This document shows, piece after piece, positions 1-64,000 of a stretch of 64,000 nt of DNA. Positions within the stretch are counted from its first letter, which is position 1, and every line of letters begins with the position of its first letter. Below the pieces are notes generated by a model. That model made no database searches, had not been told where the DNA came from, and was given only the letters and a program-made list of their open reading frames with translations. The position numbers and the translations under genes were made by a program. Source of the stretch: Gluconacetobacter tumulisoli (lineage in GTDB: Bacteria > Pseudomonadota > Alphaproteobacteria > Acetobacterales > Acetobacteraceae); contig NZ_JABEQM010000005.1 in NCBI RefSeq assembly GCF_014174155.1, positions 62,001-126,000 of the forward strand. Direction: 5' to 3'.

Positions 1-2550
1 CTGGATCCAGGTCCGCGTCGCCTCGTCGCGTTCGACATAGGCCAGCAGGCCCACATAATCGCCTGCCTTCACCCGGCCGAAATGCGCCTTCAGGATCTCG
101 GCCAGCGACCCGCCCTTCAGCGCCTCGGCATTCGCCGCGTCGGCGAAGAACGTGAACGCTCCGTCGGTGGCGAACGGCGTTTCGGACGGCAGCTTGCCCG
201 TCTCGTTATAGGCGGTCGTCAGCTTCTTGGTCTCGATCTTCGAGGCCTCGACATCCGGCTGGTCGAACGGGTCGATCCCCAGGATCGATCCGGCCACGGC
301 GGTCGCGAATTCCCAGTGGAAGAACTCCTGGGCGACCTGCAGCTTGTCGTGCAGGTCGATCGTCACCACCGGCGCACCGGCCGCGACCAGCGCGCGGATC
401 GCCTTATCCTGCTCGGCCGACGGTTCGGACGCGAGGCGCAGATAGGCGAAGACGCGATCCGTGCCGTAGACGTCGGGCGCGCCCAGCGTCTCGTCATCGA
501 TGGGGATCAACCCCTTGCCAATCTTGCCGGTCGATTCCGCGATCAGCTGTTCCAGCCACGCACCCAGATCATAGATAGCGGGCGAGGCGACGATCGTGAC
601 CTTGTCGCGCCCGAACTTCGTCGCGGCAATCCCCAGCACGGTGCCGAGTTGCACGCCCGGGTTCAGCGCCGGCGGCACCGACGCGGCCGACGCCCGGACC
701 CCATATAGCGCGGAGTCCAGGAACGGCTTCAGCGGCACGCCGGCGGCGGCGGCCGGGACGATGCCGAAATTCGACAGCACGGAGTAGCGGCCGCCGATCT
801 GCTTCTCGCCGTAGAAGATCTTCCAGAACCCGTCCTGCTTCGCCACGTCTTCCATGTGCGATCCGGGGTCGGTCACCGCGACGAAATGCGATCCGACGGC
901 GTCGCCCAGGACCTTCTTCGCGGCCGCGAAGAAATAGGCCTTGAGGATATTCGGCTCCAGCGTGCCACCGGATTTGGAAGACACGATGAACAGCGTCTTC
1001 GCCAGGTCGACTTTCTTCTCGAAGGCCGCGACCTGCTGCGGGTCGGTGCTGTCGAGGACATGAAGCGTCGGGAAGCCCGCGTGCTTGCCGAACGTCTCGG
1101 CCAGCACCTCGGGCCCAAGGCTCGACCCGCCCATGCCCAGCAGCAGGATGTCCGTGAAGCCCTTTTGCTTCACCTCGGCCTGGAAGGCCTCCAGCGCCGG
1201 CAGGTCTGCCAGGCGATCGTCAACGATATCCAGCCATTTCAGCCACTTGGCTTCATCCTTGCCGGTCCAGACGGTCGCATCCCGCGCCCACAGGCGACGG
1301 ACGATCCCACCCTTGCGCCACGCGTCCAGGCTGGCCTTCACGGCGCTGTCCAGGTCGGCGGGCAGTTCGATCGTCGTCTTGGTCAGCGCATCGCCCAGCA
1401 GCGCATTTTCCTTGGTGGCCACCGTGCCCAGCAGATCATCGAACGCATCGGCGAACGAGGACACGCCTTCGTCCACCAGGGTCTTCGTCACCCCGTCGAG
1501 GTCGAGGCCCAGGCGTTCGGCCTCGGCCATGACATGGCGCGCACCCTCGACATCCTCGGTCAACGAGGGCCGGACCTTGCCGTGATCGCGGAAGGCGTCG
1601 AACGTTGCCGGCGGGATGGTGTTGACGGTCTCGGGACCGATCAGCTCCTCGACATACAGCACGTCGCTGTAGGCCTTGTCCTTGGTGCCGGTGCTGGCCC
1701 ACAGCAGGCGCTGCGTCTGCGCGCCGGCGGCAGCGAGCTTCTGCCAGCGCGGGCTTGCCGTCACCTCCAGCCAATGCTGGTAGGCCATCTTGGCGTTCGC
1801 GATCGCGACCTTGCCGCGCAGCGCCTTCAGGGCCTCGGCGTCCTTGTCGCCGGCCGCCACGCGATCGTCGATCTTCTTGTCGATCTTGCCGTCGATGCGG
1901 CTGACGAAGAACGAGGCGACGCTGGCGATGCCGGAGACGGGCAGCCCCTTGGCGTGACGGTCCTCGAGGCCCGCGATATACGCCTCCAGCACCTTCCTGT
2001 AGGCTTCGAGCGAGAACAGCAGGGTGACGTTGATGCTCAGCCCTTCGGAGATCGCGGTGCGGACCGCCGGCGCGCCCTCGTCGGTACCGGGGATCTTGAT
2101 CATCAGGTTCTTCGCGTCGACCGCCTTCCACAGGCGGAGGGCCTCTTCGACCGTACCGGCGGTATCGCGGGCGAGATACGGCGAGACCTCGAGGCTGACA
2201 TAGCCGTCCAGGCCCTTGGTCTGCTCATAGACCGGGTAGAGGACAGCCGTCGCGGCCTTGATGTCGTCGATGGCCATCGTCTCGTACAGCGTGCCGGCGG
2301 CGACGATCTGATGGGCCAGGACGTCCTTGTACTGGGGATCGTAATCCGTCCCCTGCCCCATGGCCTTCTGGAAGATGGCCGGGTTGGACGTGACGCCCTT
2401 CAGCCCATCCTCGTCCACGAGTTTCTTCAGGCTGCCATTCTCGGTGTAGGATCGCTGGATGAAGTCCAGCCAGGGGGACTGGCCGAACGATTCAAGCGCC
2501 TTGAGCGGATTGGTGGCGCCCTGAACACCCGTCTTGTGCACGACGTTCAT
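1..2550 (-). CDS. tal-pgi: Bifunctional transaldolase / glucose-6-phosphate isomerase, 3' end cut by window edge
   Basis: This gene reads leftward off the window; 850 codons are present and the C-terminal part of the isomerase is missing. Residues 1 to about 370 are transaldolase, with TSNPAIF near 54-60 and the Schiff-base lysine K152 in LMIKIPGT. The rest is phosphoglucose isomerase, with the sugar-phosphate loop FIVSSKSGGTLEPN. The fusion would join two cytosolic steps of the pentose-phosphate pathway: sedoheptulose-7-P plus glyceraldehyde-3-P exchange, and fructose-6-P/glucose-6-P interconversion. The start at 2550 has a strong AAGGAG ribosome site nine bases upstream. It lies 126 bp downstream of tkt on the same strand, so the two are probably co-transcribed. 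From memory, such fusions are typical of acetic acid bacteria that lack a full glycolysis. Confidence 0.95.
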   Translation of the reverse strand, partial: MNVVHKTGVQGATNPLKALESFGQSPWLDFIQRSYTENGSLKKLVDEDGLKGVTSNPAIFQKAMGQGTDYDPQYKDVLAHQIVAAGTLYETMAIDDIKAATAVLYPVYEQTKGLDGYVSLEVSPYLARDTAGTVEEALRLWKAVDAKNLMIKIPGTDEGAPAVRTAISEGLSINVTLLFSLEAYRKVLEAYIAGLEDRHAKGLPVSGIASVASFFVSRIDGKIDKKIDDRVAAGDKDAEALKALRGKVAIANAKMAYQHWLEVTASPRWQKLAAAGAQTQRLLWASTGTKDKAYSDVLYVEELIGPETVNTIPPATFDAFRDHGKVRPSLTEDVEGARHVMAEAERLGLDLDGVTKTLVDEGVSSFADAFDDLLGTVATKENALLGDALTKTTIELPADLDSAVKASLDAWRKGGIVRRLWARDATVWTGKDEAKWLKWLDIVDDRLADLPALEAFQAEVKQKGFTDILLLGMGGSSLGPEVLAETFGKHAGFPTLHVLDSTDPQQVAAFEKKVDLAKTLFIVSSKSGGTLEPNILKAYFFAAAKKVLGDAVGSHFVAVTDPGSHMEDVAKQDGFWKIFYGEKQIGGRYSVLSNFGIVPAAAAGVPLKPFLDSALYGVRASAASVPPALNPGVQLGTVLGIAATKFGRDKVTIVASPAIYDLGAWLEQLIAESTGKIGKGLIPIDDETLGAPDVYGTDRVFAYLRLASEPSAEQDKAIRALVAAGAPVVTIDLHDKLQVAQEFFHWEFATAVAGSILGIDPFDQPDVEASKIETKKLTTAYNETGKLPSETPFATDGAFTFFADAANAEALKGGSLAEILKAHFGRVKAGDYVGLLAYVERDEATRTWIQ

Positions 2551-2638
2551 GGTGTTGCTCCTTAGATGTCATGGCGGATTGTCCCCGGCCGGTTGGCCGG
2601 ACTCCGCCTCTCTGGACTCTGAAACGGGCCGGGGCGCA

Positions 2639-2657
2639 CGCGGCCGGACCGGCCGCG
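2639..2657 (-). promoter_or_regulatory. GC-rich hairpin between tkt and tal-pgi
   Basis: CGCGGCCGG and CCGGCCGCG are perfect 9-base arms separated by a single base, in the 126 bp gap between tkt and tal-pgi. There is no T-run after it on the minus strand, so it is not a clear terminator. It could shield the end of the tkt message or partly attenuate read-through. Its function is unknown. Confidence 0.3.
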
Positions 2658-2676
2658 CGGTACCCCGGCCAAAGGA

Positions 2677-4791
2677 TCAGCCTGCCTTGCCGGCCTGCTT
2701 GCGGGCTTCCGCCAGGACCGCCTCGACCGTGAAGCCGAATTTCTTCATCAACTGGTCCGCCGGGGCCGAGGCGCCGAACGACTGCATCGCGATGACCGAA
2801 CCGGCCAGCCCGACATAGCGGTCCCATCCGATCGGGGATGCCATTTCCACCGCCACGCGGCCGCTGACCTCGGGGGGCAGCACGCTGTCGCGATAGGATT
2901 TCGGCTGCGCCTCGAACAGGTCCCACGATGGCATGGACACCACGCGCGCCTTCACCCCTTCGGCCTTCAGCGTCTCGTAGGCCTTGACCACCAGGTCGAC
3001 CTCGCTGCCCGTCGCCATCAGGATGACATCGGGGGTGCCGTCGCTATCCGCCAGCACATAGGCGCCCTTCGCCAGGCCCGAGGCCGGGGCGTAGACCGTG
3101 CGGTCCAGCGTGGGCAGGTTCTGGCGGCTGAGGATCAGGACCGACGGGCGGTCGGTCATCGGCAGGACGGTGCGCCAGGCCTCGGCGACCTCGTTCGCAT
3201 CGCCCGGACGGATCATCGTGACGCCGGGGGTGGAGCGCAGCTGCACCAGCTGTTCGATCGGCTGATGGGTCGGTCCGTCCTCGCCCACGCCGATCGAATC
3301 GTGCGTGAAGATATACAGCACCGGCTGGTTCATCAGCGCGGACAGGCGGATCGGCGGCTTCATGTAGTCGGAGAAGATCAGGAAGCCCGAGCAATAGGCC
3401 CGGATACCCGAGAGCGAGATCCCGTTGCAGATCGACCCCATCGCATGCTCGCGCACGCCGAAATGCAGGTTGCGGCCGCCATAGGTGCCGTTCCATTCCG
3501 GCGGCTGGTACGCGCCCGCCCCCTGGAAGGTCAGGTTGGTCTTGGTGGACGGCGACAGGTCCGCCGATCCGCCGATCAGCCACGGGAAGTTCGGCGCGAT
3601 GGCGTTCAGCACCTCGCCCGAGCTCTGGCGCGAGGCCACGCCCTTGGCGCTGGCTTCATAGACCGGGATGTCCTTGTCCCAGCCGGCGGGCAGCCGGTTG
3701 TGCAGGATCTCGTCCAGCTCGGTCGCCAGGTCGGGATATTCCGTCGCATAGGACGCATACAGCGCCTTCCACGCGGCGCTGGCCGCGGCGCCACGGGCGC
3801 CCAGGCCCTTCTGGAAATGTTCCAGGACGCCGTCGGGAACGTAGAAGGTCTGGTCCTCGGGCCAGCCATAGGCCCGCTTCGCGCCGCGGATTTCCTCGTC
3901 GCCCAGCGGCTCGCCATGCGCGGAGGCGGTGCCGGCCTTCTTCGGCGCGCCCCAGCCGATGACGGAATGGACGATGATCAGGGTCGGACGCCCGGTCTCG
4001 GCCTTCGCCACGGCCAGCTTCGTCTCGAAATCGGCCAGGTCGTTGGCGTCCTTGACCTCCAGCACGTGCCAGCCATAGCCCTCGAACCGCTTATGCACGC
4101 TCTCGGTGAAGGCGATGTCGGTCGATCCCTCGATCGAGATCCGGTTGCTGTCGTAGATCCAGGTCAGGTTGCCCAGACGCAGGTGCCCGGCGGTGGAGGC
4201 GGCCTCGCTGGCCACGCCCTCCATCATGTCGCCGTCGCCGCAGAACGTGTAGACGTGATAGTCGAACAGCGGGAAGCCCGGCTTGTTGAAGCGCGCGGCC
4301 AGCCATTTCTCGGCCATCGCCATGCCGACCGAATTGCCGCAGCCCTGCCCCAGCGGGCCGGTCGTCGTCTCGACGCCCGCCGTGTGGTGATATTCCGGAT
4401 GGCCCGGCGTCTTGGAATCCAGCTGGCGGAACTGCTTCAGGTCCTCCAGCGTCAGCGACGGCGCATCGAGCACCGTGCCGTGCTTCACCTCGCGCACGCC
4501 CGCCAGGTAGATCAGCGAATAGATCAGCATCGACGCGTGGCCGATGGACAGGACGAAACGATCACGGTTGGGCCACAGCGGATCGGCCGGATCGTAGTTC
4601 AGGACATTCTGCCACAGCGCGTAGGCCGGGGGCGCCATCGCCATCGGCGTGCCCGGATGACCGGATTTCGCCTTCTGGACGCCATCCATCGACAGGGTGC
4701 GAATGGTGTTGATGCACAGCAGGTCCTGGTCGGAGGACCCGACCGTCGCGCCGTCCGGGGCCCGAACAAGCTGGGTGAGTATGGAACGCAT
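2677..4791 (-). CDS. tkt: Transketolase
   Basis: This is a 704-residue thiamine-diphosphate enzyme of the non-oxidative pentose-phosphate pathway that transfers two-carbon units between ketose and aldose phosphates in the cytosol. Family motifs are in order: KSGHPGTPM near 42-50, the TPP/Mg motif GDGDMMEG at 185-192 followed by DSN, and the central pyrimidine-domain motif HDSIGVGEDGPTHQPIEQ. The reading frame is open further upstream, but MRSILTQ at 4791 is chosen because it has a GGAG site and leaves the usual transketolase N-terminus. It is followed by tal-pgi on the same strand, so two consecutive pathway enzymes are likely expressed together. Confidence 0.95.
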   Translation of the reverse strand: MRSILTQLVRAPDGATVGSSDQDLLCINTIRTLSMDGVQKAKSGHPGTPMAMAPPAYALWQNVLNYDPADPLWPNRDRFVLSIGHASMLIYSLIYLAGVREVKHGTVLDAPSLTLEDLKQFRQLDSKTPGHPEYHHTAGVETTTGPLGQGCGNSVGMAMAEKWLAARFNKPGFPLFDYHVYTFCGDGDMMEGVASEAASTAGHLRLGNLTWIYDSNRISIEGSTDIAFTESVHKRFEGYGWHVLEVKDANDLADFETKLAVAKAETGRPTLIIVHSVIGWGAPKKAGTASAHGEPLGDEEIRGAKRAYGWPEDQTFYVPDGVLEHFQKGLGARGAAASAAWKALYASYATEYPDLATELDEILHNRLPAGWDKDIPVYEASAKGVASRQSSGEVLNAIAPNFPWLIGGSADLSPSTKTNLTFQGAGAYQPPEWNGTYGGRNLHFGVREHAMGSICNGISLSGIRAYCSGFLIFSDYMKPPIRLSALMNQPVLYIFTHDSIGVGEDGPTHQPIEQLVQLRSTPGVTMIRPGDANEVAEAWRTVLPMTDRPSVLILSRQNLPTLDRTVYAPASGLAKGAYVLADSDGTPDVILMATGSEVDLVVKAYETLKAEGVKARVVSMPSWDLFEAQPKSYRDSVLPPEVSGRVAVEMASPIGWDRYVGLAGSVIAMQSFGASAPADQLMKKFGFTVEAVLAEARKQAGKAG

Positions 4792-5210
4792 TAAACCGCC
4801 TTCTCCATTATGGTTGCCCTGTCTCGCACATCCGACCCGGGCCACCGGCATCCGGGCAGGCCACATCCCGTACGACGTGTCCCCGCCTTCGCGGGGCCGG
4901 CTCGCCGACATGGGAAGAGGACTGCCCCGGTGCCGGGACCCTGATCGTCATTTTTTTGTCATCCGGTGGCGACCCTGGCCGCCCGGGCCGAATGAATTTT
5001 CGCCGTACACTCTCACGACCTCCCCGTCGGGGCAAGTCACTGGCGGATCCAAAACCACAGGCGCATTAGAGCGCCCCCCGAACGCAGGTTTCCAGTCCCA
5101 GATCATCACGAGTCCTCGACTGCGCGGGAACCACCCCCGACGGCGCCCGCGCTCTGGCCCCCGCCGACGGGTCGGGACATACTGCCCGTTCCACCGTGCG
5201 GAGCGACCGG
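4792..5210. other. Intergenic region between tkt and a divergent hydrolase gene
   Basis: This stretch of about 420 bp has no convincing gene; open frames crossing it have no recognisable product. It must hold the tkt promoter (minus strand) and the hydrolase promoter (plus strand). Visible structure: a CCCCGC/GCGGGG hairpin with a CTTC loop at 4881-4896 and a run of seven T at 4950-4956. On the tkt strand the hairpin would fall in a long 5' leader if transcription starts far upstream. I could not identify a known riboswitch or a clear -10/-35 pair. Confidence 0.5.
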
Positions 5211-6299
5211 ATGACGACCACTTCCCTGCCCGTTTCGGACCATTGCGACGGGCGCCGCTTCTTCAATCCCGCCACGATCGCACCGCCGGCAACCGGGCCG
5301 CGCCGCCCGCGGGTCCTGTCGATCCTGCGCTGGCAATGGGAACGCCGCCGGATCCAGGCCTGGCCCGCGACGCTGGACAACCCGCCGCCCGCGGGCGATC
5401 CCCACGCCCTTCCCGCGCCCGGGCACAAGCGGATCACCTTCATCGGCCACAGCACCTTCCTGTTGCGCCTGCCCTGCGCCGACGGGTCGACCCTGACAGT
5501 CCTGACCGATCCGGTCTTCTCCGAGCGGTGCTCGCCCGTGCGGTGGGCGGGCCCGCGCCGGGTCCGGCCGCCGGGCCGCACGATCGCCGACCTGCCGCGA
5601 ATCGACCTGGTCCTGGTGTCCCATTGCCATTACGACCACATGGACCTGCCGAGTCTGGCCCGCCTCGGCCACCGCGACGCACCGGTCGTGATCACGCCAC
5701 CGGGCAATGCCCGCCACCTGCGCAAGGCCGGCCTCGGCCACGCCGGTCTGGGTAACATCATCGAGCTGGACTGGTGGGAGGAGGCCCAGGTGGGGCAGGC
5801 GCGCATCACCTGCACACCCGCACGGCACGGGTCGGCCCGCACGCCCTTCGACCGCAACCGGGCATTATGGGGCGGATTCGCCCTCCGGACCGACGCCAGT
5901 CCCGAATCGGCCGGGGAGGCGGACGGCCCGAACCTGTTCTTCGCGGGGGACAGTGGACACGGGCGGCACTGGCGCCAGATCCGCGACCGGCTGGGCGCGC
6001 CGGATATCGCCCTGCTGCCGGTGGGCGCCTACGATCCCCGGATCCTGATGGAGGCCGTCCACACGACGCCCGAGGAATCGGTCCAGGCGATGCTCGACCT
6101 CGGCGCCGCGCGGGCGGTGGGCATGCATTTCGGTACGTTCCGCCTGACCGACGAACCGATCGACGAGCCGCTGCGCCGCCTCGCCGCCGCCTGCGCCGCC
6201 GCGGGCCTGGAAGCTGACCGGTTCACCAGCCTGAACCATGGGGAATGCCGGGACTTCGCCCCCCTCCTCGCCCCCGTCCCCAGCCTTGCTCCACCTTGA
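5211..6299 (+). CDS. Metallo-beta-lactamase fold hydrolase, NAPE-PLD / UlaG-like
   Basis: A 362-residue MBL-fold protein. The zinc motif SHCHYDHMD (H138, H140, D142, H143) is intact. Before it is FIGHSTFLL and a TDPVFSERCSP strand. Later come the ligand histidine in TPARHGS, the aspartate in FFAGDSGHG, and MHFGTFRLTDEP, a signature of the N-acyl-phosphatidylethanolamine phospholipase D-like subgroup. Bacterial members cleave phosphodiesters or lactones; the substrate here is unknown. The ATG at 5211 is preferred over a GTG at 5196 because GGAG lies seven bases upstream of it. No signal peptide is visible, so it is probably cytosolic. It runs in the same direction as the ankyrin gene and hisC. 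Confidence 0.8.
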   Translation: MTTTSLPVSDHCDGRRFFNPATIAPPATGPRRPRVLSILRWQWERRRIQAWPATLDNPPPAGDPHALPAPGHKRITFIGHSTFLLRLPCADGSTLTVLTDPVFSERCSPVRWAGPRRVRPPGRTIADLPRIDLVLVSHCHYDHMDLPSLARLGHRDAPVVITPPGNARHLRKAGLGHAGLGNIIELDWWEEAQVGQARITCTPARHGSARTPFDRNRALWGGFALRTDASPESAGEADGPNLFFAGDSGHGRHWRQIRDRLGAPDIALLPVGAYDPRILMEAVHTTPEESVQAMLDLGAARAVGMHFGTFRLTDEPIDEPLRRLAAACAAAGLEADRFTSLNHGECRDFAPLLAPVPSLAPP

Positions 6300-6362
6300 C
6301 GGTCGCGTCCCCGGCCCTGAGGGTCTAGACTGGATCGTCCGTCCCCTTTGCCGAGGCCCCCG

Positions 6363-6971
6363 ATGAGCGAGATCAGCGTGACCGACACGACCGCCAACGA
6401 CGCCCCCCTGCCCGGCGGACAGGACCGCAGCGGACAGGACAACGACCCGGCCGCCGCGTTCACGGAAACCGAGATCGCGTGCCTGTTCCTGGACGCCGCG
6501 CGCGACGGCCAGACCGACCTGGTCGAGGGCTTCCTTGCCGCCGGGATGGACCCCGACCTGCGCGACGGGCGGGGCTATTCCGCCCTGATCCTGGCCGCCT
6601 ACAACAGCCATGACGAAACCGTGGCATGCCTGCTGGCCCATCATGCGGCCGTCGATCTGCAGGATGCCAAAGGCGCCACGGCGCTGGCCGGCGTGGCGTT
6701 CAAGGGCGACCTGGCCGTCGCGCGCCTGCTGGTCGCGGCCGGGGCCGGGATCGATGTCCCGAACCATGTCGGGCGGACGCCGCTGATCTTCGCCACGATG
6801 TTCAATCGCGCGCCGATGGTCGCGTTCCTGCTGGAGCACGGCGCCGATCCCGACCGCCGGGATGGCGAGGGCAACAGCGCGCGGCTGGTCGCCGACCGGC
6901 AGGGCCTGGCCGCGATCGCGGCGCTGATGCCGCCGCGCGGCCCGCTGGATGCTCCCCGCCACCCGCATTGA
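6363..6971 (+). CDS. Ankyrin repeat protein
   Basis: A 202-residue protein made mostly of ankyrin repeats. After a polar N-terminal tail of about 35 residues come at least four repeats, recognisable by [37 protein letters not shown] and [14 protein letters not shown]. Ankyrin repeats bind proteins; no catalytic domain is attached. No signal peptide is seen. A TTG at 6348 would add five residues, but the ATG at 6363 is the simpler start. It lies 63 bp after the MBL hydrolase and 124 bp before hisC on the same strand. Its partner is not known. Confidence 0.8.
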
Positions 6972-7095
6972 TCTTCCGCCCGGTTTCCCGGCCGGGCGCG
7001 CTGGTCTAGAAGATCGTCGGAGCACGCGATCCGTCGGCGCATCCGCGCGGCGCGGCACCCGGCCCATATCATTCCATCCGCCAACGGAACCTGTC

Positions 7096-8166
7096 ATGAG
7101 CCGTTTCTGGAGCCCGATCGTCCACAGCCTGACGCCCTATGTCCCGGGCGAACAGCCGCAGATGACGAAGCTGATCAAGCTCAACACCAACGAATCCCCC
7201 TATGGCCCGCCGCCCCGGGCGCTGGAGGCGATTCGCGCCGCCACCGGCGACATGCTGCGCCTGTATTCCGACCCGACCTCGGAACGGCTGCGCACCGCGA
7301 TCTCCAATGCCCATGGCGTGTCGATGGACGAAATTTTCGTCGGCAACGGGTCGGACGAGGTGCTGGCCCATGCCTTCCAGGCGCTGCTGAAGCATGACGG
7401 GCCGCTGCTGACCCCCGATATCACCTACAGTTTCTATCCGGTCTATTGCAGCCTGTACGGAATCACGCACGAACCCGTGCCCCTGAACGCGGCGATGCAG
7501 ATCGACGTCGAGGATTACCTGCGTCCCTGCGGCGGAATCGTGCTGCCGAATCCGAACGCGCCGACCGGCATCGCGCTGGGACTGGGCCGGATCGAGACGT
7601 TGCTGCGCGCCCATCCCGATCGTGTGGTGGTGATCGACGAGGCCTATGTCGATTTCGGGGCCGACACCGCAATCCCGCTGATCCGCCATTTCCCGAACCT
7701 GCTGATCGTCCGCACGCTGTCGAAAGCCCACGCGCTGGCGGGCCTGCGGGTGGGCTATGCCATCGGGCAGCCCGAACTGATCGAGGGGTTGAACCGGGTA
7801 AAGGACAGCTTCAACTCCTATCCGCTCGATCTTCTGGCCCAGGTCGGGGCGACCGCCGCGATCGAAGATCGGGAATGGCTTGCGCGGACCACGGGAAAGA
7901 TCATAAAATCACGCATCGGGCTGACATCCAGCCTGAGGGGATTGGGGTTCGAGGTTCTGCCGTCACAGGCGAATTTCGTATTCGCCCGCCATCCTGATCG
8001 TGACGCCGCCCGACTGGCCGCCGCCCTGCGGGAGCGGGCCATCATTGTGCGCCATTTCAGGACTCCCCGGATCGCGGAATGGCTGCGCATCACGATCGGC
8101 ACCGATGAGGAATGCCGAATCGTGACGGATGCGCTGGACGCCATCCTGAAACAGAACGCGGACTGA
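7096..8166 (+). CDS. hisC: Histidinol-phosphate aminotransferase
   Basis: A 356-residue fold-type I PLP aminotransferase that converts imidazole acetol phosphate and glutamate to histidinol phosphate in histidine synthesis. Visible family features are [12 protein letters not shown] near 29-40, [10 protein letters not shown] near 81-90, NPNAPTG near 152-158, the PLP-pairing aspartate D181 in [11 protein letters not shown], and the Schiff-base lysine K210 in [16 protein letters not shown]. The C-terminus ends with the substrate-binding RITIGT stretch. Length fits the family. The frame is open upstream to 6949, but that part lacks protein-like character. Related HisC proteins also act on aromatic amino acids, so a dual role is possible. 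Confidence 0.93.
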
Positions 8167-8237
8167 CCCTCCGTTCGTCCGTCGCCGGGCCTGTCCGTCT
8201 CGGCGGGTTGCCGGATCACGAGAGGCATGTACCTTTT

Positions 8238-8266
8238 TTGATCCCGGTGCGTTCCCTTTATATTCT
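8238..8266 (+). promoter_or_regulatory. Candidate sigma-70 type promoter for the small gene at 8309
   Basis: TTGATC at 8238-8243 and TATTCT at 8261-8266 are separated by 17 bases in an unusually T-rich patch. This would place the transcription start about 35 bases before the ATG at 8309. The fit to consensus is moderate. Confidence 0.3.
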
Positions 8267-8308
8267 AGAAGCCCGATCTTTTTTCACTTCCTACCATGGA
8301 CCACCATC

Positions 8309-8590
8309 ATGCGCGCATTTCACGGCCAGATGTCCGACAACCAGCCCATCCGGCGGTCGCAGGCGGAAAAGCAGAAGCAATTGCGCGATCTGCGCGAAAC
8401 CCTGGCGGCAATGAAGTCGCATACCGCCCCCACCCTGCGCGAGAGCGTCCAGAAGCGTATCCGGCAGCTTGAGGCCGAACTGGCGGCGGCACCGGCGCTG
8501 AAGAGCACGGACGCGCCGCGTGGACAGCGTACGAACGGACCGCGTCAGGGGACGGGTTCGGGCACGCCCCGGCGGCCCCGTTCGATCTGA
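8309..8590 (+). CDS. Small hypothetical protein with a predicted coiled coil
   Basis: A 93-residue product that I do not recognise. Residues from about 17 to 60 form a charged heptad-like helix (QAEKQKQLRDLRETLAAMK, then RESVQKRIRQLEAELAAA), and the tail is basic and proline/glycine-rich, as expected for disorder. A second ATG at 8330 is an alternative start. Support for it being real: the helical pattern, a candidate promoter upstream, and the fact that it fills the gap between hisC and the convergent antiporter gene. The ribosome site is weak, so confidence is moderate. Confidence 0.5.
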   Translation: MRAFHGQMSDNQPIRRSQAEKQKQLRDLRETLAAMKSHTAPTLRESVQKRIRQLEAELAAAPALKSTDAPRGQRTNGPRQGTGSGTPRRPRSI

Positions 8591-8654
8591 CCCGTTCCCG
8601 GGGACCCGGCACCGGTTCGGCGGACCGGTTCGGGCCTCGGGATTCCGCGACCCG

Positions 8655-10337
8655 TCAGGGCACGCGCGGCAGCATCCTGGCCCGGTTGCGGTAGACCTGT
8701 TCCTCGTAATCCATTTCCTGCAACAGCAGGGATTCGGTTTCGTCATTGACGTACTGGGCGGATCGCAGGTTCCGCAATTCGATCCGCGACGCACGCAGGT
8801 TGGTCAGGCGCAGCGCCAGTTCCAGCCGCATCCGGCGAATTGAACCGATCTGTGCCGCGGTTGCCGCACCATCGCCGTCCTTCTGCAACTGGGCCAGCCG
8901 GTTTTCATATTCCTGCATCAGGCGCGCAATGATCTCGACCCGCATTTCGCGCGCTTCGTCGCGTGTCCCGGCACGCGCGGTCAAGGTCGCCTGTTCGTCG
9001 CGCATCCCGCGGATCATCGTGCGCAGCAGAACCAGGCGTGCCCAGTCGGCCTCGCGCTCCCGCGGGTCGTCCTGCCCCCGTTCCAGCCCCGCGACCAGCC
9101 ACGGCAGCAACAGGCTGGCCATGAGCAGCGAAACGAGGATGACTCCAGTGGCCAGGGTCACCAGCAGGTCGCGGTACGGAAACCCCACCTGGCCCAGGGC
9201 GGCCTGCGGCAGGGATAGTACCGCCGCAAGGGTCACCGCCCCTCGCACCCCGGCAACCGTTCCCACCAGGACGGCCCGCAATGCCGGCCAGCGCATCGTC
9301 CCGCGTTCGCGGCGCGCGTGCAGCGCGTCGAGCACCAGCACGATCCACAATCCGCCGAACCGCAGCACGCACATCGCCAGGTGAATGGCGACGATGACCG
9401 GCAGCAGCAGCCACGGCGACGTCCCCGCCCCCCGCGCCAGCGCGATTCCGCTTCCCGCCAATTCCGGCAATTGCAGGCCCAGCAGCAGGAAGATGATCGA
9501 ATTGAAGATGAAATTCACCATGTCCCACACGGTCCGCGCCTGCAGCCGGGTGGTGATCTGGGTCTCCTGGAGCACGCCGGTCAGCTTGGCCGTCATCCCG
9601 CCGGCGACCGCGGCCAGAATGCCTGAACACCCCGCCGCTTCGGCCAGGAGATAGGCCGCGAACGGCAGCAGCAGCATGAAGGTGATCTGTGTCGGCGGAT
9701 CGTCGTAGCCCCGCCGCAGCAGGAACCGGTCCAGCCGCGCCGCGACATAGCAGACCACCACCCCGATCGCGATTCCCCCCAGCGCCAGCAGCCCGAACGT
9801 CAGCAATGCCGCGCGCAGCGAGAAGGCCCCCGTCACCGCCGCCGCCGCCGCGAACCGGAAGCAGACCAGGCCCGAGGCATCGTTCAGCAGGGATTCGCCG
9901 TCCAGCACATGGACGATGCGGCGCGGCACCGTGGCGCCCAGCATGCCGTCGACGGCCACGGCGTCGGTCGGCGACAGTACGCCGGCCAGCGCGAAGCACA
10001 GGGGCAGGCCCAGCACCGGGACCACCCAGTGCAGGGCATACCCGCACAGGAGAGTCGTCGCCAGCACCAGCGGCACGGCCAGCGCGAAGATGATGCCGCG
10101 CAGCTGCCCGAACTCGCGGGTGGGCATCCGGAACGCATCGCCGAACAGCAGGGGTGGGATGAACAGCAGCATGAACATGTCGGGATCCAGCGCGACATGC
10201 AGGCCCGCGACCGACCCCGCCACCCCCAGCGCGATCTGGATCAGCGGCAACGGAATCGCAAGCGGCAGCAGGCGGGAGAACAGGCTGCTGGCCGCCGCGA
10301 CGGACAGCAGGATCAGACCAACGATGACGTCATGCAT
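8655..10337 (-). CDS. CPA1-family Na+/H+ antiporter
   Basis: A 560-residue inner-membrane protein with about 12 hydrophobic segments in the first 400 residues and a long charged helical tail of about 130 residues in the cytosol. The motif ESLLNDASGLVCFRFA contains the Asn-Asp pair that carries cations in NhaP/CPA1 antiporters, and LSPTDAVAVDGML matches the preceding conserved helix. Its expected job is sodium or potassium export in exchange for protons, useful for an acid-producing organism. The frame is open upstream to 10580, but MHDVIVGLILL at 10337 starts directly with the first membrane helix. It is transcribed divergently from gabT. Confidence 0.88.
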   Translation of the reverse strand: MHDVIVGLILLSVAAASSLFSRLLPLAIPLPLIQIALGVAGSVAGLHVALDPDMFMLLFIPPLLFGDAFRMPTREFGQLRGIIFALAVPLVLATTLLCGYALHWVVPVLGLPLCFALAGVLSPTDAVAVDGMLGATVPRRIVHVLDGESLLNDASGLVCFRFAAAAAVTGAFSLRAALLTFGLLALGGIAIGVVVCYVAARLDRFLLRRGYDDPPTQITFMLLLPFAAYLLAEAAGCSGILAAVAGGMTAKLTGVLQETQITTRLQARTVWDMVNFIFNSIIFLLLGLQLPELAGSGIALARGAGTSPWLLLPVIVAIHLAMCVLRFGGLWIVLVLDALHARRERGTMRWPALRAVLVGTVAGVRGAVTLAAVLSLPQAALGQVGFPYRDLLVTLATGVILVSLLMASLLLPWLVAGLERGQDDPREREADWARLVLLRTMIRGMRDEQATLTARAGTRDEAREMRVEIIARLMQEYENRLAQLQKDGDGAATAAQIGSIRRMRLELALRLTNLRASRIELRNLRSAQYVNDETESLLLQEMDYEEQVYRNRARMLPRVP

Positions 10338-10434
10338 GACCGGCCTTCGACACTCCCGGCAACGGACCAGGTTGATGCTCCAGCCGCCGATCCTGCCCCG
10401 GCCGACGGGATCTGACCAGCAGGCGCGGCGCGGA

Positions 10435-10453
10435 TGGTGACTTTCGGTCACCA
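10435..10453. promoter_or_regulatory. Palindrome between the antiporter gene and gabT, candidate operator
   Basis: Seven-base arms TGGTGAC and GTCACCA are separated by TTTCG in the 226 bp divergent gap. The position, about 110 bp before gabT and 100 bp before the antiporter gene, suits a dimeric regulator. No regulator gene is adjacent, so the protein that binds it is unknown. Confidence 0.35.
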
Positions 10454-10563
10454 GGGATGACCGACAAGGCGTCTCCCGCGCCGGGCGTATCGACGATACA
10501 CCTCCGCAATCCGGCCCTGCGCCCGTCAGGCCCGCATCCCAAGGCATCCCAAGGACAGATGAC

Positions 10564-11841
10564 ATGCCGCCACTCAGCAATTCCGACCTTCAGGCCCGGC
10601 GCATGAACGCGGTTCCGCGCGGCGTGGGCTCGGCCACCGCCATCCATGCGGCCCGCGCCGAGAATGCCGAACTGTGGGATGTCGAAGGCCGTCGCTATAT
10701 CGATTTCGCTGGCGGCATCGCGGTGTTGAATGTCGGCCACCGCCATCCGAAGGTGATGGAGGCCGTCCGCCGGCAACTGGACCGGTTCACCCACACGGCG
10801 TTCCAGGTCGCGCCGTACGAATCCTACATCGCGCTGGCCGAGCGCCTGAACGCGCTGGCGCCCTTCCCCGGACCGGCCAAGACCATCCTGTTCTCGACCG
10901 GTGCCGAGGCGACCGAAAACGCGGTCAAGATCGCCCGGGCGGCGACCGGCCGCAACGGGGTCATCGCCTTCACCGGCGGGTTCCATGGCCGGACGCTGCT
11001 GGCATCGGCCATGACGGGAAAGGTCAATCCGTACAAGACGCCGTTCGGCAGCATGCCGCCAGACGTGTATCATGTGCCCTTCCCTGCCGGGGACGTGTCG
11101 GTGGATGACAGCCTGAAGGCCCTCGGCTTCCTGTTCGCGGCCGACCTCGACCCCAGCCGCGTCGCGGCCATCGTCATCGAGCCGGTCCAGGGCGAAGGCG
11201 GATTCCGCGTCGCCCCGGCCGGCCTGCTGCAGGCCCTGCGCGACATATGTGACAGGCACGGGATCGTCCTGATCGCCGACGAGGTGCAGACCGGCTTCGC
11301 CCGCACCGGCAGCCTGTTCGGGATCGCGCTGTCCGGCGTGGCGCCGGACCTGGTCTGCGTCGCCAAGTCGCTGGGCGGCGGCTTTCCCCTGTCGGGCGTG
11401 ATCGGCCGGGCCGATCTGATGGACGCGGTCGGGCCGGGCGGCCTGGGCGGCACCTATGCCGGCGCGCCGATCGCCTGCGCGGCGGCGCTGGCGGTCCTGG
11501 ACGTGATCGAGGAAGAAGGGCTGGTGGAACGCGCCAATGCGATCGGCACGCGCATCCGCACGCGGCTGGAGGCCCTGCGCGGCCGGACCGACCTGATGCC
11601 CTTCGGCGCGCCGCGCGGTCCGGGCGCCATGATCGGCTTCGACATCCTGGAACATCGCGACAGCTCGGCCGTCCGCCGCGGCGGGGCAGCCGCCGTCTGC
11701 GCCCGGGCGGCGGAACTGGGCCTGATCCTGCTGTCCTGCGGCGTCCATGGCGAGACGATCCGCATCCTCGTGCCGCTGACCGCGCCGGACAGCCAGATCG
11801 ACGAGGGGCTGGCGATCATCGAACGGGCGCTGGCGGCCTGA
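10564..11841 (+). CDS. gabT: 4-aminobutyrate aminotransferase-like class III transaminase
   Basis: A 425-residue cytosolic PLP enzyme. Class III features are DFAGGIAVLNVGHRHP near 47-62, STGAEATENAVKIAR near 111-125, FTGGFHGRT near 136-143, the catalytic aspartate D239 in IADEVQTGFARTG, and the PLP lysine K268 in CVAKSLGGGFPLSG. The match is closest to GabT, which moves the amino group of GABA to 2-oxoglutarate to give succinate semialdehyde. Related enzymes act on 5-aminovalerate or other omega-amino acids, and no gabD lies beside it to settle the substrate. The start has AAGGA upstream. It is followed 103 bp later by a flavin monooxygenase on the same strand. Confidence 0.85.
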   Translation: MPPLSNSDLQARRMNAVPRGVGSATAIHAARAENAELWDVEGRRYIDFAGGIAVLNVGHRHPKVMEAVRRQLDRFTHTAFQVAPYESYIALAERLNALAPFPGPAKTILFSTGAEATENAVKIARAATGRNGVIAFTGGFHGRTLLASAMTGKVNPYKTPFGSMPPDVYHVPFPAGDVSVDDSLKALGFLFAADLDPSRVAAIVIEPVQGEGGFRVAPAGLLQALRDICDRHGIVLIADEVQTGFARTGSLFGIALSGVAPDLVCVAKSLGGGFPLSGVIGRADLMDAVGPGGLGGTYAGAPIACAAALAVLDVIEEEGLVERANAIGTRIRTRLEALRGRTDLMPFGAPRGPGAMIGFDILEHRDSSAVRRGGAAAVCARAAELGLILLSCGVHGETIRILVPLTAPDSQIDEGLAIIERALAA

Positions 11842-11944
11842 CCCGCGCGGAGACATCCGCCGCGCCTTCTTGACAAGGCCATGACCCTGCGAAAGGCTTC
11901 GATCCGTCCGGGCAACGACCCCCGTTCCCCGGCAGGATTACAGG

Positions 11945-13300
11945 ATGTTCATGGCCCAGCGGATGAATCTCTGTTTCGATGTCTCCTATATTGCGCTGGA
12001 CGGGCGATGGCGGACGCCGGGGTCGTGGGTCGGCCGCCGCTTCCCCGATGTCGGAATGTATGAAGACATCGCCCGTCTTGCCGAAAGGGGCTGCCTGGAC
12101 CTCGTTTTTTCCGGGGACGGCACCGGCGTTCCCAGCACGTGGGAAGGTTCGACCGACGATGCCGTGCGCTGGGGTGTTTCCTGGCCGCGCCAGGACATGA
12201 ATCCCCTGATGGTGGCCATGTCGCGCGTGACCCGGCATGTCGGGTTCGGGCTGACCTATTCCTCCACCTTCATGCATCCTTACTATCTGGCGCGCCTGAT
12301 GAACGCGCTGGACCATGTCAGCGACGGCCGCATGGCGCTCAATCTCGTCACCACGACGCGGCGTGCGGATGCGGCGAATTTCGGGTTCGACGACCTGGCC
12401 GAACACAATACCCGCTACGAACGGATGGAGGAATTCGTCGAGGTCTGCCACGCCCTGTGGGACGGGGTGGAGCCGGACGCCATGATCTGGGATCGCGAGA
12501 CCGGACAGGTCGGCGATCCCGCGAAAATCCACGCCATCAATCATCGCGGCCGGTTCTTCCAGGTCAAGGGGCCGCTCAACACGCCGCCCTCCCCGCAGGG
12601 ACGACCGATACTGGTGCAGGCAGGGGGCTCGCCGCGGGGAATCCGCGCGGCCGCCAGTTTCGTCGACGTGGCGTTCGGCGAAGACAAGGCGCTGGCTCTC
12701 CAGGTCCAGCAGCGCAAGGATTTCGACGTCGCCCTGCGCGCGGCCGGGCGCGATCCCGCACGGGTCGGAATCATCTGGCAACAGCCGATGATCGTGGCGG
12801 AAACCGAACAGGAGGCAGTGCGCGAACGCGAAGGCCTTCTAAGCATGATCCCGAAAGAGGTCGCCGGCGTCTATCTGTCTCATAACTCCGGCTATGATTT
12901 CTCGAAGCTTCCCCAGCGGTTTCGCCTCGACGAACTGAATGCCGAGATCGCGGCGACCCAGGCGACGCCCGTGGGCTTCGTGCACGCGCTGTCCCACAGG
13001 CTGGGCGCCGAAACCGAGATCACGCGCGAGGAATTCTTCGAATACGGCGTCCGCCGCGCCACCAGCTACGACACTACATTCGCCGGAAGCGCCGCGCAGG
13101 CCGCGGATTATCTGGAAGAAACGTTCGAGGCCACCGGCAGCCGTGGCGGCTTCATGCTGGGACACCCGATGGTCATGCCCGGCGACCTCGCACGCATCGT
13201 GGATTTCCTGGTGCCGGAGCTTCAGCGACGCGGAAGGTTCCGCAAGGAGTATTCCGGCAAGACGCTGCGCGACACATTGATGGATATCTACGACGAGTAA
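11945..13300 (+). CDS. LLM-class flavin-dependent monooxygenase (NtaA/SnaA/DszA type)
   Basis: A 451-residue TIM-barrel monooxygenase that would use reduced FMN supplied by a separate reductase. Family features: an N-terminal strand ending in DGRWRTPGSWVGRRFPD, LTYSSTFMHPYYLARLMNALDHVSDGR, LNLVTTTRRADAANFG, and the FMN-phosphate region ILVQAGGSPRGIRAAA. Members of this group oxidise aminopolycarboxylates, sulfonates, thiophenes or long-chain amines; the substrate cannot be deduced. No flavin reductase is adjacent. ATG codons at 11945 and 11951 are both possible. A second member of the family lies at 41599-42909. Confidence 0.85.
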   Translation: MFMAQRMNLCFDVSYIALDGRWRTPGSWVGRRFPDVGMYEDIARLAERGCLDLVFSGDGTGVPSTWEGSTDDAVRWGVSWPRQDMNPLMVAMSRVTRHVGFGLTYSSTFMHPYYLARLMNALDHVSDGRMALNLVTTTRRADAANFGFDDLAEHNTRYERMEEFVEVCHALWDGVEPDAMIWDRETGQVGDPAKIHAINHRGRFFQVKGPLNTPPSPQGRPILVQAGGSPRGIRAAASFVDVAFGEDKALALQVQQRKDFDVALRAAGRDPARVGIIWQQPMIVAETEQEAVREREGLLSMIPKEVAGVYLSHNSGYDFSKLPQRFRLDELNAEIAATQATPVGFVHALSHRLGAETEITREEFFEYGVRRATSYDTTFAGSAAQAADYLEETFEATGSRGGFMLGHPMVMPGDLARIVDFLVPELQRRGRFRKEYSGKTLRDTLMDIYDE

Positions 13301-13360
13301 TTCAAAGTCGGGTGCACCTCGAACCCACCAACGCCCGATCAAGGATCAACGAATTGGTTT

Positions 13361-13381
13361 CCAAAGGCCGGTGGCCTTTGG
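13361..13381. terminator. Hairpin between convergent genes, probable bidirectional terminator
   Basis: CCAAAGGCC and GGCCTTTGG are perfect 9-base arms with a GGT loop, midway between the stop of the flavin monooxygenase (13300) and the stop of mauD (13423). A smaller CGCCC/GGGCG hairpin follows at about 13396. No long T-run follows, but position and symmetry argue for transcription end in both directions. Confidence 0.6.
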
Positions 13382-13422
13382 CGGGTTTCAGGTCAGCGCC
13401 CTGAAGGGGCGTCATCAGAACG

Positions 13423-14034
13423 TCAGCCCGCAATCCCCGACACGGCGTACGGTACGGCGTCCGGCGTGTCCTTCACCGCCACCCGCCCGGCCGCGGCGGG
13501 GACCAGGGCCTCGATATGCCGCCGTGTGTTGACGACGCCCTTGGCCAGGATCGTGCCGTTGGCATCCAGAAGCACCATCGTCGGCAGGCGGCTGACCTGC
13601 AGCACCAGGCCCAGTTCGACCCCGGTGACGAACGCTACCCCTGCCAGGGCCATGCGATCGCGCATCAGGACCAATTCGGGCTGCGCACCGTCGCCGACCA
13701 GCACCGGCTCCAGCCCCCGGTCGCGGGCGACATCCAGGGCGATGGGCAGGACCCGCTTGCAGACGGGACAGTCCGGCGCGACGAACAGCAGCATGCGCAC
13801 CGCGCCCGGCGCCAGCGGCTCGCCCATCGGAAACGGGTCGCCCGCCAGCGTCCGCATGGTGATGCGCGGAATCGCCTGCCCCGGTTCCAGCCCGGCCTGG
13901 GCCGTCTGCATGCCGATCGGGGCGATGCGCTCGTGCAGCACGCCGATCTGGCGGGCCAGCGCGAACACCACCATGACCAGCACCACCACCGCCACGAACA
14001 GCAGGATCTGCGACAGCAGGAGAAAACCCATCAT
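13423..14034 (-). CDS. mauD: MauD-like thiol-disulfide protein with intact CPVC motif
   Basis: A 203-residue protein with one N-terminal membrane anchor (about 3-27), then a periplasmic thioredoxin fold. The redox motif is C89-P-V-C92 in FVAPDCPVCKRVLPIA, and a cis-proline region RLPTMVLLD follows. MauD is required for stable folding of the light chain of TTQ amine dehydrogenases, which carries many disulfides. The start at 14034 overlaps the stop of mauE (ATGA), so the two are translationally coupled. It is the last gene of the cluster. A second MauD-like gene in the same cluster (15913-16509) lacks the second cysteine, so this copy is the likelier disulfide catalyst. Confidence 0.85.
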   Translation of the reverse strand: MMGFLLLSQILLFVAVVVLVMVVFALARQIGVLHERIAPIGMQTAQAGLEPGQAIPRITMRTLAGDPFPMGEPLAPGAVRMLLFVAPDCPVCKRVLPIALDVARDRGLEPVLVGDGAQPELVLMRDRMALAGVAFVTGVELGLVLQVSRLPTMVLLDANGTILAKGVVNTRRHIEALVPAAAGRVAVKDTPDAVPYAVSGIAG

Positions 14035-14573
14035 GCGGAACGTTCCTCTCCGGCGCCGTCGGACGACAGCAGATTCGACAGGCTCAGGGCCAGGGCCAGC
14101 AGGCAGGCGCCGGCGACCAGCGACTGGCCGCGCAGAAGCCATGATCCCGGCAGCCTCACCATCACCGGCACCAGGGCCAGCGGCGCCAGCGCCAGGGTGC
14201 GCACCACCGACAGCCATGACAGCCGGGCGCCGGCCAGGCCCGGCAGGCAGCCGCATGACAGGTTCACCCGTCCGCGCAGCACGTTGATCGCCATGGCGGC
14301 GGCAAACACCCCGAACAGCAACGCCGCCGCGACCCCGGCCCAGCGGACGGCGACACCAGCCAGCATCATAACCCCCAGCATCGTTTCCAGGCCGGCCAGC
14401 ATCCAGGCGGCCGGCGCCAGCAGCCCATCGGGCAGCAGGCGATAGGCCGCCATCGTCCCCAGGAAATGGTCCGGATCACGCAGTTTCGCGATGCCGGCGG
14501 CAAGGTACAGCCCCCCCACCGCCCCGCACGCCAGCGCGGCTACCATCGACGGCAGGATCCCCGCCGCGCTCAT
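14031..14573 (-). CDS. mauE: MauE, membrane protein for TTQ amine dehydrogenase maturation
   Basis: A 180-residue inner-membrane protein with four to five hydrophobic segments. It carries the MauE signature C107-G-C109 in LRGRVNLSCGCLPG, a pair of cysteines thought to feed oxidising or reducing equivalents to MauD. The early GIAKLRDPDHFLGTMAAYRLLP stretch is typical of MauE/DoxX-related proteins. The frame is open to 14663, but MSAAGILPSM at 14573 begins at the first membrane segment. It is coupled to mauD by an ATGA overlap. A 186 bp gap containing a dispersed repeat separates it from the cytochrome gene upstream, so it may have its own promoter. Confidence 0.85.
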   Translation of the reverse strand: MSAAGILPSMVAALACGAVGGLYLAAGIAKLRDPDHFLGTMAAYRLLPDGLLAPAAWMLAGLETMLGVMMLAGVAVRWAGVAAALLFGVFAAAMAINVLRGRVNLSCGCLPGLAGARLSWLSVVRTLALAPLALVPVMVRLPGSWLLRGQSLVAGACLLALALSLSNLLSSDGAGEERSA

Positions 14574-14589
14574 CTGACAGCCTGTTTGA

Positions 14590-14650
14590 AACTGCGCGCT
14601 GCCGGCGATCCGACGCGTGATTTCTGCGCTCCGCTTCGGCGTTCGAAAAT
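14590..14650 (-). repeat. Dispersed intergenic repeat, copy A
   Basis: The reverse strand here contains the 15-mer CGCGTCGGATCGCCG (plus-strand positions 14603-14617), which is identical to copies in two other intergenic gaps of this window (56025-56039 and 57966-57980). The bases after it, GCGCAGTTTCAAACAGG, resemble those following the other copies. It fills the 186 bp gap between the cytochrome gene and mauE. Confidence 0.5.
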
Positions 14651-14759
14651 ATACGCCCGGCACGGTCCAGGGCCCACGTCCCGGATCGACCGCGCCGGCA
14701 GTCGACGATCCATCATGTCGGTCTCTCTTCCGTTCATTCCGCTTTCCGGCGCCGTCGTG

Positions 14760-15308
14760 TCAGGGCGCATCGCGGCCGGACTCGCGCCCGGCCTGCGCCG
14801 TATCATAATCATGCAGGGCCCGCGCCCGCGGGCAGGTTCGCACGACCCCCCGCACCACGTGATCGCGATAGAGATGCAGGTCGGCCATCCGCAGCGGATC
14901 GGCCCGCAAACGCGCGATTTCGGCCGCCGTATAGGGCTTGGTCCCTGCCGGCAGGCTGTCGTGCCCGAAGGTGAAGACCACGAAATTCACCATGTCGGCA
15001 AGATCCTGCGACGACAGGTTGGCGAAGGCCACGTTCGGCAGCCGGACCAGGTATTCCCGACCCTCGGGCGTGCACAGGAAATAGCCCACCTGCCCCGCCA
15101 GGTCCGGGACCACGCGCTGCCCGGACCGCCCCTGCACCCCATGGCACCCGCCGCATCCGATGAGGTACCGCCCCTGCACCACCGGGACCACCGGCACGGT
15201 CCCTGACCGCGCGCCGCTGGCCGGGGGCGGCAGGGACTGCACGGACAGTCCGAGTGCGCACAGCCCGCCAAGGACTGCTGGACGCGGGAAACGCACCATC
15301 ATCGCCAC
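14760..15308 (-). CDS. Periplasmic mono-haem cytochrome c of the amine dehydrogenase cluster
   Basis: A protein of about 182 residues with an N-terminal Sec signal (RFPRPAVLGGLCALGLSVQS) and one haem-binding CGGCH motif in YLIGCGGCHGVQG. A methionine in the DLADMVNFVVF region could be the distal haem ligand. Because it sits directly after the light-chain gene, it is the best candidate for the electron acceptor of the dehydrogenase, in place of amicyanin or azurin, for which no gene is present. The GTG at 15308 is chosen because GGAAGG lies seven bases upstream; ATG at 15302 is an alternative. It has one haem, so it is not MauG, which has two. Confidence 0.8.
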   Translation of the reverse strand: MAMMVRFPRPAVLGGLCALGLSVQSLPPPASGARSGTVPVVPVVQGRYLIGCGGCHGVQGRSGQRVVPDLAGQVGYFLCTPEGREYLVRLPNVAFANLSSQDLADMVNFVVFTFGHDSLPAGTKPYTAAEIARLRADPLRMADLHLYRDHVVRGVVRTCPRARALHDYDTAQAGRESGRDAP

Positions 15309-15328
15309 GCGCGGGCCTTCCCCCGACG

Positions 15329-15877
15329 TCAGCTCGCCTGGCCGATGATCGCGGCGGTCGAGCAATGATAGGCCGTCGATGCCGTTCCGAAGCACCAGAT
15401 GATGTCATTGCTGGCCTGGGGCCGGTAGATCGGCATTTCGCGATCGGCGGTGTTGCAGTCGCAATCCTTCGGCACCGCACAGATATTGCGGCCACAGCAG
15501 TCGCGATAGGCGATGACATAGGACCGGCCGTCGTCGGGATTGCGGCACGTCCCGATCCACGATACCGGCGAGGGCTCGGTCCCCGGCGGGCAGGTATGCA
15601 CCCCGCCGCCGCAGCAGCCGCACAGCACGCCATCGATGGCGCAATGGCGCCAGTAATTGCATTTCGTCGGATCCTTGGACTGGGCCCGACGTTCGAAATC
15701 GCTCAATGTCGGAGAGGGGGCGGACGCCGCATCCGCCCGCGCCACCGGCAGCAGGGGAAATGCCGGCGCCACGGCAATCGCCGCACCGATGCGGCCCAGC
15801 ACGCCCCGACGCGACGATCCCGCGGCCAGCTTGCGCGTGGCCTTTTCACCCAACCTGTCGAGGAAAGAAACCGACAT
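15329..15877 (-). CDS. mauA: TTQ-dependent amine dehydrogenase light (beta) chain
   Basis: A 182-residue precursor with a twin-arginine leader (SSRRGVLGRIGAAIAVAPAF) and a cleavage-like ARADA. The two tryptophans that form tryptophan tryptophylquinone are W107 in SPVSWIGTC and W161 in NDIIWCFG. The likely catalytic aspartates are D82 in AIDGVLC and D126 in YRDCCG. Fourteen cysteines are present: the twelve expected for methylamine dehydrogenase plus C89 and C133, which I recall from aromatic amine dehydrogenase. CGCCGG and SPVSWIGTC resemble the aromatic enzyme, while MPIYRPQ and NDIIWCFG resemble methylamine dehydrogenase. The enzyme oxidises primary amines to aldehyde plus ammonia in the periplasm. 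GGGAG nine bases upstream supports the start. Confidence 0.93.
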   Translation of the reverse strand: MSVSFLDRLGEKATRKLAAGSSRRGVLGRIGAAIAVAPAFPLLPVARADAASAPSPTLSDFERRAQSKDPTKCNYWRHCAIDGVLCGCCGGGVHTCPPGTEPSPVSWIGTCRNPDDGRSYVIAYRDCCGRNICAVPKDCDCNTADREMPIYRPQASNDIIWCFGTASTAYHCSTAAIIGQAS

Positions 15878-15912
15878 CGTCTACACACTCCCGGTACGAC
15901 GGCGTGGCATCG

Positions 15913-16509
15913 TCATGCCACGCGGGGACGTGCGTCCAGATAGGACTGCACGGAGACGTGGCCGGTTTCCCCCGCCACGACAAGGCTTTCAAGATGTTCG
16001 CGATTATTGACAAGGCCCTTGCCCACGATCGTGCCCGCCCCGTTCAGCAGCAGCGCGAAGGGCAGCTTGTCGACTTCCAGCCACTGGCCGATCTGCGCAT
16101 CGTTGACGAAGCATGCGGGATCGAGGCCGAAACGCCGGATCAGGTCCCACTGCATCGCATCGGTATCGTCCCCCAGGCACAGCAGGTCGATGGATTCCCG
16201 CCGTGTGAAATCCTTTGCGATGGGCAGGATCTTGCGCGAAATCGGGCAACTCCCCGACACGAACAGCAGCAGGTGCAGGCGCCCGTCGGGCCGTTCGCCC
16301 CCCAGTCCGACCTCCTGCCCGTTCATCGCCCTGACGACCCGGCGTGGCAGGCGGACGCCGGGCTGTGGGCCGGCCGACGTCATCAGCGCACCGACAGGGG
16401 CCACGCGGGTGTACAGGCGTCGGACGCTGCGAAACAGCACCGCGACCACCAGCGCAACCGCCAGGACCAGCATCCAGCTGACAGACTGGGACAGCAGCAG
16501 GACGGTCAT
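15913..16509 (-). CDS. MauD-like protein with degenerate CPIS redox motif
   Basis: A 198-residue protein with one N-terminal membrane segment (about 3-26) and a thioredoxin-like domain, clearly related to the MauD at 13423-14034 (LLFVSGSCPISRKILPIA against LLFVAPDCPVCKRVLPIA; shared GKGLVN/KGVVN). The active-site motif is C88-P-I-S91, so the resolving cysteine is a serine. Such CXXS sites can still form mixed disulfides but cannot cycle as a normal oxidoreductase. It lies between the heavy- and light-chain genes, where mauE/mauD usually sit. It may be a chaperone or isomerase for the disulfide-rich light chain. A sequencing error is unlikely, as the frame is clean. Confidence 0.85.
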   Translation of the reverse strand: MTVLLLSQSVSWMLVLAVALVVAVLFRSVRRLYTRVAPVGALMTSAGPQPGVRLPRRVVRAMNGQEVGLGGERPDGRLHLLLFVSGSCPISRKILPIAKDFTRRESIDLLCLGDDTDAMQWDLIRRFGLDPACFVNDAQIGQWLEVDKLPFALLLNGAGTIVGKGLVNNREHLESLVVAGETGHVSVQSYLDARPRVA

Positions 16510-16558
16510 GCGACGCGGGCCTGCGGACAGGCTGGAAAAACCATCGTCATGTCCCGCG

Positions 16559-17719
16559 TCACATATCGGGAACCAGGGCCATGGGCCCGGCCTGGGCCTC
16601 GATGGTCCTGCGGACGGTACCGGTGCGCACGTCGATCGTCGCAACCTTGCCGTTCTCGGCGGTGGAATAGAGCAGCGGCGCCGCATCCGGGCTGACGGCG
16701 ATCCCACGGGCAGGTTCCGGCAGGTCGATGCGCCGCACCAGCACATGGGCGGCGGGATCGATCTCCCACACCTCGGTACCGGCAGTCTTGTGCGTCCAGT
16801 AGGTGCCGACATGCATCAGGACGAACAGATGGCCGCTGGCCCGGTTCCAGGCGAACGGCTGCGCGCCGCCGGGCCGCCAGGCGATATCCTGCACCCCCGT
16901 CCCCGCGACCGGCTGCCCCGCCGCCTGCTGGATGGACCACGGCGTACCGACGACCGGGTCCTGCCCGAGGGTCGTCGCATAGACCTTGCCCGAATAGGAT
17001 ATGAACAGTGCGCGGCCGGTGGCGCGATCGACCATTCCCTGCTCGAAGATCGGATCGTTGTTCGCGTCGAAGAACGGCTTCGTATGCGTGACCTTCACCT
17101 CCGTGCCGCCGGCATAGCCGACATTGGTCAGCGATCCGTCCCCGCACAGGCTGGAGAACCCGCCGGCCTTCCACGGAAAGACCAGCGCGCAGCCGGGAAT
17201 ATCGACCGTACGCGCCACCGATCCATGGGCCAGGTCGATGACCGTCACCGATGTCGCCGGGCTCATGTCGAAGACGTAGCCCCAGCGCCCGTCGGGGCTG
17301 ACGTCGAAATCCTGCTTCTTGTAGACCGCCAGCGCGCGCGGCGGCAGGTCGATCTCCCGCAGCAGCTTCAGCGTCCTGGCATCATATTCCTGCAGCAGGT
17401 CCTGCCGCGTGCCATGATCGACACGGGACCAGATCGTATCGGCGACATAAAAGATCCTGCGGTCGGGGGACAGGACGATGTTGCCCAGGATGCTGGCCGG
17501 GACGGTGCCGAGGATACGCCCGGCATCCCCGTCATAAATGGTATAGGCCGTGTCCGCCGTCGCCGGCAGGAACCAATGGGGGGCGACCGGCGGCAGGGTG
17601 GCCACGTCGCTCTGCTCCGCCTGCAGGACGGGGGTGTCCGCGTGGGCGGCACCCGCCGACAGCATCAGCATGGCGGAAAATGCCGCACGCCACGCGGTGT
17701 TCATGCTCCAACCCACCAT
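16559..17719 (-). CDS. mauB: TTQ-dependent amine dehydrogenase heavy (alpha) chain
   Basis: A 386-residue precursor with a Sec signal ending AGAAHA|DTP and then a seven-bladed beta-propeller, seen as repeated strands such as GNIVLSPDRRIFYVADT, DFDVSPDGRWGYVFDM, DIAWRPGGAQPFAWNRASGHLFVLMHVGTYWTHK and GIAVSPDAAPLLYST. The heavy chain cradles the TTQ light chain in the periplasmic alpha2-beta2 enzyme. HVGTYWTHKTAGTEVWEID is a stretch conserved in methylamine and aromatic amine dehydrogenase heavy chains. The ATG at 17719 is chosen for the GAGG six bases upstream; 17704 is an alternative. It is the first enzyme gene of the cluster, 131 bp downstream of the TonB receptor on the same strand. Confidence 0.9.
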   Translation of the reverse strand: MVGWSMNTAWRAAFSAMLMLSAGAAHADTPVLQAEQSDVATLPPVAPHWFLPATADTAYTIYDGDAGRILGTVPASILGNIVLSPDRRIFYVADTIWSRVDHGTRQDLLQEYDARTLKLLREIDLPPRALAVYKKQDFDVSPDGRWGYVFDMSPATSVTVIDLAHGSVARTVDIPGCALVFPWKAGGFSSLCGDGSLTNVGYAGGTEVKVTHTKPFFDANNDPIFEQGMVDRATGRALFISYSGKVYATTLGQDPVVGTPWSIQQAAGQPVAGTGVQDIAWRPGGAQPFAWNRASGHLFVLMHVGTYWTHKTAGTEVWEIDPAAHVLVRRIDLPEPARGIAVSPDAAPLLYSTAENGKVATIDVRTGTVRRTIEAQAGPMALVPDM

Positions 17720-17750
17720 CACGGTCCTCTTGCCCCTTTTCAAGGTGACA

Positions 17751-17764
17751 TGCCCGATCGGGCA
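17751..17764. promoter_or_regulatory. Perfect 14-bp palindrome upstream of mauB, candidate operator
   Basis: TGCCCGATCGGGCA is a perfect palindrome 32-45 bp upstream of the chosen mauB start, inside the gap after the TonB receptor gene. It could be a regulator site controlling the dehydrogenase genes or a small hairpin in the mRNA. No second copy was noticed in the cluster. Confidence 0.35.
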
Positions 17765-17850
17765 CGCCCTGTCCCGTCCCGATATGTCCCGTGGAACCGG
17801 ACGCGGCCGGACCCCGTATTCCCGGCCCTGCCGCGTTTCTCTCCGGCGTC

Positions 17851-20448
17851 TTAATATTCGGCGCTGATCGTGCCGAAATACTCGCGGACCGCTCCACGCT
17901 CCAGCGACTGGTAGTCGCCCCCGTCGCCCGACTGGCCGCCGATCGGGAAACCGTTCTCGCCCATCATCGCGATATATTTCTGGTTGAAGAGGTTATAGAT
18001 CTCGAAGCTGGCGGTCACGTTCTTCAGCACGCTGAGATTGCCGAACCGATATTTGGCGCCGAGATTGGCCATCCAGTAAGAGCCGATGCTCGTATCGTTC
18101 ATGTACGAGAAGTAACGCTTGCCGTAGTAATTCACATCGAAATGGGCGGACGCTCCCTTATATTCGTATGCGAGACTGGTCTTGTACATAACCTGCGGAT
18201 AGGCAAGCATCTTCTTGCCCTTGATATCGCAATCCCCCGCAAGCGGGCAGATATTGACGTGATCCGCATAGGTGAAATGATTGTAGCTGATCGAGTTGGT
18301 CCAGGACAGGCCGTGCGCCAGCCCGTTGAACGGCGACAGCGTCAGGAACGCATCCGTCCCGTACATCGTCGCGTGTTTCGAGTTGACGACCGAGGTGATC
18401 GGATTGTTCAGGCTTCCCACCGAGGCGGAGATCAGACGGTTGTACGCATCCGAATGATATGCGTCGACAGAGGCCTGGATCTTGGGCGACGTGTACCTGT
18501 AGCCAACCACATAGGAAAAATCGCGCTCGTTCGGCAGGTTGTGCTGAAGCTGCTGGAACGCATCCTGCGACGACACCGCCCAGGGAGAGACCGAACCGCC
18601 CGAGGGCGCCACCATGAACGGCCGCATGTTCTCGGCGAAATCGAAATACAGCTCGTGCCCACGCAGGAAATGCCAGTCGAGATTGACCGCCGGCAGGAAT
18701 GCCGCCGCCGAGGTCATCGATCCGTTCGGCAGGCCCGAGACCGAGCCATAACCCGTGTCGCTGCCGTAGCCGGCATCGACGTTGCCGTAATACGCGCCGC
18801 CGGACGTCGTCTGCAGCATGGACCGGAAGCCGTAGGTCACCGCCAGGCTGTCCACCGGACGCCAGGTGTCCATAAGGTGGAACTGGAATGCATTGGTATT
18901 CCAGGTAAAGCCGTAGCCTTGCTGGAAGGGAGGGCCATAGGTGGTGTAGGGCCCGACGGTCTTGAGCGGCGCGCCCTGGCCGTAGACCGGTTCGTTATAC
19001 CAGAACAGGTCGGCCCGCTGGGAATTGTTCTCGTACCAGCCGCCGGCATTGATGTTGTGGCGCCCGATGCGCCAGTTGAAGGCGCTGGTGAAGCCGAAGC
19101 GCTGGTAGGACGACTGCCACACTTCCTCGGAATCCGGCGCGCCGGTCCCGAGCGACTGTGTCCAGGGATCGCCATACGTCGCGTGCGTATCATCCGCGGC
19201 GGCGTAGAATACCGTATTCCAGCGCAGGCGATCGGTGAGGGCCAGGTCGGCATTGATACCGCCCAGATAATCCTGTGTCGCTTGTCCGGCATCATAATAG
19301 GCGGTTCCGGCGCCTTCGTTCGTGTTCTGCCAGGAGGCCGGAATGGTCGGGCTGGTGCCCTTCGGGAAGACCAGCGGGGTTCCGCTGCCGACATCGTACG
19401 TGCCCGGACCGGTATAGGTCAGGCCGTTATCGTTCACCCACGCATATTCCGAGGCATTATAGGCCCCCAGATAGTTCGGCGCCCAGGATTCCGTCCGCCA
19501 TCCGGCATTTTTCAGGATGCTGAGGGATTTGTCCGCGTAGCCCCAGACCTCGGCGTCGTTCCAGTTGAAGATCGACGTGATCCGGCTGTCATTCCCGATG
19601 GGCTGGACGAGCTTGCCATTCACCGACTGCATGAACCCGGGGGTCGGGGCGTCGTATTTCCGTTCGTCGGCGCGCGAATACGCGGCATAGAATTTCGTGC
19701 CGGTGCGGTTCAGCGCGCCGCTGTCGACGCGGGCGTAGGTGCGCAACGTGCCGTAGCTGGCGAAAACCTGCGAGACCTTGCCACCCACCTTGTCCTTCGG
19801 ATCGGACGTGTGGAAACGCATCGTGCCGCCAAGGCTGGAATTGCTCGGCAGGTCGACGCCGCCGGCACCCTGCGATGTCTCGACGCTCTGGATATCATCG
19901 GAAATCCAGGCGTTGGCGACGTTCAGGCCGTTGACGCTGGAATAGCTCTGGTCGTTGAGCGGGATGCCATCGAGCGTCATCCCGATCGAATCCTGGAAGA
20001 AGCCGCGCACGTATACGCTGGTGCCCCAGGTGTCGAGGCCGAGCGGATCGCTTGAACTGAAGCTCACGCCCGGCAGCTGGCCGACCGATTTCAGGATGTT
20101 GGTTCCCGCCACCTGCGATTCCAGCATCGCGCGGGTCACGCTGACCTCGGCGCCGTGCGAGACATGGTGGCTGGCGACCACGTTGACCGCCTCGTCCGCC
20201 GCGGCGGCGACGCCGGCGCGACGCGCGGGCGCATGGGTCGGCCCTGCCGTCCTCGCAGCCCCCTGCCGGGCGATCGGGCCCCCGCGGTGCAGATGCGTCG
20301 CGGACGAATGCGACGACGTCGCAGCCGATTCCGGCGCCGTCTGTGCGAAAGCCGCCCCCCCGCCGATCACGCCGCCAAGAACGGCCGTGCCAAGGAGTTG
20401 CGCGCGCAAGAGACGCCTGTTTCGCGCGAAAATCCGTCCTGATCGCAT
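17851..20448 (-). CDS. TonB-dependent outer-membrane receptor, upstream of the amine dehydrogenase genes
   Basis: An 865-residue precursor. It has a signal peptide (LLGTAVLGGVIGGGAAFAQT), then a plug domain with VSVTRAMLESQ, LKSVGQLPGVSFSSSDPLG, YVRGFFQDSIGMTLDGIPLND and GGTMRFHTSD, and then a 22-strand barrel ending in an aromatic residue (EYFGTISAEY), as required for outer-membrane insertion. Residues 36-86 form a low-complexity His/Ala/Arg linker. Such receptors take up siderophores, cobalamin, metals or sugars using TonB energy; the ligand is unknown. It reads in the same direction as the dehydrogenase cluster and could be its first gene. It is divergent from the LysR gene at 20704. Confidence 0.88.
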   Translation of the reverse strand: MRSGRIFARNRRLLRAQLLGTAVLGGVIGGGAAFAQTAPESAATSSHSSATHLHRGGPIARQGAARTAGPTHAPARRAGVAAAADEAVNVVASHHVSHGAEVSVTRAMLESQVAGTNILKSVGQLPGVSFSSSDPLGLDTWGTSVYVRGFFQDSIGMTLDGIPLNDQSYSSVNGLNVANAWISDDIQSVETSQGAGGVDLPSNSSLGGTMRFHTSDPKDKVGGKVSQVFASYGTLRTYARVDSGALNRTGTKFYAAYSRADERKYDAPTPGFMQSVNGKLVQPIGNDSRITSIFNWNDAEVWGYADKSLSILKNAGWRTESWAPNYLGAYNASEYAWVNDNGLTYTGPGTYDVGSGTPLVFPKGTSPTIPASWQNTNEGAGTAYYDAGQATQDYLGGINADLALTDRLRWNTVFYAAADDTHATYGDPWTQSLGTGAPDSEEVWQSSYQRFGFTSAFNWRIGRHNINAGGWYENNSQRADLFWYNEPVYGQGAPLKTVGPYTTYGPPFQQGYGFTWNTNAFQFHLMDTWRPVDSLAVTYGFRSMLQTTSGGAYYGNVDAGYGSDTGYGSVSGLPNGSMTSAAAFLPAVNLDWHFLRGHELYFDFAENMRPFMVAPSGGSVSPWAVSSQDAFQQLQHNLPNERDFSYVVGYRYTSPKIQASVDAYHSDAYNRLISASVGSLNNPITSVVNSKHATMYGTDAFLTLSPFNGLAHGLSWTNSISYNHFTYADHVNICPLAGDCDIKGKKMLAYPQVMYKTSLAYEYKGASAHFDVNYYGKRYFSYMNDTSIGSYWMANLGAKYRFGNLSVLKNVTASFEIYNLFNQKYIAMMGENGFPIGGQSGDGGDYQSLERGAVREYFGTISAEY

Positions 20449-20703
20449 GTAGTGCCTTTCCCCGGCGCCGCGCCCCGCGCGGACGCATCACATTCCGTTC
20501 ATTGCATTTTAACTGTCGAAACAAGCAGGCTCGGTTGACAAGACGTTTTGTGTCCGGACCGTTCGGTTCGCCTCAGACAGATGCACCCGTGCCACACCCT
20601 GTTAAATCCGCGCAACAATATGCAAAAGTTGCCTTCGTTGCAGCACCGGTGACAAAAAGGCACCATCCGTCTAGCATGACCGTCCCCTCGCCCCCGGATT
20701 CCC
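20449..20703. promoter_or_regulatory. Divergent control region between TonB receptor and LysR gene
   Basis: A 255 bp gap, more AT-rich than its surroundings. It contains a perfect TTGACA at 20535-20540 (plus strand, no good -10 at the usual distance) overlapping an imperfect 14-bp palindrome ACAAGACGTTTTGT at 20538-20551. LysR-type proteins normally bind such divergent gaps. The palindrome is a plausible LysR contact point, but it is one mismatch from symmetry and not proven. Confidence 0.35.
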
Positions 20704-21657
20704 ATGCCAGACAAGCGCCTTTTCCCCCCTTTCGGGCCGTTGCGCGCCTTCGACGCATTCGGCCGCACCCGTGGCATCCGCCGGGCGGCGGAATGGCTGC
20801 GCATTGACCATGCCGTCGTCAGCCGGCACATGCGCGCCCTGGAACGATGGACGGGCGTTCCCCTTCTGGACCGGGCCGGCGGAGGGCTGACCGAGGCCGG
20901 CAAGATCTATCACGGCCGGATCACCGCCGCCCTGGACGAGATCGCCAACGCGACCGAGGCCCTGCGCACCGGCGACCCGCCGCAGCTGAGCGTCTGGTGT
21001 GTTCCCGGTTTCGCCTTTCACTGGCTGGTCCGCCGCCTGGGCGCCTTCCGCGAGGAACATCCCGAGATCGACCTGATCCTGCGACCCAGCGACGAGCGCG
21101 CGTCATTCTGGTCCGACGGGGTGGACGCCGATATCCGCTACCGGCTGGACAACGCGACGACGCTGTCCTCCCCCGGTATCCGCCAGGCGGAACTGGCCCG
21201 GCCGCTGGTCTTTCCGGTCGCCAGCCCCGATTTCGTCCGACAGGCCGCCGGCCGGATCCGGCGGATCGAGGATCTGGCATCGCTGCCCCTGCTGGCCGAG
21301 GAAAACAGCGACGAATGGCTGGCCTGGTTCGCAATGCAGGGGGTGCAGGTCCCCACGGTGACCCCGGCCGCCCGTCTGTGGCATGCCCATGTCATGCTGG
21401 CCGCCGCGCGTGAGGGACATGGCGTGGCGCTGGCCAACCAGTTCCTGCTGGAAGACGACCTGGCTTCGGGCAAGCTGGTTCGGCTGGGATCGGCCGATGG
21501 TCCGTTTCCCGGGGCCGCCATCGGGGCCTACACGCTGTTCATTCCGGAAAACCGCTGGGACCGGCCGGCGTTGGTCCGGTTCCGGACGTGGCTGTCGCAC
21601 ATAGCCGGATCGTTCCAGCCCTGCGCCGCCACGTCGCGGCCCGGGGCGGCACCATAA
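20704..21657 (+). CDS. LysR-family transcriptional regulator, GcvA-like
   Basis: A 317-residue regulator. The N-terminal winged helix-turn-helix spans about residues 8-66 (FGPLRAFDAFGRTRGIRRAAEWLRIDHAVVSRHMRALE is the recognition region), followed by LLDRAGGGLTEAGKIYH and a linker helix. The C-terminal effector domain begins near residue 95 and contains EHPEIDLILRPSDE and VPVASPDF-like segments. The short DVDADIRY-type loop and LAEENSDEWLAWF resemble GcvA-group regulators. It is divergent from the TonB receptor/amine dehydrogenase genes and points toward the second TonB receptor, so either or both may be its targets. It would respond to a small molecule, perhaps an amine or amino acid. Confidence 0.87.
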   Translation: MPDKRLFPPFGPLRAFDAFGRTRGIRRAAEWLRIDHAVVSRHMRALERWTGVPLLDRAGGGLTEAGKIYHGRITAALDEIANATEALRTGDPPQLSVWCVPGFAFHWLVRRLGAFREEHPEIDLILRPSDERASFWSDGVDADIRYRLDNATTLSSPGIRQAELARPLVFPVASPDFVRQAAGRIRRIEDLASLPLLAEENSDEWLAWFAMQGVQVPTVTPAARLWHAHVMLAAAREGHGVALANQFLLEDDLASGKLVRLGSADGPFPGAAIGAYTLFIPENRWDRPALVRFRTWLSHIAGSFQPCAATSRPGAAP

Positions 21658-21797
21658 GGGGCTGTTGTCCGTACGCAACAAGCGACGAAAACCCGGCAGG
21701 AAAATGATCATCCTATATTGAAACGTTATATCATACGGTTTAGAGCGGCGAGAGAACCTGCCCCTTTCCTGTTCCTCCAGCCGGACAATCGCCCCGT

Positions 21798-24089
21798 ATG
21801 CCCGCACCGTGCTCTCCCGCCCGTCTCACGTTGGTGACCCTGCTGCTGTCGGGCGTGGCGTCCCTGGCCATGACCCCGGCGCAGGCGGATACGACCGCAT
21901 CCGCCACGCCCCAGGTGCAGCCGGCGAAGACCGGAACCGCAACACCGCCCACCGGGAAACAGACCGCGCCGTCCCCGGCGCCGGCTCCCGTTTCGGTTCC
22001 TTCATCCGCCCCCGAACGCATCACCGTGACGGCGCGCCTCGACCGGGCACGCTCGGCCCTGCAACCCTCGACGGGCGCCACGGTCTACAGTTTCAGCCGC
22101 ACCGCGATCGAAACCGTACCCGGCGGGGACAACGCGCCGTTGAACGGCGTGCTGCTACAGGCCCCCGGTGTGGCGCAGGACAGCTACGGCCAGATCCATG
22201 TCCGCGGCGACCATAACGAGGTGCAGTTCCGCCTGGACGGCGTGCAGCTGCCCGAGGGCCTGACCGTGTTCGGCCAGGCTCTGATGACCCGTTTCGCCGA
22301 TTCCCTCTCGATGACGACGGGCGCGCTACCCAGCGAATACGGCTTCCTGCAGGCGGCGGTGATCGACATCACCACCAAGAACGGCACCACGAATCCCGGG
22401 GGCGATGCCTCGATCTATGGTGGGGCGCGGGATTATTTCTTTCCGTCCCTGCAATATGGCGGACATCACGGAAAATGGGATTATTTCGCCACCGGCGATT
22501 TCCTGCACGACCGGATGGCGATCGAAAACACCACCCCCAGCTTCAACGCCGCGCATGATCTCAGCAACCAGTACCACGCCCTGGGCCACCTGCGGTACAC
22601 GGCCGACGACGACACCCGCATCAGCCTGATCGGTGGCGTGTCCAACGCGGAATATCAGCTTCCGAACAATCCCGGACAGCAGACGCAATTCCAGCAGCCG
22701 GCCTATTCCGGCAGCGCGCTGGCCCAGCGCCTGGCCGGCAGCGTGGACAGCGCCAGCCTGGACGAACACCAGAAGGAAATCACCGATTTCGGCATCCTGT
22801 CCCTGCAGAAGGAAATCGGAAATTTCAGCCTCCAGACCTCGGCGTTCGTACGGTACAGCAGCCTGCGCTATTCCCCGGACATGCTGGGCGACCTCGTCTA
22901 TAACGGCATCGCGCAGCAGGCCGCGCGCTCGGTCTTCTCGTCGGGCAGCCAGGGCGACGTGACATGGCGCATCAACCGCCAGCACACGATGCGCTTCGGC
23001 TACCAGGCGTTCGTCGAACGCAACGTGTCCAAGACGAACTCGCTCGTCTACCAGCAGACGGGCAGCGATGCGAACGGCGACCCCGTCTATGGCGACAGCC
23101 CGATCACGATCCATGATGGCAGCGGACGCACCGGCTGGATCTGGGGTCTGTACGCCCAGGACGAATGGCAGCCGCTGCGCAAGCTGACGGTCAATTACGG
23201 GCTGCGCCTGGACGGGGTAGATGAATATACCCACCAGAAGCAGCTCAGCCCCCGCCTGAACCTGGTCTGGACCCCGCTGCGCGGCACGACGCTGCATGCC
23301 GGCTATTCCCGTTATTTCACCCCGCCGCCGTTCGAGGTCGTCAGCGGCGCGTCGATCGGCAAGTTCGACGGCACCAGCGCCGCCGCCGCCAGCACCCGCA
23401 GCGATACGGTCAAGGCCGAAAGCGACCATTATTTCGACGCCGGCATCACCCAGCAGATCCTGCCGGGCTGGCGCGCCTCGTTCGACGCCTATTACAAGCT
23501 GGCCCACAACCTGATCGACGAAGGCCAGTTCGGCGCGCCGATCATCCTGTCGGGGTTCAATTACCGGCGCGGACAGGTGAACGGCTACGAGGTCAGCACG
23601 TCGTACGATCGCGGCCCGATATCGCTGTACGGCAACATGGCCTGGTCGCGCGCCATCGGCAAGGACATCACCAGCGCGCAATTCAATTTCTCGCCCGACG
23701 ACCTGGCCTATATCCAGCAGCACTGGATCCACCTGGACCATGACCAGCGCTGGACGGCGTCGGCGGGCGGATCCTACACCTTCTTCCATCGCACCGGGCA
23801 TCCGACGCGCCTGTCCGCCACGATGGTCTACGGCAACGGCCTGCGCGCGGACAGCGACATTCCCAACGGCGCCAAGCTGCCGCAATATGTCACCTTCAAC
23901 CTGTCGCTGGTACAATCGTTCCGGGACCTGTTCCACGTACCGTTCCTGAAGCGGACCCAGGTGCGGCTTGACGTCACCAATTTGTTCGACCGGACATACG
24001 AACTGCGCGACGGTTCCGGCATCGGGGTCGGGGCGCCGCAGTACGGGCTGCGCCGGACGATCCTGACCGGAATTTCCCAGCAATTCTGA
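21798..24089 (+). CDS. TonB-dependent outer-membrane receptor
   Basis: A 763-residue precursor with a signal peptide (LVTLLLSGVASLAMTPAQA), a Pro/Ala/Thr-rich linker (to about residue 70), a plug domain (RITVTARLDRARSA, NGVLLQAPGVAQDSYGQIHVRGDHNEVQFRLDGVQLPEG, then GFLQAAVIDITTKNG) and a beta-barrel ending RTILTGISQQF. The final phenylalanine is the usual signal for barrel assembly. The closest style is that of receptors for small organic ligands or sugars rather than catecholate siderophores, but the substrate is unknown. It lies between the LysR gene and an amino acid permease on the same strand, which suggests uptake of a nitrogen compound across both membranes. The start is an ATG; the ribosome site is weak. 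Confidence 0.87.
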   Translation: MPAPCSPARLTLVTLLLSGVASLAMTPAQADTTASATPQVQPAKTGTATPPTGKQTAPSPAPAPVSVPSSAPERITVTARLDRARSALQPSTGATVYSFSRTAIETVPGGDNAPLNGVLLQAPGVAQDSYGQIHVRGDHNEVQFRLDGVQLPEGLTVFGQALMTRFADSLSMTTGALPSEYGFLQAAVIDITTKNGTTNPGGDASIYGGARDYFFPSLQYGGHHGKWDYFATGDFLHDRMAIENTTPSFNAAHDLSNQYHALGHLRYTADDDTRISLIGGVSNAEYQLPNNPGQQTQFQQPAYSGSALAQRLAGSVDSASLDEHQKEITDFGILSLQKEIGNFSLQTSAFVRYSSLRYSPDMLGDLVYNGIAQQAARSVFSSGSQGDVTWRINRQHTMRFGYQAFVERNVSKTNSLVYQQTGSDANGDPVYGDSPITIHDGSGRTGWIWGLYAQDEWQPLRKLTVNYGLRLDGVDEYTHQKQLSPRLNLVWTPLRGTTLHAGYSRYFTPPPFEVVSGASIGKFDGTSAAAASTRSDTVKAESDHYFDAGITQQILPGWRASFDAYYKLAHNLIDEGQFGAPIILSGFNYRRGQVNGYEVSTSYDRGPISLYGNMAWSRAIGKDITSAQFNFSPDDLAYIQQHWIHLDHDQRWTASAGGSYTFFHRTGHPTRLSATMVYGNGLRADSDIPNGAKLPQYVTFNLSLVQSFRDLFHVPFLKRTQVRLDVTNLFDRTYELRDGSGIGVGAPQYGLRRTILTGISQQF

Positions 24090-24108
24090 CCATCCGCCCG
24101 TCGGGCCA

Positions 24109-24144
24109 TGACATTCCGGTTCCGATATCTATAATCGGAACCGA
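24109..24144 (+). promoter_or_regulatory. Strong promoter overlapped by a perfect 10-bp inverted repeat, upstream of permease
   Basis: ATGACA (24109-24114) and a perfect TATAAT (24131-24136) are 16 bases apart. The arms CGGTTCCGAT (24118-24127) and ATCGGAACCG (24135-24144), separated by seven bases, cover the -10 box. A repressor bound there would block RNA polymerase. Transcription would start near 24143, 35 bases before the permease ATG, which has GGGAGG as ribosome site. The absence of a T-run argues against a terminator. Confidence 0.6.
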
Positions 24145-24177
24145 AACGTCCTGGCACCAGGCGGGAGGCCCAAGCCC

Positions 24178-25563
24178 ATGTCCATCTCCACCGCCGCGTC
24201 ACCGGCATCGTCCGTGCCGGACGACGCCGCCCCCGCGCAGTTGCACAAGCGCCACGTCGCGATGATCTCGATCGGCGGCGTGATCGGGGCCAGCCTGTTC
24301 GTCGGATCGTCCACCGCCATCGCCACCGCCGGGCCGGGCGTGTTCCTGTCCTACCTGCTGGCCGGGCTGATCATCCTGTGCGTCACCCGCATGCTGGGCG
24401 AGATGACCGTCGCGGACCCCGACGCCGGATCGTTCGTCGCGCATATCCGGCGCGGCATCGGCCCGCGCACCGCCTTCGTGGGCGGATGGACCTATTGGGT
24501 GATGTGGGCGACGATCCTGGGGATCGAGGCGATCGCGGCGGCCAGCTTCCTGGCGCCGTTCCTGCCGCTGCCGTTCCTGGCAATCGAATGCGCCATCATC
24601 GCCGTGATGACCGGGATCAACCTGTTTTCGGTCCGGGGATACGGCGAATTCGAATATTGGTTCTCGATGACCAAGATCATGACGATCGTGATCTTCATCG
24701 CCACCGGCGGCTGCGCCCTGCTGGGCTTCACCGGATATCGGCCGGATATCCCGTCGAACCTGCTGGGCCACGGCGGCCTGTTCCCCCATGGCGGATTTGC
24801 CCTGATGGCCAGCATCCCCGCCATCATGCTGTCGATGGCCGGCGCCGAGATCACGACGATCGCCGCCATGGAATCCAGCCACCCGGCCGAGAGCGTCGGC
24901 CAGGCCACGCGCTCGGTCGTGCTGAAAATCTTGGTCTTCTACCTGGTGTCGATCGGGCTGATCCTGTGCCTGACGCCGTGGGCGGCGGTTAGCCCCGGGC
25001 GTTCGCCCTTCCTGACGACATTGCAGCGCATCGACATCCCCTTCGCATCACTGCTGATGACGGGGGTGATGCTGGTCGCCACCCTGTCCGCGCTGAATTC
25101 GGGCCTGTACGTGACGTCGCGGATCCTGTGCGAACTGGCCGACAGCGGGGATGCACCGCGCCTGTTCCTGTCGCGCAGCGCAAACGGCACGCCGCGCCGG
25201 GCGATCCTGGCCGGCAGCATCATCGCAATCCTGGTGGCCATCGCCGGCATGCTGTCGCCCGACCTGGTCTTCGCCTTCCTGGTCAGCGCGACCGGGACCT
25301 TCGTCCTGTTCGATTATGTCCTGATCGCGGTCGCCCAGATCCGCCTGCGCCGTCAGGCGATCGCCGACGGCACCCGGCCCGCCCTGCCGATGTGGGGCTT
25401 CCCATGGATTTCCTACGTCACGCTGGCCCTGCTGGTGGGCGCCCTGCTGACGATGCTGGTCGCGACGACGCACACGCGGCTGGAAATCATCCTGGGGTCC
25501 CTGACCGTGGGCTTCCTCATCCTGGTCGAAAAGGGCACGCTGGCCATGCGCGGCACCCGCTAG
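24178..25563 (+). CDS. APC-superfamily amino acid permease
   Basis: A 461-residue inner-membrane protein with 12 predicted membrane segments. It opens with HKRHVAMISIGGVIGASLFVGSS, the glycine-rich helix 1 of the amino acid transporter (AAT/GabP) family, and continues with DPDAGSFVAHIRRGIG and FEYWFSMTKIMTIV. GABA, aromatic amino acids, proline or lysine are the usual substrates; specificity cannot be read from sequence. It closely resembles the permease at 42906-44309, so the two are paralogues. It has its own promoter/operator at 24109-24144 and is convergent with hutH, so histidine uptake is possible. Confidence 0.87.
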   Translation: MSISTAASPASSVPDDAAPAQLHKRHVAMISIGGVIGASLFVGSSTAIATAGPGVFLSYLLAGLIILCVTRMLGEMTVADPDAGSFVAHIRRGIGPRTAFVGGWTYWVMWATILGIEAIAAASFLAPFLPLPFLAIECAIIAVMTGINLFSVRGYGEFEYWFSMTKIMTIVIFIATGGCALLGFTGYRPDIPSNLLGHGGLFPHGGFALMASIPAIMLSMAGAEITTIAAMESSHPAESVGQATRSVVLKILVFYLVSIGLILCLTPWAAVSPGRSPFLTTLQRIDIPFASLLMTGVMLVATLSALNSGLYVTSRILCELADSGDAPRLFLSRSANGTPRRAILAGSIIAILVAIAGMLSPDLVFAFLVSATGTFVLFDYVLIAVAQIRLRRQAIADGTRPALPMWGFPWISYVTLALLVGALLTMLVATTHTRLEIILGSLTVGFLILVEKGTLAMRGTR

Positions 25564-25568
25564 ACCTG

Positions 25569-25592
25569 CGGCGCGGGCGACGCCCCGCGCCG
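25569..25592. terminator. Bidirectional terminator hairpin between permease and hutH
   Basis: Nine-base perfect arms CGGCGCGGG and CCCGCGCCG with a six-base loop lie in the 40 bp gap between two convergent stop codons. No T-run follows on either strand, as is common in GC-rich genomes. Confidence 0.55.
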
Positions 25593-25603
25593 TCCGGGTC
25601 CCC

Positions 25604-27154
25604 TCAGGCCGTGGCATCCAGCGCCGGCAGGCCTGTCTCCATGCCCAGCGCCGACGCCGGCACACCGGCGGCGATCAGGTCGCGGGCGGCCTCGATGTCC
25701 GGGGTGAAGACGCGGTCACGGTCGTAGAAGGCCACCTTCGCCCGCAGGGCGGCGACCGCGCGGGCCAGCGGGGCCGAGGTTTCAAGCGGGGACAGGAAGT
25801 CGATTCCCTGGGCCGCCGCCAGATATTCGATGGCGACGATGTCGCGCACGTTGACCACGATGTCACCCACCCGCCGCGCCGCGAACGTCGCCATGCTGAC
25901 ATGGTCCTCCTGGTTGGCTGAGGTCGGCAGGCTGTCCACGCTGGCGGGATGGGCCAGCGTCTTGTTTTCCGACGCCAGCGCCGCCGCCGTGACCTGCGCG
26001 ATCATGAAGCCCGAATTCAGGCCGCTGTCGCGCACCAGGAAGGGGGGCAGGCCACTCATCTGCGCATCGACCAGCAGGGCCAGACGGCGTTCGGCGATCG
26101 CGCCGATTTCGGATACCGCAATGGCCATCAGGTCGGCGGCGATGGCCACCGGTTCGGCGTGGAAATTGCCGCCGGACAGCATCTCGTCGGTGTCGGCGAA
26201 ATGGATCGGGTTATCCGACACCGCATTTGCCTCGATCAGCAGGACAGATGCCGCGTGACGCAGATTGTCCAGGCACGCCCCCATCACCTGCGGCTGGCAG
26301 CGCAGGCAGTAGGGATCCTGCACCCGTTCGTCGTCTTCGCGGTGGGAGGCCCGGATCGCCGAACCCGCCATCAGCGCACGATAGACGGCGGCGCATTCGA
26401 TCTGCCCCTTCTGGCCGCGCAGGGCATGCAGGCGGGGATCGAACGGGGCGTCCGTGCCCCGCGCCGCATCCAGGGTCAGCGCCCCGGTGACCAGGGCCGC
26501 CTGGAACAGCCGTTCGGCGTCGAACAGCGCCACCAGGGCCAGCGCGGTCGAGGCCTGCGTGCCATTCAGCAGCGCCAGTCCCTCCTTGGGGCCCAGCACT
26601 ACCGGCGTCAGGCCCGCCGCCCGCAGGGCCTCGCCGCCCGGCAGAGTGCGGCCTTCGAAAACCGCCTGCCCCTCGCCGATCATGACCGCCGTCATGTGGG
26701 CCAGCGGGGCCAGGTCACCGGACGCGCCGACCGATCCCTTCTGCGGGATGACTGGCAGAACGCCCCGATTGCACATATCCAGCAGCAGCTGGACGATGTC
26801 CGCCCGCACGCCCGAATAGCCGCGGCCCAGCCCGTTCGCCTTCAGCAGCATGATCAGCCGCACCGTGCGTTCGTCCATCGGCGCGCCGATCCCTGCCGCG
26901 TGGCTCAGGACCAGGTTCCGCTGCAGGTCGCGCAGGTTGGAATCCGCGATCCGGGTCTTGGCCAGCTTGCCGAAGCCGGTATTGACGCCATAGACCGGCC
27001 TGCCGTCGGCCACGATTCGCGCCACGGACCGCGCGGCATCATCCAGCTGCGCGCGTGCTTCCTCTGCCAGGGTCAGGCTGGGCGCCGAGAAGGCGAACCG
27101 CCGCAGATCCGTAAGACCGAGCGCGCCCGGCGTCAGGACGAAAGAATCGGTCAT
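25604..27154 (-). CDS. hutH: Histidine ammonia-lyase
   Basis: A 516-residue cytosolic lyase that removes ammonia from histidine to give urocanate. The autocatalytic MIO cofactor forms from A144-S145-G146 in [17 protein letters not shown]. The active-site tyrosine Y56 is in [10 protein letters not shown], and [24 protein letters not shown] and the late NQEDHVSM are all family signatures; these favour histidine over phenylalanine or tyrosine lyases. The ATG at 27154 is preferred; the longer frame to 27232 runs through the promoter. No hutU, hutI, hutG or hutC is adjacent, so the rest of the pathway must be elsewhere or absent. A HutC-type operator covers its promoter. Confidence 0.92.
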
Positions 27155-27207
27155 CGCCGGCCGGCCGGACGAGGGAGAGAGACGGTCATGGCAAAACCTT
27201 GAATGTA

Positions 27208-27251
27208 CTTGTATATACCATTCGATAGCCACACCGTCCTGACCCTGTCAA
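27208..27251 (-). promoter_or_regulatory. hutH promoter with HutC-type operator
   Basis: On the minus strand a perfect TTGACA (27251-27246) is followed after 18 bases by TATCGA (27227-27222), placing the start of transcription near 27215. The palindrome GTATATAC at 27211-27218, in the context CTTGTATATACC, sits on that start point. GntR-family regulators of the HutC group bind sequences of the form NyGT-MTA-kACNy, and this site matches nearly all of it. Repression relieved by urocanate would be the expected control. Confidence 0.55.
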
Positions 27252-27261
27252 TCCGGCCCGC

Positions 27262-30024
27262 TCAGCCCTGCCGCACCCGCCCGACCAGGACGTCCAGCGG
27301 CAGGCTGCCCTCCAGCATCGCCAGGCGCCGCAGGGCGTCGGCGTCGCAGGTCCGCCCGGGACGGAGAACGGAGGTCCATGACCCCGGCAGGTCGTCCCGC
27401 CATTCCAGCACCGTGCCCGACGACGACAGGGCGGGGCAGGACAGGTCCGCCGGATCGGGCGCGAGACCGAACGGCAGGCGCGGCGCAACGACCAGCAGGC
27501 ACAGATCGCCCAGCGTCCGGGTGAAGACGATGAGATGGCGCCGCCCGGGACCCAGCACGCGGACCGGGGCATAGGCTCCATCTGCGAACAGCCCGGGCTG
27601 TTCCCTGCGCAGATGCAGTACCGCCTGGATCAGCCGCTGCTTGACGCATCCGTCCCGCCAGTGCCGGGCAAGGGCGGCGACGTCGTCGTCGGTCGTCAGG
27701 CTGTCCGTCCGGGCCGCGAAATCGACCGGCCGGCGATTGTCCGGATCGACGAGGCTGAAATCCCAGTATTCGCATCCCTGATACAGATCGGGCACCCCGG
27801 GGCAGGTCAGGCGCAGCAGCGTCTGGGCCAGCCCGTTCAACGCCCCGGCGGGGGCGATGCGGCCGACAAGGGCGTCAAGGGACGCCAGGAAATCGTTCGA
27901 TGGGTCCGGATGCAGCAGGGCGTCGACGAACTGGCGGCATCCCTCCTCATACGCCGGATCGGGGTCGGTCCAGCTGGTATGCCGCTTCGCCTCGCGCAGG
28001 GCCTTGGTCTGCCAGGCCTGTATGCGGTCGCGGAACATGTCGCAGGCCTTGGCGTGGGGGGCGGCATCTGTCATCGGCCATGTCGCGGCCAGCACCTGAT
28101 AGAGGATCAGTTCGTCCGCCCGGTCCGGCGCGGAACCGGAACGGACGCGGCCGCGCAGCCCGGTATTCAGGTCGGTCCATTCCCCCACCTGGCGGCCCCA
28201 GTCCACGCCCGCTTCGGACAGAACGGCCAGCCGGGCGCGCGAATCCTCGCCCCGCTTGTGATCGTGCGTCGCGGTCGCCAGCATCGCCCGCGGAAAATCA
28301 CGCAGCCGGGCGAGGTTCGCGGCATGGAACGCATCGATTGTTCCGGCGAACAGCGCGGGATGGGTGCCCACGTCGTTGCGCGACAGCAATCGGCCATAGC
28401 GATAGAAAGCCGTGTCCTCGACCGCCTTGGCGGCGAGCGGCGCGCTGAGATGCTCGAAGCAGGCGATGGCGGGACCGGCCCCCATCGCCACGCCGGAGGG
28501 ACCGAACCTCTTTTCGATCCAATCCAGGATCGGCCCGTGCGAAGGCGGAAGGTCCGCCCGTGCGGCCCGGCAGGCCCGGCGCAGGATCCGGCGGTCGGCC
28601 GCCCCGGGCGCCAGCGACATATCGCCGGCATAGGTCCGGTAGACGGGAAAATGGACCAGGATCCGCCGCAGGACGCGCGCGATCGCGGCATCGGTGAAAT
28701 CGCGCGTCCGCTCGTCCCGGCGCGCCAGTTCGGCCAGCAGGTGCACCAGCCGCCCGTATTCCGCACCCAGCACCCCGGACAGGACCATCTCGCGCGCGGC
28801 GCGCTCTTCGATCCCGAAGGACACGGCGCCCGCCGCCGCCCAGACCCAGAGGTCCGTCAGCGCCGCCTCGCCACGCGGATCGTGCAGGACGGCATCGACC
28901 TGTTCCAGGAAATCATATCCGGTCGACCCGTCGGTGTCCCAGGATCCGGGCAAGGCCTCGTCCGGCCCCAGAATCTTCTCGACATGGATCGAGGCGCCGG
29001 GCGGCGCGTCGGACGGCCGCAGGGGGGCCAGCTCCGACAGGCGGCGGCGCAGGCGCAGGCAGTAATCGGCCGGGCGGGTCAGCCCGTCGACATGATCGAC
29101 CCGGACGCCGTCGATCAGCCCGCGCGCATACAGCGAGAAGACCGTATCGTGGACGGCGTCGAACACATCGGGATGCTCGACGCACAGGCCCGCCAATCCG
29201 GTGATGTCGAAGAACCGCCGCCAGTTGATGATATCGCCGGCGGTGCGCCACCAGGCCAGCCGGTAATGCTGCCGTTCCAGCAGGCGATGCAGCCGTTCCC
29301 CCCCGCCTGGCGTGGCGGGATCGTGCCGGGCAATCGCCTGGCCGATGATCCGCGCCCCCTCCGGCGTCCCGCCCCACTGCCCGAAATCGCACAACAGGCC
29401 ATCCGCCGACGCGGGCGGGGCGGCGCACAGATGCGCAAGGATGTCGGCCACGGGCGCCGGAAGATCGATCCCGTCGAACAGATCGCGATAATCCCGGGGA
29501 CAGATCGGAAAACGATGTTCGTAATGCTGGCAGAAGAAGACCCCGTCCTGCCCGTCATGGCGCAGCACGATGTCGCCGTTGCGCAGGGCCTCGCCATACG
29601 GGCTGCCCAGGAACGGCAGCAGCACCCGCCCGTGCAGCCATGTATCCGGCGGCGTCCAGTCGATGTCGAAGAAATGCGCGTACCGGCTGGACCGTCCCCA
29701 GGACAATACGTGATCCCACCAGCGATTTCCACTGCCCCCGACCGCCATGTGGTTCGGCACGATATCCAGGATCAGGCCCATGTCCCGGCCGCGCAGCCGC
29801 GCGACCAGCCGCGCCAGCGCGGCCTCGCCGCCTAGTTCGGGATTGACCCGGCCATAATCGATCGTGTCGTAGCCATGCGTCGATCCCGGCCGGGCTGCCA
29901 GCAGCGGCGAGGCATAGATATGGCTGATGCCGAGATCGGCGAAATAATCCACCCGCGCCGCGGCATCATCCAGCGTGAAGCCGCCGTGAAATTGCAGGCG
30001 GACGGTCGCGCGCAGGCCGGTCAT
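27262..30024 (-). CDS. treY: Malto-oligosyltrehalose synthase
   Basis: A 920-residue GH13 enzyme that rearranges the reducing-end linkage of malto-oligosaccharides to alpha-1,1, producing maltooligosyl trehalose. Visible features are FADLGISHIYASPLLAARPGSTHGYD near 28-53, LDIVPNHMA (conserved region I), the nucleophile region GVRVDHVDGL, IHVEKILGPDE with the general acid, and the late ATHDHKRGEDSRARLA specific to TreY. Length is slightly above the usual 700-900. It works with TreZ to make trehalose from glycogen or maltodextrin in the cytosol. It is last in a six-gene operon, coupled to malQ by an ATGA overlap. Confidence 0.93.
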   Translation of the reverse strand: MTGLRATVRLQFHGGFTLDDAAARVDYFADLGISHIYASPLLAARPGSTHGYDTIDYGRVNPELGGEAALARLVARLRGRDMGLILDIVPNHMAVGGSGNRWWDHVLSWGRSSRYAHFFDIDWTPPDTWLHGRVLLPFLGSPYGEALRNGDIVLRHDGQDGVFFCQHYEHRFPICPRDYRDLFDGIDLPAPVADILAHLCAAPPASADGLLCDFGQWGGTPEGARIIGQAIARHDPATPGGGERLHRLLERQHYRLAWWRTAGDIINWRRFFDITGLAGLCVEHPDVFDAVHDTVFSLYARGLIDGVRVDHVDGLTRPADYCLRLRRRLSELAPLRPSDAPPGASIHVEKILGPDEALPGSWDTDGSTGYDFLEQVDAVLHDPRGEAALTDLWVWAAAGAVSFGIEERAAREMVLSGVLGAEYGRLVHLLAELARRDERTRDFTDAAIARVLRRILVHFPVYRTYAGDMSLAPGAADRRILRRACRAARADLPPSHGPILDWIEKRFGPSGVAMGAGPAIACFEHLSAPLAAKAVEDTAFYRYGRLLSRNDVGTHPALFAGTIDAFHAANLARLRDFPRAMLATATHDHKRGEDSRARLAVLSEAGVDWGRQVGEWTDLNTGLRGRVRSGSAPDRADELILYQVLAATWPMTDAAPHAKACDMFRDRIQAWQTKALREAKRHTSWTDPDPAYEEGCRQFVDALLHPDPSNDFLASLDALVGRIAPAGALNGLAQTLLRLTCPGVPDLYQGCEYWDFSLVDPDNRRPVDFAARTDSLTTDDDVAALARHWRDGCVKQRLIQAVLHLRREQPGLFADGAYAPVRVLGPGRRHLIVFTRTLGDLCLLVVAPRLPFGLAPDPADLSCPALSSSGTVLEWRDDLPGSWTSVLRPGRTCDADALRRLAMLEGSLPLDVLVGRVRQG

Positions 30025-32090
30025 GCGATGACCCGGCCGTCACGCAGCAGGCGCAGCCTGCGGGTGGCTTCCGGGCGCGACAGCAGCGCGAGGTCCTGCC
30101 CGCCGGGATAGCGCCGCTGCCAGTTCGGATGGCCCGTGACGGTGCCGGGCAGATTGGGCTGTTCGATCAGGCCCAGTACGTCTTCCAGCGGCAGGATTGC
30201 CAGCGGCGACGGCGTCGTCCCGATGAAACGCGCGGCGGCATCAGCCACGATGCGGGCGCCCTCCTCGGTGATCGGGGGCATGGGGCCCGGTTCCGTCCCG
30301 GTATGGAGCACGCCCCACAGGGCCGCGCGGTCGCGATCACGCGCCGCCAGCAGGTCCTCGACCCGCGTGCTGCGGGGAAGCTGGCGCAACGTCCTGCGCC
30401 AGCCGATATCCGTGCCCAGCCACCAGCCCGAAACCGTCGGCAGGTCGTGGGTGCTGGTCATGGCCGCCGCATTCCGGTCCCACCCCGCCGCCGGCAGGAA
30501 GCCGCCCGCCGGGTCGCGCTGGAACCACAGCACGTTCATGCCCATGATCGCACGCCGTTCGGCATGGCGGCGATAATCGGGCGACACGGTGCCCAGATCC
30601 TCGCCGATCACGATCGCGTCGTGCCGGCAGGATTCCAGGGCCACCAGGCGCATCAGGTCCTGGCGCGGGAAGGACAGGTAGGCACCGTCGGTGGGCGCGC
30701 CGCCTTCGGGAATGATCCATAGCCGTTCCAGGCCCATCACATGGTCGATGCGCACGCCGCCCTGGCGGGCAAGCGTGGCCCGCAGCGTCTCGATGAAGGC
30801 GCGATAGCCATGCGCGCACATGCCGCCGGGCGAAAACGTCGTCAGGCCCCAGTTCTGCCCGATGGGGCCCAGAGGGTCTGGCGGCGCGCCCACCGACGCG
30901 CCGATCAGGAATTCGTCCTGCCGCATCCAGCACTGGCTGCCGGCAGGATCGGTGCCTACCGCCAGGTCGGCGATCAGGCCGATCTTCATCCCGGCCTCCT
31001 GCGCGGTGCGGCCCGCCTGCCCCAGGCTGCGCGCCGCCAGCCATTGCAGGAACAGGTGAAACCCGACCTCGTGCCGGCGTTCCCCGGCAAAGCGCGCCAC
31101 CTCGGGATTATCGGGACTGCGCAGGGCCGTCGGCCAGATGCGCCAGTTCCCGCCCCGGGGACCGCGGCGCAACTGTTGGGCATGCAGGGCCTCGAACACC
31201 GCATGCTGGTACAGCGGCTGGCCCTGCGCCTGGATGAACGCCGTCATCTCGGCGGGCGGCAGGGCGCGGACATGATCGTCATACAGTCCGCGCAGGATCT
31301 GCAGGCGCAGGGACGCCGCGCGCGGCCAGTCGATCAGCGCCGCATCTTCCAGCTGCTTCAGCGCGGCCTCGGGAATGCCGTGCCGGCGCATCGACTGCGC
31401 GATGTCGTGGGGCTGGAACCAGCAGCCCGCATCCGCCAGCAGGCTGTTGAGGAACAGGCGGCTGGACGGCGAATAGGGGCTGTACTGGTCGGGACGGGCG
31501 GCGAACATGGCATGGACCGGGCTGATCGCCAGCGCATCGGCCCCGGCATCCGCCGCCTGCCGCGCCAGGTCGGCCAGCGCGCCGAAATGGCCGATGCCGC
31601 CATCGCCCGGTGCGCGCAGGCCATAGATCTGCGCCGCGATCCCCCATGTCCGCCCCTTGCCGTTGCCGGCGCGCTCGCGCACCGTCCGGCAGGACGGGGG
31701 CGCCACCGCCAGGGTCGTCTGCCCGTTCCCGATTTCCAGCGTGTAATAGCCGATCCGCCCGATGGCGGGCACCACGACCCGGCCGTCATCGGACAGCGCG
31801 GCACGGCCGGACAGGATTTCGCCTTCCTCGGACACCAGCCGGAACGGCACCATGCCATCCGCCGTCACGGCGATTGGACATGCGGGCAGCCGCGTCGGGA
31901 CGCCCGCCTGCCCGACCATAAGCGTCGGCAGGATGGCACCGGCCGGGGGGACCTCACGCCCGCCCTCCAGCACGCGCAGGAGGCTGCGGAGGCTGTCCGC
32001 GCCGACCCGATGCATTTTTCCGTCCGTGCCACGCCAGGACGTCGCCAGGCCGGCCTGCCGCGCCCGCGCGTGCAGCGATTGGTCAGTCAT
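30021..32090 (-). CDS. malQ: 4-alpha-glucanotransferase (amylomaltase)
   Basis: A 689-residue GH77 enzyme that transfers alpha-1,4-glucan segments between malto-oligosaccharides. An N-terminal region of about 130 residues precedes the barrel, which begins with WGIAAQIYGLRAPGDGGIGHFGAL. Catalytic regions seen are GVRIDHVMGLERLW with the nucleophile aspartate, GEDLGTVSPD with the acid/base glutamate, and TSTHDLPTVSGWW. It lies between treY (4 bp overlap) and treZ (8 bp overlap), so translation is coupled. It probably lengthens short maltodextrins left after TreZ or debranching so they can re-enter the pathway. Confidence 0.93.
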   Translation of the reverse strand: MTDQSLHARARQAGLATSWRGTDGKMHRVGADSLRSLLRVLEGGREVPPAGAILPTLMVGQAGVPTRLPACPIAVTADGMVPFRLVSEEGEILSGRAALSDDGRVVVPAIGRIGYYTLEIGNGQTTLAVAPPSCRTVRERAGNGKGRTWGIAAQIYGLRAPGDGGIGHFGALADLARQAADAGADALAISPVHAMFAARPDQYSPYSPSSRLFLNSLLADAGCWFQPHDIAQSMRRHGIPEAALKQLEDAALIDWPRAASLRLQILRGLYDDHVRALPPAEMTAFIQAQGQPLYQHAVFEALHAQQLRRGPRGGNWRIWPTALRSPDNPEVARFAGERRHEVGFHLFLQWLAARSLGQAGRTAQEAGMKIGLIADLAVGTDPAGSQCWMRQDEFLIGASVGAPPDPLGPIGQNWGLTTFSPGGMCAHGYRAFIETLRATLARQGGVRIDHVMGLERLWIIPEGGAPTDGAYLSFPRQDLMRLVALESCRHDAIVIGEDLGTVSPDYRRHAERRAIMGMNVLWFQRDPAGGFLPAAGWDRNAAAMTSTHDLPTVSGWWLGTDIGWRRTLRQLPRSTRVEDLLAARDRDRAALWGVLHTGTEPGPMPPITEEGARIVADAAARFIGTTPSPLAILPLEDVLGLIEQPNLPGTVTGHPNWQRRYPGGQDLALLSRPEATRRLRLLRDGRVIA

Positions 32091-33873
32091 GGTCGGCCTC
32101 GGTCAGGCGTACGGCGATGCTGCGCGGCGGCAGGGCCGACCCCAGGGGATACGGATGCGGGGACCCGAACAGGAGCGGACCGTCGAACCCGGGCGGCACA
32201 TCGACCGTCGCGCCGCCAAGATTGAGCGTGATTGCCAGGACCGCCCCATCCCCCATCGTCCATCGCGCCGCCACGGCGGCGGCCCCGATCGGCACGGAGT
32301 CCAGGCTACGCGTCCCCCGCAGGCGCGGCACGATATGGCGGAACCGCAACGCCAGCAGCGTTTCGGTCAGCGCCCGCCAGTTCTGGCCCTTCGCGGTCCC
32401 GGCTTCGGCTGCATCCAGGACCGAGGCCGCGAAGGTCGCGGGATCATTCGGATCGGGGATCGTCTCGCGGCGCGCAGGGTCGCTGAAATGGGCGAAGGCC
32501 GCGAATTCGCGGCGCCGGCCGTCGCGGACGATCCGGCCCAGTTCGGGCACATGGCTGGTGAAGAACAGGAACGGGCGGTGCGATCCCCATTCCTCGCCCA
32601 TGAACATCAGCGGGATCTGCGGCGACAGCAGCAGCAGCGCATAGGCCGCTGCCAGCGCCTGCGGATCGGCCAGGGCGGTCAGCCGTTCGCCCATGGCGCG
32701 GTTGCCGATCTGGTCGTGATTCTGCAGGAACAGGATGAACGCGCTGGGCGGCAGGCCGGCCGAGGGCGTGCCGCGCGGCCGGCCGAGTGTCGGGAACACC
32801 TGCCCCTGGAACGCGAACCCCTGTCCCAGCACGCGGGCCAGGTCCGCCGCCGGGTCCCTGGAAAAATTCCTGTAGTACCCTTCATCCTCCCCGGTCAGAA
32901 GGACATGCAGGGCGTTGTGTCCATCATCGTTCCACTGCGCCGCGAATCCCATGCCCAGCAGGGCGGCGTCGTTGTTCTCGTTTTCCAGGATCAGATGCAC
33001 ATGACGGCCGGGCTCGGTCTCTGCCCGGACGCGGGTGGCCAGATCCACCAGCCAGTCCTGTTCGACGATCGCGTGCACGGCGTCCAGGCGCAATCCGTCG
33101 AACCGGTATTCCATCAGCCAGTACAAGGCGTTTTCGGTGAAATAGGTCCGCACCTGCGGCAGCCGGAAATCAATGGCCGCCCCCCACGGGGTCGACCGGT
33201 CGTCGCGAAAGAACGGCGCCGCGTAGGCGGCCAGGAAATTTCCGTCCGGCCCGAAATGATTGTAGACGACATCGAGAAAGACCATCATCCCCAGCCCGTG
33301 GGCGTGGTCGATCAGCGCCTTCAGTTCGTCCGGCGTGCCATAGGCGGACTCCGGCGCATAAGGCAGGACGCCGTCATAGCCCCAGTTGCGCCCTCCGGGA
33401 AATTCCGACAGCGGCATCAGTTCGATTGCCGTGATCCCCAGTGCCGCCAGGTCGGCGAGTCGATCCTGTACCCCGCGAAACCCGCCGGCCGCGCCGACAT
33501 GGATTTCATAGATGACCGTATCTTCCCACGCCCGGCCGCGCCAGTCGCCGTTCGACCAGGCATAGGACCTGGGATCGACGACCATGCTGGGGCCGAAGAC
33601 GTCGTCGGGTTGCGCGCGCGACGCCGGATCGGGAACCGTCAGGTCGGGCCGCACGCGATAGCGATAGCGCGCGCCGGCACCGCAGGACGCCACCACGCCG
33701 AACCAGCCATCATCATGCCGGTCCATCGCGATGGGCGGCAGGCCCTCGATTTCCAGTCCCACCGTATCGCAGGACGGCGCCCACAGGCGGAACCGCGTGC
33801 GCGAAGGGCCGATCAGGGTGGCGCCCGACATGCAGGTAAAGGCGTGGGTCGTACGCATGCCCGGTCCCTTCAT
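32083..33873 (-). CDS. treZ: Malto-oligosyltrehalose trehalohydrolase
   Basis: A 596-residue GH13 enzyme that cuts the alpha-1,4 bond next to the trehalose end of maltooligosyl trehalose and releases trehalose. The N-terminal CBM48-like domain (GPSRTRFRLWAPSCDTVGLEIEG) is followed by the barrel: EIHVGAAGGFRGV, ELMPLSEFPGGRNWGYDGVLPYAPESAYG, VVYNHFGPDGNFL, DGLRLDAVHAI with the nucleophile, LILENENN with the acid and FLQNHDQIGNRAMGERL. The start at 33873 is chosen because it makes an ATGA overlap with the glgX stop; longer in-frame starts lie inside glgX. Confidence 0.93.
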   Translation of the reverse strand: MKGPGMRTTHAFTCMSGATLIGPSRTRFRLWAPSCDTVGLEIEGLPPIAMDRHDDGWFGVVASCGAGARYRYRVRPDLTVPDPASRAQPDDVFGPSMVVDPRSYAWSNGDWRGRAWEDTVIYEIHVGAAGGFRGVQDRLADLAALGITAIELMPLSEFPGGRNWGYDGVLPYAPESAYGTPDELKALIDHAHGLGMMVFLDVVYNHFGPDGNFLAAYAAPFFRDDRSTPWGAAIDFRLPQVRTYFTENALYWLMEYRFDGLRLDAVHAIVEQDWLVDLATRVRAETEPGRHVHLILENENNDAALLGMGFAAQWNDDGHNALHVLLTGEDEGYYRNFSRDPAADLARVLGQGFAFQGQVFPTLGRPRGTPSAGLPPSAFILFLQNHDQIGNRAMGERLTALADPQALAAAYALLLLSPQIPLMFMGEEWGSHRPFLFFTSHVPELGRIVRDGRRREFAAFAHFSDPARRETIPDPNDPATFAASVLDAAEAGTAKGQNWRALTETLLALRFRHIVPRLRGTRSLDSVPIGAAAVAARWTMGDGAVLAITLNLGGATVDVPPGFDGPLLFGSPHPYPLGSALPPRSIAVRLTEADHD

Positions 33874-35978
33874 GTCTGCCGCCGCGCCTCGAAGCCCAGC
33901 AGCACGACGCCGCGTGCGGGGACGCGCCAATGCGTCACCGCGCCCAGTGATTCCTCGCCCCGCACCGGGTCGGCACTATCCAGCAGCATCGTCCATGTCC
34001 CCGGCACCGGCGGCAGGCTGCACTGCGCATCCTCCGCCCCCGCATTCAGGATCAGATAGGTGGTGTCCGTCCCGTTCCAAGCATCCGGACAGGACCGCAG
34101 CAGGCCCAGCACGCGTCCCCCTGCGTCGTTCCAATCCTCGGGCATCATCAGATTGCCGTTGGCACCGTACCAGGCGATGTCGGTCAGGCCAGGCACGGTC
34201 TCGCGATGTCCATACAGATAGCCGCGCCAGCGGACCGACGGGTGTGCGGCGCGCACCGCGATCAGCCGCGCCACGAAGGCGGACATCGCCCGGCCGGCCG
34301 GACTCTCCGCCAGCGACCAGTCGAGCCATGTCGTAGCATTATCCTGACAATAGGCGTTGTTGTTCCCATGCTGGGTCTGGCCGAATTCGTCGCCCGCCAG
34401 GATCATCGGCGTGCCCTGCGACAGGAACAGGGTCGCCGTCATGGCGCGCCTCAGCCGGTCGCGTGTGGCGATGATCGCCGGATCGTCGGTCGGGCCCTCG
34501 ACACCCCAGTTGGCGCTGTAATTCTCGGAATGGCCGTCCTGTCCGTTCTCGCCATTCGCGTCATTGTGACGGTTGTCGTAGCTGACGATGTCCATCAGCG
34601 TGAAACCGTCGTGGGACGTCACGAAATTCAGCGAACTCCATGGCCGCCGCCCGCGCCGGTCGAAGATGTCGCCCGACCCGCTGAGCCGCGCCGCCAGGTC
34701 CCCGCGCTGCAGCGGATCGCCGCGCCAGAATCGCCGCACCGTGTCGCGGAACCGGTCGTTCCATTCGGCGAATCCGGGTGGATGGTTCCCCAGCTGATAG
34801 CCACCCGGCCCCGGATCCCACGGTTCGGCAATCAGCTTGAGCATCGAAAGAACCGGATCCTGCCGCAGGACGTCGAAGAATCCGCAGAGCTGATCGAAAC
34901 CGTAGCTCTCCCGCCCGAGCGTGGAGCACAGGTCGAAGCGGAACCCGTCGACATGGAAATCGTCCGCCCAGTGCCGCAGCGAATCCATCACCATCTGCAG
35001 GACACGCGGATGGGACAGGTTCAACGTGTTGCCGCAGCCGGTATCGTTGATCAGATGCCGCTCGGCCTCCGGGACCAGCCGGTAGTAGCTGGCATTATCC
35101 AGGCCGCGATAGCACAGGGTCGGCCCCAGTTCGCTTCCTTCGCAGGTATGGTTGTAGACGACGTCCAAGATTACCTCGATCCCGGCCGCGTGCAGGCGAC
35201 GGATCGCGGTCCGGACCTCGTGGGGCGAGCCCTCGGCCAGATAGCCGGCATGGGGAGCGAAGAAAGCCAGCGTGTTGTAGCCCCAATAATTCGTCAGCCC
35301 CCGTTCCAGCAGGAACCGGTCCTTGACATAGGAATGGATGGGCATCAGTTCCAATGTCGTGATACCCAGCCGCAGCAAATGGTCGATCAGCTGCGGATCA
35401 GCCAGGGCGCGGAAGGTGCCGCGTTCCACCGGCATCAGGTCGCCGCGCCGCATCGTCAGGCCGCGCAGATGCGCCTCCATGATTACCGTCCGGTCCCACG
35501 GCACGCGCGGCAGCCGGTCGTCGCCCCAGTTGAAGGCGTCGTTGGTGACCACGCATTTCGGCATCGCCGGCGCGCTGTCTCGCCGGTCGATCGACAGATC
35601 GACGCGCGGCGAGTTGATCCGGTAGCCGAACAGCGAATCCGACCAGCTGAGCTGCCCGTGCAGGGCGCGGGCATAGGGATCGATCAGCAGCTTGTGCGGA
35701 TTGAACCGATGGCCGCGCAGCGGCTCATACGGGCCATAGGCGCGAAATCCGTACAGCAGCCCGGGCCGCGCATCGGGCAGGTAGCCGTGCCAGACCTCGT
35801 CGGTGCGTTCCGGCAGTTCGAAACGCGCGATTTCGCGCCGGCCGGAAGGATCGAAGATGCACAGGTCGATCCGCAGCGCATTGGCCGAAAATACCGCGAA
35901 ATTGACGCCCAGACCATCCCATGTCGCGCCCAGGGGCATGTTGGACCCCGCCCCCAGGCGCGCGGGAAAGCGCATCAT
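33870..35978 (-). CDS. glgX: Glycogen debranching enzyme (isoamylase type)
   Basis: A 702-residue GH13 enzyme that hydrolyses alpha-1,6 branch points of glycogen. It has an N-terminal CBM48 ([27 protein letters not shown]), YEAHLRGLT-like [38 protein letters not shown] (typical of GlgX/TreX), [25 protein letters not shown] with the nucleophile, [14 protein letters not shown] with the acid and [10 protein letters not shown]. The start at 35978 overlaps the glgB stop (ATGA). The frame is open further upstream inside glgB but without homology. It would supply linear chains to TreY and MalQ. Confidence 0.93.
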
Positions 35979-38194
35979 GCGTGGCCTCCAGCGGGCGAGA
36001 GATACAGCACGCCCAGTGGCGGAAGCGTCAGGACGCAGGACTGGGCATAGCCATGGGCGCCCTCGAACGTCGTATGTACGCCGCCTTCGTTGCCGACACC
36101 CGACCCCTGGTAGTCCTGCGCGTCGGTATTGAGCATTTCCCGCCAGTATCCCGCCACCGGAACGCCGATACGATAATCGGAACGCGGCACCGGGGTCATG
36201 TTGCACACCACCAGCACGGGCGCCGCGCCATGCGCCAGACGCAGCCAGGCAAAGACGGAATTGTCGTCGTCGTCGCCGATGACCCAGGCGAAGCCCTGCG
36301 GCAGGCAGTCCTCGCGATGCAGGGCGGGAAGATCGCGATAGAGACGATTGACGTCGCGGACCAGCGCCTGCACCCCGCGCGCCATCGGATTGCCAAGTCC
36401 GGCCCAGTCGATTTCGCCGTCGGCATGCCATTCATGGACCTGCGCCACCTCGCCGCCCATGAACAGCAGTTTCTTGCCCGGATGCGCCCACATGAAGGCG
36501 AAATAGGCCCGCATCCCCGCATGCCTTCGCCATTCGTCGCCGGGCATGCGCGATATCAGCGACCCCTTGCCGTGCACGACCTCGTCATGGGACAACGGCA
36601 GGATGAAACGTTCGGAAAAAGCGTAGTAGAGACCAAACATGATTTCGGAATGATGGTACCGCCGCCAGACCGGATCGCGCGAGATATATTGCAAGGTATC
36701 GTGCATCCACCCCATGTTCCATTTATAGGCGAAGCCCAGGCCGCCATCCGCGACCGGCTGGCTGACCCCCGGCCAGGCGGTGGATTCCTCGGCGATCACC
36801 ATGGCGGACGGGCAATAATGGGCGACCGTCATGTTCAGGTCGCGCAGGAACTGGATGGCCTCCAGGTTCTCTCGTCCGCCATGGATGTTCGAGATCCACT
36901 CCCCTTCCGCGCGGCTGTAGTCGCGGTAGAGCATCGACGCCACCGCATCGACCCGCAGGCCGTCGACATGATAGCGCTGCAGCCACATCAGGGCGCTGCC
37001 GATCAGGAAGCCCCGGACTTCGTGTCGGCCGAAATTGTAGATCAGCGTGTGCCAGTCGGGATGGAACCCTTCTCGGCGGTCTTCATGTTCATACAGGCAT
37101 GACCCGTCGAACCGGGCCAGGCCGTGCGTATCGGCGGGGAAATGCGCCGGCACCCAATCGAGAATGACACCCAGCCCCGCCCGATGGCAGGCATTCACGA
37201 AGGATGCGAACTGCTCGGGCGTTCCATAGCGGGCGGAGGGCGCGTACAGCCCCAGCGTCTGGTACCCCCACGACCCGCCGAACGGATGCTCCATGATCGG
37301 CATCAGTTCGATATGGCTGAAGCCCATGTCCACGACATAAGGGATCAGCGTCCGTTCCAGTTCGTCCCAGCGCATGATGCCGGCCGGGTCGCCGGCCGGC
37401 CGCCGCCACGAGGCCGCGTGCACTTCATAGATCGACAGGGGGGCCGAGTCCGCCTGCCTGGCGGCTCGCCCGTTCATCCAGTCTTCGTCTTCCCAGGGGA
37501 AAGGCCGCGGATCGACAACGATGGAGGCGGTCGCCGGTGGCCGTTCCGTCGCCAGCGCCATGGGGTCGGCCTTGGGCGGCAGCAGGCGGCGGTCCTGGTC
37601 CAGGATCTCGTACTTGTAGCGCTCGCCCGGGCCTATCCGGGGGATGAACAATTCCCAGATCCCGGCCGCATGCCGCAGGCGCATCGGATGGCGGCGCCCG
37701 TCCCATACGTTGAAATCGCCGATGACGGACACGCGGAAGGCGTTCGGCGCCCACAGGGCGAAGCGCACGCCCGTCACGCCCCCGATTTCCATCACCTGGG
37801 CGCCCATGACGCGATCGAGGTCGCGATGCCGTCCCTCGGTGAACAGATGCAGGTCCAGCTCACCCAGCAGCAGGCCGAAGGAATAGGAATCCTCGGTTTC
37901 CTCCCATCCGTCGGCCCAGCCGATCTTCAGGCGGTAGGACGCCCCCGCCGGAACGGTGCCGACATACAGGCCCCGGTCGTCGACACGGCGCATCGCGCGT
38001 TCGATCGGGGCGGAACGCGGCCGCAGCACCACCAGCTTGACGGCACGGGCGTCGGGGCAGAAGGCGCGCACGATGTCGTTCCGCCCGTTCGCATGGCGTC
38101 CCAGCACCGAAAACGGATCGGCGCAGACGCCTCGAAGCAGGTCTTCGGTCCCAGGGGGCAGGATGGAGGCACTGTCATTCCGGGCAGCATTCAT
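35975..38194 (-). CDS. glgB: 1,4-alpha-glucan branching enzyme
   Basis: A 739-residue GH13 enzyme that makes alpha-1,6 branches in glycogen. It starts with the N1/CBM48 region [20 protein letters not shown], then [100 protein letters not shown] with the nucleophile, VIAEEST with the acid and [13 protein letters not shown]. All are hallmarks of GlgB. It lies 72 bp downstream of glgA and overlaps glgX by four bases. Confidence 0.95.
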
Positions 38195-38266
38195 GAGGCG
38201 GGATTCCGGCTGGCGGGCGGCGGGGCGGCGTCGGTCGGCAGGGATGGTCGTGGGGCGGCGGCGGGG

Positions 38267-39922
38267 TCAATGCGGCCGGGCATGCGGATCGTGTCCCCGC
38301 ACGCGCGACCGCCGCGCGGCGTGCCGGACCAGGCGTCCGGTCCGTGGCGAAGGCAGGTCGACGCCGGGGCCCGGCAGCCATGGGCGCCGCCCGTGCCCCC
38401 CGCGCCGCGAGAGGAGAACGTCCTTCTCGACACCCGGGGAAACGGCATCGTTGCGTCCCAGCACCCGGCGGAACAATTGCGCGTACTCCCGCGCCTTGTG
38501 GCCCCAGGACACGTCGTAGCGTGCCCCATTGCGTTGCAGGTGGGACCAGCGGTCCGGGTCGCGGAACATCGCGCCGCCGCGCTGGATCGCGGCGACCAGC
38601 GTGTCGGGATCGGTGGGGAAGAACAGGAACCCCGTCGCCGCGTCGCATGCCATCGCCGCCGCGTTGGCGTCGATGATCGTGTCGGCCAGGCCGCCCACGC
38701 GCGACGCGATGGGCACGCACCCGTACCGGCTGGCGCACAGCTGCGTCAGGCCGCACGGTTCGAACCGCGACGGGATCAGCAGGCTGTCGGCCGCCGCCTG
38801 CAGGCGGTGGCCCAGCTGTTCGCTGTACCCGATATGGCAGGCCAGGCGATCGGAAAACCGGCGCGACAGGCGGACGAACGCCTGCTCCATCGCCGCCTCC
38901 CCGCTGCCGACGACGACCAGTTGCGTCCGGTCGTCCAGGATGCGCGGCACGACGTCGGCCAGGATGTCGACCCCCTTCTGCCCGGTCAGGCGGCTGACCA
39001 GGCCCAGCAGGAAGACGTCCGGATCCTGGCGCAGGCCGAATTCGGCCTGGAAGGCGCGCTTGTTGGGCCGGCGAGCCCGGAAGTCGCCCACATGATAGGG
39101 GAACAGGACGGCCGGATCGGTCGCCGGGTTCCAATCGTCCGTGTCGATTCCGTTGAGGATGCCGACCAGACGGTCGGACCGGCTGCGCAGCAGGCCATCC
39201 AGCCCCATCCCCCATTCCGGCTTCTGGATTTCCCGGGCATAGGTCGGCGACACCGTCGTGATCCAGGTGGCGAAATGCAGCCCCGCCTTCAGAAACCCGA
39301 TATCGCCGTGATATTCCACGCCGTCCATGGCGAAGGCGTGGGGCGGCAGGCCGAACCGTTCCAGATCCTGCGCGGGGAAACGTCCCTGGAACGCGATATT
39401 GTGGATGGTATGGACGACCGGCGCCGCCGGATGGCCGTCATAATGCAGGTAGGCGGCGGCCAGGCCGGCCTGCCAGTCATGGGCCAGCACCAGGTCGGGC
39501 CGGTAGGCGGGAACCCCGCCCTGCGCGATCGTCGCCGCCACGCGCGACAAGGTTGCGAAGCGGACGCCGTTATCCGGCCAGTCCGCGCCATCGGGGCCGA
39601 GATAGGGATTGCCCTTGCGCCGGAACAAGGCCGGACTGTCCACCACCAGAAGGTGATGGCCCGCGGCGGTGCCTTCCAGCAGGGCGATTTCGACCCCCGG
39701 CAACGGCGTCATCTCCGCCACCCGGACCGGTCCTTCCAGCGCATCGAGCACGGCGGGATATCCCGGCAGAAGGGTCGTGACCGCCACGCCCTCGGCCCGC
39801 AAGGCCACGGGCAACGAACCGACGACGTCGCCGAGCCCCCCGGTCTTGACGAAGGGAAACATCTCGGACGCGACGGACAGCACCTGGACCGAACTGGACG
39901 GAACCTGGTGGTGTCGATCCAT
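38267..39922 (-). CDS. glgA: Glycogen (starch) synthase, ADP-glucose type
   Basis: A 551-residue GT5 glycosyltransferase that extends alpha-1,4-glucan from ADP-glucose. The ADP-glucose loop KTGGLGDVVGSLP is at about 26-38; HDWQAGLAAAYLH, HTIHNIAFQGRF, ILNGIDTDDWNP, SRLTGQKGVDIL and PSRFEPCGLTQL follow in order. Typical GlgA ends near AREYAQLFRRVL; here about 55 further residues, rich in Arg, Gly and Pro, are added. They look non-globular and could be a drifted tail. It is the first gene of the operon glgA-glgB-glgX-treZ-malQ-treY. No glgC is present in the window, so its substrate is made from a gene elsewhere. Confidence 0.95.
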   Translation of the reverse strand: MDRHHQVPSSSVQVLSVASEMFPFVKTGGLGDVVGSLPVALRAEGVAVTTLLPGYPAVLDALEGPVRVAEMTPLPGVEIALLEGTAAGHHLLVVDSPALFRRKGNPYLGPDGADWPDNGVRFATLSRVAATIAQGGVPAYRPDLVLAHDWQAGLAAAYLHYDGHPAAPVVHTIHNIAFQGRFPAQDLERFGLPPHAFAMDGVEYHGDIGFLKAGLHFATWITTVSPTYAREIQKPEWGMGLDGLLRSRSDRLVGILNGIDTDDWNPATDPAVLFPYHVGDFRARRPNKRAFQAEFGLRQDPDVFLLGLVSRLTGQKGVDILADVVPRILDDRTQLVVVGSGEAAMEQAFVRLSRRFSDRLACHIGYSEQLGHRLQAAADSLLIPSRFEPCGLTQLCASRYGCVPIASRVGGLADTIIDANAAAMACDAATGFLFFPTDPDTLVAAIQRGGAMFRDPDRWSHLQRNGARYDVSWGHKAREYAQLFRRVLGRNDAVSPGVEKDVLLSRRGGHGRRPWLPGPGVDLPSPRTGRLVRHAARRSRVRGHDPHARPH

Positions 39923-40264
39923 CTTTCTCGCCTTCCTGGTGTGGGGGAGGACGACGGCGCGAAGCCGCCATCAATCTATCGCCCTAACGAGCCGGAATGG
40001 CCGACGGCACATCGATCACAGGAAAGTGATATTCCGTAAAAACCAACGGCAGTTCCATCAACAATTCGAAATCACGACCGGATGACGGAGCCCACGTCCT
40101 GGGAGCGGGATTCCGTGAACATTCCGATTTCGACATAACATCGCCGGGTTCACCCGATTGTCAGCCATCTGCCCATGTCGTGATCCGCCACCCGGCTATC
40201 CGGCCAGCGGGTTCCGGCTAGAAACGAAGGGAAAATCGAGGAAACCGAGGAAGCCCATCAGCCG
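39923..40264. promoter_or_regulatory. Divergent intergenic region between glgA operon and MFS gene
   Basis: A 342 bp gap, locally AT-richer (for example around 40020-40075 and 40120-40145). It must carry the promoter of the six-gene glycogen/trehalose operon on the minus strand and that of the MFS gene on the plus strand. Purine-rich GAAGGGAAAATCGAGGAAAC at about 40227 provides the ribosome-binding region for the MFS gene. I could not pick out a convincing -35/-10 pair or operator. Confidence 0.4.
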
Positions 40265-41536
40265 ATGAATGTCCTGTCCCTGGCCCCGGAGGCCCCCACG
40301 CGCACCGCCGCCGACGCGCGTCACGTCATCGCGGCCTGTTTCCTCGGCTGGATGCTCGATGCCTGCGATTTCTTCATCGTCCTGTTCACGCTGGACAATG
40401 TCGCGCGCAGCTTCGCCACGACGCTGGAGACGATCCTGCTGGCCCCCACCCTGACCCTGGTCAGCCGTCCGCTGGGCGCGTACCTGTTCGGGCGGGCGGC
40501 GGATCGGTACGGACGCCGGCCCGTGCTGATGGCGACGATCTTGACCTACTCGTCCATCGAACTGCTGTCCGCCGCTGCGCCGACGCTGGGCCTGTTCCTG
40601 GCCCTGCGGCTACTGTTCGGGGTGGCGCTGGGCGGTGAATGGGGGGTCGGGACATCCCTGACCATGGAAACCGTTCCGGCCCACTGGCGGGGCATGGCCT
40701 CAGGACTGCTGCAGGCCGGCTATCCGGCCGGATACCTGCTGGCGTCGCTGCTGTTCCTGCTGCTGCCCGCGCTGGGCTGGCGCGGCCTGTTCGTGCTGGG
40801 CGCGACATCGGTGGTTTCGGTCGCCTATATCGCCTTCTTCGTGAAGGAAAGCCCGGTCTGGCTGGCGCGACGGCATGCGACGCACGTCGTCGGCGGCCCG
40901 GGCGGGGGCATGGTCCTGTCGCTGCTGCGGCGTCATGGGCCGCTGGTCCTCTATGCCGTGTGCCTGATGACGGCGTTCAATTTCCTCAGCCACGGGTCGC
41001 AGGATCTGTACCCCAAGATCTTCCTGGCCCTGCAGAAGAACATCGCGCATCCGACGATCACGCTCATCGTGGTGCTGTACAACCTGGCGGCCATCGCGGG
41101 GGGCCTGTGCTTCGGCATGCTGTCCGAACGGACCGGTCGGCCGCGCGCCATGGCGCTGGCGGCCGTCCTGGCGCTGCCGCTGCTGCCGCTTTGGGCGCTG
41201 TCCGGGTCGGTGCTGTGGATCGGCGTCGGCGCGGTGCTGATCCAGTTCTGCATCCAGGGCGCATGGGGCGTGGTCCCGGCCTATCTGAACGAACTGTCCC
41301 CGCCAGACGTCCGCGCGACCTTTCCCGGTGTCGCATACCAGCTTGGCAACCTGCTGGCCGCCAGCACCGGCCTGATCGAAAACGGGATCGCGTCGCACAT
41401 GGGCGGCAACCTCGCGCCAGCTCTGATGCTGGTGGTCGGGGCCGCGGCGTGCGGCATCATCATGCTGACCCTGCTGAACGCGCAAGCACATCCCACGACG
41501 CTGCCGGCCTCCGTTCCATCCGGCGATCCCGCCTGA
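40265..41536 (+). CDS. MFS transporter, sialate/lactate-type proton symporter family
   Basis: A 423-residue inner-membrane protein with 12 predicted helices. Helix 1 is FLGWMLDACDFFIVLFTLDNVARSF, a signature of the SHS (sialate:H+ symporter, including lactate permease) group. The cytoplasmic loop between helices 2 and 3 has RPLGAYLFGRAADRYGRRPVLM, and LRLLFGVALGGEWGVG matches helix 4. Likely substrates are monocarboxylates or related organic acids taken up with protons. It is divergent from the glycogen operon and convergent with the flavin monooxygenase operon. Its link to either set is unclear. Confidence 0.83.
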   Translation: MNVLSLAPEAPTRTAADARHVIAACFLGWMLDACDFFIVLFTLDNVARSFATTLETILLAPTLTLVSRPLGAYLFGRAADRYGRRPVLMATILTYSSIELLSAAAPTLGLFLALRLLFGVALGGEWGVGTSLTMETVPAHWRGMASGLLQAGYPAGYLLASLLFLLLPALGWRGLFVLGATSVVSVAYIAFFVKESPVWLARRHATHVVGGPGGGMVLSLLRRHGPLVLYAVCLMTAFNFLSHGSQDLYPKIFLALQKNIAHPTITLIVVLYNLAAIAGGLCFGMLSERTGRPRAMALAAVLALPLLPLWALSGSVLWIGVGAVLIQFCIQGAWGVVPAYLNELSPPDVRATFPGVAYQLGNLLAASTGLIENGIASHMGGNLAPALMLVVGAAACGIIMLTLLNAQAHPTTLPASVPSGDPA

Positions 41537-41556
41537 CCCGTCGGGTTCTTTTGTGT
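41535..41556 (+). terminator. Intrinsic terminator after the MFS gene
   Basis: A short ACCC/GGGT hairpin with a three-base loop begins at the stop codon and is followed by the T-rich run TTCTTTTGTGT. It separates the MFS gene from the convergent monooxygenase gene ending at 41599. Confidence 0.45.
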
Positions 41557-41598
41557 ATTCTTCTTGTGTTTTCCTGCCTTCACGTGCCGCCGGAGTGA

Positions 41599-42909
41599 TC
41601 AGCCGCGCAGGTTTTCCCGCAGGGTCCGCCCGGTATAATTGCGGCGGAAGATCCCGCGTTTCTGCAGGATCGGCACCACGCTGCGCGCGAAGGTCTCGAA
41701 CGTGCCGGGGAAGGCGGTCGGCGTCACGATGAACCCGTCGCAGCCATGGTTTTCAAAATAGAACTGCAACTGGTCGGCGACGCTTTCGGGCGTCCCCACG
41801 ATCTGGGGACAGAGTTCGCTGGTGGCGAAGCGCCGCGCGACCTCGCCCAGCGTCAACCCTTCCGAGCGGGTGACCCGGACGATGATGTCGAACGAGCCAC
41901 GCGATCCTTCCTCGAGCGCGATATCCTCGATCGGACGGTCGGCGGGATAGCGCGACAGGTCGATTCCCGTCTGTGACGAGACCAGGGCCAGGGCGAGGTC
42001 AGTATCGATCAGGCTGTTCACATACTCCTGCTTTTCCCGGGCGATCGATTCCGTCTCGCCGATGATCGGATCGACCGAGGTCAGGATGGCGCATTCCCCG
42101 GGCGCGCGACCCAGGGCCGCCATACGGGTCTTGATGTCGGTATAGAAGGCCTGCATGTCCTCCAGCGCGTGCTGGAGGGTGAAGATCATTTCCGACCAGC
42201 GGGCGGCAAAGGCCCGCCCGCGATCCGACGACCCGGCCTGCATGATGACCGGATGGCCCTGCGGCCCGCGCGGGGCCGTCAGCGGCCCGGCGGTGCGGAC
42301 CCATTTTCCCTGGTAATCGGTGCGATGCAGGCGGGACGGGTCGGCGAACACGCCCTGTTCCTTGTCCAGGACGATGGCGTCGTCATCCCACGACCGCCAC
42401 AGCGCCATGCAGGCCTCCAGCACCTCGTCCGCGCGGTCGTAGCGCGCATTGCGCGCCGGCAGGGCGTCGGCACCGAAATTGCGGGCCTCGAGCGTCGAGG
42501 CCGACGTGACCACGTTCCACGCCGCCCGCCCCTGGCTGATGATGTCCATGGTCGCCAGCGTCCGGGCAATCTGGTACGGGTTGTGGAACGTCGTCGAAAT
42601 CGTCGCCCCCAGCCCGATATGGCGGGTCGCCCGCGCCATGATCGCCAACAGCGGAATCGGGTCAAGCAGTGTCAATTGCCCGCCCCGCCGCACCATCGTG
42701 TCGTAGCCGCCCTGGAAATTGTCCGGAATCCCCAGCACGTCGGCAAAGAACAGGCCGTCGAAACATCCGCGTTCCAGCACCCGGGCGACATGTTCGTAGG
42801 CTGCGGGGTCGAGGAACGCATTCTCGGATTCCGGATGACGCCACATGCCGTGATGATGCGACGTGGGACCGGCCATCAGGAAAGCGACGAGGTGCATCTG
42901 TCGGGTCAT
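41599..42909 (-). CDS. LLM-class flavin-dependent monooxygenase (NtaA/SnaA/DszA type)
   Basis: A 436-residue FMNH2-using monooxygenase. Features in order are LVAFLMAGPTSHHHGMWRHP, CFDGLFFADVLG, LGATISTTFHNPYQIARTLATMDIISQGR, WNVVTSASTLEARNFG, HPVIMQAGSSDRGRAFAARW (FMN binding) and the C-terminal GTFETFARSVVPILQKRGIFRRNY. The substrate class includes nitrilotriacetate, sulfonates and heteroaromatics. It is coupled to an amino acid permease by an ATGA overlap, so it may oxidise the compound the permease imports. It is a paralogue of the enzyme at 11945-13300, though not very close. No flavin reductase is seen nearby. Confidence 0.87.
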   Translation of the reverse strand: MTRQMHLVAFLMAGPTSHHHGMWRHPESENAFLDPAAYEHVARVLERGCFDGLFFADVLGIPDNFQGGYDTMVRRGGQLTLLDPIPLLAIMARATRHIGLGATISTTFHNPYQIARTLATMDIISQGRAAWNVVTSASTLEARNFGADALPARNARYDRADEVLEACMALWRSWDDDAIVLDKEQGVFADPSRLHRTDYQGKWVRTAGPLTAPRGPQGHPVIMQAGSSDRGRAFAARWSEMIFTLQHALEDMQAFYTDIKTRMAALGRAPGECAILTSVDPIIGETESIAREKQEYVNSLIDTDLALALVSSQTGIDLSRYPADRPIEDIALEEGSRGSFDIIVRVTRSEGLTLGEVARRFATSELCPQIVGTPESVADQLQFYFENHGCDGFIVTPTAFPGTFETFARSVVPILQKRGIFRRNYTGRTLRENLRG

Positions 42910-44309
42910 GAACGATCGCCCTGCGCGGTTGGAAATGGGGAGGGAGGATGCCCCGGACGGCGGGCCTGCCGGTACCGGCGGATGCCGTAGCATCCCAGGC
43001 AGGCGGCCAGCGTACCGAGGCTGGCGAACAGGGTGGGGCGCTGCAGATCGTCCCCCAGCATGGCGGCCAGCGCGCCCAGCAATGCCACGATCACGACCGC
43101 ATGACTGAAAGGCGCGCAACGGACCCCCATCCCCCCGGCCGCGGCCAGGACGCGATTCCCCGTCTTCCACATCGTCCAGTGCGCCATCACGACCATGACA
43201 TAGACAAACAGGATGACGGATCCGCTGGCACTGAGCAGGAAGGCGAAGACCCGGTCCGGCGAGATCAGCGACAGGGCGGCCACAGCGCACCCCGCGGCGG
43301 CGCAGGCCGCGATCGCCCGGACCGGAATGGTGCGGCGGACGCGACGCGACAGGATCGCCGGCGCATCGCCATGATCGGCCAGTTCGGCCAGCAGCCGGGA
43401 CGTGACGTACAGGGCCGAATTCAGGCAGGACAGGATCGCCACGAACACGATCGCGGTCATGATCGTGGTGGCGCCCGGCACGCCGATCACCACCATCGCC
43501 TGCAGGAACGGGGACCGGCCGGCGGCCATCTCCCGCCAGGGCAGGATGGCCAGGATCGGCACGGCGGACAGCAGGTAGAATCCCCCCATGCGCAATCCGA
43601 CGCTGCGGGTCAGGCGACGGGCGAAAAACTTGCCGTCGCCGGATTCCGCCGCCGCGACCAGCACCATTTCGGCCCCCATCATGGTGAACATCACCGTCGG
43701 CAGCGCGCCCGCCACGACGCCGTAGCCATGCGGCGCGAAGCGCGCCCACGACCCGAAATTGGCCGCGATGCCCGGGGGCGACGGGTGGGCCCTCAAGCAG
43801 TACAGCACCGCCAGGATCACGAAGAGGACGATGCTGGCGATCTTCACCGCGCACAGGACGAATTCCAGTTCGGCGAAGATCCGCACCGACATGCCGTTCA
43901 GCATCGCCAGGGCCAGCACCAGCAGGGGCGCCAGCAGCCCGACCGGCAGCGGCAGGACGTCATGCAGCATGATCGCGCCTGCGATCGCCTCGCTGCCGAT
44001 GACCACGACCCAGAAGAAGAGGTACAGCCAGCCTGCGACGAATCCCCCCCAGGCCCCCAGCCCATGACGGACATGCGCGACGAAGGAGCCGTCGCACGGA
44101 TCCGCGATGACCATGTCACCCAGCATGTCCATGACCGCCATCAGCAGCAGCGCCGTCGCCAGGACGCTCAGCAGCGACGCCGGCCCCGCCGCGGCGACGA
44201 CCGACCCGCTGCCGACGAAGAAGCCGGCCCCCAGCATGCCGCCCAGGGCGATCATCGCCACATGCCGCCGCCGGATGGGCGCCGCCGCTGCCATCGGAGT
44301 TCCCGTCAT
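42906..44309 (-). CDS. APC-superfamily amino acid permease
   Basis: A 467-residue inner-membrane transporter with 12 predicted helices, starting RRRHVAMIALGGMLGAGFFVGSG, with IADPCDGSFVAHVRHGLGAWGGFVAGW and LEFVLCAVKIASIVLF. It is a paralogue of the permease at 24178-25563. The ATG at 44309 is chosen because the earlier open frame lies over the promoter/operator. Its stop overlaps the start of the flavin monooxygenase. The promoter upstream carries the GTCAG-N4-CTGAC site also found at the amidohydrolase/molybdenum hydroxylase promoters, so it probably belongs to the same regulon and imports an amino acid-like or N-heterocyclic substrate. Confidence 0.85.
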   Translation of the reverse strand: MTGTPMAAAAPIRRRHVAMIALGGMLGAGFFVGSGSVVAAAGPASLLSVLATALLLMAVMDMLGDMVIADPCDGSFVAHVRHGLGAWGGFVAGWLYLFFWVVVIGSEAIAGAIMLHDVLPLPVGLLAPLLVLALAMLNGMSVRIFAELEFVLCAVKIASIVLFVILAVLYCLRAHPSPPGIAANFGSWARFAPHGYGVVAGALPTVMFTMMGAEMVLVAAAESGDGKFFARRLTRSVGLRMGGFYLLSAVPILAILPWREMAAGRSPFLQAMVVIGVPGATTIMTAIVFVAILSCLNSALYVTSRLLAELADHGDAPAILSRRVRRTIPVRAIAACAAAGCAVAALSLISPDRVFAFLLSASGSVILFVYVMVVMAHWTMWKTGNRVLAAAGGMGVRCAPFSHAVVIVALLGALAAMLGDDLQRPTLFASLGTLAACLGCYGIRRYRQARRPGHPPSPFPTAQGDRS

Positions 44310-44424
44310 GCGATGCGTTCCCCGCCGCTGTCCGCCCACTGCCCGTTGTGGTCGTCGGTCGTCACGCCTGTTCCGGGACGATGACCTGGCCGGACGCCGA
44401 ATTACGCTTCGGATCCGCAACAAT

Positions 44425-44438
44425 GTCAGCAGACTGAC
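44425..44438. promoter_or_regulatory. Candidate MarR operator, copy 1, GTCAG-N4-CTGAC
   Basis: GTCAG (44425-44429) and CTGAC (44434-44438) form a perfect inverted repeat in the 162 bp gap between the MarR gene and the permease gene. On the minus strand it overlaps a -35-like CTGACA, with CGTAAT 17 bases further as a possible -10. The same palindrome occurs at 49398-49411. Confidence 0.6.
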
Positions 44439-44471
44439 GGTGGCCGCGCAAGCCCAAACGGGCCGTGCGCG

Positions 44472-44972
44472 TCAACTCATGCGCAGGGGGGCGCGGCCAT
44501 AGGCATTGCCCGCAACGACCAGGCGTGTCAGCGACCGCAGGAACGCCGTGCGTTCGCGCCCCGCCAGGGCCTCGACGGTGCGCAGATGGGCCCGTCGGGC
44601 GGGTTCGGCCATCTGGTCGAGCAGCGCCGCGCCCGCCTCCGTCAGATAGACCCGCTTCAGACGGCGGTCGCTCGGCGTCCGTTCGCGCCGGATCAGGGCC
44701 CGCTTCTCCAGCCGCGCCACGACGTTCGCCAGGGTCGCGCGGTCTACCCCGACCTCCTGCGTCAGTTCGTTCTGGTCCCGACCGGGCTGGGCCAGCACGA
44801 CGCTCATGATGCTGTACTGGACCGGCGTCACGTTGAACGCCGCGCATTCCTCGGCGAACAGGGCGACATGGATCTGGTGCAGGCGGCGGATCAGGAATCC
44901 CGGCCGTTCGGCCAGGTTGCCGGCCATGATGCCGTCGAAGGGGGCGCAGGCGCAGGTGGGTTCATCCGTCAT
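44472..44972 (-). CDS. MarR-family transcriptional regulator
   Basis: A 166-residue winged helix-turn-helix repressor. The DNA-binding part spans about residues 50-115: TPVQYSIMSVVL, NELTQEVGVDRATLANVVARLEKRALIRRERTPSDRRLKRVYLTEAG, with the basic wing DRRLKR. The N-terminus has CACAP, two cysteines that could sense oxidation or metal. It overlaps the end of the 2Fe-2S/CoxG gene by 11 bp, so it is the fourth gene of the molybdenum hydroxylase operon and would repress its own transcription. The two GTCAG-N4-CTGAC palindromes are its most likely targets. Ligand release by an aromatic or heterocyclic acid is typical for the family. Confidence 0.88.
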   Translation of the reverse strand: MTDEPTCACAPFDGIMAGNLAERPGFLIRRLHQIHVALFAEECAAFNVTPVQYSIMSVVLAQPGRDQNELTQEVGVDRATLANVVARLEKRALIRRERTPSDRRLKRVYLTEAGAALLDQMAEPARRAHLRTVEALAGRERTAFLRSLTRLVVAGNAYGRAPLRMS

Positions 44973-46119
44973 GCCGGAACGATACCAAGCGTTTCAGGGC
45001 ACGCCAAACGATCCGCACCATCAGCCGCCCTGCGCCCAGCCGCGCGGGGGGCGCCGGCGCGGCCTCGCCCCGCAGGCGGGCCTGCAGGCTGGCGCCGACC
45101 GTTCGTGCGATTTCCGTGGCGAAGACCTGCACGACCGGCCCGCGTCCGAACTGCGCCAGAGGTCCGCGCAGGGCATAGCGCATGTCCATCTCCAGCCGGC
45201 AACGCTCCGCGCCGTCGGGAATCACGTGGAATTCCGCCTCCCCCGACAGGCGCGTGCCGCTGGCCTGGTCCTGCCCCCGGCAGACCAGGCGCCCCGACAT
45301 CGCATCGGTGCGATATTCCACCGTCGCCTCGCCGCCGAAAGCGGCCTGGATCGGCCCCAGGCTGACCCGCATTTCACCCACCAGCCGGTCGTCCTGCCGT
45401 GACAGCAGGCGGGCGCCCGGCACGCATTCCACGACCAGGACCGGATCGCGGACCGCCGCCCACACCTGGTCGGCGGGCACGTCCAGCATCAGGACCTGCC
45501 GCATCCGGTCCGGCGCGCCGTCCGGCCCGGCATCCGGGGCCGCGACTGGGGCTCCGGTTGCCGGGTCCATCACCCCTGTACCGGCACCCGTGTCGCGCAG
45601 GCGCGGCGCGAAGCGGGCGGCCGGCAGGGGGGCTGGACGGACGGGGGCCGCCTCGCCCCGCCGGGCGTCCAGCACCCGCAGGATCGCGCGCACGATGCCG
45701 CCATAGCCCGTGCACCGGCATAAATTCCCCGCCAGTTCCAGCCGGACCCGCGCCTCGTCCGCGCCGGGCAGGCGCAGGACGATGTCGCGGGCGGTGACCA
45801 GCATCCCCGGCGTGCAATAGCCGCATTGCAGCGCATGCTCCGCGGTGAAGGCGGCGCGCAGTTCGGCGACGACCGCATCCTCGGCCAGTCCCTCGATGGT
45901 GCGGACCGACCGCCCGGCGCAGGCCACGGCGCCGGTGATGCAGGACCGCACCGGCGCGCCGTCCAGCAGAATGGTGCACGCGCCGCACACGCCATGCTCG
46001 CACCCCAGATGGGTCCCGGTCAGCAGGTGGGTGTCGCGCAGCAGGTCGGCCAGGCTGGTGCGGGGCGCGATGTCGGCCCCGCGCGTCCGTTCGTTGATGG
46101 TCAGCGTGACGCGCGTCAT
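44962..46119 (-). CDS. Molybdenum hydroxylase 2Fe-2S subunit fused to a CoxG/SRPBCC domain
   Basis: A 385-residue fusion. Residues 1-155 are the small subunit of xanthine-oxidase-type enzymes: plant-type cluster ligands C40, C45, C48, C60 and second-cluster ligands C99, C102, C134, C136 (QCGYCTPGM and NLCRCTGYGGI). After a Pro/Ala-rich linker (about 155-205), residues 205-385 are a CoxG-like domain (VLMLDVPADQVWAAVRDP, VVECVPGARLL, CRLEMDMRYALRGPLAQFGR). CoxG anchors CO dehydrogenase to the membrane in Oligotropha, so the fusion could tether the enzyme to the respiratory membrane. Its start overlaps the FAD-subunit stop (ATGA). Confidence 0.9.
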   Translation of the reverse strand: MTRVTLTINERTRGADIAPRTSLADLLRDTHLLTGTHLGCEHGVCGACTILLDGAPVRSCITGAVACAGRSVRTIEGLAEDAVVAELRAAFTAEHALQCGYCTPGMLVTARDIVLRLPGADEARVRLELAGNLCRCTGYGGIVRAILRVLDARRGEAAPVRPAPLPAARFAPRLRDTGAGTGVMDPATGAPVAAPDAGPDGAPDRMRQVLMLDVPADQVWAAVRDPVLVVECVPGARLLSRQDDRLVGEMRVSLGPIQAAFGGEATVEYRTDAMSGRLVCRGQDQASGTRLSGEAEFHVIPDGAERCRLEMDMRYALRGPLAQFGRGPVVQVFATEIARTVGASLQARLRGEAAPAPPARLGAGRLMVRIVWRALKRLVSFRHDG

Positions 46120-46919
46120 GCTGGCATTACCCTTCCGTTCGTGGCCTGCGCCAGGGCCCGGGCGGCGACAACCGCCTGCATGCGCCGTTCGACCCGCCCC
46201 AGGCCCGATCCCGCCAGCGCATCCCCGACACAGGCGGGATCGGCGCGCACGCCCTGCAGCAGGACGGGCGCGCCGCCGGTCGCCCCGATCACCAGCCGCC
46301 GCACGCCCCGCGCCGGATCGACCAGCAGGGCGGCCATCGCATGGGCGAATTCCCCCGGCTTGCGGCAGGCCTTCACATACCCCCAGCCGAAGCCCGGCCC
46401 GGGACGCGGAATATGCACCGCCTGGACGATCTCGCCCGCCGCCAGCACCGTGCGGAACGCCCCGGTGACGAAACCCGCCAGTGGGATCATCCGGCCGCCG
46501 GACGGGGTCCAGGTCAGGACCGACGCGTCCAGCGCCGTCAGGGTAATGAGCCAGTCCGCCCCCGGATCGGCGTGGCACAGGCTGCCGCCGATCGTGCCGC
46601 GATTGCGCACGGCGCGATAGGCGATGCCGCCTGCAATGCGCGACAGCACGCCCCCCGGCAGGTCGGGCACGCGTCCATCCTCGATCGCGGCATGGCAGGT
46701 CGCGGCGCCCAGCGTGATGACCTGGGCGGTATCCTCCACCCCGGTCAGGCCCGCCAGCGCCGCCAGCGCGACCAGGTGATCGGGGCGCGCCACGCGGAAA
46801 TTCAGCATCGGGCCCAGCGACTGCCCCCCCGCGATCGGCCGTGCGCCGGGACGGGCGATCAGGCGGGCGGCCTCTTCCAGCGTGACGGGGCAGTCATGGT
46901 CGAAGGCGACGGGCTTCAT
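46116..46919 (-). CDS. Molybdenum hydroxylase FAD-binding subunit
   Basis: A 267-residue medium subunit. The FAD motifs are RPIAGGQSLGPMLNFR near 33-48 and RNRGTIGGSLCHADPGADW near 110-128, the two signatures of CoxM-type proteins. It passes electrons from the iron-sulfur subunit to the acceptor. The ATG at 46919 overlaps the large-subunit stop (ATGA), and its stop overlaps the next start, so the three subunits are translationally coupled. It gives no hint of the substrate. Confidence 0.92.
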   Translation of the reverse strand: MKPVAFDHDCPVTLEEAARLIARPGARPIAGGQSLGPMLNFRVARPDHLVALAALAGLTGVEDTAQVITLGAATCHAAIEDGRVPDLPGGVLSRIAGGIAYRAVRNRGTIGGSLCHADPGADWLITLTALDASVLTWTPSGGRMIPLAGFVTGAFRTVLAAGEIVQAVHIPRPGPGFGWGYVKACRKPGEFAHAMAALLVDPARGVRRLVIGATGGAPVLLQGVRADPACVGDALAGSGLGRVERRMQAVVAARALAQATNGRVMPA

Positions 46920-49297
46920 GACACCCCCCTGTCGCAACGATCCATCAGCGCCTGCACGATGCGGTGCGGCGTGATCGGCAGTCGGTCGACCGACACGCCC
47001 AGCGGGCGCAGCGCGTCGTTGACGGCGTTGGCGATGGCCGCCGGGGGCCCGATGGCCCCGCCCTCGCCGATGCCCTTCTGTCCGAATGCGCTGTATGGCG
47101 ACGGGGTCACCATGTGGTCGACCCGCAGCGCCGGAACCTCGGTCGCGCCAGGCAGCATGTAGTCGGCCAGCGTCGTCGCCAGCGGCTGCCCCGCGGAATC
47201 GAAGGGCATTTCCTCGTACAACGCGGTACCGATGCCCTGGGCGACGCCGCCATGCACCTGCCCGTCGACGATCATCGGATTGACCAGCACGCCGCCATCC
47301 TCGCAGATCGCGTAATCAAGAATGGCAACATCCCCCAGTTCGGTATCCACCGACACCACGACCGCGTGCGCGGCATAGCTGAACGTGCCCGTATCGCGCA
47401 GCGTCTTGTACCCGCCGGTGATTTCCAGGCCGCCGGAACAGACATCCGCCGGCAGTTCCTGCGGCCGCAGGTACCAGGTGCGCGCGACCTCGCTGATCGA
47501 AACGGTGCGGGCGCCGCACACCACCTGCCCGCGTTCGATCCGCGCCGCGTCGGGCGCGACCTGCAGCAGATGCGCGCCGATCGCCAGGATGCGTTCGCCC
47601 AGTTCGCGGCAGGCGGTCGCCACCGCTCCACCCGCCATCACCATGCAGCGCGACCCCCATGTCCCCGTCGAGTACGGGGTCAGGGCGGTGTCGCCATGCA
47701 CCACGCGGATCCGTTCTATGGAAATGCCCAGGATTTCATGCCCGACCTGCGCCAGGGTGGTTTCCAGCCCCTGCCCGTGCGACTGGATGCCCACGCGCAA
47801 TTCCAGGCCGCCATCGGGCGTCAGCCGGGCGACCGCCTGTTCGAATCCCGGCACCATCGGGATGCCCCAGCCATGATAGACCGACGTGCCATGGGCCCCC
47901 TGTTCGCAGAAGATCGCGAATCCGATCCCCAGCCGCACCGGTCCGTCCTGCACCGCCTGCCGGCGCCGGACACCCTCGACATCGATCGCCGCGACCACCC
48001 GCCGCAGGGCCTCGGGATAATCGCCGCTGTCGAAATGCTTGTTGGTGATGTTGTCGAACGGCATCGCGTCCGCCGGTACCAGGTTGCGCAGCCGCACCAG
48101 ATGCGGCGCGAGGCCGGTTTCGGCCGCGATGGCGTCCATCATGGTTTCCATCGCATAGCAGACGCCGGCGCGCGCCACGCCGCGATAGGGCACGATCCCC
48201 GCCTTGTTCGTCGCGACCGACCGCGTGACGCAGCGATAGGCGTCCATCCGGTAGGGGCCGGGCAGGATGCTGGCGACCTGGGCGGCCTCCAGACAGGCCG
48301 AGAACGGATAGATCGAATAGGCGCCCGCATCGACCGACGCATCGGCGTCCAGCGCGATCAGCCGTCCGTCGGCGTCGGCATAGGCGGTCAGGTCGTAATG
48401 ATGCTCGCGGCAATTGGCGTTTCCGGCCAGCTGTTCGCGCCGGTCCTCGATCCAGCGCACCGGATGGCCCAGATGCCGCGCCAGGAAACCCGCGCAGACC
48501 TCCTCGGGCAACAGGATGCCCTTGTAGCCGAATCCGCCACCGACATCGGGGGCAATGATGCGCACCTGTTCCTCGGGCAGGCCAAGGCAGCCGGCCAGGC
48601 CGGTACGCACGATATGCGGCATCTGCGTCGAGGTCGTCAGCACCAGCTGTTCCAGCCGCGCTTCCCACCGGGCGATGACGCCGCGCCCTTCCATCGGCGA
48701 CATGCATTGCCGCGCGGTACGCAGCGTGCGGCGCACCACCACCGGCGCGGTCCGCGCGATCTCCGCCAGGTCGGCCTCGACCCGCGTCTGCAGGAACAGG
48801 TTGTCGCCCCAATGGTCGTGCACCAGGGGCGCGTCCGGCCGCGCGGCGTCCAGCATGTCAGACAGCGCCGGCAGTTCGTCATATTCGACGATGACGGCGG
48901 CGGCCAGGTCCTCGGCCTCGGCGCGCGTGTCGGCGACGCAGACGGCCACGGCCTCGCCGACATGGCGGACCTTCCCGCTCGCCAGCGCCGGCTGGGCCGA
49001 GCTTTTGAAACCCGGCAGGCCTGAATTGGCGATAATGGGCAGCACGTCGCACAGGTCGTCCGCGGTGAAGACCAGATGCGCGGCGTCGGCGGGCTTGCGG
49101 ATCGAGACCAGGCGAGCATGGGCATAGGGGCTGCGCACGAACGCCAGTTCGCGCATGCCGGCCAGCCGGATATCGCCGACATATTCCCCCGTTCCCCGCA
49201 AGTAACGATCGTCTTCCTTGCGCGGCACCGAATGGCCGACCCCCTGCCCCGTGTTCCCCGGTGCCGTATCCCCCGCCCGGATGCCGTCGCCCGCCAT
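46916..49297 (-). CDS. Molybdenum hydroxylase large (molybdopterin) subunit, CoxL-like, non-CO-dehydrogenase
   Basis: A 793-residue catalytic subunit. It begins with VPRKEDDRYLRGTGEYVGDI, and has DVGGGFGYKG (Mo-cofactor region), QSHGQGLETTLAQ and GQKGIGEGGAIG, whose E745 is the catalytic glutamate of the xanthine oxidase family. In the active-site loop it has PYRGVARAGVCYAMET; CO dehydrogenase has AYRCSFR there, so it is not a CO dehydrogenase. It probably hydroxylates an aldehyde or N-heteroaromatic ring. It is first in the operon large-FAD-2Fe2S/CoxG-marR and divergent from an amidohydrolase across a shared operator, which favours an amide or heterocycle degradation path. Confidence 0.92.
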   Translation of the reverse strand: MAGDGIRAGDTAPGNTGQGVGHSVPRKEDDRYLRGTGEYVGDIRLAGMRELAFVRSPYAHARLVSIRKPADAAHLVFTADDLCDVLPIIANSGLPGFKSSAQPALASGKVRHVGEAVAVCVADTRAEAEDLAAAVIVEYDELPALSDMLDAARPDAPLVHDHWGDNLFLQTRVEADLAEIARTAPVVVRRTLRTARQCMSPMEGRGVIARWEARLEQLVLTTSTQMPHIVRTGLAGCLGLPEEQVRIIAPDVGGGFGYKGILLPEEVCAGFLARHLGHPVRWIEDRREQLAGNANCREHHYDLTAYADADGRLIALDADASVDAGAYSIYPFSACLEAAQVASILPGPYRMDAYRCVTRSVATNKAGIVPYRGVARAGVCYAMETMMDAIAAETGLAPHLVRLRNLVPADAMPFDNITNKHFDSGDYPEALRRVVAAIDVEGVRRRQAVQDGPVRLGIGFAIFCEQGAHGTSVYHGWGIPMVPGFEQAVARLTPDGGLELRVGIQSHGQGLETTLAQVGHEILGISIERIRVVHGDTALTPYSTGTWGSRCMVMAGGAVATACRELGERILAIGAHLLQVAPDAARIERGQVVCGARTVSISEVARTWYLRPQELPADVCSGGLEITGGYKTLRDTGTFSYAAHAVVVSVDTELGDVAILDYAICEDGGVLVNPMIVDGQVHGGVAQGIGTALYEEMPFDSAGQPLATTLADYMLPGATEVPALRVDHMVTPSPYSAFGQKGIGEGGAIGPPAAIANAVNDALRPLGVSVDRLPITPHRIVQALMDRCDRGVS

Positions 49298-49397
49298 CGC
49301 CCTCCGTCCCTTTTCCCGAGGCGGGACCGTCCCTTTCCCCGGATGGGATCGGAAATCGTAACACCCGCGTCACGACAGGCTTGCATGCCCGCATATC

Positions 49398-49411
49398 GTC
49401 AGTATGCTGAC
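49398..49411. promoter_or_regulatory. Candidate MarR operator, copy 2, at divergent promoters
   Basis: GTCAG (49398-49402) and CTGAC (49407-49411) with a four-base spacer, the same arms as at 44425-44438. On the minus strand it fits exactly between TTAACA (49417-49412) and TATGCG (49395-49390), 16 bases apart. On the plus strand it overlaps TTGCAT (49381) and TATGCT (49403), also 16 bases apart. One bound dimer could shut off both the hydroxylase operon and the amidohydrolase operon. Confidence 0.65.
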
Positions 49412-49434
49412 TGTTAACGGCGGTGGAGGCAACA

Positions 49435-50691
49435 GTGAATCCCACATTCGATCTGATTTTGCGGGGCGGCACGCTGGTGGATCCGATGACCCAGCGGCAT
49501 GGCGTCGCCGATATCGGCATTGCCGGCGGCCGGATCGCGGCCATCGAACCCGCCATCGGCGGCGACGCCTCGGCACGCGAGATCATCGACGTATCGGGCC
49601 GGATCGTGACCGCCGGACTGATCGACACCCATGCCCATGTCTACCAGCACGTCACCGGGCGCTTCGGGCTGGATCCCGACATGGTCGGCGTGGAATCGGG
49701 CGTCACCACCCTGGTCGACCAGGGCGGACCCAGCTGCATGACCATCGGCGGTTTCCGCCATTTCATCGCCGAACGCGCGCAAAGCCGGGTCCTGTGCTTC
49801 CTGTCGGCCTACCTGGTCGGCGGGCTGGAAGGGCATCTCTATCCCGAACTGTACGGGCCGGGTCAGACGAATATCGAACATACCGTCCGCGCAGCGCGCG
49901 AAAACGCGGACATCGTGCGCGGCATCAAGGCCCATGCCGAAATCGGCGGCGTGTCCCGCTGGGGGCTGGAGGTCATCAGGATCGGCAAGCGCATCGCGCG
50001 CGAGGCCGGGATTCCCCTTTATATCCATCTGGGCCAGCTCTGGCCGACCAAGGACGACACGCCCGACATCGACGCGGACGAGATCGTGCGCGAGCTGGTG
50101 CCGCTGATGGAGGCCGGCGACGTGCTGGCCCATCCTTTCACGCGCCATCCGGGCGGATTCATTTCCACCGAGACCAACGCGGTCCATCCCGTCGTATGGG
50201 CGGCGCTGGAACGTGGCGTCACGGTCGATGTCGGGCATGGATCGCATTTCTCGTTCGACATGGCCCGGACGGTCATGGCGGCGGGCATCCGCCCCTATAC
50301 GCTGGGCGCGGACATGCACGGCTACAACGTCCGCGTGCCTTCGGCCACCGACCTGGCCGACCGGGGCCGCAACCCCTTCGCCGGCGTGGCCCCGTTCAAC
50401 CTGACCAACGCCATGTCCAAGCTGCTGTACCTGGGCATGGGGCTGGACGAGGTCGTGGCGACGGTGACCAGCCATCCGGCCCTGATGCTGGGCATGGCCG
50501 ACCGGATCGGATCGCTTCAGGTGGGGCGCGAGGCCGATATCTCGGTCCTGGAGCTGCATCGCGGCAGGTTCGAGATGACGGACAACAGCGGCGTCACGGT
50601 GCAGGCCGGCGAAATGCTCGCCCCCGTCTTCGCACTGCGCGCCGGACGCCGGCACGACGCGACCAGCCCGCTGATCCCGGCCGTCGCGTGA
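49435..50691 (+). CDS. Amidohydrolase/deacetylase-family metallohydrolase
   Basis: A 418-residue amidohydrolase-superfamily enzyme. It begins with the beta-sandwich (FDLILRGGTLVDPMTQRHGVADIGIAGGRIAAI), followed by the metal ligands H66 and H68 in GLIDTHAHVYQHV, a probable bridging lysine in GIKAHAEIGG, LYIHLGQLW, DVGHGSHFSFD and TLGADMHGYN, and ends with the sandwich (GREADISVLEL). It resembles dihydroorotase-like enzymes and N-acyl deacetylases. GTG at 49435 is chosen because GGAGG lies five bases upstream; GTG at 49423 would overlap that site. It is divergent from the molybdenum hydroxylase and coupled to the next hydrolase by a GTGA overlap, so it likely opens or deacylates the oxidised product. 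Confidence 0.87.
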   Translation: MNPTFDLILRGGTLVDPMTQRHGVADIGIAGGRIAAIEPAIGGDASAREIIDVSGRIVTAGLIDTHAHVYQHVTGRFGLDPDMVGVESGVTTLVDQGGPSCMTIGGFRHFIAERAQSRVLCFLSAYLVGGLEGHLYPELYGPGQTNIEHTVRAARENADIVRGIKAHAEIGGVSRWGLEVIRIGKRIAREAGIPLYIHLGQLWPTKDDTPDIDADEIVRELVPLMEAGDVLAHPFTRHPGGFISTETNAVHPVVWAALERGVTVDVGHGSHFSFDMARTVMAAGIRPYTLGADMHGYNVRVPSATDLADRGRNPFAGVAPFNLTNAMSKLLYLGMGLDEVVATVTSHPALMLGMADRIGSLQVGREADISVLELHRGRFEMTDNSGVTVQAGEMLAPVFALRAGRRHDATSPLIPAVA

Positions 50692-51521
50692 CGCACCCGG
50701 CCACCCGGTGGGGCGGCCTGAGCCGCGCGGAACGCGACGCCGCCTATGACAATGTCGCCGCGGTGCCGGGCGCCCGGTCCTACATGGCCGGGCTGCGCGC
50801 CGCGTCGGCCGCGTTCCGGACCGCGCCCCGCGACGCGACGCTGGACGTCGCCTACGGTCCCGCGCCACGGCAGCGCTGGAATCTGTATCCTGCTGAGTCG
50901 GCCGGCGCCCCCTGCCTGGTTTTCCTGCATGGCGGCTACTGGCAATGGAACGACCCCGAACATTTCGCGTGCCTGGCGGCGGGCCTGCGGGCACGGGGCT
51001 GGTCGGTCGCAATGGCGGGCTACACGCTGGCGCCGGAAGCATCGCTAACCCGGATCGTCGGGGAAATCGACGCCGCGCTGACCTGGCTGGCGGCCCACGG
51101 CCGACCCCATGGAATCGCGGGGCCGATCCTGGTATCCGGCTGGTCGGCGGGGGGAACGCTGGCCGCCCTGGCGCTGGGCCACCCCGCCGTCGCGGCTGGC
51201 CTGGCGGTGTCGGGCATCTTCGAACTGGGTCCGCTGCGCGATACCGGGCTGAACGCCGCGCTGAACCTGGCGGATGCGGAAATCAAACGATTTTCGCCCC
51301 TCCGCCTGCCCCCGGTCGGCAAGCCGCTGGCCATCGCCTACGGATCGCGCGAGTTGCCGGCCCTCTGCCATGACAGCCGCGCCCTGCACGGCCTCCGGGC
51401 GGCCGCCCATCAGCCCGGCCTGCTGCTTCCGGTGGCCGGCGCCGATCATTTCAGCATCCTGGAGACGCTGCGCGACCCCGACGGCGAGTTGACCCGGATC
51501 GCGTGCCTGCTGCTGCCCTGA
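50688..51521 (+). CDS. Alpha/beta hydrolase, kynurenine formamidase-like
   Basis: A 277-residue alpha/beta hydrolase starting with GTG inside the amidohydrolase stop codon (GTGA). The oxyanion motif is HGGYW at 81-85, characteristic of arylformamidases and related carboxylesterases. The nucleophile is S153 in VSGWSAGGTLAAL, and the catalytic histidine is in GADHFSILE near residue 256. Family members split N-formylkynurenine or other aryl amides and esters. No signal peptide is visible. With the amidohydrolase it forms a two-gene operon that could finish degradation of an amide-containing ring product. Kynurenine itself is not implied, as no tryptophan dioxygenase is present. Confidence 0.85.
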   Translation: MTHPATRWGGLSRAERDAAYDNVAAVPGARSYMAGLRAASAAFRTAPRDATLDVAYGPAPRQRWNLYPAESAGAPCLVFLHGGYWQWNDPEHFACLAAGLRARGWSVAMAGYTLAPEASLTRIVGEIDAALTWLAAHGRPHGIAGPILVSGWSAGGTLAALALGHPAVAAGLAVSGIFELGPLRDTGLNAALNLADAEIKRFSPLRLPPVGKPLAIAYGSRELPALCHDSRALHGLRAAAHQPGLLLPVAGADHFSILETLRDPDGELTRIACLLLP

Positions 51522-51584
51522 CCGCCGGTCCGGATCAACCGGTCCAACGGCGGGCCCAGCGACGGATCATGTCAGCGGGCCCTG

Positions 51585-52724
51585 TCAGCGCGGACGCAAC
51601 AGGGCGGTGGCCGCCGCGACGTTCCGCGCCGTGTTGCGGACGTTCACGGCGGCTTCGGCCAGGGCCTCGTCCAGGGTGCAGGGGCGGTTCACCACGCTGA
51701 AGACCGCGTCGATGCCATGGGCATGCACCGCCTGCGCGTCGGCGCCCAGCGACCCGGCGATGCCGATGACGGGGCGGCCATGGCGGCGGGCGACGCGGCC
51801 GACACCGACGGGGGCCTTGCCATGCACCGTCTGGCCGTCGATGCGTCCTTCGCCGGTGATGACCAGGTCGGCGTCCGCGACGATCGCATCCAGCCCCAGC
51901 GCATCCGTGACGATGTCCACGCCGGGGCGCAGCGTGGCGCCCAGGAAGGCGATCGCCCCCGCCCCCATGCCGCCGGCGGCGCCGGCGCCGGGGACGTCCG
52001 CCACCGGCCGGCCCAGCGCGCTTTCCAGCACGCGCCCGTACACCGCCAGATTCTCGTCCAGCCGCCGCACCGTCTCCGGCGTCGCGCCCTTCTGCGGCCC
52101 GAAGATTTCCGATGCCCCATGCGGCCCGGTCAGCGGGTTGTCGACGTCGCATGCGACCTCGACCCGGCAGTCGGCCAGCCGGCGGTCCAGCCCCGCCATA
52201 TCGATCGTCGCCAGGCGGCCGAGGGCACCGCCCCCGAACGGCAGTTCGGCCCCCGACCGGTCGCGCAGCGACGCGCCCAGGGCCTGCGCCATGCCAGCGC
52301 CCCCGTCATTCGTGGCGCTGCCGCCCAGGGCCAGGATGATATGGCGGCAACCATGGTCCAGGGCCGCCAGGATCAGTTCCCCGACACCGTATGTCGTGGC
52401 CGCCAGCGGGTCGCGCAATCCGCGCGGCACCAGCATCAGGCCGGCAGCGGCGGCCATTTCCACGACCGCGGTCCGCCCGTCGCCCAGGATGCCGAAATGG
52501 GCGTCGACCGGTTCGCCCAGCGGCCCCGTCACCCCCCGGCGCAGCATCCGGCCACCGGTCGCCACGACCAGGGATTCAGCCGTCCCCTCGCCGCCGTCGG
52601 CGGCCGGAAGCTTCACATAGGCCGCTTCCGGATAGATCTCGCGGAAACCGGCCTCGATCGCGTCGGCCACTTCCAGCGCCGACAGGCTTTCCTTGAAGGA
52701 ATCACAGACGATCACGATCTTCAT
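51585..52724 (-). CDS. glxK: Glycerate kinase
   Basis: A 379-residue GarK/GlxK-type kinase that phosphorylates D-glycerate to 2-phosphoglycerate with ATP. Features are IVCDSFKESLSALEVADAIE near 4-23, LPAADGGEGTAESLV near 39-53, LALGGSATNDGGAGMAQALG near 150-170, GAGAAGGMGAG and ITGEGRIDGQT. Length fits the family. The MFS gene 34 bp upstream and the divergent CdaR regulator indicate a sugar-diacid or glycerate/tartronate route in which a diacid is imported, broken down to glycerate and fed into lower glycolysis. The dehydratase, aldolase and reductase of that route are not in the window. Confidence 0.93.
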   Translation of the reverse strand: MKIVIVCDSFKESLSALEVADAIEAGFREIYPEAAYVKLPAADGGEGTAESLVVATGGRMLRRGVTGPLGEPVDAHFGILGDGRTAVVEMAAAAGLMLVPRGLRDPLAATTYGVGELILAALDHGCRHIILALGGSATNDGGAGMAQALGASLRDRSGAELPFGGGALGRLATIDMAGLDRRLADCRVEVACDVDNPLTGPHGASEIFGPQKGATPETVRRLDENLAVYGRVLESALGRPVADVPGAGAAGGMGAGAIAFLGATLRPGVDIVTDALGLDAIVADADLVITGEGRIDGQTVHGKAPVGVGRVARRHGRPVIGIAGSLGADAQAVHAHGIDAVFSVVNRPCTLDEALAEAAVNVRNTARNVAAATALLRPR

Positions 52725-52758
52725 TGCTGCCTCCTTGGACGATTGCCCCTTCGGGGTC

Positions 52759-54072
52759 TTATCGGTTCACGCGTGTCGCCGGCATCCGTAGGACCAGCGC
52801 CACGCCCAGCAGCGCGACGGCGGCCAGGACATACAGCGCGTCGTCGGTGCTGTGCGTCGCATCCTTGATCCAGCCGACCAGATAGGGGCTGACGAAGCCC
52901 GCCATCTGACCCGTCGAATTGATCAGGGCCAGCCCGCCCGCCGCCGCGGCCGGGCCGAGATATCCGCCGCAGAGCGGCCAGAACAGCGGCAGGCCGGCCA
53001 GCGCCCCGGCCGTCGCGACCGTCAGCCCCGCGAGGGCCACCGGCGCGTTGGCGGGAAACCGGGCGGCGACCGCCAGCCCCGCCGCCGCCATCAGCAGCGG
53101 CACCGCCATGTGCCAGCGCCGTTCGCGGCGCCGGTCGGCCGAACGGCCCATCAGGATCATGAAGATCGCCGCCGTCAGGTAGGGAATGGCGCTGAGCCAT
53201 CCGATGGTGCCGGGATCGCGATAGCCGCTGGCCTTGATGATGGTCGGCAGCCAGAAATTGATCGCATACACGCTGGCCTGCGTGCAGAAATACAGCAGGC
53301 CGAGCAGCCAGATCGCCGGATTGCGCAGCACCCCGCCGAACGTGTCGGACAGCTGGGCGGGCCGGTTCAGGCGATCCTGGTCCAGTGCATCCTGCAGCAG
53401 CGCGCGTTCATCCGGCGTCAGCCACGACGCCCCGCCGATCGTGTCGCTCAGCAGCAGCAGCATGCCGATGCCCAGCAGCACCGTCGGCAGGCCCTGCAGC
53501 AGGAACAGCCATTGCCAGGCCGCGTACCCCCCCTGCCCGGCCGCGAAATGCGTCAGGATCCAGCCGGAGAACGGGCCGCCGAACACGCCCGACAACGGGA
53601 TCGCGGACATGAACAGCGTCAGGACCCGGCCATGCCGCCGCGCCGGGAACCAGCTGGTCAGATACAGGACCAGGCCGGGAAAAAACCCCGATTCCGCCGC
53701 CCCCGTGGCCAGCCGCAATGCATAGAAGGTCGCCGGATTGCGGACGAACATCAGGCTGGCCGACAGCAGGCCCCAGACGATCATGATCAGCGCCAGCCAT
53801 CGCCGGGCGCCGACTTTCTGCAGCATCAGGTTGCTGGGCACCCCGCAGGCGATATAGCCGAGGAAGAAGATCCCCGCGCCCAGGCCATATGCCGTCTCGC
53901 TCATATGCAGGCTGTCGAGCATCTCCAGCTTGGCGAAGCCGACATTCACCCGATCGAGGTAATTGAACAGGTAACAGACGAAGATATAGGGCACGAGCCC
54001 GATCGTCACTTTCCTGAAAACGGTGTCCAGCCGGTCGTCGACCGGCGGCGAGATTACCGCACTGCTGTGCAT
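52759..54072 (-). CDS. MFS transporter, anion:cation symporter family
   Basis: A 437-residue inner-membrane protein with 12 predicted helices. YLFNYLDRVNVGFAKLEMLDSL in helix 1 and LGAGIFFLGYIACGVPSNLMLQKVGARRWLA around helix 2 are typical of the ACS family, which imports tartrate, hexuronates, glucarate or phthalate. The central loop is charged (about 205-240). It is 34 bp upstream of the glycerate kinase gene on the same strand and divergent from cdaR, so a diacid such as glucarate, galactarate or tartrate is the likely substrate. Confidence 0.88.
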   Translation of the reverse strand: MHSSAVISPPVDDRLDTVFRKVTIGLVPYIFVCYLFNYLDRVNVGFAKLEMLDSLHMSETAYGLGAGIFFLGYIACGVPSNLMLQKVGARRWLALIMIVWGLLSASLMFVRNPATFYALRLATGAAESGFFPGLVLYLTSWFPARRHGRVLTLFMSAIPLSGVFGGPFSGWILTHFAAGQGGYAAWQWLFLLQGLPTVLLGIGMLLLLSDTIGGASWLTPDERALLQDALDQDRLNRPAQLSDTFGGVLRNPAIWLLGLLYFCTQASVYAINFWLPTIIKASGYRDPGTIGWLSAIPYLTAAIFMILMGRSADRRRERRWHMAVPLLMAAAGLAVAARFPANAPVALAGLTVATAGALAGLPLFWPLCGGYLGPAAAAGGLALINSTGQMAGFVSPYLVGWIKDATHSTDDALYVLAAVALLGVALVLRMPATRVNR

Positions 54073-54199
54073 GCCTGTTCCCCGACGCTTGTTCTGCCTC
54101 CCGCAGCGCCGTCCGGAACGCGCGGGTCCGGGGCGCCGCAAGGGCTGGTTCGCGCGCGCCTGCATCCGAACCGATCCATCACGGTAAGGCAGAAACGCC

Positions 54200-54216
54200 T
54201 TGGCACGCTTGATGCA
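54200..54216 (+). promoter_or_regulatory. Sigma-54 type promoter upstream of cdaR
   Basis: TTGGCACG-N4-ATGCA matches the sigma-54 consensus at all but one base (A for T in the -12 element). The GG (54202-54203) and GC (54214-54215) are ten bases apart as required. Transcription would start near 54227, about 50 bases before the cdaR ATG. An enhancer-binding activator would be needed; no UAS was found. Confidence 0.5.
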
Positions 54217-54224
54217 AATGCACT

Positions 54225-54242
54225 AAGAATGGCCGGATTCTT
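54225..54242. promoter_or_regulatory. Inverted repeat at the presumed cdaR transcription start, candidate operator
   Basis: AAGAAT and ATTCTT are perfect arms separated by GGCCGG, nine bases after the sigma-54-like promoter and in the 205 bp divergent gap between the MFS gene and cdaR. It is well placed for CdaR control of both genes, including itself. Confidence 0.4.
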
Positions 54243-54277
54243 CCATAAATTTTCAAGCAATCGACCAATATCCCGCG

Positions 54278-55489
54278 ATGGTGCCGATGATTTCCGCCCC
54301 GGATTCCGCCCGGCCGCAGGATGCCCCGCCGCGCTGGTCGATCGATCCGGCGCTGGCGCAGGCGATCGTGGACCGGTCGATGGCCATCATCGACTGCAAC
54401 ATCAACGTCATGGACGCGCGGGGGGTGATCGTGGCCAGCGGCGACCCGGCGCGGCTGGGCCATATGCACGATGGCGCGCTGCTGGTCATCGCCCGCCAGG
54501 GGCCGGTGGAGATCGATGCCCGCACGGCGCGCCAGTTCGGCACGGCGGCGCGGCCGGGCGTCAATCTGCCGCTGCGCGTCGGCGGCGCGGTGGTGGGCTG
54601 CGTCGGATTGACCGGCACGCCGGGCAGCATGCGGCCCTATGCCGAACTGGTGCGCATGGCCGCCGAGACGATGCTGGAACAAGCGCAGAAGACCCGCATG
54701 GTCTCGCACGACGCCCGCCTGCGCGAGGAACTGGTCCTGAGCCTGGTGCGGGACGAGGCCCCGGTGCCGGCGCTGATGGAATCGGCGGCGCGGTTGGGCG
54801 TGGACCTGCAGCGGCCACGCGTCGCGGCGATCCTGGAGATCCATGGCGACGTGCGCGACGCCACGGCGCTGCTGGGCGAATTGCACCGGCTGACCACGCT
54901 GCTGAGCGTGCCCGAACGCGGCAACCTGGTCGCGTCCCTGTCCCTGACCGACATCGTCGTCCTGAAACCCGCGCTGAACGCGAAAGGGGTCTGGAGCCAG
55001 GACTGGCACCGCGCGCGCGCGGCGCGCCTGCTGGCCCGCGCAACCCAGGCCACCGGCCTGTCGCTGCGCCTGGCGCTGGGCCGCTATTTCGACGGACCGG
55101 ACGGGCTGGCGCGATCCTACCGGGTGGCGCGCGCGACACTGGCCGTCGGCCGGCGGCTGTATCCGGACCGGCAGGTCCTGTTCTACCAGGACATGCGCCT
55201 GCCCGTGCTGCTGGACGGCCCGCACCAGGACTGGCGGGCGGAGGAACTGCGCGCGCCCCTGCGACCGCTGGTCGAGAACCCGCGGCATGCGCCGCTGCTG
55301 CGCACGCTGACGACATGGCTGGCTCACGGCATGCAGCAGGCCGCCACGGCCCGGGCGCTGGACCTGCATCGCAACAGCCTGGATTACCGCCTGAAGCGGA
55401 TCGAGCGGATCTGCGGCGTCGACCTGACGCGGACCGAGGACATCGTGGCGCTGTACCTGGCGCTTCAGCTGGCGCCCCCGGGCAAATGA
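54278..55489 (+). CDS. cdaR: CdaR-family sugar diacid regulator
   Basis: A 403-residue transcriptional activator. Residues about 22-155 are the diacid-recognition domain (ALAQAIVDRSMAIIDCNINVMDARGVIVASGDPARLGHMHDGAL). A middle GGDEF-like region follows, and the C-terminal PucR-type helix-turn-helix is at about 335-395 (LARTLTTWLAHGMQQAATARALDLHRNSLDYRLKRIE). In E. coli CdaR senses glucarate, galactarate or glycerate and activates diacid uptake and glycerate kinase genes, which fits the divergent MFS and glxK genes here. The upstream gap holds a sigma-54-like promoter and an inverted repeat. Nearby in-frame ATG codons (54278, 54287) leave the exact start open. Confidence 0.9.
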   Translation: MVPMISAPDSARPQDAPPRWSIDPALAQAIVDRSMAIIDCNINVMDARGVIVASGDPARLGHMHDGALLVIARQGPVEIDARTARQFGTAARPGVNLPLRVGGAVVGCVGLTGTPGSMRPYAELVRMAAETMLEQAQKTRMVSHDARLREELVLSLVRDEAPVPALMESAARLGVDLQRPRVAAILEIHGDVRDATALLGELHRLTTLLSVPERGNLVASLSLTDIVVLKPALNAKGVWSQDWHRARAARLLARATQATGLSLRLALGRYFDGPDGLARSYRVARATLAVGRRLYPDRQVLFYQDMRLPVLLDGPHQDWRAEELRAPLRPLVENPRHAPLLRTLTTWLAHGMQQAATARALDLHRNSLDYRLKRIERICGVDLTRTEDIVALYLALQLAPPGK

Positions 55490-55576
55490 CGGAACCGGAC
55501 CGCAACCCTTGTCCCCGCCGGACGTTTCATCCCTGCCGGCCTCCGGCCAGAGAGGCACCATCATGGAGTAACCGAG

Positions 55577-55756
55577 ATGGGCGAACTGCGAGACAAGGTC
55601 AAAGGACATGCCGACACGATGCTTGGCGAGGTCAAGCGCGGCATCGGCAAGGCGACGAATAATCCGGAACTGGAAGCCAAGGGCGCGGCCCAGAAGGTGA
55701 AGGGCCAGGCCGGAAAGACCAAGGGCGCGATGAAGGGCGCTCTCAACAAGCTCTGA
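55577..55756 (+). CDS. CsbD-family stress protein
   Basis: A 59-residue, highly charged protein (MGELRDKVKGHADTMLGEVK, then GIGKATNNPELEAKGAAQKV and a Lys/Gly/Ala-rich tail). This is the CsbD-like fold, small proteins of unknown mechanism that accumulate under general stress and are sometimes linked to envelope or osmotic stress. GGAG stands about ten bases before the ATG. It lies 87 bp after cdaR but is followed by its own terminator hairpin, so it is probably a separate unit. Confidence 0.85.
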   Translation: MGELRDKVKGHADTMLGEVKRGIGKATNNPELEAKGAAQKVKGQAGKTKGAMKGALNKL

Positions 55757-55764
55757 CCGCCGTG

Positions 55765-55793
55765 GGGGGCAGGAGGCGATCCGCCCTGCCCCC
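55765..55793 (+). terminator. Terminator hairpin after the CsbD gene
   Basis: Nine-base perfect arms GGGGGCAGG and CCTGCCCCC with an 11-base loop begin nine bases after the stop codon. No T-run follows. Confidence 0.55.
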
Positions 55794-55911
55794 TGCCGCC
55801 CCGGATCATCCCTTTCCCACCGCCATTCGTTTCCCCCCGTTTCCGCCCGCGCGGACAGAACGGGCGCGAGTCGCGTTCATCCCAGCGGCAACGTCTTGGA
55901 ATCCGTTTCAA

Positions 55912-56052
55912 AAATTCGGTCCGCTGGCAAGGGAGAGCGCCCCGGAAAGGCGCGCTCGTGGTGCGTTTTCAAGCATTGAAACGGAGCAGCCTTGTGATCG
56001 CCCGTGGCGAAGCTGCGGAAAACGCGCGTCGGATCGCCGGCGGACCGAATTT
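55912..56052 (+). repeat. Structured palindromic element upstream of the HAD gene (repeat copy B)
   Basis: Outer arms of 17 bases match with one mismatch: AAATTCGGTCCGCTGGC at 55912-55928 and its near-complement at 56036-56052. Inside are nested pairs: GCGTTTTC (55964) with GAAAACGC (about 56019), GCAGC with GCTGC, and a TCGCC-CGT-GGCGA hairpin at the centre; a separate GAGCGC/GCGCTC hairpin lies in the left half. The 15-mer CGCGTCGGATCGCCG at 56025-56039 is shared with copies at 14603 and 57966. The element fills most of the 366 bp gap between csbD and the HAD gene. It could be a MITE-like repeat or a folded leader RNA. Confidence 0.6.
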
Positions 56053-56122
56053 CCAGCAAACCGAATTTCCAAACGGACTCCAGGGATGTAGGCCAGGGAA
56101 GACGCATGGTCAGGGGGGCCGA

Positions 56123-56809
56123 ATGCCTGATGCAGGAACGATGACATTCCAACCGATCGACGGCGTGGTCTTCGACATGGATGGCCTGCTGCTGGACAGC
56201 GAGAGCCTGGCCATGGATGCGCTGATCCGCGCCGGGGTGACGCTGGGCTATGACGTATCCGACGCGTTCTGCCGGCGCATGGTGGGCGTGGCGGCCGACG
56301 GGTGCCGCACCCTGGTGCGCGAAGCCTACGGCGACACTTTCCCCCTGCAGGACTTCTTCGCGGCGCAGGAGGTCCATCTGCGCGAACTGGTCGACGCCGG
56401 CCGGCTGGTCCTGAAGGACGGGGTCACGCCCTTGCTGGATTATCTGGATGCCGAGGGGATTCCCCGCGCGATCGCGACATCGTCCAGCCGCGTTCGCGCC
56501 GATCACCATCTGGCCCTGACGGGCCTGCGGCGGCGGTTCGACGTCATCGTCACGCGCGACGACGTCACGCGGGGCAAGCCCGACCCGGAGCCCTACCTGA
56601 CCGCTGCCCGCCGGATCGACGTCCCGCCCGCACGGTGCCTGGCCCTGGAGGATTCGCACAGCGGCGCGCGCGCCGCCCACGCCGCCCGCATGCCCGTCAT
56701 CGTCGTGCCGGACCTGCTGGAACCCACCGACGACATCCGGCGGAACGCCCTGGCGATCATGGACGACCTGCACATGGTGCTGGACTTCATCCGGAAGACC
56801 CGGTCGTAA
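56123..56809 (+). CDS. HAD-superfamily sugar-phosphate phosphatase / phosphomutase-like protein
   Basis: A 228-residue subfamily IA HAD protein. Motif I is VVFDMDGLLLDSE (nucleophile D in FDMDG), a helical cap follows (about 20-90), motif II is IATSSS, and motifs III/IV are RGKPDPEPYL and ALEDSHSGARAAHAA. This matches beta-phosphoglucomutase or 2-deoxyglucose-6-phosphatase-like enzymes; most act on small sugar phosphates. The ATG at 56123 follows an AGGGGGG site; the open frame further left runs through the palindromic element and lacks homology. Confidence 0.85.
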   Translation: MPDAGTMTFQPIDGVVFDMDGLLLDSESLAMDALIRAGVTLGYDVSDAFCRRMVGVAADGCRTLVREAYGDTFPLQDFFAAQEVHLRELVDAGRLVLKDGVTPLLDYLDAEGIPRAIATSSSRVRADHHLALTGLRRRFDVIVTRDDVTRGKPDPEPYLTAARRIDVPPARCLALEDSHSGARAAHAARMPVIVVPDLLEPTDDIRRNALAIMDDLHMVLDFIRKTRS

Positions 56810-56850
56810 GGAACAGGCGCCGCCCCGCCGCCAGGGTCGCGACGTGGCCG

Positions 56851-57459
56851 TCAGGCCGCCGGCAGGGCCGCGATCGCCTGCCGTGCGGCCGCCAGGGCCG
56901 CCGCACGCATGTCGTCACCGCGCGACACGCCTTCGGCCACCACGATGTCCGGCGCCCCGATCCCCACGAAGGCCAGCACTGTGCGCAGCCAGGTTCCGAC
57001 ATGCTCGGCCGCGGCATAGGGCGTGTCCGCGCCGTAAAAGCCGCCGCGCGACAGGACGATGACGACGCGCTTGCCGCCCGCCAGGCCCTTTACCCCATCG
57101 GGGCCGTAGCTGAAGGTCCTGCCCGGCACCAGGATGCGGTCGACCCAGGCCTTGAGCTGCCCGGGCACGGTGAAATTGTACATCGGCGCGCCGATCACGA
57201 CGATATCGGCGGCCAGGAATTCCTCCAGCACCGTCGCGCTGACGGCGCGGGCGGCCTCGTCGCCGGGCTGCGACAGGGGATGATCGGGCGGCAGGTTGGA
57301 CGGGGTCATGTGCGGCAGCGGATCGGCCACGAGATCGCGGTACGTCACCGCCAGGCCGGGATCGAGACCCAGCAGGTGATCGACGGTCGCGGCGGAGAGC
57401 GCACGGCTGACCGAATGGTCGCCAGGCAGAATGCTGGCGTCGAGATGCAGGAGTGTCAT
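56851..57459 (-). CDS. azoR: FMN-dependent NADH-azoreductase
   Basis: A 202-residue flavodoxin-fold quinone/azo reductase of the AzoR group. The FMN-phosphate loop DASILPGDHSVSR is near residues 7-19, and APMYNFTVPGQLKAWVDRILVPGRTFSYG is the conserved flavin-ring motif; SRGGFYG follows. It reduces quinones or azo dyes using NADH and protects against thiol or electrophile stress. The ATG at 57459 faces a divergent HxlR regulator only 78 bp away, the usual arrangement for redox-controlled azoreductases, so that regulator probably controls it. Confidence 0.92.
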   Translation of the reverse strand: MTLLHLDASILPGDHSVSRALSAATVDHLLGLDPGLAVTYRDLVADPLPHMTPSNLPPDHPLSQPGDEAARAVSATVLEEFLAADIVVIGAPMYNFTVPGQLKAWVDRILVPGRTFSYGPDGVKGLAGGKRVVIVLSRGGFYGADTPYAAAEHVGTWLRTVLAFVGIGAPDIVVAEGVSRGDDMRAAALAAARQAIAALPAA

Positions 57460-57537
57460 CGGGATGTGCTTCCGGTATATGTTTGTAACCGAGGCTATGT
57501 TCGTCACCATGACGCCGACGCACAAGGAGGCACATTC

Positions 57538-57930
57538 TTGATACAGGGGAACAGAACTGTAACCGACGTCGCGCCGGATCCCGACCACGCGGATTGCCGC
57601 AAGGTCAGCCGCGTGCTGGCGCGCGTCGGCGATAAATGGAGCGTCCTGGTCGTCATGCTGCTGGGCGACGGCCCCCGCCGTTTCAATGAAATCCGCCGGA
57701 TGATCGGCGGCATTTCGCAACGCATGCTGACCCTTACGCTGCGTGGACTGGAACGCGACGGGATGGTGACGCGCACAATCTATCCCACCATTCCCCCCCG
57801 GGTGGAGTACGCGCTGACCGCGCAGGGCCGTTCCCTCCGTGAACCGGTCCGCGCTCTGGGGGAATGGGCACTGGCGAACATGGACGCCATCGACGCAGCC
57901 CAGGCCGCCTTCGACGCGAAGCAGCCGTAG
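57538..57930 (+). CDS. HxlR-family transcriptional regulator, TTG start
   Basis: A 130-residue winged helix-turn-helix protein. Family features are C (near residue 20) in HADCRKVSRVLARVGDKWSVLVVMLLGDGPRRFNEIRRMIGGISQRMLTLTLRGLERDGMV. The conserved cysteine and KWS are typical of HxlR regulators such as HypR or QorR, which sense quinones or disulfide stress. The start is TTG at 57538, picked because a perfect AAGGAGG lies seven bases upstream and no ATG is better placed; the frame is open far to the left but overlaps azoR antisense. It is divergent from azoR. Confidence 0.88.
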   Translation: MIQGNRTVTDVAPDPDHADCRKVSRVLARVGDKWSVLVVMLLGDGPRRFNEIRRMIGGISQRMLTLTLRGLERDGMVTRTIYPTIPPRVEYALTAQGRSLREPVRALGEWALANMDAIDAAQAAFDAKQP

Positions 57931-57965
57931 ACAAAACGTTTCTTCCCCGACGCTCCCCTGAAAGA

Positions 57966-58003
57966 CGCGTCGGATCGCCGACAGGGCGGATTTTAAACCC
58001 GCC
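57966..58003 (+). repeat. Dispersed intergenic repeat, copy C
   Basis: The 15-mer CGCGTCGGATCGCCG at 57966-57980 is identical to the core of the copies at 14603 and 56025. It is followed by a GGCGG/CCGCC hairpin (57985-58003) whose loop is ATTTTAAAC. It sits in the 75 bp gap between the convergent HxlR and Lrp genes and may also act as their terminator. Confidence 0.5.
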
Positions 58004-58005
58004 TT

Positions 58006-58467
58006 TCAGATCGGCAGATCGCGATTGTCGGAGATGGCTTCCATCGCCATGTAGGACGTGACCGTGTCCAGTTCGACCTGCGCGATCAGGCGCCGATAGA
58101 TCTCGTCGAAGGCATTCATGTCCGTCGCCACGATTTTCAGCATGTAGTCGTAATCGCCCGCGATGCGGTAGAAATCGATCACGTTGGGAATGGCGGTCAC
58201 CGCGCCGCGAAAATTCTGCAGCCAGTCATGGGAATGATGACGGGTGCGCACCATGACGAACACCGTCAGCTTCAGGCCCAGCGCCCCCGCATCCAGCCGC
58301 ACGGTCTGCCCCCGCACCAGCCCGCGTTCGCGCAGGGCATGCAGCCGCCGCCAGCAGGCGTTCTGCGACAACCCCACGACGTCGGCCAGTTCGCGCTGCG
58401 AGAGGGTGGCATCCTTCTGCAGCGCCCGCAGCAGGGCACGATCGAAATGATCCAGTTTCACGGTCAT
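58006..58467 (-). CDS. Lrp/AsnC-family transcriptional regulator
   Basis: A 153-residue regulator. The helix-turn-helix is at about 5-50 (LDHFDRALLRALQKDATLSQRELADVVGLSQNACWRRLHALRERGLV), followed by the RAM amino-acid-binding domain (LTVFVMVRT, VIDFYRIAGDYDYMLKIVATDMNAFDEIYRRL). It forms octamers that sense amino acids. It is divergent from the class V aminotransferase; two CATATG hexamers 19 bp apart (58475 and 58494) lie in the shared gap and could be half-sites. The aminotransferase is the obvious target. Confidence 0.9.
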   Translation of the reverse strand: MTVKLDHFDRALLRALQKDATLSQRELADVVGLSQNACWRRLHALRERGLVRGQTVRLDAGALGLKLTVFVMVRTRHHSHDWLQNFRGAVTAIPNVIDFYRIAGDYDYMLKIVATDMNAFDEIYRRLIAQVELDTVTSYMAMEAISDNRDLPI

Positions 58468-58582
58468 TACCGATCATATGACCACACATGGCGCATATGT
58501 AAGCATGAAATTGTGAAGTTTACCCGGGCGGAACCGTCTAATTTACCGGCAGCCAGCCAACGGCCATCCGAGGACAGACCCC

Positions 58583-60064
58583 ATGCAAGATGATCGCGCC
58601 CCGCTTTCCGATTTCGCCGCCTCCCTGATGGCCGGCGGCATTTCGGCCCTGCAGGACGGCGTGATCGGGGAAGGCGCGCCCGTTCCCGGCCCCTTCGGCA
58701 TCAAGGCGCTGGTCTATGCCGACTATGTCGCTTCGGGCCGCGCGCTGCGCCAGATCGAGTCGTTCGTGACGGCGCAGATCCTGCCCTATTACGCCAACAG
58801 CCATACCGAGGCGTCGTATTGCGGGCGATACATGACCCGCATGCGACAGGCGGCGCGCGGGCATATCGCACGCCTGTGCGGTGCGACACAGGCGTTTTCC
58901 ACGATCTTCACCGGGTCCGGGGCGACGGCGGGCCTGAACCGCCTGGTGCATCTGCTGGGGGTGGAGGAAGCGGCACGGGCCGGAGAGGCACCCGTCGTCT
59001 TCATCGGTCCCTACGAACATCATTCAAATATCCTGCCCTGGCGCGAGAGCGGCGCCGAGATCGTGGAAATCGGCGAAGCGGAAGAAGGCGGTCCCGACCT
59101 GCGCGAACTCGCGGCCGCGCTGGCCGCCGCCGGGCCGTCGCGGCTGAAGGTCGGGGCGTTCTCGGCGGCGTCGAACGTGACGGGTCTCGTCACCGACACG
59201 GATGCCGTCACGGCCCTGCTGAAACGACATGGCGCCCGCACGGTCTGGGATTATGCGGGGGGCGGGCCATACCTGCCCATCGACATGAAGGCCGGCACGC
59301 CGTTCGAGAAGGATGCCGTCGTCGTCTCGCCCCACAAATTCATCGGCGGCCCCGGCGCATCCGGCGTCATGATCGTCCGCGACGCGGCCGTGACGCGCGA
59401 CAGGCCGGTCTTCAGCGGCGGGGGAACGGTCCGGTTCGTCTCGCCATGGGGCCATGATTATTCGGGCAATCTGGCCTGCCGCGAGGAAGCCGGTACGCCC
59501 AATGTCATCGGCGACATCCGCGCGGGGCTGGCCTTCCTGGTCAAGGACGCCATCGGGCAGGACCGGATGGACGCCCGTCATGCGGACCTGCGCCGCGCGG
59601 CGCTGGCGGCCTGGAACCGCAACCCGAATATCGAGATCCTGGGCAATACGCGGGCCACGGCCTGCCTGCCGATCTTTTCGTTCCGCGTGCGCGACCCGCG
59701 ACACGGCGGCATGATCCACCAGCAGTTGTTCACCCGGATGCTGTCCGATGGCTACGGCATCCAGGCCCGTGGCGGCTGCGCCTGCGCCGGGCCTTATGCC
59801 CATCGGCTGCTGGGGATCGACGCGGCGCGGTCGCAGGCGCTCCGCACCGCGATCCTGGCGGGCGAGGAAATCGACAAGCCCGGCTGGACACGCCTGAATT
59901 TCAGCGTACTGATGGACGACACGAAGGCCGGGAAGATCATCGCCGCCGTCGATGAACTGGCGCGCAACCCCTACCCGATGGCCGATTTCTATGTCGGCGA
60001 TCGCGAAACCGCCCGTTTCCGGACTGCCGGACCGACGCCAGAGGCCGCCGCAGGGGTCGCCTGA
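58583..60064 (+). CDS. Class V PLP-dependent aminotransferase, cysteine desulfurase-like
   Basis: A 493-residue fold-type I enzyme. Features are GSGATAGLNRL near 111-121, GPYEHHSNILPWRE near 142-155, the PLP aspartate D223 in VWDYAGGGPYLPIDM, the Schiff-base lysine K252 in SPHKFIGGPGASG, and a cysteine-containing RGGCACAGPYAHRL loop near residue 395. The order matches cysteine desulfurase/selenocysteine lyase relatives, but it is longer than SufS or IscS (about 410), and no sulfur-acceptor or Fe-S assembly gene is near. It may be a lyase for an amino acid signalled to the divergent Lrp regulator. Substrate unknown. Confidence 0.82.
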   Translation: MQDDRAPLSDFAASLMAGGISALQDGVIGEGAPVPGPFGIKALVYADYVASGRALRQIESFVTAQILPYYANSHTEASYCGRYMTRMRQAARGHIARLCGATQAFSTIFTGSGATAGLNRLVHLLGVEEAARAGEAPVVFIGPYEHHSNILPWRESGAEIVEIGEAEEGGPDLRELAAALAAAGPSRLKVGAFSAASNVTGLVTDTDAVTALLKRHGARTVWDYAGGGPYLPIDMKAGTPFEKDAVVVSPHKFIGGPGASGVMIVRDAAVTRDRPVFSGGGTVRFVSPWGHDYSGNLACREEAGTPNVIGDIRAGLAFLVKDAIGQDRMDARHADLRRAALAAWNRNPNIEILGNTRATACLPIFSFRVRDPRHGGMIHQQLFTRMLSDGYGIQARGGCACAGPYAHRLLGIDAARSQALRTAILAGEEIDKPGWTRLNFSVLMDDTKAGKIIAAVDELARNPYPMADFYVGDRETARFRTAGPTPEAAAGVA

Positions 60065-60121
60065 TCTCCGACGGCCCGTTTCTCGCCAGGCGTGACGCAC
60101 GGTGCTACCTTCGCCGCCGAG

Positions 60122-60622
60122 ATGACCGTCCTGCCCATCGTCCCTTATCCCGACCCCGGCCTGCGCAGCGTCGCCGCCCCCGTGACCACGTTCGACGCCG
60201 CGCTGGCCCGGCTGGCGGCCGACCTGCTGGATACGATGCGCGCGGCCCCGGGCATCGGCATCACCGCGCCGCATGTCGGCATCGGCCTGCGACTTGTGGT
60301 CATCGCATTGCCGGCGGACGACCAGATACGCACCTATGCGAACCCGCAGGTCGAATGGGCCGGCACGGAGACCGTGCGGTTCGAGGAAGGCAGCGTGTCC
60401 ATGCCGGGTGTCTCGGCGGACATCGAACGCCCTGCGCGCGTTCGGATCCGCTATCACGATCTGGCCGGCGCGACGCGGTCGGAGGAGGCGGAGGGCCTGC
60501 TGGCGGTCTGCCTGCAGCACGAAATCGACCAGCTTGACGGGATCTTCTGGATCCAGCGCCTGTCACGCCTGAAACGCGACCGCGTGGTCAGGCGCTTCGA
60601 GAAACTGCGCCGCACGAATTAG
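60122..60622 (+). CDS. Peptide deformylase-like protein with altered metal ligands
   Basis: A 166-residue protein with the peptide deformylase fold. All three family motifs are recognisable but changed. Motif 1 GXGXAAXQ is GIGITAPH (44-51). Motif 2 EGCLS is EGSVS (89-93), so the metal cysteine is S91. Motif 3 HEXDH is HEIDQ (133-137), so the second metal histidine is Q137. Only H133 and the catalytic E134 remain of the usual set. It is therefore unlikely to deformylate nascent proteins in the normal way. A GTG at 60092 would add ten residues. It follows the class V aminotransferase by 57 bp on the same strand. Confidence 0.85.
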   Translation: MTVLPIVPYPDPGLRSVAAPVTTFDAALARLAADLLDTMRAAPGIGITAPHVGIGLRLVVIALPADDQIRTYANPQVEWAGTETVRFEEGSVSMPGVSADIERPARVRIRYHDLAGATRSEEAEGLLAVCLQHEIDQLDGIFWIQRLSRLKRDRVVRRFEKLRRTN

Positions 60623-60664
60623 GCGGAACCGCCCCGCCGATCGCGCCCGGGGCCGTCGCCTGCG

Positions 60665-61519
60665 TCATGGTATCGCCCCGTGGGGCGGCGTGCCCGCCAC
60701 ACGCAGGTCGGGCGCCGCCGCGCCATGGACGATATCGACGCAATGGCGCAGGTCATGGGCATCGATCTGGCCGGGGGCGGACGGCTGGCCCAGCGTGCCG
60801 AAGGTCGCCGCCGACCCGAAGACCTCCCCCGCCAGGCGCGACACGACGCCCACTCCGCCCATCGCCATGGTGATCAGCGGCCGGTCGGCCCAGCGTGTCC
60901 GCATCTCATACGTCGCGGCCAGCAGATTCAGCACGTCGCCGCCATCGCGCGGCATGACGGCCAGCTTGACGATATCGACGTCGAAATCCTGCATCGCCCG
61001 CATCCGGTCCACCAGGGCCGGGGCGCTGTCGGTGCCGGCGAAATCGTGGGACGACAGGATGACGCCCACTCCGGCGCCGCGCGCCGCCGTCACGATGCGG
61101 CGCACGACATGACGGCCGCGATTGAATTCGACATCGACCAGGTCCGGCAGCGGATCGGGACCGGCCGCGTTCAGCACATGGTCGTAGAAGGCGACATAGG
61201 CCTCGTCCCCGATCGGGGTCATGCCGCCCTCGGCCCCGGTGCGGAAGGTGACGATCAGCGGATGGCGCGCCAGGACATGACGCACTTCGCGGCACAGGGC
61301 GGCAGTCCGCGGCCCGTCCAGCACGCAATGCAGGTAATCGACCCGCAATTCCACCAGGTCGATCGCGTCCTCCGTCGCCAGGCGATGGGCAGCCGCCCGG
61401 GCCTCGGCCGCCGTAGCGGCGATGATCGGCACGATGATGGCGGGGCGGCCCACGCCCAGCGTGACCCCCCGAACCTTGACGCCGCGAAGGGTCGCGCCCC
61501 TGGCCGTGTTGCTCTGCAT
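60665..61519 (-). CDS. aroD: 3-dehydroquinate dehydratase, type I
   Basis: A 284-residue type I (Schiff-base) dehydroquinase that removes water from 3-dehydroquinate to form 3-dehydroshikimate. Features are LVELRVDYL near 56-64, IVTFRTGAEGG near 89-99, the base H158 in LSSHDFAGT, the Schiff-base lysine K185 in DIVKLAVMP, TMAMGG, and SAPGQI near the C-terminus. The usual biosynthetic enzyme in many alphaproteobacteria is type II; a type I copy can serve quinate/shikimate breakdown, which acetic acid bacteria carry out. ATG at 61519 has GGAG ten bases upstream; GTG at 61525 is an alternative. It lies downstream of pckA on the same strand. Confidence 0.92.
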   Translation of the reverse strand: MQSNTARGATLRGVKVRGVTLGVGRPAIIVPIIAATAAEARAAAHRLATEDAIDLVELRVDYLHCVLDGPRTAALCREVRHVLARHPLIVTFRTGAEGGMTPIGDEAYVAFYDHVLNAAGPDPLPDLVDVEFNRGRHVVRRIVTAARGAGVGVILSSHDFAGTDSAPALVDRMRAMQDFDVDIVKLAVMPRDGGDVLNLLAATYEMRTRWADRPLITMAMGGVGVVSRLAGEVFGSAATFGTLGQPSAPGQIDAHDLRHCVDIVHGAAAPDLRVAGTPPHGAIP

Positions 61520-61571
61520 CGACACGCTGCTCCATCAGGCGCACCCCGGGCACGCCCTCCGTCGCGTCAAA

Positions 61572-61601
61572 GCCCCGGGGGCGACTCGGTTCCCCCGGGG
61601 C
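61572..61601. terminator. Strong hairpin between pckA and aroD
   Basis: GCCCCGGGGG and CCCCCGGGGC are perfect 10-base arms with a 10-base loop, about 65-95 bp after the pckA stop. It probably ends pckA transcription, so aroD likely has its own promoter. Confidence 0.6.
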
Positions 61602-61617
61602 GTGCCGATCGCGTGGA

Positions 61618-61635
61618 CAAGGGCAGAGGCCCTTG
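61618..61635. terminator. Second hairpin after pckA
   Basis: CAAGGGC and GCCCTTG are perfect 7-base arms with an AGAG loop, 30-47 bp after the pckA stop. Together with the hairpin at 61572 it forms a tandem terminator. Confidence 0.5.
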
Positions 61636-61664
61636 CCCGGTCGGGCGGGGCCGGCCTTATGTGC

Positions 61665-63251
61665 CTACGGGGTGGCGCCCGTGTGGAAGCTCTCGAAATT
61701 CCTCTCGAACCGTTCGGCAAGGTCGGCGGCGGCACGGCGATAGGCCGCCGGATCGTCCCAGGTCCGGGCGGGATCGAGAATCTGTTCGGGGACGCCGGGC
61801 ACGTGGGTCGGAATGGCCAGGCCGAAATACGGTTCGACCTGGAAGGACACGTCATCCAGCCGCCCGTCCAGCGCCGCCCGCACCAGCGCACGCGTGTGCG
61901 CAAGCGCGATCCGCTGTCCCACGCCATAAGGGCCACCGGTCCATCCGGTATTGACCAGCCAGCACGTCACCGGCGCACGGGCCAGGCAGGATGCCAGACG
62001 ATCGCCATAGATTTCCGGACGGCGCGGCAGGAAGGGCGCGCCGAAGCAGGTGCTGAAGGTGGCCTGCGGGGTCTTGCCCAGCCCCTTCTCGGTCCCGGCG
62101 ATGCGGGCGGTATAGCCCGACAGAAAATGATAGACCGCCTGTTCCGACGTCAGCCGCGACAGCGGCGGCAGCACGCCGAATGCATCGGCCGTCAGCATCA
62201 CCACATGGCGCGGCACGCCGCCGCGGCCGTCCGGGCTGGCATTGTCGACAAAATCGATCGGATAGCAGGCCCGCGTATTCTCGGTCAGGCTGCCATCCGC
62301 GAAATCGGGAACGCCGTTCCCGTCGGCCACGACATTTTCCAGGACCGCGCCGAAGCGGTGGGATGCATCCCAGATCTCGGGTTCGGCCTCGCGCCGCAGG
62401 CCGATCACCTTGGCGTAGCAGCCCCCCTCGAAATTGAAGACCCCGTCCGGGGACCAGCCATGTTCGTCGTCGCCGATCAGGGTCCGAGACGCATCCGACG
62501 ACAGGGTGGTCTTGCCGGTGCCCGACAGCCCGAAGAACAGCGCCACCTCGCCATCCGGCCCGATATTGGCCGAGCAATGCATCGGCATCACGTCCTGGTC
62601 CGGCAACAGCCAGTTCATGACGGTGAAGATCGATTTCTTGATCTCGCCGGCATATTGGGTACCGGCAATGACGACCAGCCGCTGCGTCAGCGACAGGATG
62701 ACGGCGGTCGTGCCGCGCACGCCATGCGCCACCGGGTCCATCGGCAGGTCCGGCGCATGCAGGATCACATAGTCCGGCACGAACGACTCCAGTTCCTCCG
62801 CCGGCGGGCGGATGAACATGTTGCGGGCGAACAGGGCATGCCACGCGTGCGTGGTCACCAGCCGGATACGGACGCGATGGCGCGGATCCGCGCCGGCATA
62901 CAGGTCCTGGGTGAACAGTTCCTGCCCGTCCAGATAGCCACGCACATGGTCGCAGCACCGCTGGAAGGCATCGATCGACAGGCGCGTATTGATCTCGCCC
63001 CACCAGATATCGGCACTGACGCCCGGTTCGTCGACGATGAACTTGTCCCGCACGGATCGGCCGGTATGCAGGCCGGTCCGTACCATCAGCGCACCGCCCG
63101 ACGACAGGCTGCCCTCGCGCCGGCGGATCGCGATCTCGGTCAGTTCAGGGGCGTGGAGATTGGCATGGACGGGATCGATGCGGCGCAGGCCGGTATCTTT
63201 CAGTGCGCCGTCCGGGCCAGAAGGCCGGAAATCATTATTATTGTTGTTCAT
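61665..63251 (-). CDS. pckA: Phosphoenolpyruvate carboxykinase (ATP)
   Basis: A 528-residue cytosolic enzyme that converts oxaloacetate and ATP to phosphoenolpyruvate, the first step of gluconeogenesis. The kinase P-loop GLSGTGKTTLS is at 241-251, preceded by GTQYAGEIKKSIFTVMNW near 197-214 and MHCSAN near 224-229 (metal and oxaloacetate site), and followed by IGDDEHGWSPDGVFNFEGGCYAK. The start at 63251 gives an unusual run of five asparagines after the initiator; the frame remains open upstream but enters the AT-rich promoter region. It is divergent from a sugar transporter, fitting a switch between growth on acids and on sugars. Confidence 0.95.
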   Translation of the reverse strand: MNNNNNDFRPSGPDGALKDTGLRRIDPVHANLHAPELTEIAIRRREGSLSSGGALMVRTGLHTGRSVRDKFIVDEPGVSADIWWGEINTRLSIDAFQRCCDHVRGYLDGQELFTQDLYAGADPRHRVRIRLVTTHAWHALFARNMFIRPPAEELESFVPDYVILHAPDLPMDPVAHGVRGTTAVILSLTQRLVVIAGTQYAGEIKKSIFTVMNWLLPDQDVMPMHCSANIGPDGEVALFFGLSGTGKTTLSSDASRTLIGDDEHGWSPDGVFNFEGGCYAKVIGLRREAEPEIWDASHRFGAVLENVVADGNGVPDFADGSLTENTRACYPIDFVDNASPDGRGGVPRHVVMLTADAFGVLPPLSRLTSEQAVYHFLSGYTARIAGTEKGLGKTPQATFSTCFGAPFLPRRPEIYGDRLASCLARAPVTCWLVNTGWTGGPYGVGQRIALAHTRALVRAALDGRLDDVSFQVEPYFGLAIPTHVPGVPEQILDPARTWDDPAAYRRAAADLAERFERNFESFHTGATP

Positions 63252-63543
63252 TTTCCGTTTTCCGAATGTGTCGTTGTCCCGGTCGCTCCCGGGACGCGGC
63301 AGTTTCGCGCGATCAGCATGGCAATTCCCTGACCAACACCCATGCGCACGATCACAAATGCGCGATCTCGACAGGACGTAGCGCGGGGCGAGACAACGCA
63401 GAGCGGAACGAGGAAGGATCGTCCCCTCAGGCGACAATCAAAAAGTTCCCAGGGAATTTCGCCAAAGCAATCAAAAAAATGTTTCGGCGCGACGGCAAAA
63501 CAATATGGTTTGATCTTGGTCGAAATTTTTGCATAATATTACC
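63252..63543. promoter_or_regulatory. AT-rich divergent control region between pckA and sugar transporter
   Basis: A 292 bp gap whose right half (63430-63543) is strikingly AT-rich. On the plus strand TTGATC (63510-63515) and TAATAT (63534-63539) are 18 bases apart, a good promoter match, but the predicted start would fall at or just after the transporter ATG at 63544. Either the message is leaderless, translation starts later, or another promoter is used. No clear operator was identified. Confidence 0.4.
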
Positions 63544-64000
63544 ATGAGCGAATTAGAACGACCAGAATCAAACCTTATTGTTGATGTCGTGGCCGGAATA
63601 TCAGCTGCCGGCGGCCTGTTGTTTGGATATGATACGGGAATTATTTCCGCCGCCCTGTTGCAGATTTCGCAGCAATTCCATCTGGGCACCGGTGGGCAGC
63701 AGATCGTGACCTCCGCGATCATCGCTGGCGCACTGCTGGGCTGCATGGGCGCCGCCCCCCTGTCGGACCGGGGCGGCCGGCGACGCACCGTCATGGTGGC
63801 CGCCGCGGTCTTCATCGTCGGCACGATCATGGCCTCCCTTGCCGACAGCGTCTGGCTGCTGACGCTCGCGCGGTTCGTGCTGGGGCTGGCCGTGGGCGCG
63901 GCCTCGCAGATCGTGCCGGTCTATATTTCGGAACTGGCCCCTGCCCGGCGGCGCGGACGGCTGGTCGGCATGTTCCAGCTGGCGGTGGTGACGGGGGTGC
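63544..64000 (+). CDS. Sugar porter MFS transporter, 3' end cut by window edge
   Basis: The first 152 codons of a sugar porter (GalP/XylE/AraE group). Helix 1 is ISAAGGLLFGYDTGIISAALL, the diagnostic GYDTGIISGAL-type motif. APLSDRGGRRRTVMVAA is the loop 2-3 signature, and LARFVLGLAVGAASQIVPVYISELAPARRRGRL contains the helix 4-5 PVYISE-APxxxRG signature. It imports a sugar with protons. Four membrane segments are visible; the remaining eight lie outside. It is divergent from pckA. Confidence 0.9.
   Translation, partial: MSELERPESNLIVDVVAGISAAGGLLFGYDTGIISAALLQISQQFHLGTGGQQIVTSAIIAGALLGCMGAAPLSDRGGRRRTVMVAAAVFIVGTIMASLADSVWLLTLARFVLGLAVGAASQIVPVYISELAPARRRGRLVGMFQLAVVTGV

Follow-up and report, generated by a model that had tools for sequence, protein, structure and literature searches.

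The maturation of TTQ is known in detail for MauG, which is encoded in the mau operon of Paracoccus and Methylobacterium. In a second arrangement, aauBEDA of aromatic (aralkylamine) amine dehydrogenase (AADH), genes for the heavy chain, MauE, MauD and the light chain are followed by mono-haem cytochromes and no MauG adjoins. For the aau cluster of A. faecalis, a mono-haem cytochrome on the downstream side was reportedly described in 2001, and its presence there is therefore probably not new; among the matches listed, in open-licence papers, we found no literature on the aau cluster or on the cytochrome described here. An annotated plasmid cluster of P. aeruginosa (L112) shows the aau-like set, and its light chain best matches that of AADH (2agl), an enzyme reported to contain TTQ (PMC7699789). 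Therefore, the MauG-less kind has a member related to an enzyme proven to use TTQ.

The locus analysed here lies in a window of 64,000 nucleotides of Gluconacetobacter tumulisoli DNA. It shares heavy and light chains, MauE, MauD and the TTQ residues with the mau operon, but has no MauF, MauJ, MauG or amicyanin and encodes a cytochrome, CYTC, instead. Compared with the aau cluster, as judged by P. aeruginosa L112, the order is different (heavy chain, CPIS MauD, light chain, cytochrome, MauE, MauD) and there is an extra MauD. Locus L026 of Gluconacetobacter diazotrophicus shares this order.

Gene content of the operon

Table 1. Genes of the presumed amine dehydrogenase operon, in minus-strand order
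Feature	Position in window	Strand	Profile match
TonB-dependent receptor, opening the presumed operon	17851-20448	-	PF00593, 85.6 bits; PF07715, 38.6 bits
Heavy (large) subunit of TTQ amine dehydrogenase, beta-propeller	16559-17743	-	PF06433, 163.3 bits (cut-off 21)
Second MauD, CPIS in place of CPxC, without the resolving cysteine	15913-16509	-	TIGR02661, 131.2 bits (cut-off 188.6)
Light (TTQ-bearing) subunit	15329-15877	-	PF02975, 177.9 bits (cut-off 25)
CYTC, mono-haem c-type cytochrome (CGGCH), probably exported; axial-Met loop missing; candidate factor for TTQ maturation	14760-15302	-
MauE, membrane protein	14031-14573	-	PF07291, 79.9 bits (cut-off 27)
MauD, canonical CPVC motif	13423-14034	-	TIGR02661, 140.8 bits (cut-off 188.6)

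The initial annotation had described a TTQ-type amine dehydrogenase cluster of an acetic acid bacterium, with this gene order, an extra MauD, and mauF, mauC and mauG missing in view. The ORF calls gave seven minus-strand ORFs in the order and at the coordinates expected, including the CPIS MauD beside the CPVC one, and both subunit families scored above their gathering cut-offs. Profiles built from annotated mau clusters for MauG, MauF, MauJ and amicyanin had no match in the window. The nearest named loci by light-chain identity, from Gluconacetobacter johannae (92%) and G. azotocaptans (91%), agree with the proposed host. The start of the CPVC MauD overlaps the mauE stop, and both MauD proteins fall below the TIGR02661 cut-off. 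No Rfam or tRNA match came up when the window was scanned.

Using what we take to be the residue numbering of the MADH and AADH TTQ and catalytic sites, the light chain has W107 and W161 at the positions of the two tryptophans that form TTQ, and D82 and D126 at those of Asp residues of the cofactor/catalytic set (aligned with 3c75_L and 2agl_D). W107, W161 and D126 are each present in 134/134 light chains and D82 in 129/134. Ser173 stands where MADH and AADH have Thr; Ser is found here in 107/134 light chains. The heavy chain is about equally close to those of MADH and AADH, which are its best PDB matches (E 3.9e-38 to 2.2e-36). Both methylamine dehydrogenase (amicyanin) equivalogs were missed (TIGR02658, 159.5 versus 454.45; TIGR02659, 188.4 versus 196.85), and MauF, MauJ, MauG and amicyanin do not lie beside the dehydrogenase, as they would in a mau operon. 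The gene set (heavy chain, MauE, MauD, light chain, mono-haem cytochrome) is that of the aau type, in a different order. These sequences point to an aau-like TTQ amine dehydrogenase of the periplasm that is encoded without MauG and in which TTQ would be formed, and periplasmic amine oxidation by the enzyme is plausible. Assigning a substrate from the flanking genes (a GABA-type permease, a GABA transaminase and the ORF at 25604-27232, which we take to be HutH) was dropped, as no neighbour was consistent.

A MauD with CP[IV]S occurs in 26 loci, every one from Acetobacteraceae, and the CPIS MauD is a paralogue of this family minus the second cysteine. A TonB receptor homologue scoring >100 bits is found at 24/36 Acetobacteraceae loci and 0/42 other loci. 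Among the compared loci, the gene order and the CPIS MauD are the only features particular to acetic acid bacteria.

Distribution of CYTC and MauG

Of 134 light chains, 122 have CYTC without MauG, eight have MauG, MauF and MauJ without CYTC, four have neither and none has both. For genomes drawn by phylum and class, rather than starting from close relatives, the CYTC kind accounts for 23 of 25 light chains, with one MauG and one neither. The MauG-less set is the commonest kind among the sampled light chains and not a local oddity. The initial annotation had called both the set and the order non-standard: the order is indeed particular, but the set is commonplace. It was right to treat completion of the cofactor as an open question, yet it passed over the mono-haem cytochrome, the most telling gene. 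The MauG kind forms one clade on the tree, therefore one swap is indicated rather than many.

Neighbour families were counted in 61 representative loci (ORFs of at least 110 aa within 7 kb, CYTC being clustered jointly with CYTC1b, the normal cytochrome of some clusters). The heavy and light chains were present in all 61, MauD in 58, MauE in 57 and CYTC in 56; the next family reached 17. Besides the heavy chain, MauE and MauD, CYTC is thus the sole frequent partner at this size and distance. A conserved unknown neighbour as maturase was rejected on the same count, none occurring in more than 17/61 loci. The survey narrows the question of MauG-less TTQ maturation to one gene.

Within Acetobacteraceae the tie of CYTC to TTQ light chains is near-exclusive. 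At E<=1e-10, the CYTC profile matches 30/367 genomes, 29 of them light-chain carriers; the single match among the 338 genomes without a light chain is in an assembly that is 66% complete (G145). In the 29 carriers, 50/51 light chains have a CYTC on their own strand no more than 1.6 kb away, and the best ten candidates per genome included no further CYTC match above threshold. Four heavy-light pairs have no adjoining CYTC; in each of these four genomes another cluster has one. Where one MauG cluster and one CYTC cluster occur together (G1099), the latter retains its CYTC.

The whole-genome search for mauG, mauF and further cluster copies that the initial annotation had suggested found a second light chain, at G000:C10:96380, in a cluster of the form heavy-light-cyt c-cyt c. 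There, mauE, mauD, mauG and mauF are not beside the dehydrogenase genes. The possibility of a complete mau operon at another site was rejected, because the second cluster has a pair of cytochromes and lacks mauF and mauG alongside; MauF had no match genome-wide in a search run without a positive control. Only the MauE in the window is above the cut-off, two other matches scoring 24.5 and 23.8 (versus 27). For its two dehydrogenases the genome has one MauE above cut-off, yet each has its own CYTC. Three PF03150 proteins are encoded, none near either cluster: one is a BthA-like di-haem protein (L007), and the other two have three CXXCH motifs each.

Sequence and predicted fold of CYTC

CYTC contains PF00034 alone (22.4 bits, cut-off 21.3) and one CXXCH. 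The closest PDB sequence and fold is Thermus-type cytochrome c552, whose axial-Met loop CYTC lacks: the profile match skips chain residues 48-70. In the 122 CYTC sequences the loop has 7 residues and never a Met (0/122), compared with 25-26 residues and a Met in 40/40 of the CYTC1b sequences long enough to be counted. An AlphaFold2 model (pLDDT 87.3, haem-free) again had Thermus c552 as its nearest fold (best E 0.008, probability 1.00). CYTC thus descends from c552-type cytochromes, with loss of the axial-Met loop, and with CXXCH present and the axial Met absent it does not qualify as a class I c552-type carrier.

CYTC also falls outside the MauG superfamily PF03150, having no di-haem CCP_MauG domain. 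Its likeness to the di-haem proteins MauG and BthA is in proposed role only (an open haem site and a precursor light chain). No invariant Trp for MauG-like hole hopping was found in the CYTC alignment.

Possible roles of CYTC in TTQ maturation

We propose, at about an even chance, that CYTC has an open haem site and finishes TTQ here instead of MauG. MauE and the CPVC MauD would help to form the light-chain disulfides, with the CPIS MauD added in Acetobacteraceae, perhaps as a monothiol helper resembling an isomerase. W107 and W161 would then have to be oxidised and joined into TTQ, and CYTC would take the part that MauG plays for methylamine dehydrogenase. Minus its Met ligand, a haem c would have its sixth site open, or only weakly occupied, and could react with H2O2 or O2, CYTC drawing electrons from the precursor light chain, its encoded neighbour. 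The open site is something that we can only infer, because the model contains no haem. A yeast cytochrome c without its axial Met is described as gaining electrocatalytic properties absent from wild type (PMC9458088). The gene distribution, the lost Met loop and the genomes in which no PF03150 protein was found also speak for this role. Against it, MauG has two haems and CYTC one, and MauF, MauJ and partly amicyanin changed on the same branch as the single MauG swap. The lack of an invariant Trp, the four pairs with no adjoining CYTC and the frequency of a BthA-like protein among light-chain carriers weigh on the same side, as does position P+4 of the short loop, where 28/122 CYTC sequences have His and 20/122 have Met, residues that could restore a haem ligand. 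The wider reading falls just short of an even chance: CYTC would be a second, hitherto unassigned TTQ maturase, made an enzyme by the loop deletion, serving most sampled TTQ dehydrogenases and replaced once, by MauG, MauF and MauJ, on the methylamine dehydrogenase branch.

The main rival is that CYTC serves the mature dehydrogenase as its own electron acceptor, as amicyanin serves methylamine dehydrogenase, with TTQ made otherwise. Its gene adjoins nearly every dehydrogenase, its ancestor was an electron-transfer cytochrome, CYTC occurs without CYTC1b at 84/134 light chains (6 kb, same strand), and the CYTC-less mau clade has amicyanin in the annotated clusters examined. However, loss of the axial Met in 122/122 CYTC sequences is unusual for a carrier, and 38 light chains also have CYTC1b nearby, which keeps its Met wherever long enough to count. 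Moreover, the mau-type clusters L114 and L124, with no amicyanin in view, have no CYTC either. We regard the acceptor role as rather unlikely.

It is quite improbable that TTQ forms by itself once the disulfides are set (driven by O2 or metal), or via a host factor elsewhere, with a minor or unrelated role for CYTC. The first TTQ hydroxyl of MADH is believed to arise autocatalytically (PMC7876137), but the close tie of CYTC to TTQ light chains would be left unexplained. Completion in trans by a MauG-superfamily protein, here L007 (G000:C5:28426-29790), is the least probable of these readings. L007 is related to MauG (PDB match 1.4e-35), although nearer BthA (4.4e-60), and a BthA-like protein (E<=1e-20) occurs in 31/36 family genomes with a light chain versus 51/361 others. 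Yet L007 scores 86 bits against a MauG equivalog cut-off of 443.85 (TIGR03791), and it lies ~46 kb from the cluster, adjoining a phosphoesterase-family gene (PF04185); bthA, likewise, is described as lying outside mau operons and always accompanied by a putative phosphatase (PMC6405878). Five of the 36 carriers have no BthA-like protein: one of them, G219 (100% complete), is without any PF03150 protein, and G169, G242 and G362 have a different one. More widely, no PF03150 protein was found in 21/57 genomes that have a light chain but lack a known MauG cluster (12/37 and 9/20); in the set of 20, the positive controls, three mau plasmids and G1099, all matched.

If CYTC is the maturase and most TTQ enzymes use a one-haem protein, the textbook MauG case would be a derived exception. 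A small cytochrome able to perform or set off a protein modification of this kind would make a simple catalyst for study, and knowing its role would guide the production of such amine dehydrogenases in laboratory hosts.

The window cluster and a second cluster in the genome

The gene order proposed in the initial annotation was confirmed: on the minus strand, TonB receptor, heavy chain, a MauD-like protein with a CPIS motif, light chain, CYTC (a mono-haem c-type cytochrome), MauE and a MauD with a CPVC motif. The last mauD start overlaps the mauE stop by 4 bases. The enzyme belongs to a known class and its cluster to a known broad kind (aau-like). The nearest named loci, among the best 80 of 185 in a scan of named genomes, were those of Gluconacetobacter johannae and G. 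azotocaptans; these loci (L011, L012) also keep the opposite-strand block, in which a divergent LysR regulator is accompanied by another TonB receptor and by an amino acid permease of the GABA type.

The window spans G000:C5:62001-126000. A check of the whole genome (3.96 Mb, 99.9% complete) for further copies, also proposed there, identified another light chain on contig 10, accompanied by a heavy chain, CYTC1b (a c552-like cytochrome with an axial Met) and CYTC; neither mauE nor mauD adjoins it. As the only MauE above the cut-off in the genome lies in the window, this second dehydrogenase probably depends on that one. Across the family, 36 of 397 genomes have a light chain above the cut-off; besides our own, 13 of these belong to the same genus, a figure that counts carriers and not same-genus misses.

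Coordinates of the features discussed
Feature	Location	Strand
TTQ cluster, TonB receptor to MauD	window 13423-20448	-
Light chain	window 15329-15877	-
CYTC	window 14760-15302	-
LysR, TonB receptor and permease block	window 20704-25563	+
Third PF03150 protein	G000:C5:28426-29790	
BthA-like and PF04185 pair	L089 8427-11556 (G000:C5:28426-31555)	
Apparent TTQ-cluster remnant	L136 ~5300-7050	
MauG-type clusters, five Paracoccus plasmids	L111, L132, L133, L134, L138	
MauG-type cluster, Methylobacterium plasmid	L113	
MauG-type cluster, Indioceanicola	L114	
MauG-type cluster, genome G1099	L124	

The light chain, which has 14 cysteines, could be aligned with the MADH and AADH light chains across the cofactor region. 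By the known cofactor residues of those enzymes, the TTQ pair here is W107 and W161 and the two aspartates are D82 and D126. W107, W161 and D126 are constant in all 134 light chains collected, and D82 differs in five. A divergent TTQ cluster in three same-genus genomes and one same-family genome (L107, L108, L109, L110; G376, G364, G037, G300) has His at the MADH Asp position aligned with D82, and L095, another locus, has Ser there.

CYTC and MauG beside the light chains

The 134 light chains came from four sources: 84 from 78 loci of the named-genome scan, which as the best 80 of 185 is biased towards relatives of the query; 33 from as many genome stretches, located by searching the family, the phylum and the class; 15 from 15 of 30 plasmid records; and 2 from the window and the second cluster. 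The family part of the second source comprised 8 of the family's 64 light chains, and the phylum and class part all 25 that those draws gave apart from our own and a short fragment in G686. Genes were marked using profiles built in this analysis. Counting same-strand genes up to 6 kb away, 122 light chains had CYTC without MauG, 8 had MauG, MauF and MauJ without CYTC, 4 had neither and none had both; in the phylum and class draws alone, the counts were 23 with CYTC, 1 with MauG and 1 with neither. One CYTC-type cluster (L044), its light chain 59% identical to that of the window, lies on a contig binned as Candidatus Marinimicrobia, reflecting either transfer or mis-binning. A Sphaerotilus plasmid (L136) holds an apparent cluster remnant retaining CYTC1b and CYTC; its light chain is unannotated, and neither a heavy chain nor a MauD turned up there.

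A tree was built by a quick method, with midpoint rooting, after the 128 light chains with an identified heavy chain had been thinned to 61 at 86% light-chain identity. In it the eight MauG-type light chains, reduced to three rows, form a single clade (SH-aLRT 100) nested inside the CYTC kind; its neighbours are L121, L122 and L125 (SH-aLRT 95), two of which have CYTC. The pattern is therefore one evolutionary swap, and the counts are not 130 independent cases. C89 is present in 111 and C133 in 107 of the 122 CYTC-type light chains, and each in one of the eight MauG-type, which suggests an additional disulfide. The position of MADH Thr122, Ser173 in the window, is Thr in all eight MauG-type light chains and Ser in 107 of the remaining 126.

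Among 367 family genomes (taken from handle numbers to be G000-G366; ten candidates scored in each), 30 matched the CYTC profile at E<=1e-10. By the same handle inference, 29 of the family's 36 light-chain carriers are in the set, and every one of them matched; the thirtieth, G145, is 66% complete with its match near a contig start. CYTC lay within 1.6 kb on the same strand of 50 of the 51 light chains in the 29 carriers, with no further match over threshold among the ten candidates each. The families in 61 representative loci were heavy chain (61), light chain (61), MauD (58), MauE (57) and CYTC (56, clustered together with CYTC1b); the next reached 17.

The initial annotation had also called for a genome search for mauG homologues, which returned three PF03150 proteins, two with three CXXCH motifs each. 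The third, ~46 kb from the cluster, is nearest to BthA: its PDB matches were Burkholderia BthA (4.4e-60) and then MauG (1.4e-35), and with the MauG equivalog TIGR03791 it reached 86 bits (cut-off 443.85). It adjoins a phosphoesterase-family gene (PF04185, 224.5 bits). This resembles, here in an acetic acid bacterium, the pairing described for Burkholderia in PMC6405878, where bthA invariably lies downstream of a putative phosphatase and is not part of a mau operon. BthA-like proteins (E<=1e-20) occur in 31 of 36 light-chain carriers versus 51 of 361 other family genomes; the carriers lacking one are G169, G178, G219, G242 and G362.

A PF03150 search of 37 genomes (40 handles, three pairs with identical matches each counted once) found nothing in 12. 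A second search (24 handles) found nothing in 9 of 20 genomes without a known MauG cluster, and its controls all matched, namely three mau plasmids and the genome G1099 with its clusters of both kinds. Completeness is stated for 11 of these 21 empty genomes: 100% for G219, G480, G612, G681, G824, G942, G1023 and G1057, 96% for G1028, 92% for G993 and 89% for G178. Of these, G480, G612 and G824 consist of one contig each and G942 of two; the remaining ten of the 21, reached through named loci without a given completeness, include a metagenome bin (G407). Of the 57 searched genomes, 56 showed CYTC; the remaining one is G390, whose cluster was not fetched. CYTC-type clusters, whose enzymes are predicted to form TTQ, are therefore not always accompanied by a MauG-superfamily protein.

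The fold and proposed role of CYTC

The AlphaFold2 model of CYTC (pLDDT 87.3, pTM 0.78) gave Thermus c552 as the top Foldseek match (probability 1.00, E 0.008). Pfam returned a marginal PF00034 match and nothing else, and NCBIfam no family at E 0.01. The match of the CYTC profile to Thermus c552 is split: it covers chain residues 9-47 and 71-128 and skips the stretch between, which contains Met69, the axial ligand. When 122 of 123 CYTC and 40 of 42 CYTC1b reading frames were aligned together, this loop had 7 residues in every CYTC versus 25 or 26 in every CYTC1b; left out for length were the L103 CYTC, also short-looped, and a broken CYTC1b of L086, present as two fragments. At the Met position all 40 CYTC1b have M, whereas CYTC has N (67), G (54) or D (1). 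Across 79 aligned CYTC, the haem motif with G33 and G36 is invariant, as are G39, P47, G54, R63, Y65, P70, N87, R114 and R127, with no invariant Met or second His. P+4, a possible ligand substitute, is not constant: F occurs 38 times, H 28, M 20 and N 11, besides others; the window has Phe there and the second cluster Met.

PMC7876137 gives the MauG substrate as a mono-hydroxylated precursor whose first hydroxyl is thought to be autocatalytic. CYTC would stand in for MauG in completing TTQ, a replacement to which we give about an even chance. A c-type haem without Met can be catalytic, since yeast cytochrome c Met80Ala has electrocatalytic properties absent from the wild type (PMC9458088). As CYTC is also the sole haem protein found constantly beside MauG-less TTQ light chains, we rank a maturase above an electron acceptor of the dehydrogenase. 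The acceptor role, for which we would allow about a quarter, fits the 84 light chains that have CYTC without CYTC1b nearby. However, CYTC1b is already near 38 light chains, and CYTC is also missing from two mau-type clusters in which no amicyanin is in view. A partner-specific role is favoured by the one MauE but one CYTC per dehydrogenase in our genome, and by G1099, whose CYTC-type cluster keeps CYTC despite a MauG in the genome. Counting against it are four extra heavy-light pairs (L032, L033, L036, L121) that have neither a cytochrome nor MauE or MauD nearby; the genomes concerned, from Komagataeibacter apart from G1023, each have a CYTC cluster elsewhere.

The Met-loop deletion, the close tie of CYTC to TTQ light chains, the one-time CYTC/MauG exchange and the CPIS MauD are apparently new; searches of open-licence papers, among which most TTQ work is missing, listed no mention of any of them. 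Of 46 Acetobacteraceae loci, 26 have a MauD with CP[IV]S, and no locus from outside the family does (in six loci one MauD had a motif that went unrecognised). It cannot form the CXXC disulfide, and our guess is an isomerase-like or holdase role. A CPxC MauD is present in the same locus in 22 of the 26, and the CP[IV]S gene lies between the heavy and light chains, downstream or on the opposite strand.
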